DNA of 33,333 nt. Source: a virus. A program made the translations under genes and the position numbers. Under the pieces are notes generated by a model. It did not search any database. It saw only the letters and a list, made by a program, of their open reading frames with translations, and had not been told where the DNA came from. Positions 1 through 33,333 of this stretch are shown in pieces; position 1 is the stretch's first letter, and each line of letters starts with the position of its first letter. Location of the stretch: IMG/VR virus record IMGVR_UViG_3300046680_000280, positions 1 to 33,333 of that record; one strand, written 5' to 3'.

Positions 1-106
1 GACCCTCGCAGGGCCGATCACCCGCGCGCCGCGCACGGCAACTCCGAGAGCCGCGGCTGCGAATCCCTACACAGCGAGGACGGCGATGAATGTGAGGGCA
101 GGCTAA
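1..106 (+). CDS. C-terminal end of virion protein (partial)
   Basis: This is the last part of the reading frame that appears whole at 32574-33308. It ends with TAA at 104-106, which overlaps the ATG of the next gene by one base (TAATG). It encodes the Ala/Arg/Thr-rich tail of that protein. The mismatch at base 5 changes a valine codon (right-hand copy) to leucine here. It should be counted once, as the same gene as the copy at the right end. Confidence 0.85.
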   Translation, partial: TLAGPITRAPRTATPRAAAANPYTARTAMNVRAG

Positions 107-131
107 TGGCATCGTTGTATCCAGGAGCACC
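1..131. repeat. Terminal direct repeat, left copy
   Basis: Bases 1-131 repeat at 33203-33333. The only difference is position 5 (C) against 33207 (G), so 126 bases from 6 to 131 are identical. The repeat covers the end of one virion gene and the start of the next in the same frame. It therefore reads as the overlap left when a circular or circularly permuted genome is written as a line, giving a unit of about 33,202 bp. A genuine short terminal redundancy is the alternative; the internal coding position argues against a dedicated end sequence. Confidence 0.93.
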
Positions 132-1797
132 GCGCGGAGTCACCCGGTCGGCGGTCTCGAGGGGGCCGCTGCCCGCTTATCTGCAGCCGTCGCCCACCTA
201 CAAGCCGGTCGGCCCCTATAACCCGGCTGCGTACGCGCGGGGTGGCGCACCGGCGCAGGTGTCGAGCGGGACGCAGTGGCTTGGCCGCACGTTTCCGGCC
301 GGCCGGACTGCGACGCTGCCCGGCCCGTCGCAGACCGCGACGCAGGTCGCGAACCAGCAGGTCAACCAGCAGATCGACCCGCAGCTTGCGGCGCAGAACA
401 CGTTCAACACCGGCCAGAACACGGCGATCAAGCAGTTCGCGAACGCGCTCCTGGGGAAGCTGCAGCCGATCGCCGGCCAGGTCGGTCAGGACTACAACCA
501 GGCGATCCAGCAGACCGGGGCGCTCTCCAACCAGGCCGCGAAGTACCTCTCGGCCGCGAACCCGACCGGCGAGGTTGCGAACCTGCTCAGCTCGGAGAAC
601 GCGCCACCCGAGCAGCAAGCGCAGCTGAAGGCGCAACTCGGGCAGACGTTCGGCGGCGGCGCCGGGGTGCTCGCGTTCACCCAGGGGACGGTTCCGGGCA
701 GCCAGCTCGCCACTGACAAGGCCGCGGCTCAGTCGCAGGCGCGCTCCTACCCGCTGATCGCGGCGTTGAAAGGGCAGCAGGACTTGGCTTCGGCGTTGCA
801 GACGCAGAGCGTGGCGCGGCAGAAGCTCGAGGCGACGAAGCCGGCGCTGTATCAGAAGGCGATGCAGAACATCCGCACCAACCAGGCGGCGAGGGCGAAG
901 CTCGGCGAGACGCAGTACGAGTTCTCGGTCAAGGAAGGCGACAAGGCCGCGGCCGCTGCGGTGCCGAAGGTCTACTCGTCGGGCGGCGGGCTCTACAGCG
1001 TCGACCCGAAGACCCAGGCGGTCACCGAGATCCACGCGCCCGCGGCGAAGGCGGGCTCGGCGCCGAAGGTCGACGTCAACTTCTCACGCTCGACCGGGAA
1101 GCTCACCTACATCGGCGCGGACGGTCAGCCTCATTACTTCGTGGACGCGAAGGGGGGCAAGATCCCGTACGTTCCTCCGTCGAGCGGCTCGACGCCGACG
1201 AAGCATTACACGACAGTTTCGGACGCGACCGGCACGTATGTCGTGGACGAAGACACCGGCGCGAGGCGCCGTGTCGGTGGTCCGTCCTCGTCGTTCACGC
1301 CGTCTGCCCCGTCGCCGCACTACACGACCGTGTCGGACAGGACGGGTACGTATGTCGTGAACGAGGACACGGGCGCCAAGCGGCGGGTCGCTGGGCCTTC
1401 TTCGTCGTTCTCGCCGAGCAATAGCGCGCCGACGGTGCATAACGGCCGCCAGTGGGACCCGGTGTCCAAGACGTGGGTGAGAGCGCCGGGGCTGCCCGCG
1501 ACAACGAGCACGAGCGCGCATCCCCTGACCGCGCCCGAGTCCGTCAAGTTCACCAAGAGCGCGACACAGATCGCCACGAACGCCAGGAACGGCGGTACCG
1601 ACCCCAAGGGCAACTACACCCCGCCGGTCGGCCGCGACCAGGCGATCCAGGAGATGAAGATCGCCGGGCTGCTCCGCGATCCGCGGACCGCGAAGATCGC
1701 GATGCAGGCGATCAATCAGGCGTACGGGCCAGCGCCGCGGACGAGCACGGTCAAGTCCGGCGGGTCGTTCGGCGTCCAGGCAACCGCGACGCCGTGA
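106..1797 (+). CDS. Probable internal or tail-associated virion protein with tandem repeat
   Basis: This 563-residue protein has no family I recognise. It starts with ATG behind an AGGGCAGG-type ribosome site and overlaps the upstream stop by one base. Residues 1-60 are rich in Pro, Tyr and Gly. Residues 75-260 are rich in Gln and Ala and look helical. Residues 367-442 hold two copies of a 38-residue unit beginning HYTTVSD and containing GTYVV(D/N)EDTGA. The C-terminus (about 500-563) is charged and helical. It lies directly downstream of the collagen-like fibre region across the junction and upstream of the 960-residue protein, so a late virion role, possibly an ejected internal protein, is inferred from position. 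The stop overlaps the next start (GTGA). Confidence 0.8.
   Translation: MASLYPGAPRGVTRSAVSRGPLPAYLQPSPTYKPVGPYNPAAYARGGAPAQVSSGTQWLGRTFPAGRTATLPGPSQTATQVANQQVNQQIDPQLAAQNTFNTGQNTAIKQFANALLGKLQPIAGQVGQDYNQAIQQTGALSNQAAKYLSAANPTGEVANLLSSENAPPEQQAQLKAQLGQTFGGGAGVLAFTQGTVPGSQLATDKAAAQSQARSYPLIAALKGQQDLASALQTQSVARQKLEATKPALYQKAMQNIRTNQAARAKLGETQYEFSVKEGDKAAAAAVPKVYSSGGGLYSVDPKTQAVTEIHAPAAKAGSAPKVDVNFSRSTGKLTYIGADGQPHYFVDAKGGKIPYVPPSSGSTPTKHYTTVSDATGTYVVDEDTGARRRVGGPSSSFTPSAPSPHYTTVSDRTGTYVVNEDTGAKRRVAGPSSSFSPSNSAPTVHNGRQWDPVSKTWVRAPGLPATTSTSAHPLTAPESVKFTKSATQIATNARNGGTDPKGNYTPPVGRDQAIQEMKIAGLLRDPRTAKIAMQAINQAYGPAPRTSTVKSGGSFGVQATATP
1204..1431 (+). repeat. Two tandem 114-bp coding repeats
   Basis: Two in-frame copies of a 114-bp unit (38 codons) lie at 1204-1317 and 1318-1431 inside the 563-residue virion protein. 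Each encodes HYTTVSD, then a GTYVV strand, an EDTGA turn, an RRV step and a Ser-rich linker. Copies differ at several third positions and a few residues, so the duplication is not recent. The pattern suggests a small repeated beta module. Confidence 0.85.
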
Positions 1798-4676
1798 GCT
1801 CCTACGACTACACCCCGCGCGGGTCGACGGGCGGGAGTGCGGCCGCGGCGAAGTCCTGGGCGCAGATCAAGGCAGGGCTCCTCGCGCCAGTGGAGGGAAT
1901 CTCCGCGGCTGCGAAGCCGACGAAGCCTCCTCCTGCGAAGACCGTGAACGTGCGCGCTCACACCCGCACCATCCCGGTGAAGCCCAAGGGAGGCTCGACC
2001 GGAGGCGGCAACATCGCTCTTGGCCCGTCGGTGACCGAGAGCACGACCTACAAGCCGCCGGCGACGACACGCACCGCCCCGGCGAAGATCGTCCCGCTCA
2101 CCCAGAGCGTCAGGCCGAGCGAAAGCTCGAACGTGAAGCGGTACAAGCCGAGCTTCCCCAAAGAGCCGGTCGCCGGCTATGACGCGGTGCAGCTGAACCC
2201 GGACGGCTCCCTGGCGAAGCAAGGGAACTATCAGCCGGGTGTCCGCATGGTTCGGCGCCCCTACTACACGAACACGAACACGCTGGCCAAGCGCGCCGGG
2301 CCTGCCGGGCAGGAGAGCACACAGTGGAACGCGGCGACGGTCGCGCAGGCCAAGCAGATGCAGGTCGCGAACTACGGCGGGCCGGCGGGTTACGCTGTTC
2401 GCTCGCTGATCCCCGGGGGGCTCGACCAGAGCGGCACGACAAGCGTCGCCAAGGCTCTCGTGCGGGGAGCCGAGGCGGCTTCGACGGTACTTCCGGGCGG
2501 CGGGGTCGGCGAGGCGGCCGGGATCTTGACCGGGCTCAGGGGGCTCAAGGTTCTCCGGGGTGCGAAGGACGTAGCCGAGGCTGCGCCTGCGGCCCATGCC
2601 ATCGTGCGCGGTTACCGAGGCGGCGAAGTAGGTTCCGATGTCGCGCATCTCGCCGAGGATCCGCGGTACGCAGGCGCCTTCGTCAAGAGCGACGCCGAGG
2701 TTAAGGCTCTCGAGGTTCACGCGACGAACCCGCTGGTGATCCGTACGAAGGATCAGATGCGCACGGTCTGGCAGACGGCCACCAGACATGACCCGTCGCT
2801 ACAACCCAGGGAAGCCGTGGCGAAGTGGGCGCGGGCGCAGGGCCACGACGTCGTTGTCTTGGAGCACGGCGTCATGCCCCCGTCTGTCCGAGGGCAAACG
2901 AGCACGGCTGAGGCGCTCGTTCTTCATCCAGAGCGGCTGAAGCCGGCAACGCAAGCGCCCACGTCCCTACTCCCCGCTCCCGCCCCGACACCCGCCGAGC
3001 AGCTTCGCACCGGTCTCAAGGGTGCCCGCGGCATTCGTGCCAAGCAGGAGGCTGGCTACTCCGCTCCGCGCGGTTCGCGTGAGGCGCAGGCACAGGCGAT
3101 CTACAGCAACCCATCCCTCTCTGTCGCGGAGCGTGAGCACGCCGCCAACGCTGTGCTCAGAGGCGCACTCCCGAAGGTCTACTTCGATGGCTTCAAGGAT
3201 CTGACCCCTGGCGTGTTGGAGCAGATGAAGACGATCGTGATGGAGCATCCCACGCTGAGGGGCTACGACAAGAAAACTCTGACCAAGGCGTTGGATGACG
3301 CGCACGCCGGCGAGGTGCCGACGAACAGCGAACTCGACAAGCTCGAGACGGTGTTCGGGAAGGCGACCAGGGACAGCTTCGCGAAGTACGCGACGGACGC
3401 GAGCAAGTGGAAGGACGCCTTCTACGAGGTCGGCAACATCCCCCGCTCCTTGATGTCGTCCGTCGATATCTCCGGTGTGGGACGGCAGGGGCTGGGGGCG
3501 CTGGTCAACCATCCGATCATCACCGGTCGCAACCTGCCCGGCATGATCCGGGCCGCGAACCACGAGGCGTTCTACCAGCAGGGCATGAAGAACCTTGCGG
3601 CACGGCCGAACGCCGGCAAGTACGAGATGGGGAAGCTGGCGGTCACGAATCTCGAGGGCATCAGTAACAGGGAGGAGGCGTTCGCGTCGAACCTGGCCGA
3701 GAAACTGACGGGCCTCGGGAAACGCGAACGCTCCCCGGTGCGCTGGTCGGCTCGCGCCTACACCTACATGCTCGCGCACACGCGCGCGGACATCTACGAC
3801 CACTACGACAGGCTGTTCGCGAACGCCGGCCAGGACGTTCACGATCCGAAGTTCATCAAGGGTCTCTCGACGATGATCAACAGCCTCACCGGGCGCGGCT
3901 TCTCGCTGGGCGGCCTCGCGCACGGTACATCGGGGAAGGCGCTGAACACGGTGCTGTTCTCGCCGAAGTTGATGGCATCCCGCTTCGACCTGCTCAACCC
4001 CGTCTACTACGCGAAGATGCCGAAGGGGCTGCGGCCGCTCGCGTTGCGTCACAGCCTGGCGACAGTCGGGGCGATCGCCTCGACGCTCGAGCTGGCACGG
4101 CTGTCCGGGCTGCACGTCGGCCTCGACCCGCGCAGCGCCGACTTCGCGAAGATCAAGGTCGGCAACACCCGCATCGACCTCGCCGCTGGCTACCAGCAGA
4201 CGGTCAGGATGCTCTACCAGGTCGCCGTCGGGCAGTCGAAATCTTCCGCGACCGGTCAGGTAGTCAACCTTCGCAGCGGCAAGTACGGGCAGAAGTCAGT
4301 CACCGATGTGCTGACGAACTTCTTCGAGAACAAGGAGTCGCCGCTCGCGAGTATCACCTCCGACTACGTGCTCAGGGGCGGCAAGAACACGATCGGGCAG
4401 AAGATGACGCCGGGAAGGCTGGCGGGGAACTACCTCACACCGCTCCTCGGGCAGGATCTGTTCGACATCTACCGCGAGAAGCACGGCGGCGTCAACGGTC
4501 TGGCGTGGGCGCTCGGCGCTGCTCCTCTCGGCGCGGTTGGGGTCGGGTTGCAGACCTACGGCCCGCCCAAGCCGAAGCAGACCGGCGGCTCGAGCTCCGG
4601 CGGAAGCTCCTACGACTACACCCCAAGCGGGTCGGGTGGCGGCAGCTCCTACGACTACACGCCGTCCACTCCGTAG
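1794..4676 (+). CDS. Large polyvalent-type virion protein with probable ADP-ribosyltransferase-like domain
   Basis: The GTG start at 1794 overlaps the upstream stop (GTGA) and gives 960 residues; an in-frame ATG further left lies inside the previous gene. In order: SYDYTP near residue 4; a low-complexity Pro/Thr/Lys linker to about 180; hydrophobic helices at 200-265; a segment at 270-384 with RGYRGG, AEDPRYAGAF, ATNPLV and TAEALVLHPERLK, which resembles phage ADP-ribosyltransferase-like (ART-PolyVal) domains; then a helical region at 540-890 (NIPRSLM, RPNAGKY, NREEAF, FSPKLMASRF) that resembles the LPD38 region of large polyvalent proteins. The C-terminus carries two more SYDYTP motifs in Gly/Ser linkers. 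Such proteins are thought to be injected with phage DNA. Domain names rest on remembered motifs. The transferase call is moderate; the virion role is inferred from late-operon position. Confidence 0.75.
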   Translation: MSSYDYTPRGSTGGSAAAAKSWAQIKAGLLAPVEGISAAAKPTKPPPAKTVNVRAHTRTIPVKPKGGSTGGGNIALGPSVTESTTYKPPATTRTAPAKIVPLTQSVRPSESSNVKRYKPSFPKEPVAGYDAVQLNPDGSLAKQGNYQPGVRMVRRPYYTNTNTLAKRAGPAGQESTQWNAATVAQAKQMQVANYGGPAGYAVRSLIPGGLDQSGTTSVAKALVRGAEAASTVLPGGGVGEAAGILTGLRGLKVLRGAKDVAEAAPAAHAIVRGYRGGEVGSDVAHLAEDPRYAGAFVKSDAEVKALEVHATNPLVIRTKDQMRTVWQTATRHDPSLQPREAVAKWARAQGHDVVVLEHGVMPPSVRGQTSTAEALVLHPERLKPATQAPTSLLPAPAPTPAEQLRTGLKGARGIRAKQEAGYSAPRGSREAQAQAIYSNPSLSVAEREHAANAVLRGALPKVYFDGFKDLTPGVLEQMKTIVMEHPTLRGYDKKTLTKALDDAHAGEVPTNSELDKLETVFGKATRDSFAKYATDASKWKDAFYEVGNIPRSLMSSVDISGVGRQGLGALVNHPIITGRNLPGMIRAANHEAFYQQGMKNLAARPNAGKYEMGKLAVTNLEGISNREEAFASNLAEKLTGLGKRERSPVRWSARAYTYMLAHTRADIYDHYDRLFANAGQDVHDPKFIKGLSTMINSLTGRGFSLGGLAHGTSGKALNTVLFSPKLMASRFDLLNPVYYAKMPKGLRPLALRHSLATVGAIASTLELARLSGLHVGLDPRSADFAKIKVGNTRIDLAAGYQQTVRMLYQVAVGQSKSSATGQVVNLRSGKYGQKSVTDVLTNFFENKESPLASITSDYVLRGGKNTIGQKMTPGRLAGNYLTPLLGQDLFDIYREKHGGVNGLAWALGAAPLGAVGVGLQTYGPPKPKQTGGSSSGGSSYDYTPSGSGGGSSYDYTPSTP
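1797..1826 (+). repeat. 30-bp direct repeat at the 5' edge of the 960-residue gene
   Basis: This copy begins at the last base of the upstream gene's stop and encodes SSYDYTPRGS. It matches 4605-4634, near the 3' end of the same gene, at 28 of 30 bases (the first 20 are identical). A third, 20-bp copy with one difference lies at 4644-4663. The gene is thus bracketed by a short repeat, which would allow exchange or loss of the gene by homologous annealing. Confidence 0.85.
4605..4663 (+). repeat. Two copies of the YDYTP-encoding repeat at the 3' edge
   Basis: Copies at 4605-4634 and 4644-4663 each encode SSYDYTP, separated by Gly/Ser codons. They repeat the sequence at the 5' edge of the gene. 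The neighbouring leftward gene ends in the related YDFTP peptide twice, encoded from the other strand, so the motif is present in inverted orientation immediately downstream. Confidence 0.85.
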
Positions 4677-4711
4677 CCGTCTGACTACGGGGCAGGAGTG
4701 AAGTCGTAGGA
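4647..4711. terminator. Nested inverted repeat between convergent genes
   Basis: An inner stem CCGTAG (4671-4676) pairs with CTACGG (4685-4690). An outer arm TCCTACGACT (4647-4656) pairs with AGTCGTAGGA (4702-4711). Both stops (TAG at 4674-4676, and TAG on the other strand at 4685-4687) lie in the inner stem. No U-tract follows on either strand. It could be a bidirectional terminator, but the pairing is also what two similar peptide tags coded on opposite strands would create. Confidence 0.45.
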
Positions 4712-4924
4712 AGGGCTAGGAGTGAAGTCGTAGACGCTGCCGGCAGTGACAGAGGCAGGATGATGGTCGTCCCCGTCCTTCGTTGCCAGCCCGGCGACCG
4801 AGAAAGCGACAGCAGCCCCGGCCAGCAGCGCCAAAGCCAACACCGCGCGGCGAGCTCGTACCAACTCGAACAGGGCGAGGCCGCAGAAGGTGATACCCGC
4901 ACCGATCGCCAGCCAGAGACTCAT
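4685..4924 (-). CDS. Small two-helix membrane protein with YDFTP tail, possibly holin-like
   Basis: This 79-residue leftward protein (ATG at 4924; an in-frame GTG at 4942 is possible) has two hydrophobic helices at about residues 3-22 and 27-47, separated by a basic RARR turn. A polar acidic/histidine segment and a tail with two YDFTP motifs follow. The hairpin topology with the basic turn inside would put both ends outside. It lies head-to-head with the endolysin and tail-to-tail with the 960-residue gene that carries the matching YDYTP tags. Size and place suit a holin-like or lysis-control protein, but no family is recognised. It is the only leftward gene in the late region. Confidence 0.6.
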   Translation of the reverse strand: MSLWLAIGAGITFCGLALFELVRARRAVLALALLAGAAVAFSVAGLATKDGDDHHPASVTAGSVYDFTPSPSYDFTPAP

Positions 4925-4980
4925 CGGCGGCCCAAGGTACACCGCTCGACCACGCGCGCACCTAGACCAACGGGGGGAAG

Positions 4981-5679
4981 ATGCCCATCACGCTGACGCG
5001 GACGCTGACCATGACGAACCCGCTGATGCACGGCGCCGACGTCACCGCGGTGCAGAAGCTCCTCACCAGCAAAGGCTTCCCCTGCAAGGTCGACGGCTAC
5101 TTCGGCACCGAGACCGGGAACGCCTGCGTCAGCGCGAAAACACGGCTGCTGTACCCGAAGGGGAAGCGCACCCCCACCTGCGGCAAGTACCTCGTCGAGA
5201 AGCTCGAAGGGCACGCCGACTTCAAGCCGCTACCGCCCGCGTCGACCCGGCAGCGGTACGTGGCGGTGCTGCGCCAGTTCTACAGCGAAGGGTCGAACTG
5301 GGACTACGCGCAAGTACGGCCGATCCCGCACCCCGGACAGAAGGGCCGCGTGAAGACCGACTGCTCCGGCGGGGTCACCTACGCCGCCGAGACGGCGAAG
5401 GTCCCCGACCCGAACGGGCGCGGCTTCGACGGACTCGGGTACACCGGCACGCTCTTGGACTCGAAGATCTGCAAGCGCGTCACCGTCCTCCAGGCCAGGC
5501 CGGGTGACCTGATCGTGTACGGCGCCTACCCCGGCCACCATGTCGTCGCGGTGCTCGAGGCCGGATCGGACCCGCTCGTCTGGTCTCATGGCGGGCAGGG
5601 CGATCCGAAGATCATGCGCCACTCCGAGCAGGCCCGGTATCAGCCGCCCGGTATCGCTGTGCTTTCGTTCCTGCCGTGA
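4981..5679 (+). CDS. Endolysin: peptidoglycan-binding domain plus NlpC/P60 peptidase
   Basis: The 232-residue protein starts with ATG seven to nine bases after a GGGGGAAG ribosome site. Residues 10-75 form a PG_binding_1-type domain (LMHGADVTAVQKLL, then DGYFGTET). Residues 90-230 look like an NlpC/P60 cysteine peptidase: the nucleophile is Cys128 in TDCSGG and the histidine is 186 or 187 in PGHHVVAV, with RPGDLIVY just before it as usual in the family. The enzyme would cut peptide stems of host peptidoglycan for release. No signal peptide is seen, so export should depend on a holin, and small membrane proteins flank it on both sides. Confidence 0.9.
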   Translation: MPITLTRTLTMTNPLMHGADVTAVQKLLTSKGFPCKVDGYFGTETGNACVSAKTRLLYPKGKRTPTCGKYLVEKLEGHADFKPLPPASTRQRYVAVLRQFYSEGSNWDYAQVRPIPHPGQKGRVKTDCSGGVTYAAETAKVPDPNGRGFDGLGYTGTLLDSKICKRVTVLQARPGDLIVYGAYPGHHVVAVLEAGSDPLVWSHGGQGDPKIMRHSEQARYQPPGIAVLSFLP

Positions 5680-6011
5680 AACGCTCGACCAGTGAGTGGG
5701 TCGCTGTCCTCCTGGCGGGCGGGCTCTCCTTCGCGGTTGTTGCGCTCGTCCTCGGCGTGACCGTCGCCGCGATCAAGAACGGCTCGACGGCGAGCACTTT
5801 GAGCGAGAACGAGACCCAGGTCCTCAACACCGCGTTCGCGGCGATGGCGGGTCTGCTAGGGGCCTTTATCGGCGGTCGTCGCGCAGGCAACGGCCACAAG
5901 GAGCCGCCCGAGGAGCCGTGGCCGGAGCCGCAGCCCGCGAAGCACATGGCGTTGCCGCACTGGCCGGATCGGGAGACGACCGCGGAGCTGCCGCCCGACC
6001 CGCCGAAGTGA
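5676..6011 (+). CDS. Small membrane protein of the lysis cassette, holin candidate
   Basis: GTG at 5676 overlaps the endolysin stop (GTGA), giving 111 residues. Two hydrophobic helices are visible at about 8-33 and 50-68. Between them is a short polar turn (NGSTAS, ENET), and behind them a GGRRAG basic stop and a Pro/Glu-rich tail (PPEEPWPEP). The Gly/Ala-rich second helix and the position right after the endolysin suit a class II type holin or a related lysis membrane protein. The function is inferred from topology and neighbours; no specific holin family is recognised. Confidence 0.75.
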   Translation: MKRSTSEWVAVLLAGGLSFAVVALVLGVTVAAIKNGSTASTLSENETQVLNTAFAAMAGLLGAFIGGRRAGNGHKEPPEEPWPEPQPAKHMALPHWPDRETTAELPPDPPK

Positions 6012-6076
6012 CGTGGGTGCTGCTCATCCTCGCGCTGCTGCTGACGGCCGCGATCTTTCTGGCGCTTCGCAAGTAG
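6008..6076 (+). CDS. 22-residue single-helix membrane peptide
   Basis: A GTG start overlaps the preceding stop (GTGA), and the frame ends at TAG 6074-6076, directly before the terminator stem. The peptide is one hydrophobic helix (WVLLILALLLTAAIFLAL) with a basic RK end. The tight coupling to the two lysis genes, the perfect transmembrane composition and the fact that the terminator begins at its stop all favour a translated gene. It could be a small holin, an antiholin or a membrane anchor. It is short enough to be missed by usual length cut-offs. Confidence 0.6.
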   Translation: MTWVLLILALLLTAAIFLALRK

Positions 6077-6118
6077 CCCGTCCGCCCTCCTCTCCTGGTG
6101 GGGCGGGCGGGCGTTTCT
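6076..6118 (+). terminator. Rho-independent terminator of the late/lysis operon
   Basis: GCCCGTCCGCCC (6076-6087) pairs with GGGCGGGCGGGC (6101-6112) over 12 positions with one G-U pair. The loop is 13 bases and a short GTTTCT tail follows. It separates the rightward lysis genes from the leftward repressor gene. Confidence 0.85.
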
Positions 6119-6134
6119 GCGTTAGCGGACGAGC

Positions 6135-6386
6135 CTAAGCCGCCTTCGAGTTGCTATGCCCCGGCCGGTAGAGGCCCGCCAAGTCCATCAGCGCCATCGT
6201 CGTGGCGAAGTCGGGGCCGTTCTCACCTGAGAGCCACCGCGAGACCTTCCGTGTCTGGCTCGCCTTCACGATGCCCTCGCGCACGAGGATGTCGATCAGT
6301 TCGGCTGGGCGCGTGACTTCGAGGTGTTCCATCACCTCGCGCATGAACAAGGTCACGCGCGGGTCGACCTTCTTCGACTGAGCCAC
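6135..6386 (-). CDS. Leftward HTH repressor, candidate immunity repressor
   Basis: The 83-residue reading from GTG 6386 has a helix-turn-helix of the Cro/CI (XRE) type at about residues 25-70 (RPAELIDILV, TRKVSRWLSGENGPDF, TTMALMDLAGL). Longer in-frame starts at 6449 and 6470 would add a segment lying over the operators and promoter. I chose GTG 6386 because a promoter (TTGCGG, 17 bases, TACCGT) ends six bases before it, which would give a leaderless message. It diverges from a second XRE gene across paired operators, the classical arrangement of a lysogeny switch. Which protein maintains lysogeny is inferred from orientation. Confidence 0.75.
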   Translation of the reverse strand: MAQSKKVDPRVTLFMREVMEHLEVTRPAELIDILVREGIVKASQTRKVSRWLSGENGPDFATTMALMDLAGLYRPGHSNSKAA

Positions 6387-6392
6387 ACCATG

Positions 6393-6421
6393 ACGGTAAT
6401 GACATGTCGGGATGGCCGCAA
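6393..6421 (-). promoter_or_regulatory. Leftward repressor promoter
   Basis: On the minus strand a -35 TTGCGG (6421-6416) and a -10 TACCGT (6398-6393) are 17 bases apart. The operator GACATGTC (6401-6408) sits in the spacer, so binding there should block this promoter. Transcription would start at or next to GTG 6386. Confidence 0.5.
6401..6408. promoter_or_regulatory. Operator half-region OL, GACATGTC
   Basis: A perfect 8-bp palindrome, preceded by AAT and followed by GGG. The identical octamer at 6445-6452 lies 44 bp away centre to centre, close to four helical turns, so two dimers could sit on the same DNA face. Confidence 0.6.
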
Positions 6422-6442
6422 TGGCGAGAGTGGCAGTCTTAT

Positions 6443-6471
6443 TTGACATGTCGTCCGATACGTGGCACACT
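6443..6471 (+). promoter_or_regulatory. Rightward early promoter
   Basis: A consensus -35 TTGACA (6443-6448), a 17-base spacer and a -10 CACACT (6466-6471) preceded by TGG give an extended -10 promoter. The second operator overlaps the -35 hexamer, so repressor binding should shut off the early operon. The start point would fall near 6478. Confidence 0.65.
6445..6452. promoter_or_regulatory. Operator OR, GACATGTC
   Basis: This is the second copy of the palindromic octamer, lying within the -35 element of the rightward promoter. It is identical to 6401-6408. Confidence 0.6.
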
Positions 6472-6492
6472 CGTCACCCCATGGAGATGACA

Positions 6493-6789
6493 ATGAAGTT
6501 TTCGGGCGCCAAGCTACGCGCTCTTCGCAACGCTGCCGGCCTGACTCAGGCCGAGCTGGCGCACCGCGCGCACGTTCGGGAGCGCCAGATCATCCGCTGG
6601 GAGAACGATCAGAACGTGCCGCGAACACCGGCTGTCGCGGTGCTCGCCTCGGTGTTCGGCGAGCCGCTGACGAGCTTCTTCACCGAGGGCGCGGACGAGA
6701 CCGAGGACGACGAGGAGTCTGACCCAGTGGCCGTACTGGTCGCAGCGATTCGGGATCTTGTGCGCGCCGAGATCAGGAAGGCCGCGTGA
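6493..6789 (+). CDS. Cro-like XRE family regulator
   Basis: From ATG 6493 (GGAG six bases upstream) the protein is 98 residues; ATG codons at 6481 and 6487 are in frame but lack a ribosome site. Residues 1-60 are a canonical XRE helix-turn-helix (LRALRNAAGLTQAELA, RERQIIRWENDQNVP, LASVFGEPL). An acidic linker (DETEDDEESD) and a C-terminal helix that could dimerise follow. It is the first gene of the rightward early operon and diverges from the leftward repressor. A Cro-type role is inferred from this place. The stop overlaps the next start. Confidence 0.85.
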   Translation: MKFSGAKLRALRNAAGLTQAELAHRAHVRERQIIRWENDQNVPRTPAVAVLASVFGEPLTSFFTEGADETEDDEESDPVAVLVAAIRDLVRAEIRKAA

Positions 6790-7646
6790 GCGAGATCGAA
6801 GTCATCCCCGTCGGTCAGCTCACGCTTTTCGACCTTGCAACGATCGCGAACGAGGAGCACGCGCTCGCGCGGCAGGCGTTCGTCTCGACGCTCGAGCATG
6901 CACAGCGCGCGGGCGAAGCGCTTATCTCGGCGAAGGCCCAGGTACAGCACGGCGACTGGCTGGATTGGCTCGAGGCGAACTTCGATGGATCCGAGCGCAT
7001 GGCCCAGCGATACATGAGCATCGCCTCAAATCCGACACGCGTGTCGGATTTGGAGGAGCCGACGTTGCGAAAGGCGCTCGAGGCGATCTTCGGCAGGGAC
7101 GAACAAGAGCGACCGACGATAGAGCGGCCACCACCCCCCGCGGGCACCTACGACCTCGTCTATGCCGATCCGCCGTGGCGGTACGAGGCGCCCGGCGGCG
7201 AGACACCTGAACTCCGCGCGGTCGAGCGGCATTACCCGACGATGACTGTCGAGGAGATCGCGACGCTCCCAGTGCCGGCCGCGCCCGACGCTGCCTGCTT
7301 CCTCTGGGCAACGAATCCACTGCTGCGGGAGGGGCTCGAGGTGCTCGACGCGTGGGGGTTCACGTACCGCACCAACCTTGCGTGGGTGAAGGACCGGATC
7401 GGGATGGGCTACTGGGTCCGCGGCCAGCACGAACTGCTGCTGATCGGGCGACGCGGTAGCTTCGGACCACCCGCCGAAAGTCTGCGGCCGCCGTCGGTGC
7501 TCCACGCGCCCCGGCTTGAGCACTCCGCGAAGCCCGAGGAGCTGTACGACCTACTCGAGTCGCTGTACCCGAACGCGACCCGGATCGAGATGTTCGCTCG
7601 CGCACAACGGCCCGGGTGGGATTCGTGGGGAGCGCTCGCGGCGTGA
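6786..7646 (+). CDS. DUF3102-like domain fused to MT-A70 adenine methyltransferase
   Basis: This 286-residue protein starts with GTG overlapping the upstream stop. Residues 20-100 resemble DUF3102, a helical domain common in phage and ParB-like proteins (EEHALA, AGEALISAK, DWLDWLEANF, RMAQRYM). Residues 118-280 are an MT-A70 type SAM-dependent adenine methylase. Asp128 to Trp131 form the catalytic DPPW motif; FLWATN and a C-terminal PEELYDLLESLYP motif also fit. It probably makes N6-methyladenine in phage DNA, as protection or regulation. The linker region contains a 26-bp perfect palindrome. Confidence 0.88.
   Translation: MSEIEVIPVGQLTLFDLATIANEEHALARQAFVSTLEHAQRAGEALISAKAQVQHGDWLDWLEANFDGSERMAQRYMSIASNPTRVSDLEEPTLRKALEAIFGRDEQERPTIERPPPPAGTYDLVYADPPWRYEAPGGETPELRAVERHYPTMTVEEIATLPVPAAPDAACFLWATNPLLREGLEVLDAWGFTYRTNLAWVKDRIGMGYWVRGQHELLLIGRRGSFGPPAESLRPPSVLHAPRLEHSAKPEELYDLLESLYPNATRIEMFARAQRPGWDSWGALAA
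7027..7052. promoter_or_regulatory. 26-bp perfect palindrome inside the methylase gene
   Basis: The 26 bases from 7027 to 7052 equal their own reverse complement, with the centre ACGCGT and arms starting CAAATCC. They encode residues 81-89 (SNPTRVSDL), between the DUF3102-like and methylase domains. The peptide resembles a conserved step of DUF3102 proteins, but perfect symmetry over 26 bases needs matching codon choices. It may be a protein-binding site. Confidence 0.7.
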
Positions 7647-7945
7647 CCCGCGGCTACCAGCCTGACTTTGACATCGACCTCGTCTACGGCGAGGAGGGCG
7701 AAATGCTCGTTCGCCATGTGCTCGAACTCGACGAGTCGCGGATCGAAGTCAAGCGCAAGTCCTACATCGATGACGAGTTCTACGTCGAGATTCGCCACGA
7801 CCCTGGGCGCCGCGGCGCGTGGCGGGCGAGCGGACTCGCGAAGACGAAAGCCGACTATTACGTCTACGTCGTTGCCGACACCGGCGTCTTGATCTTTGTT
7901 CCGACGGCGCTGCTACGCGAGAGGCTCGCCGATGCGCTGGGCTGA
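7643..7945 (+). CDS. PD-(D/E)XK nuclease-like small phage protein
   Basis: GTG at 7643 overlaps the methylase stop, giving 100 residues. The pattern GEEGE near residue 18, IEVKRK near 35, YVEIRH, then SGLAKTKADYYVYV and a late LLRERL helix follows the order of small PD-(D/E)XK-fold phage proteins. In those, an E-x-K pair binds metal and a T-x-A-D strand follows. It may cut or bind branched DNA alongside the recombination genes downstream. The fold assignment is by motif order only, and the nuclease activity is uncertain. Confidence 0.6.
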   Translation: MTRGYQPDFDIDLVYGEEGEMLVRHVLELDESRIEVKRKSYIDDEFYVEIRHDPGRRGAWRASGLAKTKADYYVYVVADTGVLIFVPTALLRERLADALG

Positions 7946-8147
7946 AGAACGAGACGGTTCGTGCCCAACCCAGGGCGTTCTCCTGACGCTCGCCGAGATT
8001 CTCAACGTGAGCCGCGACCCGCGCGAGGCACGCTCGGATGGCTACATCTGCGGTAGTTGCCGCCGCGAGTTCGCGGTGCTCTACGGACTCTGCGGCGCTT
8101 GTTGGCTGCGGGAATACGTAGCCGCACACCCCGGAGCAGCCGCGTGA
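7932..8147 (+). CDS. Small zinc-ribbon protein
   Basis: ATG 7932 lies 14 bases inside the previous gene behind a GAGAGG ribosome site, giving 71 residues. The second half has two Cys pairs, CGSC and CGAC, about 14 residues apart, a zinc-ribbon layout. The first half is a helix (LTLAEILNVSRD). The function is unknown. It is the first of three consecutive tiny Cys-rich genes. Confidence 0.7.
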   Translation: MRWAEERDGSCPTQGVLLTLAEILNVSRDPREARSDGYICGSCRREFAVLYGLCGACWLREYVAAHPGAAA

Positions 8148-8338
8148 CCGCCGAGCCCTGGTATCCGATCCCGCCCGACGAGCCGTACGTGCTCGTGTTC
8201 GTCTGCCGCAACTGCAAGCTCGAATGGGACGAGCCGTTCTGCGAGCTCTGCGGCGCCGACCTGACCCTGAAATACGACCGCCCCCCGCACCGAATCCGCG
8301 AAGACCGGGTGCGAGGGGCAGACAGGAGCGAAGTGTAA
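8144..8338 (+). CDS. Small zinc-ribbon protein
   Basis: GTG 8144 overlaps the previous stop, giving 64 residues. CRNC and CELC pairs about 10 residues apart (VCRNCKLEWDEPFCELCG) form a compact zinc ribbon. A basic, Arg-rich tail could contact nucleic acid. No family name is recognised. It sits between two other tiny metal-binding genes. Confidence 0.7.
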   Translation: MTAEPWYPIPPDEPYVLVFVCRNCKLEWDEPFCELCGADLTLKYDRPPHRIREDRVRGADRSEV

Positions 8339-8448
8339 TGAAGCACGTTCACAAGTGGGGCGAGTGGGAAGCCGACCTCTTGCAGCACTACGAGTACCGC
8401 TACTGCGCCTGCGGCTCATTCCAGGCGCGTCCCTTGGTGACGTCATGA
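8338..8448 (+). CDS. 36-residue HxH...CxC protein
   Basis: The ATG overlaps the preceding TAA by one base (TAATG) behind GACAGGAGCG, a good ribosome site. The peptide contains HVHKWGEWE and, after a tyrosine-rich stretch, YCACGSFQ. An H-x-H and C-x-C pair could hold one metal ion; HKWG...CG...Q patterns recur in small actinophage proteins. The function is unknown. The stop overlaps the next start (ATGA). Confidence 0.65.
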   Translation: MKHVHKWGEWEADLLQHYEYRYCACGSFQARPLVTS

Positions 8449-8579
8449 CCGACTGGTGGTACTGGGCGCTGTTCGTCGGCGCCGTCATCCTGATCGGCGC
8501 CGTCCCGCTCGCGCACGTGTGGGAACAGAAGCAGGACGACCGCGACCGCAAGACGTGGAAGGAGATGTGGCGGCGATGA
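8445..8579 (+). CDS. Small single-span membrane protein
   Basis: A 44-residue protein from ATG 8445, overlapping the previous stop (ATGA). One hydrophobic helix (about residues 4-26, aromatic at its start) is followed by a strongly charged cytoplasmic-type tail (EQKQDDRDRK). It lies within the early operon just before the Erf gene. The function is unknown. Confidence 0.65.
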   Translation: MTDWWYWALFVGAVILIGAVPLAHVWEQKQDDRDRKTWKEMWRR

Positions 8580-9175
8580 GCGAGAACGGAACCGGCTCGC
8601 TCGCCGCCGCGCTCGTCGCAGCGCAGAGCGAGATGCCGAAGGTCGAAGCGGACGGCGTGAATCCACATTTCCATTCTCGCTTCGTCACGCTCGACAACCT
8701 GATCGCGCGAACACGACCGGTGCTGAACAGGCACGGGCTCGCGATCACGCAGGCACCCACCCACATCGACGGCGTCCCGGCATTGGCGACGACGATCTAC
8801 CACTCGAGCGGCGAGTCGGCGACCGACACGATGCCACTCATTCTGAGCGGCAGCGACATGCAGAAGCTCGGTGCTGCGCTCACCTACGCCCGCCGCTACG
8901 CCTGGGCCGCGCTGCTCGGCATCAGCGAGCAGGAGGACGACGACGGCAACGCCGCTTCGTCCGCACCGGCCGAGGTGCTTGCGACGAAGGCGCAGAAGGA
9001 TCACATCCACCGGCTGATCTCAAAGATGGAGAAGGAGTTCAGCGTCCCCGAGTCGGAGATCCGTGAGGGGATGCAGCGCGTCTACGGCACCCAGATCACG
9101 ACGAAGCTGACGAAGGAGCAGGCCGCCGAGTTCATCACCAGGTTGAAGAAAGCCGCCGGCGAGGAGGAGTCGTGA
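8576..9175 (+). CDS. erf: ERF family single-strand annealing protein
   Basis: The 199-residue protein starts at ATG 8576, overlapping the previous stop. Residues 8-125 match the ERF superfamily: LAAALVAAQSEM, then SRFVTLDNL, RPVLNRHGLAI, TIYHSSGE and the diagnostic QKLGAALTYARRYAWAALLGI. An acidic linker (EQEDDDGN) and a C-terminal helical domain follow. Erf proteins anneal complementary single strands in phage recombination and genome circularisation. A RecB-like exonuclease two genes downstream is the expected partner. Confidence 0.92.
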   Translation: MSENGTGSLAAALVAAQSEMPKVEADGVNPHFHSRFVTLDNLIARTRPVLNRHGLAITQAPTHIDGVPALATTIYHSSGESATDTMPLILSGSDMQKLGAALTYARRYAWAALLGISEQEDDDGNAASSAPAEVLATKAQKDHIHRLISKMEKEFSVPESEIREGMQRVYGTQITTKLTKEQAAEFITRLKKAAGEEES

Positions 9176-9348
9176 GTACCGAGGCCCTGCTTCTGCCCTT
9201 TGCGTCCATCTCGGCGGACTATGGTCGTCTTCTGGGTTTGGCGGTTGGGAAAGAGATCGATCGCTTGCAGTCCGAGATCGAGGAGCTTCGCGACGAGGTC
9301 CGCTCTCTTCAACGCACCTTGGATGCGCGGACGGAGCACCTCGCGTGA
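9172..9348 (+). CDS. Small coiled-coil protein between Erf and exonuclease
   Basis: GTG 9172 overlaps the Erf stop (GTGA), and the frame runs to TGA 9346-9348, which overlaps the next GTG, giving 58 residues. The N-terminal half is hydrophobic (ALLLPFASIS, GRLLGLAVG). The second half is an ideal heptad coiled coil (IDRLQSEIEELRDEV, then SLQRTL). It may bridge or regulate the recombination pair; no family is recognised. Overlaps at both ends support translation. Confidence 0.7.
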   Translation: MSTEALLLPFASISADYGRLLGLAVGKEIDRLQSEIEELRDEVRSLQRTLDARTEHLA

Positions 9349-10403
9349 GCATCCTCGAGCAGCTGTTCCCGAGCGAGGCGCCCGCGCTCGCGTGGCCCGC
9401 CGGGCTCCCCGACCATCTGTCGCCGTCGTCGCTGAAGACCTGGATGCGCTGCAGGGAGCAGTGGCGCCAGGTGTATCTGCTTGGCAAGCGCCAGCGCCCC
9501 GCTGCCGCGATGATCTGGGGGAGCGCGCACAACTTCGCGCTCGTCGAGCAGAACTTCGCGCAGAAGATCGGGACGGGCGAGGACCTCTCGGTCGGCGACG
9601 TCGAGCTCGCGTTCGCGGAAGGGTTCGACCAGCGCGTCGACCGCGAGGACGTCGACTGGAAGACCGACAAGCCCGCGGAGATCAAGGACCGCGGGGTGAA
9701 GCTCGCGGCTGCCTACCACCAGCAGGTGTCCGCCTCGGTGTACCCGCTCACGGTCGAGGAGTCGTTCAGCATCGATGTCCCCGGTGTCCCCGTGCCGGTC
9801 GTGGGACGGATGGACGTGACCGAGGAGACGCGCACGATCGACCTGAAGACCGGCGGGAAGCGTGAGATGAACGCCGACAACGTCTTCCAGGGGCGCGTCT
9901 ACCAGCTCGCGCGCCCGGTGGCGATGGAGTTCCACCTTGCGACGAAGACGAAGGTGCCGGGGATCTACACGCCGCCGGAGTACCCGGAGTTCGGGTTCGC
10001 GTACTCGGAGGTCGAGCAGGCACGAACCCGAACGGTGCTCGCGCTGCTCGCCGCCGACATCGCCTCCACGTACGCGCAGTTCGGCCCCGATCAGACGTGG
10101 CCGGGCGCGTTCACGTACGGGTGGGCGTGCTCGTACTGTGGGTTCAAGCCGACGTGCGCGTACTGGCCCAGCGAGACGCCGACGTTCGGCGACACGCTCG
10201 CCGGCGCCACCACCAGGCCCGAGGACACGCTCGAAGCCGAGCGACTCACCCTGACCCGCACCCTCTTGGACATCGGCGACAAGCGCGACACGTTGCCGAC
10301 CGTGGTCGCGGCGATCGACGCGAACCTTAAGTCGCGTCCATTGGGCGAGCATGTCGCCTGGCTCAGGGCGCAGCTCGAGCGCGCATCGGAGGTGATCGCG
10401 TGA
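9345..10403 (+). CDS. RecB/Cas4-like PD-(D/E)XK exonuclease with iron-sulfur cysteines
   Basis: This 352-residue protein starts with GTG 9345. It has the RecB-type nuclease motifs: SPSSLKTWMRC (Cys36), WGSAHNF (His62), GRMD (Asp157), TIDLKTG (Asp166, Lys168) and QGRVYQLA (Gln182). Cys262, Cys265 and Cys271 follow. One early and three late cysteines are the layout of the 4Fe-4S cluster in Cas4 and AddB nucleases. It probably resects double-strand ends to give the single strands that Erf anneals. Its stop overlaps the integrase start. The cluster is inferred from cysteine spacing. Confidence 0.88.
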   Translation: MSILEQLFPSEAPALAWPAGLPDHLSPSSLKTWMRCREQWRQVYLLGKRQRPAAAMIWGSAHNFALVEQNFAQKIGTGEDLSVGDVELAFAEGFDQRVDREDVDWKTDKPAEIKDRGVKLAAAYHQQVSASVYPLTVEESFSIDVPGVPVPVVGRMDVTEETRTIDLKTGGKREMNADNVFQGRVYQLARPVAMEFHLATKTKVPGIYTPPEYPEFGFAYSEVEQARTRTVLALLAADIASTYAQFGPDQTWPGAFTYGWACSYCGFKPTCAYWPSETPTFGDTLAGATTRPEDTLEAERLTLTRTLLDIGDKRDTLPTVVAAIDANLKSRPLGEHVAWLRAQLERASEVIA

Positions 10404-11293
10404 CCGTCTATGCTCTCGACCCACTGAAGGACCTCCGCCATCGGGAGACGGCCGCAGCGCGCGAACTCGCGGACTTCCTCAAGTACCTGGAGCTGGGCAA
10501 CAAGGCCGCGCGCACACTCGACGCCTACGAGAGGACCTACGCCGCCCTCACGCTCGCGTTCCCCGGGAAGCGGTTCGACGAGTTCACCGACGGCGACCTC
10601 GCCCAGGTGCTCGCCCGCTACCCCGCGAAGAGCAGGCATCAGAACAAGTCGCACCTGAACTCGTGGTTCAAGTGGGGCGTGAAGACCAGGCGGATCACCT
10701 CGAACCCCGTCGACCTCTTGCCGGAGATCCGCTACCGGCCCTCCCGCGACTACGACCTGTTCAGCGAGGCCGAAGCCGACGCGGTCTGCGCGCTGCCAGC
10801 CCCGGACGGGCAGCTCGCCACCCTGATGTTCTGGCTCGGCTTGCGCCTGGCCGAAGCTCGTGGGCTGACGGGGAAGCGGTTCGACTTCGAGCGCCGCCAG
10901 GTGCTGGTCGTCGACGGCGCCAAGGGCGGCAAGAGCCGGCGGGTGCCGATGATCGGCCGTGTCGAGACCGCCGCCTCCGATCTGCTCGTCCTCGAGGGGA
11001 TCGGCCCCGACGACTACATGTGGTACAGCCGCGGCGACAAGCACGACCGCCAGGTATCCGACCAGCGCTTCTACGACTGGTGGCACGGCGCGCTCGACGA
11101 GGCCGGTGTCCGTTACCGCAAGCCGCACCTGGTTCGGCACACGTTCGCCTCACGCTTGCGCGACATGGGGGTGCCGATGGAGGACCTGCAGCAGATCCTC
11201 GGGCACGACTCGATCCGCACGACCGTCGACGTGTACGCGCACTCGAGCTCGGAGAGGATCGGCGACCGTCTGCGCGAGATCGTGGAGGGCTAA
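10400..11293 (+). CDS. int: Tyrosine recombinase, phage integrase
   Basis: GTG 10400 gives 297 residues. An N-terminal SAM-like core-binding domain (about 20-105) precedes the catalytic domain. All active-site residues are visible: Arg149 (FWLGLRLAEARGL), Lys178 (GGKSRRVP), His243 with Arg246 (KPHLVRHTFAS), His269 (ILGHDSIRTT) and Tyr279 (DVYAH). The N-terminal arm-binding part is short. It should integrate the circular genome into the host chromosome, and with the repressor pair it marks the phage as temperate. The gene ends the recombination block, and a candidate attP lies directly downstream. Confidence 0.94.
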   Translation: MTVYALDPLKDLRHRETAAARELADFLKYLELGNKAARTLDAYERTYAALTLAFPGKRFDEFTDGDLAQVLARYPAKSRHQNKSHLNSWFKWGVKTRRITSNPVDLLPEIRYRPSRDYDLFSEAEADAVCALPAPDGQLATLMFWLGLRLAEARGLTGKRFDFERRQVLVVDGAKGGKSRRVPMIGRVETAASDLLVLEGIGPDDYMWYSRGDKHDRQVSDQRFYDWWHGALDEAGVRYRKPHLVRHTFASRLRDMGVPMEDLQQILGHDSIRTTVDVYAHSSSERIGDRLREIVEG

Positions 11294-11421
11294 AACGGTG
11301 GAAAATCCTCCAAACCCGGTTTCGCTCAACCATGCGGGTTTGCGTGAACAGGCGGCACTAAAGGCGTTACCTGCCGTTTCGAAGGATGCCTATGGGTTTG
11401 GCCAAGGCCGAAGGGAGACCT
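11294..11421. other. Candidate attP region downstream of int
   Basis: This 128-bp gap holds three copies of a heptamer: CAAACCC at 11311-11317 and its complement GGGTTTG at 11336-11342 and 11394-11400. AAACCCG (11312-11318) and CGGGTTT (11335-11341) form inverted arms 16 bases apart. Repeated short sites beside int resemble integrase binding sites. No tRNA-like core is recognised, so the crossover point cannot be placed. Confidence 0.4.
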
Positions 11422-12237
11422 ATGACCACGTTCAACGGTGATTTCTCGACAGGGAACGAGAGCCAGTGGAAGGCCACCGGCTCAGGTGGTGGCAAGCAGG
11501 ACTCGAGCAGCCACACGGACTCGGCGAGCTGCCATTACGGCCCGTTGAAGTTCCTCGAGGATCAGTCCGGCAGGCCCGGGTGGTGGGGCCAGTTCAACGT
11601 GCCCGCCTCCCCGAGCGTGAAGCAGCGCTGCCAGGTGATCACGAGCTCGGCTCCGATCCGCCACGACGTCGACGACTACATCACCGTGCGCGTCCACACC
11701 GCCGCAGGCTGGAGCGACGGCAGCCCGTCCTGGCCGATCCAGATCATCGAGCCCAACTTCCAGGCGCTCGGGAAGGGCCAGGCGAACTTTTGCCTGATCC
11801 TCAAGCCGGACCACATCGGTGTCAGCCTCCTCGCAGGGAGGTCCTACTCTTCCGGGTCACCGTACGCCTACGAATACCGCTCCTCCACCGCCGGCTCGAA
11901 CAACAACTTGCCGAAGATGTACGCGGTCCCGAAGGGCCAGTTCATCACCGGGATCGCGTACGAGCTGATCGTGCACGTGAAGTGGAAGTTCGATCGGACA
12001 GGTGCCGTCGAGGCGTGGTACCGACCATTGGGCCAGAGCCCCTCATGGGTTCAGGCGGCATCCGAGCACGGCTTCCCAACCTTGCAATCGAACCCCGACG
12101 GCACCTACAAGCCGACGACGATCGACTGCCACCAGCTGTACCGGGGCGCATCGAAGACGGCTTGCAAGATCAGCATGAACGGTTACGCGATCCACTCGAC
12201 GCTCGCCGAGGCGCAAGCGTTCCTGGACGGAGTGTGA
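11422..12237 (+). CDS. Polysaccharide lyase-like (heparin-lyase fold) protein
   Basis: From ATG 11422 (AAGGGAG five bases before) the protein has 271 residues. An alternative in-frame ATG 11392, also behind AAGGA, adds ten. Features of the concanavalin-A-like polysaccharide lyase group are an N-terminal NGDFSTGNESQW strand, RHDVDDYITVRVH, PIQIIEPNF, a GIAYELIVHVKWKFDRTGAVEAWY double strand and a late KPTTIDCHQLYRG segment. It could degrade capsule or biofilm polysaccharide. No signal peptide is seen, so it is probably virion-borne or released on lysis. Its place after int, outside the late operon, is unusual and might indicate a lysogenic cargo gene. Confidence 0.7.
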   Translation: MTTFNGDFSTGNESQWKATGSGGGKQDSSSHTDSASCHYGPLKFLEDQSGRPGWWGQFNVPASPSVKQRCQVITSSAPIRHDVDDYITVRVHTAAGWSDGSPSWPIQIIEPNFQALGKGQANFCLILKPDHIGVSLLAGRSYSSGSPYAYEYRSSTAGSNNNLPKMYAVPKGQFITGIAYELIVHVKWKFDRTGAVEAWYRPLGQSPSWVQAASEHGFPTLQSNPDGTYKPTTIDCHQLYRGASKTACKISMNGYAIHSTLAEAQAFLDGV

Positions 12238-12310
12238 AGACCAGCCATAAAGGACGCCGCGGGCAGAGCGACCCGCGAGGCCACCTCAAGCTCATGAAGG
12301 GACCGGTGAC

Positions 12311-12652
12311 ATCACCCGTGCAGCCCACATCCTTGTTGCGCTCTATCTCCTCGCACTCATCGCCGCTGTCGCGGCTCGAGCCGCACCACAATCCTGGCAG
12401 GCCGCCGACTGGTGGATGCGCCAAGCCATGTGCATACACTCCTACGAGGGCGCCTGGACGAGCGAGACCGGGAACGGCTACTCGGGCGGCCTGCAGTTCA
12501 GCTCTGGGACGTGGCGCTCTGTCGGGGGGCAGGGTCGCCCGTCCCAGACCTCACCGCGTGAGCAGCTCTACCGTGCCTGGCTCGTCTACCAGCGTGACGG
12601 CGGCAGTTGGCGCGAATGGCCGACGTCGTCAAGGTTGTGCGGGCTGAGTTGA
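12311..12652 (+). CDS. Secreted Rpf/transglycosylase-like muralytic enzyme with abnormal start
   Basis: The open frame codes for a clean signal peptide (ITRAAHILVALYLLALIAAV, cleavage after ARA) and then an Rpf-like domain: CIHSYEGAW (glutamate is the catalytic candidate), NGYSGGLQF, TWRSVGG, a REQLYRAWLVY helix and a final WPTSSRLCG, matching the fold's conserved Cys pair. No ATG, GTG or TTG precedes the signal peptide in this frame. The first ATG (12416) would delete it. A GAAGGGA ribosome site lies eight bases before ATC 12311, used here as the start. A -1 shift from a frame starting GTG 12234 or ATG 12294 is the other possibility, as is a one-base sequence error. Confidence 0.6.
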   Translation: MTRAAHILVALYLLALIAAVAARAAPQSWQAADWWMRQAMCIHSYEGAWTSETGNGYSGGLQFSSGTWRSVGGQGRPSQTSPREQLYRAWLVYQRDGGSWREWPTSSRLCGLS

Positions 12653-12723
12653 CCGCTGCGCTCGTGATCACAGTGGTGTTCGTGCTTGTCATCGGGGGGC
12701 TCGTACTCACGGAGCGCCGGTGA
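12616..12723 (+). CDS. 35-residue single-span membrane protein
   Basis: ATG 12616 lies 37 bases inside the Rpf-like gene and gives MADVVKVVRAEL, a 20-residue hydrophobic helix (ALVITVVFVLVIGGLVL) and TERR. A TTG at 12649, in frame and overlapping the Rpf-like stop (TTGA), would give 24 residues. One helix with a charged end directly after a muralytic enzyme suits a small holin-like or anchor role. The function is inferred. Confidence 0.55.
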   Translation: MADVVKVVRAELTAALVITVVFVLVIGGLVLTERR

Positions 12724-12747
12724 TAGCACAGTTGCGCTAGCTCCCGC

Positions 12748-13224
12748 ATGAGCACAGTGCTTGGCATCGACCTCAGCACCAGAGCCATAGACCTGGTTCG
12801 ACTAGACGAGACCACCAACCAGGGCACCTGGGACCACCTGCACCTCGCCGGCGCCACAGCGCTCGAGCGCTTACGTCAGGTGCCCGTGCTGATGCCGAGG
12901 CACTCGTGGTACGACGACGTGTACCTCGTCGCGGTCGAGGCGCCTATGTCGCGTGGGCAGCAGGGCACGATAGCGAAGCTTTCACGGGTGTTCGGCGCCA
13001 TCGTTGCCTGCCTGCCCGCCGGCGTCGAGGTGTGGGACGTCGCGCCCGTGCAATGGCGCAAGGAGCTGGGCTTGTCAGGGCATGCGACAAAGGAGCAGGC
13101 CGCGGAGGCAGTCGATGCCCTCCGCGGCCCGGGAGCGCTTGCCTGGTCGCAGGATGCGCTCGATGCGTATGCCGTCGCCTACTACGCGCGGGAGCTCAAC
13201 GCGCGAGCAGTGGCGAGCATCTAG
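12748..13224 (+). CDS. RuvC-like Holliday junction resolvase
   Basis: This 158-residue protein has the RNase H-like RuvC layout. Asp8 is in LGIDLSTRA, Glu64 in VAVEAPMS, and Asp136/Asp139 in SQDALDAYAVAYY, with the PVQWRKELGLSGHATKEQ region typical of phage RuvC-like resolvases before them. It should cut four-way junctions made during recombination or replication before packaging. No clear ribosome site precedes ATG 12748. It ends the rightward early operon. Its stop shares the tetramer CTAG with the stop of the convergent leftward gene. Confidence 0.82.
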   Translation: MSTVLGIDLSTRAIDLVRLDETTNQGTWDHLHLAGATALERLRQVPVLMPRHSWYDDVYLVAVEAPMSRGQQGTIAKLSRVFGAIVACLPAGVEVWDVAPVQWRKELGLSGHATKEQAAEAVDALRGPGALAWSQDALDAYAVAYYARELNARAVASI

Positions 13225-13388
13225 TGCCGAACCTTTGTGATGCGGCCGTCCGGGTAGACAATCCACTTCCCATCGGGCGTGTGGATAAGTGTCATCGGTA
13301 TCTCTGGTCGATGGTCGACCCGTACGGCTCGCTTGAGATAGTTCGCGCGAATACCGCGGATCGCGGTGACTTGCTCGGTTGTCAACAT
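13221..13388 (-). CDS. Small leftward protein, 55 residues
   Basis: ATG 13388 is preceded by AAGGAGG, a nearly ideal ribosome site, 11 bases upstream. The protein is basic in the middle (NYLKRAVRVDHRPE) and ends in beta-like HTPDGKWIVYPDGRITKVRH. No family is recognised. It is the last gene of the leftward operon. The palindrome CTAG at 13221-13224 serves as the stop of this gene and of the RuvC-like gene on the other strand. Confidence 0.75.
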   Translation of the reverse strand: MLTTEQVTAIRGIRANYLKRAVRVDHRPEIPMTLIHTPDGKWIVYPDGRITKVRH

Positions 13389-13413
13389 GGCTTAGCTTTC
13401 CTCCTTTTGCTCG

Positions 13414-13436
13414 CGCGCTCAGAGGGCGAGTTGCCT
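13414..13436. repeat. 23-bp repeat, copy 1 (copy 2 at 13674-13696)
   Basis: The two 23-bp copies differ at one base (13421 A, 13681 G). On the minus strand both code for RQLAL near the end of two adjacent small genes. In copy 2 this is the C-terminal end of the DNA-recognition helix region; in copy 1 it runs into the stop. It is likely a trace of duplication. Confidence 0.7.
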
Positions 13437-13643
13437 AAGCCGTGCTGGAACTGCGGCTGGCATGACCCGAGGGAGTGTGCGAAGGACTGCCCCTTCGCTC
13501 CAGCCGCCGTCGAGCGCGGCCCAGAGCGTCTCGTAGCGAGACGCGATAGAGAGGTAGGTGTCGGCCTGGTCCCACAGGCCGACGTTCTGGGCGCGGGTTG
13601 CCGCGCGGTAGAGGTTGTCGAGGATGCGGTCGCGGTAGTTCAT
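13419..13643 (-). CDS. Small helical leftward protein, 74 residues
   Basis: ATG 13643 overlaps the upstream stop (ATGA) and has AAGGAG about eight bases before it. The N-terminal 45 residues are helical (YRDRILDNLYRAATRAQN, then WDQADTYLSIASRYETLW), and the rest is Leu/Arg/Ala-rich. The function is unknown. Its last codons (RQLAL) and the bases beyond repeat a 23-bp sequence of the neighbouring HTH gene, suggesting a local duplication. Confidence 0.7.
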   Translation of the reverse strand: MNYRDRILDNLYRAATRAQNVGLWDQADTYLSIASRYETLWAALDGGWSEGAVLRTLPRVMPAAVPARLRQLAL

Positions 13644-13843
13644 GTCGGCTCCTTCGGTTGTGTGGTGTGAGGCCGCGCTCGGAGGGCGAGTTGCCTGACC
13701 GTCTGCCGGGAAACGCCGAGGGCGCGTGCGATCTCCGCGTAGGACGTTCCACGCTCGAGCTCGGCGAGGATGGCGGCACGGTAGGCGCCGAGCGCGCGAT
13801 CGTACGCGCGCCGACGCCTCCGGACCTGGTCGAACGAGGGCAT
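13640..13843 (-). CDS. Small helix-turn-helix DNA-binding protein
   Basis: ATG 13843 follows the upstream stop directly, with GAGG five bases before it, giving 67 residues. The N-terminus is very basic (VRRRRRAYDR). Residues 33-57 form a clear helix-turn-helix (TSYAEIARALGVSRQTVRQLAL) like those of sigma-type and resolvase-type HTH domains. It may regulate the divergent promoter from which it is transcribed; the GTGGACCTGAC repeats there are possible targets. Regulation is inferred. Confidence 0.8.
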   Translation of the reverse strand: MPSFDQVRRRRRAYDRALGAYRAAILAELERGTSYAEIARALGVSRQTVRQLALRARPHTTQPKEPT

Positions 13844-14176
13844 CTAGGCCTCGACTTCGGATGCCGACTCGATCCAAGCGTCCGCGATCTCGTACCAGTC
13901 GACGCAGTCGAGCGCGTAGCCGAGCAGGTCGGCGGCGAACGAGGCGCCGAGGTCCGGTGCGAGGTCGTCGCGTACCCAATCCTTCAACATCTCGCCGACG
14001 GCGAACCTTGGGGACTGGTGCGTCCAGGTCTCTTCGGTCTCTGCCTGCCGCTCGCTCTCGAGCGTCTCGCGGGTCATCTCGAGCGCCGTTGTGTAGAGAC
14101 CCTCGTCGTTCGAAAGCCACAGGTTGACGTTCCAGGTCGGGTAGTTCTTCCAGCCGTTGTAGGTGTCTTCGCTCAT
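13844..14176 (-). CDS. DUF7249-like phage protein
   Basis: ATG 14176 has GAGGAG about seven bases upstream; an in-frame GTG (14179) is one codon earlier. The 110-residue protein begins with [20 protein letters not shown], the hallmark N-terminus of a family widespread in actinobacterial phages. An acidic helical middle and a C-terminal [17 protein letters not shown] segment follow, also typical. The family's function is unknown. It is first in the leftward operon. Confidence 0.8.
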
Positions 14177-14192
14177 CACAACTCCTCATGTA

Positions 14193-14203
14193 GTGGACCT
14201 GAC
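14193..14203. promoter_or_regulatory. Direct repeat GTGGACCTGAC, copy 1
   Basis: This 11-bp sequence recurs exactly at 14291-14301. The copies flank the divergent promoter pair: this one lies in the leader of the leftward operon, the other in the leader of the rightward one. Paired operators or RNA-binding sites are possible. Confidence 0.5.
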
Positions 14204-14210
14204 GGAAACC

Positions 14211-14239
14211 ACACTACATCCGACAACGGGGCTTGTCAA
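14211..14239 (-). promoter_or_regulatory. Leftward promoter of the four-gene operon
   Basis: On the minus strand a consensus TTGACA (14239-14234), a 17-base spacer and TAGTGT (14216-14211) form a good sigma-70 type promoter. Its -35 hexamer overlaps that of the rightward promoter almost exactly, so the two should compete. Confidence 0.65.
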
Positions 14240-14261
14240 GAAGACTGGTCGAAAGTATGGG
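14233..14261 (+). promoter_or_regulatory. Rightward promoter for HNH/replication operon
   Basis: TTGTCA (14233-14238), 17 bases, TATGGG (14256-14261). The -35 is the complement of the leftward promoter's -35, shifted by one base. Transcription would start near 14268, giving a 55-base leader that contains a strong hairpin. Confidence 0.55.
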
Positions 14262-14274
14262 ATAAGGTCCGTGC

Positions 14275-14322
14275 GCCGGCGCTCCTCCTCGTGGACCTGA
14301 CAGCTGCGAAGAGAGCGCCGGC
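14275..14322 (+). promoter_or_regulatory. Leader hairpin that reaches the HNH start codon
   Basis: GCCGGCGCTC (14275-14284) and GAGCGCCGGC (14313-14322) form a perfect 10-bp GC-rich stem. The 28-base loop carries the second GTGGACCTGAC copy (14291-14301). The 3' arm ends at the base before ATG 14323 and covers the place of a ribosome site. This suggests that HNH translation is blocked unless the stem is opened. Confidence 0.6.
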
Positions 14323-14610
14323 ATGAAGCGCAAGCGCCACACGATTCGCAAGACCACGCGCGACTACATCATTCAGCGCGACAAAGGGCTCTGCCGCTAC
14401 TGCGGCAAAGATGTGAGTGGCGAGTATTACCGGTACGACACGCCGTACCCCAACTCATGGGGCCATTGGCGCAGTCACGGCGTCATCGATCACATCGTTC
14501 CCCATTCCAAGGGCGGCGTCGACCATCCCGCCAACCTCGTACTTGCCTGCGAGAGCTGCAACCTTCGGAAGTACTCGAACATCTGGAAGCCGCTGCCGGT
14601 GCCACCATGA
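14323..14610 (+). CDS. HNH endonuclease
   Basis: This 95-residue protein has a basic N-terminus (KRKRHTIRKTTR), a first zinc knuckle CRYC (Cys24, Cys27), the catalytic VIDHIVPHSKGG core (Asp56-His57), the Asn of HPANLVLAC (Asn71) and a second knuckle CESCN (Cys76, Cys79, Asn80). It is a complete HNH nickase or nuclease. HNH genes often work with terminase in cohesive-end phages, but here it stands two genes and a terminator away. It may instead be a replication or homing nuclease. Its start codon is sequestered by a leader hairpin. Confidence 0.9.
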   Translation: MKRKRHTIRKTTRDYIIQRDKGLCRYCGKDVSGEYYRYDTPYPNSWGHWRSHGVIDHIVPHSKGGVDHPANLVLACESCNLRKYSNIWKPLPVPP

Positions 14611-15071
14611 GCGAGGGCGAGCTGTACATCGTCGTGACTAACTGGCGGAGGTTCCAGTACTACCGAAATCGCAACCCGCCCTGGATCAAAAACCTGACCC
14701 AGTTGCTGCACGACGACAACTACTTGAGCCTGCCGCCGGGCACTCGCGCGCTCCTTCACGGACTCTGGCTCGAGTACGCCTCGAGTAACGCTCGTGTACG
14801 CCTCGATACACGCTCGCTCTCGGCTCGATTACGTCTCAGAGTCACGAAGCAACAACTAGATTGGCTTGAACGCAAGGGTTTCATTGAATACGCGCAAACA
14901 CCGCGGCGCCAAGATGTTGTCACCTCACGCGCGCGTGAAGAGGAAGAGACAGAGAACGTAGATCTAAAGCTCTTAGACGAACGTGGTCTTAAAACGTCGC
15001 GCGGTAGAAGCGACGAAGAGCGCGACGAAACACCTTTCGACTTCGACAAGATCCTTCGGGACATGCCGTGA
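14607..15071 (+). CDS. Replisome organiser-like protein
   Basis: ATG 14607 overlaps the HNH stop (ATGA), giving 154 residues. The N-terminus (YIVVTNWRRFQYYRNRNPPWIKNLTQLLHDDNYLSL, seen in parts) matches the pattern of phage replisome-organiser winged-helix domains: NW..FQ.Y....PPWIK, then LLHGLWLEYA and a QLDWLERKGFIEY step. The tail after residue 110 is charged and disordered. Such proteins bind the phage origin and recruit host helicase machinery, which fits the absence of any phage polymerase. Assigned by motif. Confidence 0.7.
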   Translation: MSEGELYIVVTNWRRFQYYRNRNPPWIKNLTQLLHDDNYLSLPPGTRALLHGLWLEYASSNARVRLDTRSLSARLRLRVTKQQLDWLERKGFIEYAQTPRRQDVVTSRAREEEETENVDLKLLDERGLKTSRGRSDEERDETPFDFDKILRDMP

Positions 15072-15628
15072 GCGTGGACGAACTCGGCCTGACGCCAGGC
15101 CAGCTCGCAGAGCTCGAGCACCTGGATCAGGCGCTCATCGATGCCTGGCTCTCGGCGCTCGAGCACGTCCGGGGTGTTCACTCACCGGTCGGCTGGTTTC
15201 TCGCCGGTGTTCGCTCGGGTTCATTTCCTGGTGCCGTAGCTGACAACGAGAAAGAGCAGCTGGTGAGGCTTGTCCAGCGATGGCTCCGCAACGCCGGCCT
15301 CTACGAGCCTGACGAGCCATCGCTCCTCGATGCCCTGTTCGGGCAGCACGGTGGCCTGAGAGCGCTCGCAAGCGACGAGCAGCTGCGCCGCCGCATGCTC
15401 GAGCTGTGGCGCCACGAGCAGCCCCGAGCCGAGCAAGCCAAGGCCGAGCAGCTCGCTCGTGCGCTCCGATGGCAGCAAGCCCACTTGGCTATGCAAGCCA
15501 TAGGCACCACGCGCACAGTGCCGCATGATGACACGCAACCCCTGCATTCAAGCCAAACAAGCACGGCACTAACGGCTGTTAGTGCCCACACCTCGACGAG
15601 CGACGTCGACGCCGACATCCCGTGGTAG
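15068..15628 (+). CDS. Hypothetical replication-region protein
   Basis: GTG 15068 overlaps the previous stop, giving 186 residues. Residues 10-60 (LAELEHLDQALIDAWL, SPVGWFLAGVRSG) resemble a step found in phage replication initiator and helicase-loader proteins. Residues 75-145 are helical with many Gln/Glu/Arg, and the tail is Ser/Thr-rich, ending in DADIPW, reminiscent of short acidic C-terminal tails that bind partner proteins. The position suggests the second subunit of a loader pair; no family is secure. A stem-loop with 9-bp arms lies in its 3' part. Confidence 0.55.
   Translation: MSVDELGLTPGQLAELEHLDQALIDAWLSALEHVRGVHSPVGWFLAGVRSGSFPGAVADNEKEQLVRLVQRWLRNAGLYEPDEPSLLDALFGQHGGLRALASDEQLRRRMLELWRHEQPRAEQAKAEQLARALRWQQAHLAMQAIGTTRTVPHDDTQPLHSSQTSTALTAVSAHTSTSDVDADIPW
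15565..15586. promoter_or_regulatory. Stem-loop inside the replication gene
   Basis: GGCACTAAC (15565-15573) and GTTAGTGCC (15578-15586) are perfect 9-bp inverted arms around GGCT. It stands out by its AT content in the surrounding GC-rich gene. Origins inside replication genes are known in lambdoid phages, so an origin or operator role is possible. Confidence 0.45.
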
Positions 15629-15777
15629 CCGATGCCGTGGCAGGGGTGGCAGGGGGGAGGCCGGCGACGACGGCGGAGTCCCGTTGCGTTGTACGACGGG
15701 CTGCAGGTCCCCGGCCGCGCTATGGTTTCGGGGTCGGCCGGTGTGATGCCCGGGCGGTGATGTGGATCATGTTCCGG

Positions 15778-15807
15778 GACGCCCGCTCGAAAGACGGGCG
15801 TCTCTTT
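15778..15807 (+). terminator. Rho-independent terminator after the replication operon
   Basis: GACGCCCG (15778-15785) and CGGGCGTC (15795-15802) form a perfect 8-bp stem with a nine-base loop, followed by TCTTT. It separates the replication operon from the late region. Confidence 0.8.
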
Positions 15808-15842
15808 GCCCCTGGCCGCGGCGTGTTGTCCGAACCCGCTTC

Positions 15843-15848
15843 TACAAT
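15843..15848 (+). promoter_or_regulatory. -10 element for a leaderless late transcript
   Basis: TACAAT lies nine bases before GTG 15858, in the gap just after a terminator. No good -35 is seen at 16-18 bases upstream. A start point near 15855-15858 would give a leaderless message, which fits the lack of any ribosome site before that GTG. Confidence 0.4.
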
Positions 15849-15857
15849 CCGCGCCCG

Positions 15858-16265
15858 GTGTCGCACCGTGAGCAAGCCATCATCGCCCTCCTTGAGCGCT
15901 ATGACGACCTCGTCGATCCGTCCCGGACGACGTTCAGCTCGGGGGTGGAGGGGGTACCGGGGATGCCGCCGACCTACACGAGCGACGTCAGGGAGCTCGA
16001 GCGTCTGCTGAGAAGAATCCGAGCCGAGCGGCGGCCCCTCTGGTGGCACCTCAACGAGCACTACCTCGCTGCGAATTGGGTCGCCAGAACCGTGTGGGTG
16101 CGCCGGAAGGCGAAGCACGGGAAGCATGTCACCGTGGCCGAGCGGCGCATGGAGCGCGAGGGCGACAAGTCGAGCCCGGAGCGCGTTGCCGAGGGGGTCG
16201 CCTGGCTCGCCGAGGAGTGGGCGTTGGGGCACGAGCCGATGCTTCCGGAGTTGATGCTGGTTTGA
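15858..16265 (+). CDS. Hypothetical protein before the terminase region
   Basis: From GTG 15858 the protein has 135 residues; a longer frame from ATG 15762 would cross the terminator. It has an N-terminal helix (REQAIIALLERYDDLV), a central Trp-rich stretch (RRPLWWHLNEHYLAANWVAR) and a basic VWVRRKAKHGKH patch. This could be a small DNA-binding domain, for example a sigma-like or terminase-accessory factor. No family is recognised. It ends next to the late promoter. Confidence 0.65.
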   Translation: MSHREQAIIALLERYDDLVDPSRTTFSSGVEGVPGMPPTYTSDVRELERLLRRIRAERRPLWWHLNEHYLAANWVARTVWVRRKAKHGKHVTVAERRMEREGDKSSPERVAEGVAWLAEEWALGHEPMLPELMLV

Positions 16266-16290
16266 CAAGCGCGGCAACGGCGTGCACAAT
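16262..16290 (+). promoter_or_regulatory. Strong late promoter
   Basis: TTGACA (16262-16267), 17 bases, CACAAT (16285-16290). It overlaps the stop of the upstream gene and lies about 45 bases before GTG 16335. It is the best sigma-70 type match in the late region and probably drives the packaging and virion genes. Confidence 0.75.
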
Positions 16291-16334
16291 CGCGCCACAA
16301 AGTGGCCTTGTGCGCTCAGAAGCCGGAGGTGACC

Positions 16335-16523
16335 GTGCGGTCGACGATTGTTCGTCGAAGCCCGCTCTCCCTGCGGCAGTGCGACGAGGTTCTGCGAGTG
16401 CTCTCGGCGTCTCTGGTCAGGGTTGACGGGGCCGAGAGAGGGATGATCATGCTGGAGGTCGATCGGCTGCTCGACAAGCGGAACGCGCTCAAGCGCCGTC
16501 CGCCGGAGGCCGACGAGAGGTGA
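16335..16523 (+). CDS. Small helical protein upstream of terminase
   Basis: GTG 16335 is preceded by GGAGGT at four bases and lies downstream of the late promoter start, so the longer ATG 16302 frame is less likely. The 62 residues form two helices (LRQCDEVLRVLSASLVRV, then MIMLEVDRLLDKRNAL), the second coiled-coil-like, with a basic KRRPPEADER end. The function is unknown. Its stop overlaps the terminase small subunit start (GTGA). Confidence 0.7.
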   Translation: MRSTIVRRSPLSLRQCDEVLRVLSASLVRVDGAERGMIMLEVDRLLDKRNALKRRPPEADER

Positions 16524-17020
16524 GCGAGGCACTGGAGCTGAGGGGGCATCATGCGTTGCCGTCCCCTGCCGATTGGGAGGATTTCGAGCGAAGGATCCTG
16601 GAAGGCGAAGACCCGCAGAAGGCGGCGAACGCGCGCAGGCTTTCGCTCTCGAACTACCGCAGGGCAGACCACCAGCGGCAACGGGAGTTGCTGGCCCGCT
16701 CGAGGGAGGCGCGTGCCGACGAGGCCGACCGCCGCCTCGAGGACTGGGTAACCAAGGCCGAGGCCAGTGACACGCTGAAGGTGTACTTCCATCGCTACCA
16801 CGCGAACATGGCGGGGAGGGGCGTGGAGAAGCTCGAGCTGGAGGTGCAATCGGATGTCGGCGACTCGCTCGAGAGGTTCGCCGCTGCTGTCGCCGCTGCA
16901 GCTGCTCGCCGAGCTGCCGACGGAGGAGCGGGACCGCCTGACGGGACGGTTGTCGAGCGAGCAGAAGGCGGCGCTCGCCTGGCGCTGGCGGGGCTGGCAG
17001 GCGCGGCCGAACCAGGTTGA
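16520..17020 (+). CDS. Terminase small subunit-like protein
   Basis: This 166-residue protein starts at GTG 16520. Residues 15-60 are a likely helix-turn-helix (DWEDFERRILEG, DPQKAANARRLSLSNYRRAD). A long charged helix follows, and the C-terminus is Ala/Gly-rich. Position directly upstream of the large subunit and the HTH/helix layout suit TerS, which recognises the packaging site. The last 167 bases overlap the large-subunit gene in another frame. The C-terminal low-complexity stretch lies wholly in the overlap, so its composition is set by the other gene. Confidence 0.65.
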   Translation: MSEALELRGHHALPSPADWEDFERRILEGEDPQKAANARRLSLSNYRRADHQRQRELLARSREARADEADRRLEDWVTKAEASDTLKVYFHRYHANMAGRGVEKLELEVQSDVGDSLERFAAAVAAAAARRAADGGAGPPDGTVVERAEGGARLALAGLAGAAEPG

Positions 17021-18389
17021 GCCGGAAGGCGAGTGGCGCTACTGGCTCGTGATGGCGGGCCGCGGTTTCGGGAAGACGAGGGTGGGCGCGGAGTGGGTTC
17101 GGGAGAAGGTCCGCCACCACAAGCGGGTGGCGTTGTTGGGGAAGGACGCCGGCGACATGCGGGCGGTGATGATCGAAGGCGAGTCGGGGATTCTCGCGGT
17201 CTGTCCGAGGCACGAGCGCCCTGAGTACCAGGCCTCCAAGCGGGTGTTGAAGTGGCCGAACGGCGCGATCTCGGAGTTCCGCACCGGCGAGGACCCCGAG
17301 GGCGTCAGAGGCTTGCAGTGCGAAGCGCTGTGGGCCGACGAGCTCGCCGCCTGGCAGTACCCGGCCGAGACCTGGGACATGGCGATGCTGGGACTGCGGC
17401 TCGGGCCGGATCCGAGGGCGTGCATCACGACGACGCCGAAGCCGATCCGGCTGATCCGGGACTTGGTCAGGGACGAGCATTGCGTCGTCACGCATGGCAC
17501 CACCTACGACAACCTGAGCAACCTGGCGCCGGCGTTCGCCTCGGCGATCATCCGCCGTTACGAGGGCACGAGGCTCGGCAGGCAGGAGCTCGACGCCGAG
17601 CTGCTCGAGGACGAGGGGCTCGCCTACCGGTTCAGCGAGCACGCCCATGTGATCCACGGCGCCTGGGAGCCGCCGGCGTCGTTCGAGCGGTTCGAGAGCT
17701 GCGACTACGGTTCGAACAACCCGACGGCGTGGCTTGCCTGGTGTGTCGACTACGACGGCAACCTCGTCGTCTACGACGAGTTCTACGAGCCGGGTCTTCC
17801 CAGTGAGATCGCGCCGAGGATCTTGGCGTTGCGGAAGTGGTGGCGCTCGAGCGTCTGCTGGGCCGACCCGAGCCTGTGGATCGGGAAGGGGATCACGAAC
17901 AAGTTCGGCCGTGAGGCGAACTCGGCGGACGAGTTCCACGACTCGGGCGTCTCGATCGTCCGGGCGAACAACGACCGCCGTGCCGGCTACCTGCGCTTGT
18001 CCGAGCTCTTGCGGATGGAGGAGGCCAGGCGGTACCCGTCGTGGCACCACCGGGCCGGGGAGTCGCCGGCGCCGCGGATGTTCGTCAGCGATCGCTGCAC
18101 GAACCTGATCGAGCAGCTCCGGGACGCGCCGTTGGAGACGAGCGAGCCGGGCCCGACGTCGGGGCCGCACCCGTTGGAGGCGGTGGCGGTGAAGTGGGAG
18201 GGCGCTCACGGGCACGCTCATGCCGCTTGCCGCTACGGCGCGATGAGCAGGCCGGGCGCGAGCTCGGAGCCGGAGGACACGTTCGAGAACGACCCGGTCG
18301 CCGCCGAGCGCTGGCTCAGGGCGGAGGCGCTGAAGAAGCGCGAGCGACTCATCGAGGCGCAGGACGGCCGTCCCGCCTACACGATCTGA
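16854..18389 (+). CDS. terL: Terminase large subunit
   Basis: This 511-residue protein has an N-terminal ATPase with Walker A MAGRGFGKT (Gly69-Thr75), Walker B ALWADE (Asp162-Glu163) and the coupling motif ITTTPKP (191-197). A C-terminal RNase H-like nuclease follows with acids Asp284 (CDYGSN), Asp308/Glu309 (VVYDEFY) and Asp338 (WADPS). It cuts concatemers and pumps DNA into the capsid through the portal. The N-terminal LLAELPTEERDRL segment is typical and lies inside the overlap with the small subunit gene, so the overlap is real. Confidence 0.93.
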   Translation: MSATRSRGSPLLSPLQLLAELPTEERDRLTGRLSSEQKAALAWRWRGWQARPNQVEPEGEWRYWLVMAGRGFGKTRVGAEWVREKVRHHKRVALLGKDAGDMRAVMIEGESGILAVCPRHERPEYQASKRVLKWPNGAISEFRTGEDPEGVRGLQCEALWADELAAWQYPAETWDMAMLGLRLGPDPRACITTTPKPIRLIRDLVRDEHCVVTHGTTYDNLSNLAPAFASAIIRRYEGTRLGRQELDAELLEDEGLAYRFSEHAHVIHGAWEPPASFERFESCDYGSNNPTAWLAWCVDYDGNLVVYDEFYEPGLPSEIAPRILALRKWWRSSVCWADPSLWIGKGITNKFGREANSADEFHDSGVSIVRANNDRRAGYLRLSELLRMEEARRYPSWHHRAGESPAPRMFVSDRCTNLIEQLRDAPLETSEPGPTSGPHPLEAVAVKWEGAHGHAHAACRYGAMSRPGASSEPEDTFENDPVAAERWLRAEALKKRERLIEAQDGRPAYTI

Positions 18390-18408
18390 GTTTCGGCGGT
18401 GCATGGTG

Positions 18409-18425
18409 TCCGGGGAGATCCCGGA
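18409..18425 (+). terminator. Short hairpin after terL
   Basis: TCCGGG (18409-18414) and CCCGGA (18420-18425) form a 6-bp GC-rich stem with loop GAGAT in the 100-bp gap after the terminase gene. There is no U-tract, so it may be a weak terminator or an RNA stability element. Confidence 0.35.
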
Positions 18426-18489
18426 ACAACGACAGTGGTGTTCTATTCGTGCATGAAACACACCGCCGATTTCTTCCCTGGAGGTCCAG

Positions 18490-18894
18490 TTGCGCGAGTA
18501 CGAGAAGATCGAGACGCCGACGGCGTTCCCCTCCATGTGCGTGTGCGGCAGCCAGAAGGCGCCGCTCGTCGACACCGGGCTGCTCAAGGACCGCTACGGG
18601 CACATCTACCTGTGCCGCATGTGCGTCACCCGCTCTGCCAGGGCGCTCGGGATCATCAAGGGCGCCGAGCACGAGCGGCTCGAGCATGCCGCCGACGAGC
18701 TTGCGCAGGCCGAGAAGGAGATCAGCGAGCGGCAGGGGATCATCGACCGCACCGCGACGACGCTCGGGCAGGCGGAGGGGAAGATCGTGACCTTGCAGGC
18801 GTACATCGAGACGCTGCAGGGCGACCTTGCCTTGCACAAGGCGTCGTGGGAGCAGGTGTTCGGAACGGCGAAGGAACGAGTGTCAGCGACCTGA
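18490..18894 (+). CDS. Zinc-finger/coiled-coil phage protein
   Basis: A TTG start follows GGAGG by five bases, giving 134 residues. The first third has Cys pairs (MCVCGSQK and YLCRMCVT) that could bind zinc. Residues 55-120 are a long heptad coiled coil (EHERLEHAADELAQAEKEI, then TLQAYIETLQGDL). Similar zinc-plus-coil proteins occur near phage terminase genes, but the function is unknown. It lies between terminase and portal. Confidence 0.75.
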   Translation: MREYEKIETPTAFPSMCVCGSQKAPLVDTGLLKDRYGHIYLCRMCVTRSARALGIIKGAEHERLEHAADELAQAEKEISERQGIIDRTATTLGQAEGKIVTLQAYIETLQGDLALHKASWEQVFGTAKERVSAT

Positions 18895-18905
18895 GAGGAG
18901 ACGAG

Positions 18906-19268
18906 ATGACCACAGACACAGATCCGGACACGTCGACCGTGGTGAAGACGAAGCCGGTGGACCCGTCGACGGAGACGAAGCCGCTGCCGGGAACCTTGCC
19001 GCAGCCGACGATCGAGGTTCAGTTCACTGAGCAGTCGATGACCCAGGACGAGCAAAACGAGTGGAAGTTCCAGAAGCTCGCGCGTGCGACCGGGATCAGT
19101 CTGCTGACCCCTCATGAGGAGGCGCAGGCGAAGAAGGACGCCGCCAAGGCGCAGGTCGAGCAGGAGAAGGTCGAGGCGGAGGAGAAGAAGGCGGCGGAGA
19201 AGGAAGAGGCCGACGCGTTGAAGGCGGAGGCCGAGGCGGCGAAGAGCTCGAAGGCCGGGAGCAAGTGA
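18906..19268 (+). CDS. Acidic/lysine-rich disordered and coiled-coil protein
   Basis: ATG 18906 follows a GAGAGGAG ribosome site, giving 120 residues. The first 45 residues are Thr/Pro/Asp-rich and disordered. Residues 80-115 are a Glu/Lys/Ala single-helix segment (EKVEAEEKKAAEKEEADAL). A short conserved-looking centre (NEWKFQKLARATGISLL) lies between. It could be an assembly chaperone or capsid-associated protein; no family is recognised. Confidence 0.7.
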   Translation: MTTDTDPDTSTVVKTKPVDPSTETKPLPGTLPQPTIEVQFTEQSMTQDEQNEWKFQKLARATGISLLTPHEEAQAKKDAAKAQVEQEKVEAEEKKAAEKEEADALKAEAEAAKSSKAGSK

Positions 19269-19507
19269 GTAGCTTCCGCGCCGACCGCTCACTGCTTCTC
19301 GAGCACGACCCGGCGAAGCTCGGCACGCCGGCGCTGACCTCGCTCCGTGACGCCGACTGGCGCCACCAGCAGGCGGCGGCGGTGGCGGGGTACAACTCGT
19401 TGACCGAGATGGCCGTCGACGAGCTGATCGTGATGGTCGGCGAGCTGAAGGAACGGATGGACCGGCTCGAGGCCGGCATCTCCGACCTGGGGGAGATCGT
19501 GCCGTGA
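19265..19507 (+). CDS. Small coiled-coil protein
   Basis: GTG 19265 overlaps the previous stop, giving 80 residues. A Trp-His-Gln patch (DADWRHQQAAA) precedes an amphipathic C-terminal helix (DELIVMVGELKERMDRLEAGI). The function is unknown. Its stop overlaps the next GTG, as do its neighbours', which supports a tightly coupled mini-gene string upstream of the portal. Confidence 0.7.
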   Translation: MSSFRADRSLLLEHDPAKLGTPALTSLRDADWRHQQAAAVAGYNSLTEMAVDELIVMVGELKERMDRLEAGISDLGEIVP

Positions 19508-19668
19508 GCCTGCTTCTGCGCGTCGCGGCGCTCGTCCTCTTCATCCTCGCCGCGCTCTTCTTCTTCGGGGTGGGCAGCGTCCACGTCGACACGATCTTCG
19601 GGTTGCAAGCGGCGGGGCTCGGGTGCTGGGTCGCGTCGACATTCCCGTTCCCGGCGATGCAGGCGTGA
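19504..19668 (+). CDS. Small membrane protein, 54 residues
   Basis: GTG 19504 overlaps the previous stop (GTGA), and TGA is at 19666-19668. The N-terminal 22 residues are a strong hydrophobic helix (LLLRVAALVLFILAALFFF), and a second weaker hydrophobic stretch follows (GLQAAGLGCWVASTF). It could be a membrane-anchored virion or superinfection factor. No family is recognised. Confidence 0.6.
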   Translation: MSLLLRVAALVLFILAALFFFGVGSVHVDTIFGLQAAGLGCWVASTFPFPAMQA

Positions 19669-19669
19669 G

Positions 19670-19792
19670 ATGAAGTGCGCTCACTGTGGCGCAACGCAGC
19701 CCCGTGAGCGCTTGATGCTGCTGGCGTCGGATTGTCACGGCGGTAAGAAGTGGTTCTGCCGCGAGTGGCAGGAGTGCGAGAAGCGGGCGTGA
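19670..19792 (+). CDS. 40-residue Cys/His zinc-binding peptide
   Basis: ATG 19670 follows AGGCGTGAG. The peptide holds Cys3 and Cys6 (KCAHCGA), Cys22-His23 (SDCHGG), Cys30 (WFC) and Cys35 (QEC), which could bind one or two zinc ions. Its stop overlaps the next GTG. It resembles the mini zinc proteins of the early operon in size but not clearly in sequence. Confidence 0.6.
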   Translation: MKCAHCGATQPRERLMLLASDCHGGKKWFCREWQECEKRA

Positions 19793-20079
19793 ACCGGACG
19801 TCGTCAGCGGTGGCAAAGGCTCTCGCCGGCCCGGTCGGGAAGCCTGCCTATGTCCCGCATCCGATCAATCCCGGCTGGGGCTCGTCGGGCTGGGACTTCG
19901 GGCAGGGTGCCGGTCTCGGGCAGACCCCGTCGAAGGGGTGGCTTGCGTTGCCGCCCGACCTGCGCCCGAGGACACCGGCGCAGAAAAGGTTGCTGAGCCC
20001 GCCGGAGAAGCCGGAGGGGTCGAAGGGGCTGCGCAACTGGAAGGTGGGCTACACCGGCCCACGGGTCATCAAGACCTGA
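19789..20079 (+). CDS. Hypothetical Pro/Gly-rich protein
   Basis: GTG 19789 overlaps the previous stop, giving 96 residues. It is rich in Pro, Gly and Trp without clear helices (HPINPGWGSSGWDFGQG, LPPDLRPRTPAQKRLLSPP) and ends GYTGPRVIKT. Low secondary structure suggests an extended virion or linker protein. No family is recognised. The stop overlaps the next ATG (TGATG). Confidence 0.6.
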   Translation: MNRTSSAVAKALAGPVGKPAYVPHPINPGWGSSGWDFGQGAGLGQTPSKGWLALPPDLRPRTPAQKRLLSPPEKPEGSKGLRNWKVGYTGPRVIKT

Positions 20080-20309
20080 TGGTCTACGTCGCCGCTCTCG
20101 AGGCCGTTGCCCTCATCGCGCTCTCGATGGTTTTCGCCGGGCTCGTCCGCTCGATGATCCGGCAGCAAGCACGGGAGCGCGAGCTGATCCTCGACAAGCT
20201 GATGCACCTCGCGGGGCGGACGTGGACGCCGCCGCCCGCCAGTGAGCCTGAGGTGGAGGAGCCGGTGGATTTTCCTGAGTACGACGCCGGCGTCCTGCCC
20301 AACTACTAG
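20079..20309 (+). CDS. Single-span membrane protein with charged tail
   Basis: ATG 20079 overlaps the previous stop, giving 76 residues. A hydrophobic helix covers residues 3-24, then a charged helix (RQQARERELILDKLMHLAG) and a Pro/Glu-rich tail. The tail ends FPEYDAGVLPNY. Unknown function; it is the last gene before the portal. Confidence 0.65.
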   Translation: MVYVAALEAVALIALSMVFAGLVRSMIRQQARERELILDKLMHLAGRTWTPPPASEPEVEEPVDFPEYDAGVLPNY

Positions 20310-20363
20310 ACTTGGGCATCGCTGTCAGGGTGATGCCTGGCTTCGGTGTGTCAATCCGCATGG

Positions 20364-20383
20364 ACGCTCGCTGAGGCGGGCGT
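20364..20383 (+). terminator. Hairpin upstream of the portal gene
   Basis: ACGCTCGC (20364-20371) and GCGGGCGT (20376-20383) pair over eight positions with one G-U and a TGAG loop. No U-tract follows. It lies 20 bases before the portal ATG and may moderate read-through or protect the portal message. Confidence 0.4.
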
Positions 20384-20402
20384 TCGTGCGAGTGGAGGCC
20401 CT

Positions 20403-22493
20403 ATGACATCGCTCGCCTTGGCTGACACGAACGGCCACCTCACCCTGCTCGACGATCAGGTGAAGCCGATCCGTGACCGCGTCAAGCAGGGCCGGGATTA
20501 CCGGCGCCGCTACTTCGAGCCGGGCTGGCAAGTCAACCTTGCCTACGCGAGCGGGCAGCACTGGCTCGTCTGGCACGGGCAGACTCGGACGCTCCGCACG
20601 ATCCAGGAGCTCGACCCGCGCTACCGGGGCCGCGAGCTTGTCACCGCCGACGTGATCACCGAGTACCGCACGACCGCATTGGGCGAGCTCGGCTCCGACA
20701 ACGACCGGCCCGAGTTGTTGCTGCGTCGCGACGATCAGGTCTCGGAGGACTTTCAGGAGCAGCTGAACCGGGCGATCTCCTACGGCTGGGATCACGAATG
20801 GGACGGCGACGACGCGCTCGCCCAGGTCGACCGGTACGTCGTCGACCTGGGCACCGCTGCGATCCGCTGCCGCTTCGACCCGACCACCGGGCCGGTGCTC
20901 GACGAGAACATTCCGCACTTGGACGGCAAGCCGATCATGGACCTCGGCCAGGCAACGCAGCTGATGAGCGGCGGCCCGAACCCGGCGGTGACGATGCAAG
21001 CAGTTCGCACCGGGCGGATCTGCTGGGAGCCGGTGTCTGCGTTCGGGATCATCGTGCCGCCTGGTGCGGTGCACGAGAAAAAGTTTGCGTGGGAGACGAT
21101 CGTCATGCCCGCCTATCTCCCCGACGTCAAAGAGCTGCACCCGGTAACCGCCGCCACGCTCACCGAGGACAACGACATCTCGACCGCGCTCGGGATCTCG
21201 ACGTCGAGCCCGTCGCTGAACGCGTCCACCTGCATGGCCGGGGACGCGAAGGAGAATCGGCTCCGCGACCACGTCTGGTTGTTCAACTACTACGAGCGGC
21301 CGACGCAGCGTTACCCGCAGGGCCGCGAGATCACGTTCGCCGGCAACGACCTGAAGCTGCTCGACTACAGGGAAACTCTTCCCTACGTGGCCCCCGACGG
21401 GACGCACCGTTCGGGGATCAGCTACTTCCACTGGTGGAGGGTCACCGGCCGCTTCTGGAGCCGCGCCCTGATGGACGTCCTAAAAGACGGCCAAAAAGGC
21501 ATCAACAAAAGACGAACGCAGATGAACGAGATCATCGACCGGAACATGCCGTACGTGATCGTCCAGAAGGATTCGCAGGCCAAGAGACGGCAGGGGCTGA
21601 TCAACGAGATCGTGGAGATCGACCCGTCCGAAAGGGCGCCGCAACCGGTGAACGGGATCGGCCCCGGCCCCTGGATGCAGGGTGACATCGAAGCTCTCCG
21701 GGAGGATCTCGCCCATGCGTCCGGGATCGCCGGACCGAGACGAGGCGAGAACCCTCCCGGGGTCACCACCTACGCGCAGCTCTCGCTGCTGAACGAGGCG
21801 GACACGGCGAAGCGCGAGCCGATCTACCTGGAGCGGAAGCGCGCGATCTCGCAGCTGATCGAGGACAGCGTCTACGACATCCGCACCTACTGGGGCCGCG
21901 AGAAGCAGATCGCCCTCGCCGGCGACGACGACCGGCTCGAGGCGACGATCTTCGACGCGACGAAGACGCCGACGTTCTTCATCGTCCAGATCGGGAAGGG
22001 GGTCGCGAAGCCGCGCTCGCCCGCAGCCGAGCTTCAGAAGGTCACGGATATCTGGAACGCTGCGGTGCTGTCGGCGGCGGTGCAGTCGAGCCCGGCCGCC
22101 TGGATCCAGTGGTACAAGGACTCGTTCGAGAGTGGCGAGGCGCTCGAGCTGCCGAACAGCCAGGTGGAGGACCCGGGCGAGAAGGCCGAGTACGAGAACC
22201 ACTACCTGGGCCAGGGCGTGCCGATGCCGATCGCCTACTACGACGTGCACGCGGTCCACCTTCCCAGGCATCGCCGTTTGCAGGACGCCGCGATGTTCGA
22301 GCAGGACATGCAACTTTGGCAACTGGTCGAGCAGCACTGCCAGTTGCACATCCAGGCTGCGCAGGCTCAGGCCGAAGCGCAGATGCAGGCCCCGCAGCCT
22401 GCCCCAGGGCTCGGCGCTCCCGGTGGGGCCGGGGCGCCGAGCCCTCCCCGCAGCCCCGGGGTTGCTTCACCGCCGGCGCGTCCGCCCGGCTAA
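20403..22493 (+). CDS. Portal protein
   Basis: ATG 20403 follows GTGGAGG, giving 696 residues. Size, position between terminase and capsid, and sequence signs fit the large podovirus portals. These include an N-terminal charged helix with WQVNLAYASGQHWL, a NYYERPTQRYPQGREI beta region, the crown/stem stretch (FHWWRVTGRFWSRALMDVLKDGQKGINKRRTQM) and QLSLLNEADTAKREP in the wing/stem helices. The C-terminal 60 residues are Gln/Ala then Pro/Gly-rich and probably disordered inside the capsid. The portal forms the DNA entry vertex. Confidence 0.85.
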   Translation: MTSLALADTNGHLTLLDDQVKPIRDRVKQGRDYRRRYFEPGWQVNLAYASGQHWLVWHGQTRTLRTIQELDPRYRGRELVTADVITEYRTTALGELGSDNDRPELLLRRDDQVSEDFQEQLNRAISYGWDHEWDGDDALAQVDRYVVDLGTAAIRCRFDPTTGPVLDENIPHLDGKPIMDLGQATQLMSGGPNPAVTMQAVRTGRICWEPVSAFGIIVPPGAVHEKKFAWETIVMPAYLPDVKELHPVTAATLTEDNDISTALGISTSSPSLNASTCMAGDAKENRLRDHVWLFNYYERPTQRYPQGREITFAGNDLKLLDYRETLPYVAPDGTHRSGISYFHWWRVTGRFWSRALMDVLKDGQKGINKRRTQMNEIIDRNMPYVIVQKDSQAKRRQGLINEIVEIDPSERAPQPVNGIGPGPWMQGDIEALREDLAHASGIAGPRRGENPPGVTTYAQLSLLNEADTAKREPIYLERKRAISQLIEDSVYDIRTYWGREKQIALAGDDDRLEATIFDATKTPTFFIVQIGKGVAKPRSPAAELQKVTDIWNAAVLSAAVQSSPAAWIQWYKDSFESGEALELPNSQVEDPGEKAEYENHYLGQGVPMPIAYYDVHAVHLPRHRRLQDAAMFEQDMQLWQLVEQHCQLHIQAAQAQAEAQMQAPQPAPGLGAPGGAGAPSPPRSPGVASPPARPPG

Positions 22494-22509
22494 CGAGAGG
22501 AGACGCGTG

Positions 22510-22584
22510 ATGCGCGAGACCGAAGAGCCGACCCCCGTCCCTGTTCCCGAGCCTGAGCCTGAGCCTGACGACGACGACGAGTAA
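22510..22584 (+). CDS. 24-residue Pro/Glu/Asp peptide
   Basis: ATG 22510 (GTG at 22507 is one codon earlier) follows the strong ribosome site AGAGGAGACGCG. The product is almost only Pro, Val, Glu and Asp (PTPVPVPEPEPEP and a DDDDE end) and must be extended and very acidic. The ribosome site and location between portal and virion genes support translation. The function is unknown; DNA mimicry or capsid-vertex packing are guesses. Confidence 0.5.
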   Translation: MRETEEPTPVPVPEPEPEPDDDDE

Positions 22585-22616
22585 GCGAGCTCGACGTCCG
22601 CTCTGAGCCCTCATAG

Positions 22617-23315
22617 ATGGCCGCCTACGTTCAGGACAATAAGGCGCTGGCGCTGACCGTCTCGACCGGCACCTGGGCGCTCGGCACGCTTACGAACACC
22701 CCCAACGCCGCGAACACATTGACGCTCGAGTTGGCCTGGAACGGCGCCGACACCGTCGTCTCCTCCGGGGCGGTGACCGACTCGGCGGGGAACACTTGGA
22801 CGCAGGTCGCGCAGATCGCGGAGACGACCGGGGCTGTTGTCCGCACCGGGATGTGGTACACGCAGATGAACGTCGGCGCCCCCACCACCGTCACGATCGC
22901 CGCGACCCACACGACCACCAACAAGATCTTCTACGCCGTCCGCGAGTGGGCGGGGAAATGCACATTGGACAAGTCCGCGACCGCGGTGCTGACGGTGACC
23001 TCGACCGCCGCGACGACCGGAACGACCGCGGCGACGATGGTCGCCTCCGAGTTCGCGCTTGCGATGTTCGGGCTCTCGACCGCGCAGACGTCGTGGACGA
23101 AGGATGCGAACTACACGCTCCCGACGACGAACCTCACCTCGGACGCGACTCAGGCGAGGGCGCTCGCATCCGAGTACCGCGACCTCGTCGCGACAGGGAC
23201 GCAGGTTGCGACGGGGACGATGGCGACGACCTGCCTGAACGCGACGATCATCGCGACCTTCATCAACCCGACCGGCGGGATCCCCGACGTCGGCATGGCC
23301 CTCACCGTCACCTAA
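22617..23315 (+). CDS. Beta-rich virion protein
   Basis: The 232-residue protein from ATG 22617 is rich in Thr, Ala and Val with alternating beta strands (ALALTVSTGTWALG, NTLTLELAWNG, TVTIAATHTTTNKIFYAVREWAG). It has no charged helices. The pattern is that of jelly-roll decoration or fibre-like proteins common in soil actinophages. It begins a run of small beta proteins between portal and scaffold. The exact role is not recognised. Confidence 0.7.
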   Translation: MAAYVQDNKALALTVSTGTWALGTLTNTPNAANTLTLELAWNGADTVVSSGAVTDSAGNTWTQVAQIAETTGAVVRTGMWYTQMNVGAPTTVTIAATHTTTNKIFYAVREWAGKCTLDKSATAVLTVTSTAATTGTTAATMVASEFALAMFGLSTAQTSWTKDANYTLPTTNLTSDATQARALASEYRDLVATGTQVATGTMATTCLNATIIATFINPTGGIPDVGMALTVT

Positions 23316-23324
23316 GGAGGCTCG

Positions 23325-23765
23325 ATGGCTACCTACGCCGTAGGCGCGAGAACCACCAACGCCCCCACCGCGACGCTGCCGGCGATCAGCCTCTACGCGA
23401 CCTCAACCGTCAACTTCTCCCTGCTCGAGATCGGGATCACGAACACCACCGCCACCGCGTGCGTCGTCGCGCTCTGTCGCCTCACGACCGCCGGCACGCA
23501 GGGCGCCGGGCTGACCGAGGCCAACCTCGATCAGACGAGCGTGCTTCCGACCTGTACCGCGGTGAACTCGCACACCTCGACGGGACCGACCCTCGTCGAC
23601 CTCGGGTACCGCTGGTCGCTCGGCGCGGCGATCGGCTCCGGGGTGATCTGGACGTTCCAGCCCTGGGAGATGACGGTCGCTCCGGCTGCGGCGAACGGGA
23701 TCGGTGTGTACTGCCCCACCGGCACCGGGCAGGTTCTCGACGTGTACATGAAGTGGATCGAGTGA
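23325..23765 (+). CDS. Small beta-rich virion protein
   Basis: ATG 23325 follows TAAGGAGG by five bases, one of the best ribosome sites here, suggesting high expression. The 146 residues look like a single beta-sandwich (FSLLEIGITNTTATACVVAL, VIWTFQPWEMTVAPAAANG) and end in VLDVYMKWIE. High expression and fold suit a decoration or fibre component. No family name is secure. Confidence 0.7.
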   Translation: MATYAVGARTTNAPTATLPAISLYATSTVNFSLLEIGITNTTATACVVALCRLTTAGTQGAGLTEANLDQTSVLPTCTAVNSHTSTGPTLVDLGYRWSLGAAIGSGVIWTFQPWEMTVAPAAANGIGVYCPTGTGQVLDVYMKWIE

Positions 23766-23766
23766 G

Positions 23767-24360
23767 ATGAGCCAGTTGACCCGGGCGGTCCCGCAGCCGG
23801 GGTTGCGGGCACCCGGGTCAAGATTCGCCCAGCAGCTCCCTCGTCTCCCGGCGCAGAACTGCCCGCTCTACTGCTCCGAGGGGCTCGTCTGCTCGGACGT
23901 TCTCCCGCTCCACTGCTGTGAGACCGGCGGGGCGACCAACTGGACGGGTAGCGCGACGCTCGCGATCGTCGTCGGAGAAACAACCGCCGGAGCTCGGAAA
24001 ACGTTTGGTGCCGCGACCAACGCGATTGTCGTCGGACTGGCGACCGCGGCCAAACGCAAAACCTTCGGTTCAGCAACCGAAGCGATCGTCGTCGGGCTCA
24101 CCACCGCCGGGTCACGCAAAACGTTCGGCGCCGCGACGCTCCCGATTGTTGTCACCCTGACGACCTCGGGGAAACGCACCGTCACCGGGGTTGCTGTTCT
24201 CCCGATCGTCGTGAGCTGCACGACCAGCGGCAGGCTCAGCGCTCGAAGTTCGTCGACGCTCGCGATCTTCGTCAACATCACCAGCGCCGGTGCCGGCGGC
24301 GCAGGCGTCTCCGGGCAGCTCGTGCAGGACATGGCCGCGAACATCGCGAGTTGGAGGTAG
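23767..24360 (+). CDS. Virion protein with six 20-residue repeats and a Cys-rich head
   Basis: The 197-residue protein has three parts. Residues 1-31 are Pro/Arg/Gln-rich. Residues 32-51 contain five cysteines (NCPLYCSEG, VCSDV, HCC). Residues 61-180 hold six in-register repeats of exactly 20 residues, consensus G-x-A-T-x-x-I-V-V-x-x-T-T-A-G-x-x-K-T-F; the last is degenerate. Regular 20-residue beta repeats suggest a solenoid or fibre shaft. It lies in the beta-protein run of the late operon. The family is not recognised. Confidence 0.75.
   Translation: MSQLTRAVPQPGLRAPGSRFAQQLPRLPAQNCPLYCSEGLVCSDVLPLHCCETGGATNWTGSATLAIVVGETTAGARKTFGAATNAIVVGLATAAKRKTFGSATEAIVVGLTTAGSRKTFGAATLPIVVTLTTSGKRTVTGVAVLPIVVSCTTSGRLSARSSSTLAIFVNITSAGAGGAGVSGQLVQDMAANIASWR
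23947..24306 (+). repeat. Six tandem 60-bp coding repeats
   Basis: Six units of 60 bp without a single indel cover residues 61-180 of the overlapping gene. Units 1-4 are closest (KTFG(A/S)AT at each boundary, AIVVGL in most); unit 6 has diverged. Exact length conservation with sequence drift indicates structural selection. Confidence 0.85.
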
Positions 24361-24364
24361 CGAC

Positions 24365-24655
24365 GTGAAACCGAGTACCAACCAATGCCTCGGCCACGAG
24401 CGTCTGAGTTCCGCCAGCAGTGCCGCGACGGTGCAGGCGACGATTCCGCCCGGCACAAGTCACGTCCTGATCGGCGTCGAGACGACGAGCTGCCGCATGA
24501 CTATGACCGCTACGGGTGACCCGACCAGCACGACCGGGCTGCCGGTCTACGCGGGACAGAGCCCGTGGTTTCTCGCGGTCGGGCAGGGCTGCACGCTCAA
24601 GTTCGCGTCGATGGCGGGAACTGCGTCGATCATTCAACTCGCGTATCTCAGCTAG
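24365..24655 (+). CDS. Small beta-rich virion protein
   Basis: GTG 24365 follows TTGGAGG by seven bases, giving 96 residues; a longer ATG 24290 frame lies over the previous gene and is unlikely. Beta strands with Thr and Cys (TSHVLIGVETTSCRMTMTAT, GLPVYAGQSPWFLAV, GTASIIQLAYLS) look like a small sandwich. Unknown; part of the structural run. Confidence 0.65.
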   Translation: MKPSTNQCLGHERLSSASSAATVQATIPPGTSHVLIGVETTSCRMTMTATGDPTSTTGLPVYAGQSPWFLAVGQGCTLKFASMAGTASIIQLAYLS

Positions 24656-24667
24656 GAGGAGCGGCCA

Positions 24668-25060
24668 ATGGCTGTCGGTATCGCAGCAGCACAGCTCAAC
24701 GCATGGCTGAACGCCTACGCGCGCAACGTCGCGTACACGCAGCCGGCCGCGTTCTTCGTGAAGCTCCATCTCGCCGATCCCGGCGCGGCTGGTGCCACGA
24801 GCCCGGCGGCGAATACGACCCGTGTGGCGGCAACGTTCGGTGCCGCGTCGGCCGGCTCGTTGACGACGACCGCTGACATCAACTGGACGAGCGTGCCGAA
24901 CGCCGAAACCTACAGTCACGTCTCGTTCTGGGACGCCTCCAGCGCCGGGAACTTTCTCGGCTCGAACGTCCTCGCCGTCGCCCGCCTCGTCGCGATCGGC
25001 GACAACTTCTCGATCCTGGCCGGGCAGTTGACGCTCGGGATCACCCCCGTCGCCGCGTAA
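24668..25060 (+). CDS. Tail or fibre-associated beta protein
   Basis: ATG 24668 follows AGGAGGAGCG, giving 130 residues. The segments FVKLHLADPGAAGATSPA, ADINWTSVPNAETYSHVSFWDASSAGNFLG and late ILAGQLTLGI resemble a widespread phage structural family in which an LHTADPG loop is followed by a TH-x-x-LWD strand. It probably forms part of the tail or fibre. Assigned by motif pattern. Confidence 0.7.
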   Translation: MAVGIAAAQLNAWLNAYARNVAYTQPAAFFVKLHLADPGAAGATSPAANTTRVAATFGAASAGSLTTTADINWTSVPNAETYSHVSFWDASSAGNFLGSNVLAVARLVAIGDNFSILAGQLTLGITPVAA

Positions 25061-25071
25061 AGGAGCCTCGC

Positions 25072-25239
25072 ATGGCAGCCAAACCACCCTTGGGCTCGGG
25101 CGCTCGGTTCAACGCCCTCACCCAGCAGCTCGCCTCGAAGGGCGCCAAGGACCCCAAGGCGCTCGCCGCGTACATCGGCCGCAAGAAGCTCGGCAAGAAA
25201 CGGTTCCAGGGACTCGCGGCCAAGGGCAAGGGCGCCTGA
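25072..25239 (+). CDS. Small basic phage protein, 55 residues
   Basis: ATG 25072 follows AAAGGAG. The peptide has KPPLGSGARFNAL, a central helix ending AAYIGRKKLGKKRFQ, and a Gly/Lys tail. Similar short basic proteins with an IGRKK(Y/L)GKK core are frequent beside phage structural genes; their function is unknown. The basic centre could bind DNA or the capsid. Its stop overlaps the next ATG (TGATG). Confidence 0.7.
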   Translation: MAAKPPLGSGARFNALTQQLASKGAKDPKALAAYIGRKKLGKKRFQGLAAKGKGA

Positions 25240-25610
25240 TGCCTGCGACCGAGACCGTCCAGGGCGCGATGACGATCCCCGCCGGGGCGACCACCACCCA
25301 GACCAGTCCTGACCTGGCGAACCCCGCCGCCCGCGGCGTCAAGGTCGTCGTCGTCACGACCGCGATCGGCACCGGCTCGATCACCCTCACCATCCAGGGG
25401 AAGGACATCGCGTCGGGCACGTACTACACGCTGCTCGCCGGGGTCGCGATCACCACCAACACGACGAACATCTACACCGTCTACCCCGGCCTCACCGCCG
25501 CCGCGAACGTGACCGCGACCGACGTGCTCCCGCAGCTCTGGCGGCTCCTCGTCACCGCGAACAACGCCAACGCGGCGACCTACACAGTGGGGTTCTCCAC
25601 CCTCGTCTGA
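25239..25610 (+). CDS. Beta-rich virion protein
   Basis: The 123-residue protein contains ARGVKVVVVTTAIGTGSITLTIQGKD, YYTLLAGVAITT (quoted in parts) and a late QLWRLLVTANNANAATYTVGFS. This is a known pattern of small phage structural proteins with a single beta-sandwich. Both start and stop overlap neighbours by one base (TGATG). A role in capsid decoration or fibre is inferred. Confidence 0.72.
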   Translation: MPATETVQGAMTIPAGATTTQTSPDLANPAARGVKVVVVTTAIGTGSITLTIQGKDIASGTYYTLLAGVAITTNTTNIYTVYPGLTAAANVTATDVLPQLWRLLVTANNANAATYTVGFSTLV

Positions 25611-26389
25611 TGCCGTACACGCCGACCACCTGGGTCGAGGGCGTGACGACGCTTGGCCCCACGAACCTGAACCACATCGAGCAGGGGATCGTCAACGTCG
25701 GCACCGGCTCCGGGCTGCCGGCGCAGTTGCAGCCGCTCTGCCTGGCGCCCCCGAGCAACAACATGAACTCGATCGTCGCGTCGGGCTGGTACCTCTGCTC
25801 CTCTGCCACGAACGCGCCCACCACGACCGGGTACGCGAGCGCGATCACCGACAACCCCGGCAACTTCCACACGCAGACCTTCTACGACCTGACCACCCCC
25901 ACGCCCGTCGTCTACAACCGGGTGCAGACATCGGGGACGTGGAGCGCGTGGGCGATCCTGTCCACCACCGGGCTGCTCGCGGTCAAGTACTACAACCCGT
26001 CCGGCGGGGTCGTCACGAAGACGTCGACGGCGTCTCTGGTCGCGGTCGACACCACCAACCTGCGGGTCACGTTCACCGCCCCGGCGTCGGGGAACGTGGT
26101 CGTGAAGATCTGCGGCGGACGGATGGACCCCGTCAGCACCAACCCGCACCTCGGGATCATGGAGTCCTCGACAGTGCTCGCCTCCGCGTGCCTCGAGACC
26201 GGCACGACGATCTTCTATCTCCCGACGCCGTCGTTCTACGTCTCCGGGATCTCGGCGGGATCGCACAGCTACGACATGTGCTTCGGATCCACGAACGGCA
26301 CTGGGGCCACGCTCAAGTACGGCTACTCGACCTCGAACTTCGTCGACGCGACCGCCGGGGCGTTCCTCGAAGTGTGGGCAGCCCCGTGA
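25610..26389 (+). CDS. Tail fibre with adaptor N-terminus and pyocin-knob-like domain
   Basis: This 259-residue protein starts with the phage adaptor motif YTPTTWVEGVTTLGPTNLNHIEQG. Residues 45-105 resemble a pyocin knob (GWYLCSSATNAP, then FHTQTFYDL, VYNRVQTSGTWSAW). Residues 120-259 are a C-terminal beta domain with cysteines, possibly a receptor-binding head. It is the best candidate for host recognition in this block. A hairpin follows its stop. Confidence 0.78.
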   Translation: MPYTPTTWVEGVTTLGPTNLNHIEQGIVNVGTGSGLPAQLQPLCLAPPSNNMNSIVASGWYLCSSATNAPTTTGYASAITDNPGNFHTQTFYDLTTPTPVVYNRVQTSGTWSAWAILSTTGLLAVKYYNPSGGVVTKTSTASLVAVDTTNLRVTFTAPASGNVVVKICGGRMDPVSTNPHLGIMESSTVLASACLETGTTIFYLPTPSFYVSGISAGSHSYDMCFGSTNGTGATLKYGYSTSNFVDATAGAFLEVWAAP

Positions 26390-26399
26390 TCACCGTAGG

Positions 26400-26416
26400 C
26401 CCGCGCTTCGCGCGGG
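26400..26416 (+). terminator. Hairpin between fibre and next virion gene
   Basis: CCCGCGC (26400-26406) and GCGCGGG (26410-26416) form a perfect 7-bp stem with a TTC loop, ten bases after the fibre stop. There is no U-tract. It may be an attenuator setting the level of downstream scaffold and capsid genes. Confidence 0.45.
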
Positions 26417-26458
26417 TGCCCCTGCCACACAAACCCTGAAACGGAAGGAGCGACCCGC

Positions 26459-26797
26459 ATGGGCGCAGTCACAGTCGCAATCGTGAAACGACAGGTGCTC
26501 GGCGGGACCGCCCGCAACGTCGTCGCCGACGTCACCTTCTCCGGCACTTACGCCGCCGGCGGCGACACGTTCACCGCGAGCCAGTTCGGGCTCAACACCG
26601 TCAACGCGATCATCCCGCAGGGCGCCGCGGTCGGCTCGACCACGACCGGGTACACGCTGATGCCGGACATCCCGAACCTCAAGCTGCGCCTGATCGGAGG
26701 CGCCGCATCCGGGGTCGCCGGTGCGGAGACCGGTACCGCCGGGCAGACCGGCACCGTCTGCCGGGTGCTCGTCATAGGAGACGCGCCATATGTCTGA
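26459..26797 (+). CDS. Small virion protein before the scaffold
   Basis: ATG 26459 follows GGAAGGAG, giving 112 residues. The pattern VAIVKRQVLGGTARNVVADVTFSGTY, then GGDTFTASQFGLNTV and a late LRLIGGAAS fits a common phage structural family found next to capsid genes. The fold is probably a beta-barrel. The exact role is unknown. It overlaps the scaffold gene by eight bases. Confidence 0.72.
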   Translation: MGAVTVAIVKRQVLGGTARNVVADVTFSGTYAAGGDTFTASQFGLNTVNAIIPQGAAVGSTTTGYTLMPDIPNLKLRLIGGAASGVAGAETGTAGQTGTVCRVLVIGDAPYV

Positions 26798-27392
26798 GAT
26801 CGAGCCGGAAGCGCCACCCGTCGAGCAGACGGTGGAGGAGCCGTCGTGGATGCCTTCGCAGGAGGAGTGGCAGGCAACCCAGGAGCGGCTCCAACAGTTC
26901 GAGCAAGTGCTCGCGCCGCCGCAGCCGCAGTATCAGCAGGGGCCGCAGATCCCCGACCCGTTCTCGGAGACCTACGCGCAGGACTTCCAGGCCTACACCG
27001 AGAGCCTGATGGCCCCCTACGCGGAGTTCCAGCAGCAGATCCAGCTGGCCGAGGCGGAGGAGCGCGGCATGGAGATCCTGAACCAGCACGCCTCCACGCT
27101 CGGCGACTTCGACCGTGAGATGGCGTGGGCGCGGGCGAACCAGCTGATCGGCCAGTTCGGCACCGACCCCAGGGCCGCGGAGCGCGCCCTCGAGCAGGCC
27201 GCGAGGGACACCCGTGAGTACGAGAAGCGGGTCGGTGAGGCCTACCACCAGCAGCAGATCGAGCAGATCCAGACGGTCGCCGGCGCTCCGCGCGGGCTAC
27301 CCGCACAGGTCAACGGGGCGCAGACGGTCACGGCGGGCGGGTACGGGAACGTGCCCGGCGCGGTCGAGCGGCGCTTCTTCGGCGGCGGCTAA
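26790..27392 (+). CDS. Probable capsid scaffolding protein
   Basis: The 200-residue protein is acidic and Gln/Glu-rich with long helices (EEWQATQERLQQFEQVL, YAEFQQQIQLAEAEERGMEIL, RAAERALEQAARDTREYE). A Gly-rich tail ends RRFFGGG. Helical, charged composition and position immediately before the capsid gene are the usual signs of a scaffold. No protease domain is present. Assigned from context and composition. Confidence 0.75.
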   Translation: MSEIEPEAPPVEQTVEEPSWMPSQEEWQATQERLQQFEQVLAPPQPQYQQGPQIPDPFSETYAQDFQAYTESLMAPYAEFQQQIQLAEAEERGMEILNQHASTLGDFDREMAWARANQLIGQFGTDPRAAERALEQAARDTREYEKRVGEAYHQQQIEQIQTVAGAPRGLPAQVNGAQTVTAGGYGNVPGAVERRFFGGG

Positions 27393-27426
27393 GCCGCCCC
27401 AACTGTACGTCCAACCCATGACGAGG

Positions 27427-27450
27427 CCACGGGGCTGAAGCCTGCCGTGG
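27427..27450 (+). promoter_or_regulatory. Hairpin in the capsid gene leader
   Basis: CCACGG (27427-27432) pairs with CCGTGG (27445-27450), and inner GGCT (27433-27436) pairs with AGCC (27439-27442), with a TG bulge. It stands 24 bases before the capsid GTG and may stabilise the highly needed capsid message. Confidence 0.5.
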
Positions 27451-27474
27451 ACCGAGAAAGGTAGGTATCTCCAA

Positions 27475-28833
27475 GTGGCCGACAACGCGCTATCCACACT
27501 GCAGCCGTACCTGATGGAAAAGCAGGGCCAGGTGTTCGACGTGTTCGCTTCCGAGGCGGTGTTCCTCGCCGAGATGAGCGGGTACGAGACGGCGATGAAC
27601 AACGGCAACGGCGGCACGAACCCGCAGGGCGCCGTCACCCGGATCACCCGTGACGGACCTGTCGGGTCGAACCGCGAGCTGTTCAGCGGCAAGTACGTGA
27701 AGCACGCGATCGTGACCGCCGGCCTTCCCGGTGGCGGCCAGATCCAGGAGTCCTCGACCTGGAACGTCGCGCATGTCCTCCCGGTGACCGAGGTTCACAT
27801 CAGCCTCGTCCGCACCCTGTACCCGTTCACGATCACCGTCGATGTCGAGCGTGACTCGATGGACAACTCGATGGGGCAGGCATTGGGGAAGCTGATCGAC
27901 GAGACCCGCTCGGCCACTGCCCGCCTGGAGAACCGGCAGATGCTCGGTGACGGCACCGGGCTGATGGCGACCGTGACCGACTCGGCGACGTCGCTGACGA
28001 CGACGCTCGGCGTCGGTGCGAACTTCGACGTGCTGCTTCCCGGCACGGTCTGGGACGTCGCGATCATCACGACCGGCGCCGACCCGGGCCAGGGGTTCCG
28101 CCGCAAGATCTCGTCGGTGAACGAGACGACCCGCGTCGTCACGTGGCTGACGACGCAGCAGGCCTCGGACGGCGGCCTGGGCAACATCGTCCACACCGGG
28201 GTCGAGGGGATCTACATTCCCGGCTCGTGGTCGAACGGCACCGCTGGCACCTCGACCGCCCCGGGCGCGCTGTGCGCGCAGGGGATCCAGCAGGCCTACG
28301 GCTCGACCGGCACGTTCGAGTCGCTCGACAAGACCGCGGCCGCGAACTCGTTCTGGCAGGGCATCGACGGCAGAGGCGGCGACACGACCACGCTGCCGCT
28401 CTCGACGCAGATGCTCGACGGCGGTGTCCGCAGGGGCCGCAGGGCCGGATTGGGCAAGTGGGACTTCGCGATCGGCGACCCCGCCTGCATCGACCTGTAC
28501 AAGCAGTCCCTCTACGCCTCGGTTCGGTATGACGGGCAGACGAGCGTGCTCAAGTCCGGTTACGCCGGTCCGGTGTACGACGGCGGGGACGCTCCGTTCC
28601 CGCTGATCAAGGAGCCGGAGGCGAAGAAGAACACGCTGTACTTCATCGACAAGAGCTCGTTCCAGCTGTATGGCGACCAGCCGGGACCGTCGTTCCTCAC
28701 CGATGACGGCGCCATGTTCCGGCGCTTCTCGCGGACGCTGGCAAAGGAGGCCGACTTCCTCGACCGCTGGCAGCTCGGCGTCAGCCGCTGCAACACGATC
28801 GTCGGATTCGCGAACCTGGCTCAGGCCGCGTAG
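27475..28833 (+). CDS. Major capsid protein
   Basis: GTG 27475 lies after a GAAAGGTAGG ribosome site, giving 452 residues. Size, place after the scaffold, and sequence fit a HK97-fold capsid: an N-terminal helix (LSTLQPYLMEKQGQVFDVF), ENRQMLGDGTG in the spine-helix region, a central Ser/Thr/Gly-rich beta insertion (about 175-290), and C-terminal DFAIGDPACIDLYKQSLYA and RRFSRTLAKEADFLDRWQLGV strands. Genes on both sides are head genes. The fold is inferred. Confidence 0.85.
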   Translation: MADNALSTLQPYLMEKQGQVFDVFASEAVFLAEMSGYETAMNNGNGGTNPQGAVTRITRDGPVGSNRELFSGKYVKHAIVTAGLPGGGQIQESSTWNVAHVLPVTEVHISLVRTLYPFTITVDVERDSMDNSMGQALGKLIDETRSATARLENRQMLGDGTGLMATVTDSATSLTTTLGVGANFDVLLPGTVWDVAIITTGADPGQGFRRKISSVNETTRVVTWLTTQQASDGGLGNIVHTGVEGIYIPGSWSNGTAGTSTAPGALCAQGIQQAYGSTGTFESLDKTAAANSFWQGIDGRGGDTTTLPLSTQMLDGGVRRGRRAGLGKWDFAIGDPACIDLYKQSLYASVRYDGQTSVLKSGYAGPVYDGGDAPFPLIKEPEAKKNTLYFIDKSSFQLYGDQPGPSFLTDDGAMFRRFSRTLAKEADFLDRWQLGVSRCNTIVGFANLAQAA

Positions 28834-28837
28834 GCGG

Positions 28838-29305
28838 ATGGGCCTGATCGAACGGACGCTCGACTCGGGGCTGATCCTGTCCGAATACGGGCAGGACTCA
28901 GCCTCGCTCGAGCGCGAGCTACGCAAGCGAGACCCCGACCTCACCCTGCAGGGGTGGCCGTCGCAGGCGCACGGCTGCATTCTCTGGAAGGTCGTCCGCT
29001 ACGCCGGCCCCGACCGGCCACCCGACACCGTCTGCGTCTGGCAATCGGAGCGCGGCGAGCCGTTCCCGCTCAGCTCGGGGATCCTCGACCTCGTCGACCG
29101 TCTCGATCGCAACACCCGGCACGGGCACCACGGTGAGGACGAGCTCAACGCCGCTCGCGAGCGCGAGCTCGCACGGCAGGACGCCCGTGACCGTGAAGCG
29201 CTCACCGACGACTGGACGTTCAAGCACGGCCGCCCGGTGCTGCCCAGGTCGCAGTCATTGAGGATGGCGCGTGACAAGCAGCGGGCGCGAGGAAAGAAGG
29301 TCTGA
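28838..29305 (+). CDS. Conserved head-associated phage protein
   Basis: ATG 28838 lies a few bases after the capsid stop, giving 155 residues. Motifs LILSEYGQDSASLERELRKRDPDLTLQGWP and ILWKVVRYAGP, then PFPLSSGILDLVDRLD fit a small family found directly downstream of capsid genes in many tailed phages. The C-terminus is a basic charged helix (ARDKQRARGKK). A role in capsid completion or as a minor head protein is inferred. Its stop overlaps the next ATG. Confidence 0.7.
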   Translation: MGLIERTLDSGLILSEYGQDSASLERELRKRDPDLTLQGWPSQAHGCILWKVVRYAGPDRPPDTVCVWQSERGEPFPLSSGILDLVDRLDRNTRHGHHGEDELNAARERELARQDARDREALTDDWTFKHGRPVLPRSQSLRMARDKQRARGKKV

Positions 29306-29997
29306 TGGCGTTCCCCTCGACGTTCAACGACATTCAGCAGGCGGTGATCGAGAAGGCGACGCTCGACCCTGTGCTCGACCTACCGAAGGTGAAGGACTGG
29401 ATCAATCAGGTGTACTTCCAGTCGGCCGTCGAGATCGAAGCGATCCCCGCCACGACGACGATCACCCTCGTCGCGGGAACGTCGACCTACACGCTCGCGG
29501 CGACGATCGCACGGATCCGGCAGATGGTCGTGAAGCCGTTCAACGGCACGCAGTTCAACGCGCCGCTGATCCTGACCACGTTGGACGAGATCCTGCAGCG
29601 CCGCCAGATGGGGCAGGACGCCTCGACCATAGGGCCGTACTCGACGCATTACACGCTGGTCGGGATCAGCGACCTCGAGCTGTGGCCGACCCCGGCCGCC
29701 GCCGACGTGATCACCGCCTACACCGTCGCCTACCCGACCGCACTGTCGAACAACACTGATCTGCCGGTGTTCGAGGAGCCGTACGCCTCGAAGATCCTCG
29801 AGTACGGCGCCCTCGCCGAGGCCGGTGACTTCAAGGGCGACCCGGCGACCGGGCAGTGGGCGGCCGACTACACCGACTGGATGGGCCGCTACAAGGTGCA
29901 CCTGCAACGGAAGCGGGGTGTAATCCCCGGCCAGTTCCACCAGTGGGGCGACGGCGACCCGCTGACGAGCTCGGGGTCGAGCGCGTATGGCTACTAG
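29305..29997 (+). CDS. Head-tail adaptor protein
   Basis: The 230-residue protein has an N-terminal helix pair (TFNDIQQAVIEKATLD, VKDWINQVYFQSAVEIEAI), a Thr-rich beta strand (TTITLVAGTSTYTLA), IRQMVVKPFNG, ELWPTPAAADVITAYTVAYP and a late helical LEYGALAEAGDF. This is the layout of adaptor proteins that dock under the portal in podoviruses. It overlaps the nozzle gene by 11 bases. Assigned by order and motif pattern. Confidence 0.75.
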   Translation: MAFPSTFNDIQQAVIEKATLDPVLDLPKVKDWINQVYFQSAVEIEAIPATTTITLVAGTSTYTLAATIARIRQMVVKPFNGTQFNAPLILTTLDEILQRRQMGQDASTIGPYSTHYTLVGISDLELWPTPAAADVITAYTVAYPTALSNNTDLPVFEEPYASKILEYGALAEAGDFKGDPATGQWAADYTDWMGRYKVHLQRKRGVIPGQFHQWGDGDPLTSSGSSAYGY

Positions 29998-31813
29998 CGC
30001 CGGGGTCAACGCCTCCTCCGGCAGGCGCGGCTACCTCCGCTACCTGTACGGCAACCACTTCTGGATCCCCGAGCTCTTGGCGGACTTCACTCGCGGGATC
30101 GTGCGCGACACGACCCGGGACGCGATGCCCACCAATGCTGTCTACGACTCCGTCGACTTCCTGCTCGACCGTCCCGGGGTTGCGTACAAGCGGGGCGGTT
30201 CGGCGTTCCAGCACACCGCGCCCGGCGGGATGGCCTCGCTGATCGGTGTCGCGGCGCCCGAGTATCCTGGCAACCCTCGCGTGGTCGCGTTCGCCTCCGA
30301 CGGAGGCTCGGGCACGTTCGCTTACGACGTCACCACCGGCACACCCGGCTCGAGCCTGAACTGCAACGGGGCGCTCCTGCTGGAGAACCCGCCGTTGCAC
30401 AAGGACAAGCTGATCGTCTGCGACGGGAAGGGCGCGATCGGCTTGACCCCGCACGCGGTACAGAAGCTCTACCTCTCGTCCGGCACCCTGGCTGTCGCCG
30501 ACCTTGGCGGTGCGCCGCCGGTCGCCAGGTACTCGTGCGTCCACCTCTCCCACCTGGTGCTCGCGAACTCGGTCGCGAACCCGAACCGGGTCTGGTTCAG
30601 CCCGATCCCGAACATCGAAGGCAACACGGTCGCGATCACCTCGGCCTCTTCCACGAGCCACACGTTCACCATCCCCGGCGACCTCACCACCAGCCTCCCG
30701 GTCGGCTCGTCGTTCACCGTCACTGGCTCCACGTCGAACAACGGCACCTACACCGTGCTCGCCTCGAGCTGGGCCGCCGGCGCGACCACTGTCACCGTCG
30801 CCTCGGTGCCGTCGTCGACCGGGACGATGGGGAACCTGAATACCGGCTGGGACACCGCGAACGCCTGGTTCGACGTGCCGCACGAGATCATGGGTCTCGC
30901 TTCCCTGCAGGGGGTGCTGATCATCTTCTGCCGCGGCGAGTCGTGGCGGATCCTCGGCGACGTCCCGCCCGGCCAGACCGGCGCGAACATGCAGCGCGAG
31001 CCGCTCGCGGCGGTCGGGTGCGTCGACGCGCGCTCGATCGTGAAGATGAACGGGCTCGTCTACTGGGCGCACGAGTCCGGGATGTACTACACCAACGGGG
31101 CGGCACCGGCGTCGATCACGCACCTGCCGAACGCGACCGGGATCGGCAACCTGTGGGCCGACGCCCTGTACGGGTACTCGCCTCAGCTGAACTCGGTTGT
31201 CTGCGCCGGCGTCTACCTGAACAAGCACCTGTTCGTCACCGTCAGGCACGCCGCCACTGATCCGCAGGCGGGGGCGCGCTACCAGTTCCTCTACTACCAG
31301 CCGACTGGCTCCTGGGTGCGGCTCGCCGACGGTGTCACCGCCGACATGTACGCGACCGCGTTCGCACCCTCCGGTGAGATCTACGCCTCTTGCGGCGACA
31401 CCTCGGATCCGGTGCGGGCGTTGAAGTTGTCGGGGCTGTTCAAGCCGACCGGGTCGAACAAGACGGACGCGAACGGTGACGTGGTCGCGCCGACGGTCAC
31501 GTTCCGCACCCTGACGAACACCCCGTCGTTGACGGCGTGGGGACGGGCACGGTTGACCTACGACATGCGTGACGCCGCAAGCGACAACCCGACCTTGGCG
31601 GTGGCGGCGGCGAAGGGGATGGAGGCGACGAGCTTCGCGACAGCCTCGACGCTCGTCGAGACACTGGACACGGTACGGCAGCGGTTCTCGGTCGCGTGCG
31701 ACAGCCAGGCGATGACGATCCGGCTGACGCAGTCGAACGCCTCCGCGATGACGGAGCTGCACGCGCTCGAGGTGGAGTCGCGGCCGTACCCGCGTGCCGC
31801 CGAGGGCGTCTAA
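29987..31813 (+). CDS. Tail nozzle-like beta-propeller protein with inserted domain
   Basis: This 608-residue protein has a nozzle/tail-hub character: DSVDFLLDRPGVAYKRGG near 54-71, repeated beta blades (KLIVCDGKGAIGL, GLASLQGVLIIFCRGESWRI, VKMNGLVYWAHESGMYYTNG, FLYYQPTGSWVRLADG) and a C-terminal sandwich. A Thr/Ser-rich segment at about 213-282 (TSASSTSHTFTIPGD, NNGTYTVLAS) interrupts the blades like an inserted Ig-type domain. It follows the adaptor, and no tape-measure gene exists, so a short podovirus tail is implied. Confidence 0.75.
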   Translation: MATSAGVNASSGRRGYLRYLYGNHFWIPELLADFTRGIVRDTTRDAMPTNAVYDSVDFLLDRPGVAYKRGGSAFQHTAPGGMASLIGVAAPEYPGNPRVVAFASDGGSGTFAYDVTTGTPGSSLNCNGALLLENPPLHKDKLIVCDGKGAIGLTPHAVQKLYLSSGTLAVADLGGAPPVARYSCVHLSHLVLANSVANPNRVWFSPIPNIEGNTVAITSASSTSHTFTIPGDLTTSLPVGSSFTVTGSTSNNGTYTVLASSWAAGATTVTVASVPSSTGTMGNLNTGWDTANAWFDVPHEIMGLASLQGVLIIFCRGESWRILGDVPPGQTGANMQREPLAAVGCVDARSIVKMNGLVYWAHESGMYYTNGAAPASITHLPNATGIGNLWADALYGYSPQLNSVVCAGVYLNKHLFVTVRHAATDPQAGARYQFLYYQPTGSWVRLADGVTADMYATAFAPSGEIYASCGDTSDPVRALKLSGLFKPTGSNKTDANGDVVAPTVTFRTLTNTPSLTAWGRARLTYDMRDAASDNPTLAVAAAKGMEATSFATASTLVETLDTVRQRFSVACDSQAMTIRLTQSNASAMTELHALEVESRPYPRAAEGV

Positions 31814-32560
31814 GTGGCGAAGATCGACTCGATCTACGACCTCTCCGAGAAGGCGCTCGTCGAGATCAAGTCGTGGCTGGAGCCGTGGTTCCTTACCCGC
31901 GCCCGTGGGGGAACCGGGGGCGGTGTCGGCCCCGCGGGTCCCGCAGGCCCGCAAGGTCCCCCGGGTGCGGGCACCGGGATCTTCTGGCCCGCTGCCGACC
32001 AGGCCCACACGACCAACGACACCACCTCATGGGCGAACACCCCCGACGGCGTCGGCCACTACGACGCGCTCGCGCTCGACGGCAACAACACGATCGTCAT
32101 GTTCGCCGGCGGCTATCAGGGTGACTCGTACCCGTCGATGCTCGTTGTCGACTACACGAACCTCACCGACACGATGGGGATCTACTGGGACGACGGCACC
32201 CACGACCCCTATTTCGGGAACGGCGCCGCGATCATCGCCACCGCCTCGGGCACCCCGGGGAACATGGGGTTCGCTCTCCGCGCGCTAGGACAGTTCATCC
32301 TCATCTCCGGGGTCAGCAGCAACGGGATCCCGTTCGTGGAGACGCAGCTCGCGGGACTTCTGCTCGGGCCTGTGAACACCGCGGTAGGAGGCCCCGGGCA
32401 GGGAGTGTGTCATTACGCCGGCAAGAGCGCGCCTCTTATCGGCGGCAATGTCGGTGACAAGTACTGGCGCTCGGACGGCACCGTCGGCTCGAGCACGCTT
32501 CTTTACACCTGCACCGTCGCGGGTGCGGCCGGATCGGCGACGTGGGTGGGGATCCTATGA
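31814..32560 (+). CDS. Tail fibre with short collagen-like segment
   Basis: GTG 31814 directly follows the nozzle stop, giving 248 residues. An N-terminal helix (SEKALVEIKSWLEPWFL) is followed by a short Gly-x-y run (VGPAGPAGPQGPPGAG, about 38-53). A beta-rich C-terminal domain with DGNNTIVMFAGGYQGD and FALRALGQFILIS follows, ending in a small SATWVGIL knob. Gly-x-y segments trimerise phage fibres. A role in host binding is inferred. Confidence 0.75.
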   Translation: MAKIDSIYDLSEKALVEIKSWLEPWFLTRARGGTGGGVGPAGPAGPQGPPGAGTGIFWPAADQAHTTNDTTSWANTPDGVGHYDALALDGNNTIVMFAGGYQGDSYPSMLVVDYTNLTDTMGIYWDDGTHDPYFGNGAAIIATASGTPGNMGFALRALGQFILISGVSSNGIPFVETQLAGLLLGPVNTAVGGPGQGVCHYAGKSAPLIGGNVGDKYWRSDGTVGSSTLLYTCTVAGAAGSATWVGIL

Positions 32561-32573
32561 AGGGATGGCCTGG

Positions 32574-33308
32574 ATGGCAGTGAACCCGTACAGGTACCAG
32601 GCGGCCAAGAACACCACCGGCTACGGTGGCGCGCCGGTCGCGAGCGCGCTTGCGTCGAACCCGTTCAACACCGACCCCGGTTACCTCGCTGCCCTCGCTT
32701 CCGAGCAGACCGGGTCGCAGCAAGCGGACGCGGCGTTGAAGGCGGCGCAGGAGCAGGCGATCGTCCAGTTCGGCGACCCCTCCCTGGCCCAGGCCGCGGG
32801 GATCCACGTGAACCCGTTGACCGCAGCGGCGGCGCAGCAGAACACGCAGTCCGGGAACTCGACGGTGGCCGGATATCAGCGCACCCGTGACCAGAACCAG
32901 CAGACGATCCTGAGCTCGCTGGCGGCGCACGGGATGCTCGACTCGGGGCAGCTCGGGTACGCGACCGGGCAGAACCAGCAGAAGTACGGGCGTGACGTGT
33001 ACGGCGGCTTGCAGACGGCGCTCGCCGGTTTGAACACCGCTCAGGCAACAGACGTGTTGACGAAACAAGGCTTGCACTCCGATGTCGTCACGGCGCTCGG
33101 GAACGCCTATGACGCCCGTGTGAAGGCGAGCGGTGGGGCGAACGCTGCGGCGAACACCGCTGCGACCCAGCCGGTGACGGCGGCGCTCGGCGCGGACGGC
33201 CCGACCGTCGCAGGGCCGATCACCCGCGCGCCGCGCACGGCAACTCCGAGAGCCGCGGCTGCGAATCCCTACACAGCGAGGACGGCGATGAATGTGAGGG
33301 CAGGCTAA
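32574..33308 (+). CDS. Virion protein, probable internal/tail-associated
   Basis: From ATG 32574 (AAGGG about ten bases upstream; ATG 32565 is closer to it and less likely) the protein has 244 residues. It begins NPYRYQAAKN, continues with DPGYLAALASEQTGSQQADAAL and Gln-rich helices (RTRDQNQQTILSSLAAHGMLDSGQ), and ends Ala/Arg-rich. The helical, Gln-rich middle with a GMLDSG step is common in podovirus virion proteins of unknown role. Its last 105 bases recur at the left end of the window. Confidence 0.78.
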   Translation: MAVNPYRYQAAKNTTGYGGAPVASALASNPFNTDPGYLAALASEQTGSQQADAALKAAQEQAIVQFGDPSLAQAAGIHVNPLTAAAAQQNTQSGNSTVAGYQRTRDQNQQTILSSLAAHGMLDSGQLGYATGQNQQKYGRDVYGGLQTALAGLNTAQATDVLTKQGLHSDVVTALGNAYDARVKASGGANAAANTAATQPVTAALGADGPTVAGPITRAPRTATPRAAAANPYTARTAMNVRAG

Positions 33309-33333
33309 TGGCATCGTTGTATCCAGGAGCACC
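33203..33333. repeat. Terminal direct repeat, right copy
   Basis: This matches 1-131 except at 33207. See the left copy. It holds the last 106 bases of one virion gene and the first 26 of the next. Confidence 0.93.
33308..33333 (+). CDS. Start of the 563-residue virion gene (partial)
   Basis: ATG 33308 is the duplicate of ATG 106 and is cut by the window end after eight codons (MASLYPGA). It represents the same gene as 106-1797 once the circle is closed. Confidence 0.85.

What the first reader, a model, noticed from the sequence alone, without database searches (positions are those of the whole stretch)
1794..4676. 960-residue virion protein with an ADP-ribosyltransferase-like domain and an LPD38-like region
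Seen: RGYRGG, AEDPRYAGAF, ATNPLV and TAEALVLHPERLK in that order at residues 270-384, then NIPRSLM...RPNAGKY...NREEAF...FSPKLMASRF at 540-730. Known: phage polyvalent proteins combine ART-type toxin domains with conserved LPD regions and are thought to enter the cell with the DNA. Inference: this podovirus delivers an ADP-ribosylating effector at infection. Candidate active residues are the RG at 272-273, Tyr292 and Glu373. The segment is short and lacks clear spacing between first motifs, so the call is moderate.
Basis: partly seen in the sequence, partly recalled or inferred. Interest (0 to 1): 0.75.

Follow-up and report, generated by a model that had tools for sequence, protein, structure and literature searches.

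The report
Phage ejection protein with optional ART-like cassette
This gene encodes the largest of three proteins that this phage probably shoots into its host ahead of its DNA, and it carries a removable 130-residue piece that looks like a divergent ADP-ribosyltransferase, an enzyme type that phages use to reprogram host proteins.

Summary
It is best read as the large ejection protein (T7/P22 gp16 position) of a temperate, probably short-tailed phage: gene order is tail protein, fibre, 286-aa, 563-aa, this 960-aa protein, endolysin. Its C-terminal module (residues 400-924) recurs in 40 viral contigs. It matches no Pfam (LPD38 included) or PHROG family, but its predicted fold matches phage proteins named 'large polyvalent protein associated domain'. 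Relatives put different enzymes in front of it: transglycosylase, Pfam ART-PolyVal, zincin, ParB, HATPase. In the window the slot holds residues ~268-399. Three close relatives have both flanks and lack exactly this piece, and its GC3 is lower, so it is a mobile plug-in. Its single-sequence model is low-confidence (pLDDT 57), but the best structural matches are AcrIF11 (an ART) and the RES toxin MbcT. Activity is therefore open. Unexpected: these proteins carry phage-private short motifs repeated at their termini (20/35 N-termini versus 10/175 internal controls), SSYDYTP here.

The parts
1794..4676 (+). Whole CDS, 960 aa: large ejection / polyvalent protein
   Evidence: GTG start conserved in relatives
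1794..2594 (+). N-terminal part, residues 1-267 (Pro/Ser/Gly-rich, then a conserved helical Gly-rich stretch), lineage-specific
   Evidence: 57-81% identical over its conserved half in L068/G024, L066, L067
2595..2990 (+). ART-like cassette, residues 268-399
   Evidence: absent from three close relatives with both flanks conserved; GC3 0.74 vs 0.87 in flanks, Fisher p=1.6e-4; model best matches AcrIF11 and MbcT
2613..2624 (+). YRGG, residues 274-277: candidate first ART motif, Arg275
   Evidence: aligned by eye with YRGG of L014 and YHGT of L003/L013
2649..2654 (+). Leu286-Ala287: strand-2 catalytic position (Tyr in L003 LYSTDP), not conserved here
   Evidence: manual alignment of segments printed
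2910..2912 (+). Glu373 in AEALVLHP: candidate catalytic acid
   Evidence: aligned with Glu in L014 EELVVLNP
2991..4565 (+). C-terminal module, residues 400-924, mostly helical; contains IPRSLM, TGRG, FSPKLMASR, SADFAKIKVGNTR
   Evidence: 40 viral contigs, alignments A2/A5, AF2 model pLDDT mostly 75-95
1797..1817 (+). N-terminal tag SSYDYTP, copy 1
4605..4625 (+). C-terminal tag SSYDYTP, copy 2
4644..4664 (+). C-terminal tag SSYDYTP, copy 3
106..1797 (+). 563-aa protein, medium member of the ejection triad (gp15/gp20 position)
   Evidence: gene order; same order and size class in relatives
32448..33308 (+). 286-aa protein, small member of the ejection triad (gp14/gp7 position); contiguous with 106-1797 across the circle's join
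29987..31813 (+). 608-aa tail protein, P22 gp10-like ('stabilization') position
   Evidence: PHROG internal virion / tail appendage hits; tblastn to the L001 gene annotated phage stabilization protein
4981..5679 (+). Endolysin (peptidoglycan-binding plus NlpC/P60-like), next gene downstream

Best explanation
The protein is the large ejection protein of a short-tailed temperate phage. The C-terminal module (400-924) is the conserved machine part that is packaged in the head and enters or spans the host envelope during DNA delivery. The stretch just in front of it is a cargo slot in which different phages of this family carry different enzymes. In this phage the slot holds a recently acquired, optional ART-fold domain (268-399), delivered with the genome to ADP-ribosylate a host (perhaps defence) protein, in the manner of T4 Alt or AcrIF11. 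Shown by computation: conserved module, cargo variability, clean presence/absence of the cassette, different codon composition, gene position. Inferred: packaging, injection, ART fold (weak model, convergent matches), catalytic activity, and host target.
For: C-module in 40 viral contigs with variable N-terminal enzymes: SLT 6e-7 and ART-PolyVal 1.6e-4 in L003, ART-PolyVal 7e-6 in L013, SLT 3e-14 in L007, LPD23 and DUF6782 in L041, HATPase in L042, ParB_N in L020, HELGH(H) in L014 and L001. ART lies directly before the module in L003/L008 and, by motif only, L014, as in the window. Small-medium-large triad then lysis genes in L003, L004, L007, L020, L027, fully or partly. Cassette missing in G024/L068, L066 and L067 with flanks intact. 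GC3 shift p=1.6e-4. Single-sequence model: top VIA matches 6kyf (AcrIF11, an ART; PMC12421852) Z 4.3 over 92 residues and 6fkg MbcT Z 3.4; ParT, RES-Xre and tankyrase 2 also listed. BFVD matches of the module include 'large polyvalent protein associated domain' proteins at probability 0.97-1.0.
Against: The window's segment itself matches no ART family by sequence. Its model is low-confidence (pLDDT 57, first 45 residues under 50) and Foldseek alone gives no E under 0.3; Z values under 8 can be common arrangements. The strand-2 catalytic residue is missing. The link to T7/P22 gp16 is positional: no sequence or fold match to solved ejection proteins was seen. No virion proteomics.
Confidence: 0.6

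Rival explanations
1. Degenerate ART: the cassette has an ART fold but is no longer, or never was, a transferase; it acts by binding a host protein or NAD+, or is decaying.
For: Strand-2 catalytic position is Leu286/Ala287 and strand 1 has Arg in place of the His of the polyvalent ART clade (H-Y-D in PMC5512222; segments). Absent from close relatives, so dispensable.
Against: Glu373 and the YRGG motif are kept and shared with L014; the frame is intact; R-type first motifs occur in active ARTs of the R-S-E class (PMC5512222).
Confidence: 0.3
2. Not an ART: the 130-residue insertion is some other alpha/beta domain or spacer, and the motif resemblance is chance.
For: No profile hit in any library; low-confidence model; Foldseek E-values not significant.
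Against: The two best VIA matches are ART-superfamily folds aligned over nearly the whole segment, and further ARTs are on the short list; the same slot holds Pfam-recognised ARTs in relatives.
Confidence: 0.25
3. The whole protein is a tail or tape-measure protein of a long-tailed phage, not an ejected protein.
For: L001 is labelled Siphoviridae in GenBank; a weak tape-measure hit in one relative.
Against: No tail-tube or assembly genes seen among the scanned genes; the upstream gene is P22 gp10-like; triad order and lysis neighbour; enzymes in the slot include SLT, as in T7 gp16 (PMC8954989).
Confidence: 0.06

Closest known systems
Polyvalent proteins of phages (PMC5512222)
   Same: Large late-gene protein joining effector enzymes (ART, zincin, SLT, ParB) to uncharacterised conserved regions; relatives here carry Pfam ART-PolyVal, LPD23, DUF6782
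   Different: The conserved C-module matches no catalogued LPD family; this protein carries a single, divergent ART-like cassette
T7/P22 gp16-class ejection proteins (PMC8954989)
   Same: Third and largest gene of a small-medium-large triad after the tail genes; N-terminal enzyme is swappable (SLT in T7 and in L003/L007)
   Different: No sequence or fold similarity detected; cargo goes beyond peptidoglycan hydrolase
AcrIF11 (PDB 6KYF), a phage ART that modifies Csy1
   Same: Best structural match of the cassette model (Z 4.3, 92 residues)
   Different: AcrIF11 is a free protein made in the cell with His/Tyr/Asp-type catalytic residues; here Arg/Leu/Glu, fused to a virion protein
T4 Alt
   Same: Proposed logic: ART packaged in the head and injected
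   Different: Alt is a stand-alone R-S-E ART; no sequence similarity was found or tested directly

Membership tests
Pfam ART-PolyVal (PF18760) | Profile match | tested here: not met
   No match in the window at E<=10; met at E 1e-7 and 5e-6 (below gathering score) in relatives L003 and L013
ART superfamily | Split beta-sheet ART fold | tested here: inconclusive
   Single-sequence model pLDDT 57; top VIA matches AcrIF11 Z 4.3 and MbcT Z 3.4; Foldseek E 0.36
ART-PolyVal (Tox-ART-HYD2 clade) | His in strand 1, Tyr in strand 2, Asp in strand 5 (PMC5512222) | tested here: not met
   Manual alignment gives Arg275, Leu286, Glu373 (segments)
LPD38 (PF18857) | Profile match | tested here: not met
   0 of 19 records at E<=10; 0 of 34 aligned members; no positive control rang
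Polyvalent proteins | Several effector domains in one polypeptide in a late-gene context | tested here: inconclusive
   One candidate effector plus the module here; relatives have two or more (L003 SLT+ART, L014 zincin+ART-like)
gp16-class ejection proteins | Third, largest gene of the ejection triad | tested here: met
gp16-class ejection proteins | Present in the virion and ejected | not testable with these tools
   needs proteomics and an injection assay
gp16-class ejection proteins | Fold or sequence similarity to T7/P22 gp16 | tested here: inconclusive
   none found, but absence is not decisive

The most novel reading that the evidence does not exclude
The large ejection protein of this phage family is a general delivery chassis: a conserved, so far uncatalogued C-terminal ejection module with exchangeable enzyme cargo, whose extreme termini carry phage-private repeated short motifs (SSYDYTP here; IDFRP, PPGFIPD, INWDKY and others elsewhere) that act as a packaging or assembly address tag recognised by a partner in the same virion.
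Probability: 0.35. Interest if true: 0.8.

Novelty: new variant of a known kind. Interest (0 to 1): 0.55.

Why it matters
It gives a natural present/absent pair: closely related phages whose ejection protein differs by one ART-like cassette. That makes the question of what injected phage enzymes do at the start of infection directly testable. It also defines a conserved ejection module not in Pfam or PHROGs, and a terminal-motif pattern that, if it is a packaging tag, would explain how such proteins are chosen for the head.

Tried and rejected
Sequence searches of the cassette alone against phages, plasmids, PDB sequences and viral contigs found nothing. tblastn of L003's ART against phages and plasmids found nothing. 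Genome contigs gave one fragment only. Splitting L014's ART into fragments to improve the alignment failed. The 741-residue model gave no PDB match and did not build the outer strands of the cassette. LPD38 was rejected on profile evidence, with the caveat that no positive control rang. Solved-structure searches with the C-module profile, the medium triad protein, the tail protein and the portal-like protein gave nothing. Literature searches combining ejection proteins with terminal repeat or short linear motif terms found no description of the terminal tags, which is not proof of novelty.

Full report
OBSERVATION. The window is a whole virus record of 33,333 bases. Its two ends overlap by about 125 bases with small differences at the very start (sequences printed), so it is probably a circularly permuted complete genome (inference). 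The window protein matches no Pfam or PHROG family at E<=10 and no NCBIfam family at E<=1.

GENE CONTEXT. Terminase (16854-18389), integrase (10400-11293), MCP-like (27475-28833), tail (29305-29997), a 608-aa protein with internal-virion/tail-appendage PHROG hits (29987-31813), a collagen-like protein (31814-32560), then, across the join, 286 aa, 563 aa and this 960-aa protein, then an endolysin (4981-5679). The 20346-22493 product has weak similarity to actinophage portal proteins. The 608-aa protein is similar to the gene annotated phage stabilization protein in MW202497.1. A small-medium-large set after the tail genes is the ejection triad of T7/P22-like phages, whose large member (gp16) carries an exchangeable N-terminal peptidoglycan hydrolase in T7 (PMC8954989). 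The same order recurs, fully or partly, in L003, L004, L007, L014, L020, L027 and L047.

THE C-TERMINAL MODULE. tblastn in 50,697 phage records found one relative, MW202497.1, at residues 533-851. Profile-guided scans then found 8 and 40 viral contigs. The module (residues 400-924) contains R[AS]LMASxDLSAPLRQG, TGRG, FSPRLxASR and SADF[AG]KIKxGNTR. None of 34 members matches LPD38 or any PHROG convincingly, and LPD38 is absent from 19 whole records, though no positive control rang. AlphaFold2 gives a mostly helical module at pLDDT mostly 75-95. PDB has no match. BFVD gives matches down to E 2e-24, among them proteins named large polyvalent protein associated domain-containing protein. So 'LPD38-like' is reasonable as a description but not shown as membership.

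THE CARGO SLOT. Upstream of the module, relatives differ: SLT plus ART-PolyVal (L003, near-identical L008), ART-PolyVal (L013), SLT (L007), HELGH zincin plus an ART-like YRGG...EELVVLNP segment (L014), HELGHH (L001), LPD23 plus DUF6782 (L041), HATPase (L042), ParB_N (L020), or nothing recognisable. Several of these Pfam matches are below the curated cut-offs. These are the enzymes of polyvalent proteins (PMC5512222).

THE CASSETTE. A terminase scan found close relatives. Contig IMGVR_UViG_3300020123_000159 (terminase 88% identical) encodes a 791-aa version matching window residues 9-268 and 401-953 and nothing between. Two more relatives, L066 and L067, show the same gap. GC3 of the cassette is 98/132 against 724/828 in the rest of the gene, p=1.6e-4, and 132-codon windows over it are among the lowest in the gene. 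Residues 268-399 are therefore an optional, probably horizontally acquired unit; loss in the relatives is the alternative and was not tested by a tree.

IS IT AN ART? By sequence alone this cannot be said. A single-sequence model (residues 262-392; pLDDT 57, pTM 0.56) has the order strand 268-271, strand 292-296, strand 313-316, helices 319-329 and 338-348, strands 353-357 and 372-376. Foldseek E-values are not significant. In the VIA re-alignment the first two of 31 chains over Z 2 are 6kyf (Z 4.3, rmsd 4.7, 92 aligned) and 6fkg_A MbcT (Z 3.4, rmsd 5.6, 92 aligned), with ParT, a RES-Xre toxin and tankyrase 2 further down. 6KYF is AcrIF11, an ADP-ribosyltransferase (PMC12421852). That RES toxins such as MbcT and ParT share the ART fold is my own knowledge. 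Ribokinases and other folds in the list mostly align only over model residues ~50-118. Each Z is low, but the agreement on one superfamily, together with real ARTs in the same slot of relatives, makes the ART reading the most likely (about 0.7 for fold, about 0.45 for catalysis).

CATALYTIC RESIDUES. By hand, window YRGG (274-277) aligns with YRGG of L014 and YHGT of L003/L013; HLAEDPRYAGAF (285-296) with FISRNADLALSY and LYSTDPAFASNY; AEALVLHP (372-379) with EELVVLNP (segments). This puts Arg275 at the strand-1 position, Leu286/Ala287 at strand 2 and Glu373 at strand 5. The polyvalent ART clade uses His, Tyr, Asp (PMC5512222). Tyr292 aligns with a non-catalytic residue. This alignment is manual, and automatic alignments shift the second motif by 11 residues.

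MECHANISM (inferred). Packaged with the genome, ejected as part of the triad, cassette exposed to the cytoplasm early in infection, modifying a host or defence protein. Nothing here tests packaging, injection, NAD use or target.

TERMINAL TAGS. These proteins often begin with a short motif repeated two or three times, different in each phage; some repeat it at the C-terminus. In a shuffling test 20 of 35 N-terminal 45-residue windows reach p<=0.05 (18 at <=0.01) against 10 of 175 internal windows. N- and C-termini share a motif at p<=0.05 in 7 of 35, the window best. In the window the N- and C-terminal SSYDYTP co-vary with relatives: SSYDF at both ends in L067, SSYF and GYF in L066 and L068. 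The motif was found in no other frame of the loci read. Function is unknown; a packaging or assembly address is my guess.

Noticed in passing
window 1797-1817, 4605-4625, 4644-4664; N-termini of L004, L013, L014, L020, L026, L027, L034, L036-L040, L042, L043, L047-L049: Large ejection proteins of this family carry phage-private short motifs repeated at the N-terminus and sometimes the C-terminus (20/35 vs 10/175 internal controls); in close relatives the two ends co-vary.
   Followed up: partly
window 106-1797 (563-aa protein) and L064 (560-aa protein): The medium triad protein has a ~28-aa repeat HYTTVxDxTGTYVVxEDTGAxRRV: two copies in the window, four in the G024 relative.
   Followed up: no
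window 10400-11293 and 6412-6789: Integrase (PHROG E 3e-45) and a helix-turn-helix regulator-like protein: the phage is probably temperate.
   Followed up: no
window 6786-7646: DNA methyltransferase (PHROG 359, E 4e-58) a short way downstream of the lysis genes.
   Followed up: no
L013 residues 540-720: Besides its ART-PolyVal match this relative has a second stretch YLFHTTSIDRLTSIAKNGL that looks like a KptA/PARP-type motif: possibly two ARTs in one ejection protein.
   Followed up: no
window 1-127 and ~33207-33333: The two ends of the record overlap nearly exactly, so the genome is probably complete and circularly permuted; the first ~5 bases differ.
   Followed up: partly

What the first reader, a model, noticed from the sequence alone, without database searches (positions are those of the whole stretch)
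4605..4760. The same YD[YF]TP peptide ends two proteins coded on opposite strands
Seen: the 960-residue protein ends with two SYDYTP motifs; the convergent 79-residue membrane protein ends with VYDFTP and SYDFTP. The DNA forms an inverted repeat across both stops. Inference: either an inverted duplication spread the tag, or both proteins need the tag to bind one partner or to be cut by one protease. A tag shared by a virion protein and a lysis-region membrane protein is not something I know as described.
Basis: partly seen in the sequence, partly recalled or inferred. Interest (0 to 1): 0.7.

Follow-up and report, generated by a model that had tools for sequence, protein, structure and literature searches.

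The report
Matched, switching tags on two phage proteins
In an uncultured group of phages, a protein that is probably injected with the DNA carries a short end tag that differs from phage to phage, and in several phages a small membrane protein coded on the opposite strand right next to it carries the same tag, which suggests a built-in self-recognition code, perhaps for keeping sister phages out.

Summary
The convergent 79-aa membrane protein ends in two YDFTP. Relatives of the 960-aa protein, by position and fold an ejection-type protein, often carry short repeated peptides at their ends; the peptide differs between phages but matches between both ends of one protein more than chance (13 of 94 above the 99th percentile, expected 0.8). 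The membrane protein's homologue in L124 is 79% identical in its membrane part, but its tail is replaced by GYF...GYFAK, the tag of L124's own ejection protein. A second membrane family carries three different tags, each matching its neighbour (L170, L177, L191). Of convergent membrane-type ORFs without coding overlap, 6 of 17 match (permutation p=1e-4), of non-membrane ORFs 1 of 33. Synonymous sites have diverged (19 differences at 21.7 sites), so the peptide, not a DNA hairpin, is kept. Best mechanism, inferred: the membrane protein is a decoy that blocks ejection by phages with the same tag. Function is untested.

The parts
1794..4676 (+). 960-aa ejection-type internal virion protein (inferred); start overlaps the stop of the upstream gene (GTGA)
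   Evidence: relatives; AF2 model of its last 560 aa matches giant phage proteins incl. large-polyvalent-protein domain proteins in BFVD; in relative L009 the gene two upstream is phrog_598 'DNA ejection'
1803..1817 (+).
4611..4625 (+). C-terminal tag 1, YDYTP, in a Gly/Ser linker
   Evidence: disordered in the model (residues 527-560 of the model pLDDT <50)
4650..4664 (+). C-terminal tag 2, YDYTP
4685..4924 (-). 79-aa membrane protein, two predicted membrane helices, C-terminus predicted outside (possible GTG start at 4942)
   Evidence: best coding score of six frames with and without the tags; homologue in L124, 79% identical over its first ~60 residues
4718..4732 (-). membrane-protein tag 1, YDFTP
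4694..4708 (-). membrane-protein tag 2, YDFTP
4608..4735 (.). inverted-repeat region holding both gene ends; innermost stem CCGTAG (4671-4676) / CTACGG (4685-4690), which includes the two stop codons
4926..4942 (.). 17-bp element just upstream of the membrane gene's ATG, exact in L122, L126 and L134, upstream of their minus-strand membrane genes
4981..5679 (+). endolysin (peptidoglycan-binding), next gene downstream
   Evidence: 80% identical relative L202
10400..11293 (+). integrase: the phage is probably temperate

Best explanation
Shown by sequence: these phages carry an ejection-type protein with a short, phage-specific peptide tag at its ends, and in a subset a small convergent membrane protein carries the same tag at its C-terminus; when the tag changes from phage to phage, both genes change. 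Inferred: the tag is a docking peptide that the injected protein uses during infection (to bind another conduit protein, itself, or an envelope partner). The membrane protein displays the same peptide, in most of the clear cases on the outer face of the cytoplasmic membrane, and so occupies that docking site. A cell that already carries the phage is thereby closed to further phages with the same tag: superinfection exclusion by a decoy of the ejection protein's own tag. The tail-to-tail, inverted-repeat arrangement would let one conversion event copy a new tag into both genes, which would explain how they stay matched while tags turn over.
For: Tag matching: 6 of 17 convergent membrane-type ORFs (window, L144, L162, L170, L177, L191) match their own neighbour above the 99th percentile of mismatched pairs, permuted mean 0.5, p=1e-4; non-membrane ORFs 1 of 33, p=0.26. 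L124 (gene overlap 15 nt, left out of that test) also matches. Co-switching inside two membrane families: window YDFTP / L124 GYF / L144 YF, and L170 SDIWKTFE / L177 KIKINKI / L191 STKLKFRF, the latter in phages whose ejection proteins are 73-79% identical. Peptide-level conservation between the two strands: 19 synonymous differences at 21.7 synonymous sites in 40 aa-identical codons. Membrane parts keep their sequence (pN 0.10 vs pS 0.25; 0.21-0.27 vs 0.54-0.73). Charge rule puts the tail outside in window, L124, L170 and L191. Precedent: P22 SieA, an inner-membrane protein, blocks ejection proteins, and escape changes lie in C-terminal regions of gp16 and gp20 (PMC10883804, abstract); the last five residues of T7 gp16 are needed for infectivity (PMC8954989, passage). 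Window, L124, L134 and L144 carry an integrase (4 of 11 records).
Against: No experiment; exclusion itself is untested. No integrase was found in the other 7 of 11 records, including two contigs of about 41 and 43 kb (L162, L191), so not all carriers look temperate. 11 of 17 convergent membrane-type ORFs do not match, and L134's minus gene has no tag. L162's tail is predicted inside by charge; L144, L122 and L126 are not clear. In T7 the C-terminal part of gp16 is thought to reach the cytoplasm (PMC8954989). No sigma-70-like promoter was found for the minus gene. L122/L126 minus genes show no purifying selection over 33 codons (pS 0.30, pN 0.28). The 960-aa protein itself matches no PHROG or Pfam family.
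Confidence: 0.42

Rival explanations
1. Shared docking for assembly or infection: both proteins carry the tag because both must bind the same phage partner (portal, scaffold, another ejection protein), the membrane protein being a helper of the injection conduit or a membrane-side dock rather than an inhibitor.
For: Tags occur at both ends of the ejection protein and in most relatives without any convergent tagged membrane gene, so the tag has a function of its own there. Encapsulin cargo uses short terminal targeting peptides, some repeated within one protein (PMC8346489, passages).
Against: The membrane gene lies on the strand opposite to the late genes in every matched case, unusual for a virion part, and is absent in most relatives.
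Confidence: 0.25
2. Like-binds-like tags: the peptide self-associates, so every copy must be identical; the membrane protein captures or anchors the injected protein by tag-tag contact. This could serve either exclusion or infection.
For: Explains directly why N-tag, C-tag and membrane tag are the same and change together. Matched motif pairs are described for amyloid signalling (PMC9815663 and PMC5485727, search listing only).
Against: Many tags hold Pro and acidic residues (YDYTP, FIPD, DWWDDP), which does not look like cross-beta motifs; no test was run.
Confidence: 0.12
3. By-product of DNA structure: an inverted duplication or bidirectional terminator hairpin spans two convergent gene ends, and both strands read the same peptide without need.
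For: Inverted repeat and strong RNA folds in the window; overlapping palindromic ends in L122 and L124.
Against: Synonymous sites differ between + and - tags; linker lengths differ while tags stay; only membrane-type ORFs match; tags exist at N-termini far from any palindrome.
Confidence: 0.13
4. Processing or degradation signal: both proteins end in a peptide read by one protease.
For: C-terminal position and flexible linker.
Against: Same peptide also at the very N-terminus, often in tandem; the rapid switching would need a switching protease.
Confidence: 0.05

Closest known systems
P22 SieA superinfection exclusion
   Same: Phage-coded inner-membrane protein acting on the trio of ejection proteins; escape changes in C-terminal regions of gp16 and gp20 (PMC10883804, abstract and one section)
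   Different: No sharing of a peptide between SieA and its targets was seen in what I read; here the membrane protein is 53-85 aa and carries the target's own tag
T7 gp16 / P22 gp16-type ejection proteins
   Same: Large protein as the last of the ejection genes, functional C-terminal tail (PMC8954989, passages; gene order)
   Different: No sequence match to PHROG or Pfam families for the window protein; no significant solved-structure match; switching tags at both ends
Large polyvalent (LPD) phage proteins
   Same: Fold-level similarity to BFVD models, two of the top six named LPD-domain proteins; coded among virion genes and predicted to be packaged and injected (PMC5512222, passages)
   Different: The terms 'short motif' and 'tandem repeat' do not occur in that paper's held text
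Encapsulin targeting peptides
   Same: Short terminal peptides in flexible tails that direct cargo; some repeated in one protein (PMC8346489, passages)
   Different: Shell binding untested here; tags here also occur on a membrane protein
Amyloid signalling motif pairs of NLRs and effectors
   Same: Diverse matched motifs in pairs of proteins (search listing; that they sit in adjacent genes is recalled)
   Different: No NLR domain found; tags are 4-10 residues with Pro and charges

Membership tests
Superinfection exclusion protein of the SieA kind | phage-coded membrane protein | tested here: met
   by prediction only: hydropathy and charge rule; phage record
Superinfection exclusion protein of the SieA kind | blocks DNA injection of related phages when expressed alone | not testable with these tools
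   needs a host and phage
Superinfection exclusion protein of the SieA kind | expressed from the prophage | not testable with these tools
   no transcript data; no sigma-70-like promoter in 4400-5300
Superinfection exclusion protein of the SieA kind | sequence family known from PHROGs or Pfam | tested here: not met
   no PHROG hit and at most sub-threshold Pfam hits for the window, L124 and L170 proteins
Podovirus ejection protein (third of the trio) | position after head-closure and ejection genes, before the lysis genes | tested here: met
   L009: phrog_578 head closure, phrog_598 DNA ejection two genes upstream, phrog_3427 holin downstream; window: endolysin downstream
Podovirus ejection protein (third of the trio) | sequence or fold match to gp16-type proteins | tested here: inconclusive
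   no PDB match with E <= 0.001, best VIA Z 5.0 to unrelated chains; weak BFVD rows named internal virion protein D, E 0.75, and protein inside capsid D, E 0.72
Podovirus ejection protein (third of the trio) | present in virions and injected | not testable with these tools
   uncultured phages
Encapsulin-type cargo targeting peptide | short terminal peptide in a disordered tail | tested here: met
   model residues 527-560 pLDDT <50; N-terminal tandem tags
Encapsulin-type cargo targeting peptide | binds the inner face of the HK97-fold shell | not testable with these tools
NLR-effector amyloid motif pair | NLR protein as one partner | tested here: not met
   no NLR domain in either window protein

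The most novel reading that the evidence does not exclude
A polymorphic self-recognition code in phages: the ejection protein's terminal peptide is an allele-like password, the adjacent membrane protein displays the same password to shut out only phages that share it, escape from resident phages drives rapid tag change, and the inverted-repeat gene ends allow one recombination event to rewrite both copies together.
Probability: 0.3. Interest if true: 0.92.

Novelty: categorically new. Interest (0 to 1): 0.82.

Why it matters
How ejection proteins find each other and the envelope, and how exclusion proteins recognise kin, are open questions. A short, switching peptide present on both the injected protein and a membrane protein gives a directly testable handle: swap the tail, and see which phage is excluded. 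It would be a phage counterpart of allele-specific self-recognition coded in a few residues, and it would mark a large uncultured phage group (441 loci passed the widest scan, of which 80 were given) as a source of many different peptide tags. If the exclusion reading is wrong, the matched tags still show a strong, peptide-level functional link between two genes that no annotation connects.

Tried and rejected
Tag only as a DNA site (operator or hairpin): rejected as the main reading because tags elsewhere differ at synonymous sites (69 differences at 97.2 synonymous sites in the first tag pair of each of 20 loci plus the window; the units were chosen for peptide likeness, so the low pN there is by choice).

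Tag shared by many proteins of a phage: rejected. In the window and 24 relatives with a defined tag pattern, searched over the pieces held of their contigs, strict patterns hit only the ejection gene except in the window; a loose search over ORF ends showed no excess (at score >=28, 21 of 12,913 own against 19.5 expected).

Characterised relatives: only one annotated phage record matched the protein family (MW202497.1, hypothetical protein); the 79-aa protein had no tblastn match in phages or plasmids; N-terminal tag peptides alone found nothing. A direct DNA pattern for tandem YD[YF]TP gave 0 although L126 has the tandem tag with other codons: that negative was a limit of the pattern. Early scans with the 960-aa and 79-aa proteins found nothing in viral contigs, and the first genome scan neither; alignments did. 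A scan with the membrane protein alignment found only L124's own contig again. PDB sequence and fold searches gave no usable relative.

Paper searches for such tags or tag sharing; none of the listings showed it. Most subscription papers are not in that library.

Chosen by hand: tag patterns per locus and the starts of L122, L124 and L126 at VSSY. Two of the 13 N/C hits are not tags by eye (L122 GPPAPK, L179). Near-duplicate loci L008, L010, L011 and L033 were left out by hand, and loci with an open end by the script (36 of 38 proteins, window counted, used). One search used 94 of the 105 distinct closed loci; the rest were open at the N-terminal side or under 500 aa.
Full report
WHAT IS THERE. 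The window is an uncultured virus record of 33,333 bases, probably a temperate phage: integrase at 10400-11293, a terminase and a major head protein, endolysin at 4981-5679. The 960-aa ORF (GTG 1794 to 4676) begins four bases inside the stop of the gene before it (GTGA) with MSSYDYTP and ends with two SSYDYTP in a Gly/Ser linker. The 79-aa ORF on the other strand (ATG 4924, stop 4685) has two hydrophobic helices with a positively charged loop between them, so both its ends are predicted outside the membrane, and it ends with two YDFTP. These five copies are the only ones in six frames. The minus frame has the best coding score of the six, with or without the tags, though it lies only at about the 5th percentile of coding windows.

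THE LARGE PROTEIN. It has no PHROG or Pfam match. tblastn found one annotated phage relative. Alignment-guided scans found 8, then 40, then 441 loci (80 given) in viral contigs and 13 in genome contigs. In relative L009 the gene order includes head closure (phrog_578), DNA ejection (phrog_598), one unnamed gene, this protein, one small gene, holin (phrog_3427): the place of the last ejection protein of P22-like phages (that comparison is from general knowledge). A model of its last 560 residues (31-row alignment, mean pLDDT 76, pTM 0.71) leaves the tagged tail disordered and matches BFVD models of giant uncultured-phage proteins, two of the top six named large-polyvalent-protein domain proteins. 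'Ejection protein' is therefore an inference from place and fold.

TAGS ARE A FAMILY TRAIT. In 36 proteins with both ends held (35 relatives and the window), the N-terminal 50 residues contain a tandem 7-residue repeat above the 99th percentile of internal windows in 16 of 36, against 6 of 673 internal windows. Among genes of 100 aa or more on the contig pieces held, 12 of 24 of these proteins but 22 of 1040 others reach that level (Fisher 3e-13). With more loci, 29 of 94 N-termini and 14 of 94 C-termini do so, against 15 of 1601 internal windows. Examples: DINWEKY/DINWDKY/NIDWNKY (L004), DYLTKWM/DYLSKWM (L022), PPGFIPD twice (L038), IDFRP at both ends (L043), DWWDDPSF at both ends (L190), YDPFKDPDL at both ends (L132). 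The N- and C-tags of one protein match beyond permutation: 13 of 94 over the 99th percentile, permuted mean 0.82 and maximum 8, p=5e-5; two of the 13 are not tags by eye. Codons of repeated units differ at synonymous sites. Proteins 70-79% identical over 450-780 residues can have unrelated tags.

THE SECOND PROTEIN CARRIES ITS NEIGHBOUR'S TAG. L124, whose large protein is about 43% identical to the window's over the aligned part, has a convergent homologue of the 79-aa protein: 49 of 62 residues identical, then a wholly different tail, ATGYFSDSGSSGYFAK*, beside an ejection protein that ends STGYFGT...SPYFSG...SGYFAK*. L144 has a one-helix relative (local score 63 against a shuffle maximum of 45) ending in SPYFRTP* beside SPYFAS...GGYFATP*. 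A second, unrelated membrane family (PKYQIQSVRVD) in L170, L177 and L191 ends in KSDIWKTFE*, KIKINKIRLID* and STKLKFRF*, beside ejection proteins ending in KSDIWATFE*, KIKINKISPIKVSF* and STKLKFNF*. L162 has RWYEY* beside AWYEY*. Of the 104 loci with enough downstream sequence, 45 have a minus-strand ORF ending -3 to +60 bases from the stop of the large gene, 17 of them with a membrane-type ORF. Of those 17, 6 match their own neighbour above the 99th percentile of mismatched pairs (permuted mean 0.52, maximum 5, p=1e-4); 11 do not. Of 33 non-membrane ORFs 1 does (p=0.26). L122 and L126 have one-helix genes that overlap the large gene by 51 and 63 bases and were not in the test. L122's DGYFPK is largely the antisense image of its neighbour's tag; L126's TYDYG is only a partial likeness. 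L134's minus gene has no tag.

PEPTIDE, NOT HAIRPIN. In seven + against - tag alignments from six phages, 40 codons specify the same residue and 21 of these are identical; 19 synonymous differences fall on 21.7 synonymous sites. The membrane parts of both families evolve under constraint (pN 0.10 against pS 0.25 for window/L124; 0.21-0.27 against 0.54-0.73 for the PKYQIQ family), while the L122/L126 pair does not show it (0.28 against 0.30 over 33 codons). The inverted repeat may still be the route by which the tag is copied: in the window it includes both stop codons, and the minus tail resembles L126's + tail (SYDFTPAP*) more than its own neighbour's (SYDYTPSTP*).

HOW IT MAY WORK. The tag has a job in the ejection protein itself, since most relatives have tags without a matching membrane gene. 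The membrane protein is an accessory gene on the strand opposite to the late genes. In the window, L124, L170 and L191 the charge rule puts the tag outside the cytoplasmic membrane; in L162 it points inside, and L144, L122 and L126 are unclear; L177 was not run. P22 SieA shows that a phage membrane protein can stop ejection proteins, with escape changes in their C-terminal regions (PMC10883804, abstract; its mechanism section leaves open direct contact or occlusion of a host partner), and the last five residues of T7 gp16 are needed for infectivity (PMC8954989, passage). A decoy of the ejection tag that gives superinfection exclusion is thus the reading I find most likely (0.42). A conduit helper (0.25), self-binding tags (0.12), a DNA by-product (0.13) and a processing signal (0.05) remain. 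Against exclusion: 7 of 11 records searched show no integrase, some of them fragments, and nothing functional was tested.

NOVELTY. Ten paper searches showed no description of such tags or of a tag shared by an ejection protein and a membrane protein; the library lacks most subscription journals. If the exclusion reading holds, it is also a new variant of a known activity; the matched, switching tag pair itself I could place in no known kind.

Noticed in passing
window 4926-4942; L122 9785-9801; L126 9752-9768; L134 9768-9784: A 17-bp element (GGCGGCCCAAGGTACAC on +) is identical directly upstream of different minus-strand membrane genes; L124 has a diverged form. It may be a start-site or promoter signal.
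   Followed up: partly
L170 9847-10296 (-); L004 8468-8800 (-): Small proteins with lipobox-like signals (LSGC, LQGC) lie upstream of the tagged membrane gene in L170 and convergent with the large gene in L004; exclusion lipoproteins come to mind.
   Followed up: no
L031 5417-7393 (contig G019) and G019:51646-53790: One 62-kb contig holds two copies of the large protein with different N-terminal tags (FIPD type and DWEDV type), perhaps two phages in one contig.
   Followed up: no
L202 7001-7660: A contig with an 80% identical endolysin and a similar two-helix gene after it has unrelated genes upstream: the lysis cassette moves between phage types.
   Followed up: partly
L027, L032; L030, L031, L038, L150; L025, L026: Some tag types recur in several phages (LDDNGNP, F[IV]PD, PPGYE), so there may be a limited repertoire of tag classes.
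   Followed up: no
window 6135-6470 (-) and 6412-6789 (+): Overlapping divergent small genes, the + one an HTH regulator: a likely lysogeny switch.
   Followed up: no
L109-L121: The large-protein family occurs on genome-bin contigs labelled Patescibacteria groups, Chloroflexi, Elusimicrobia and others; host assignment from bins is unsure.
   Followed up: no
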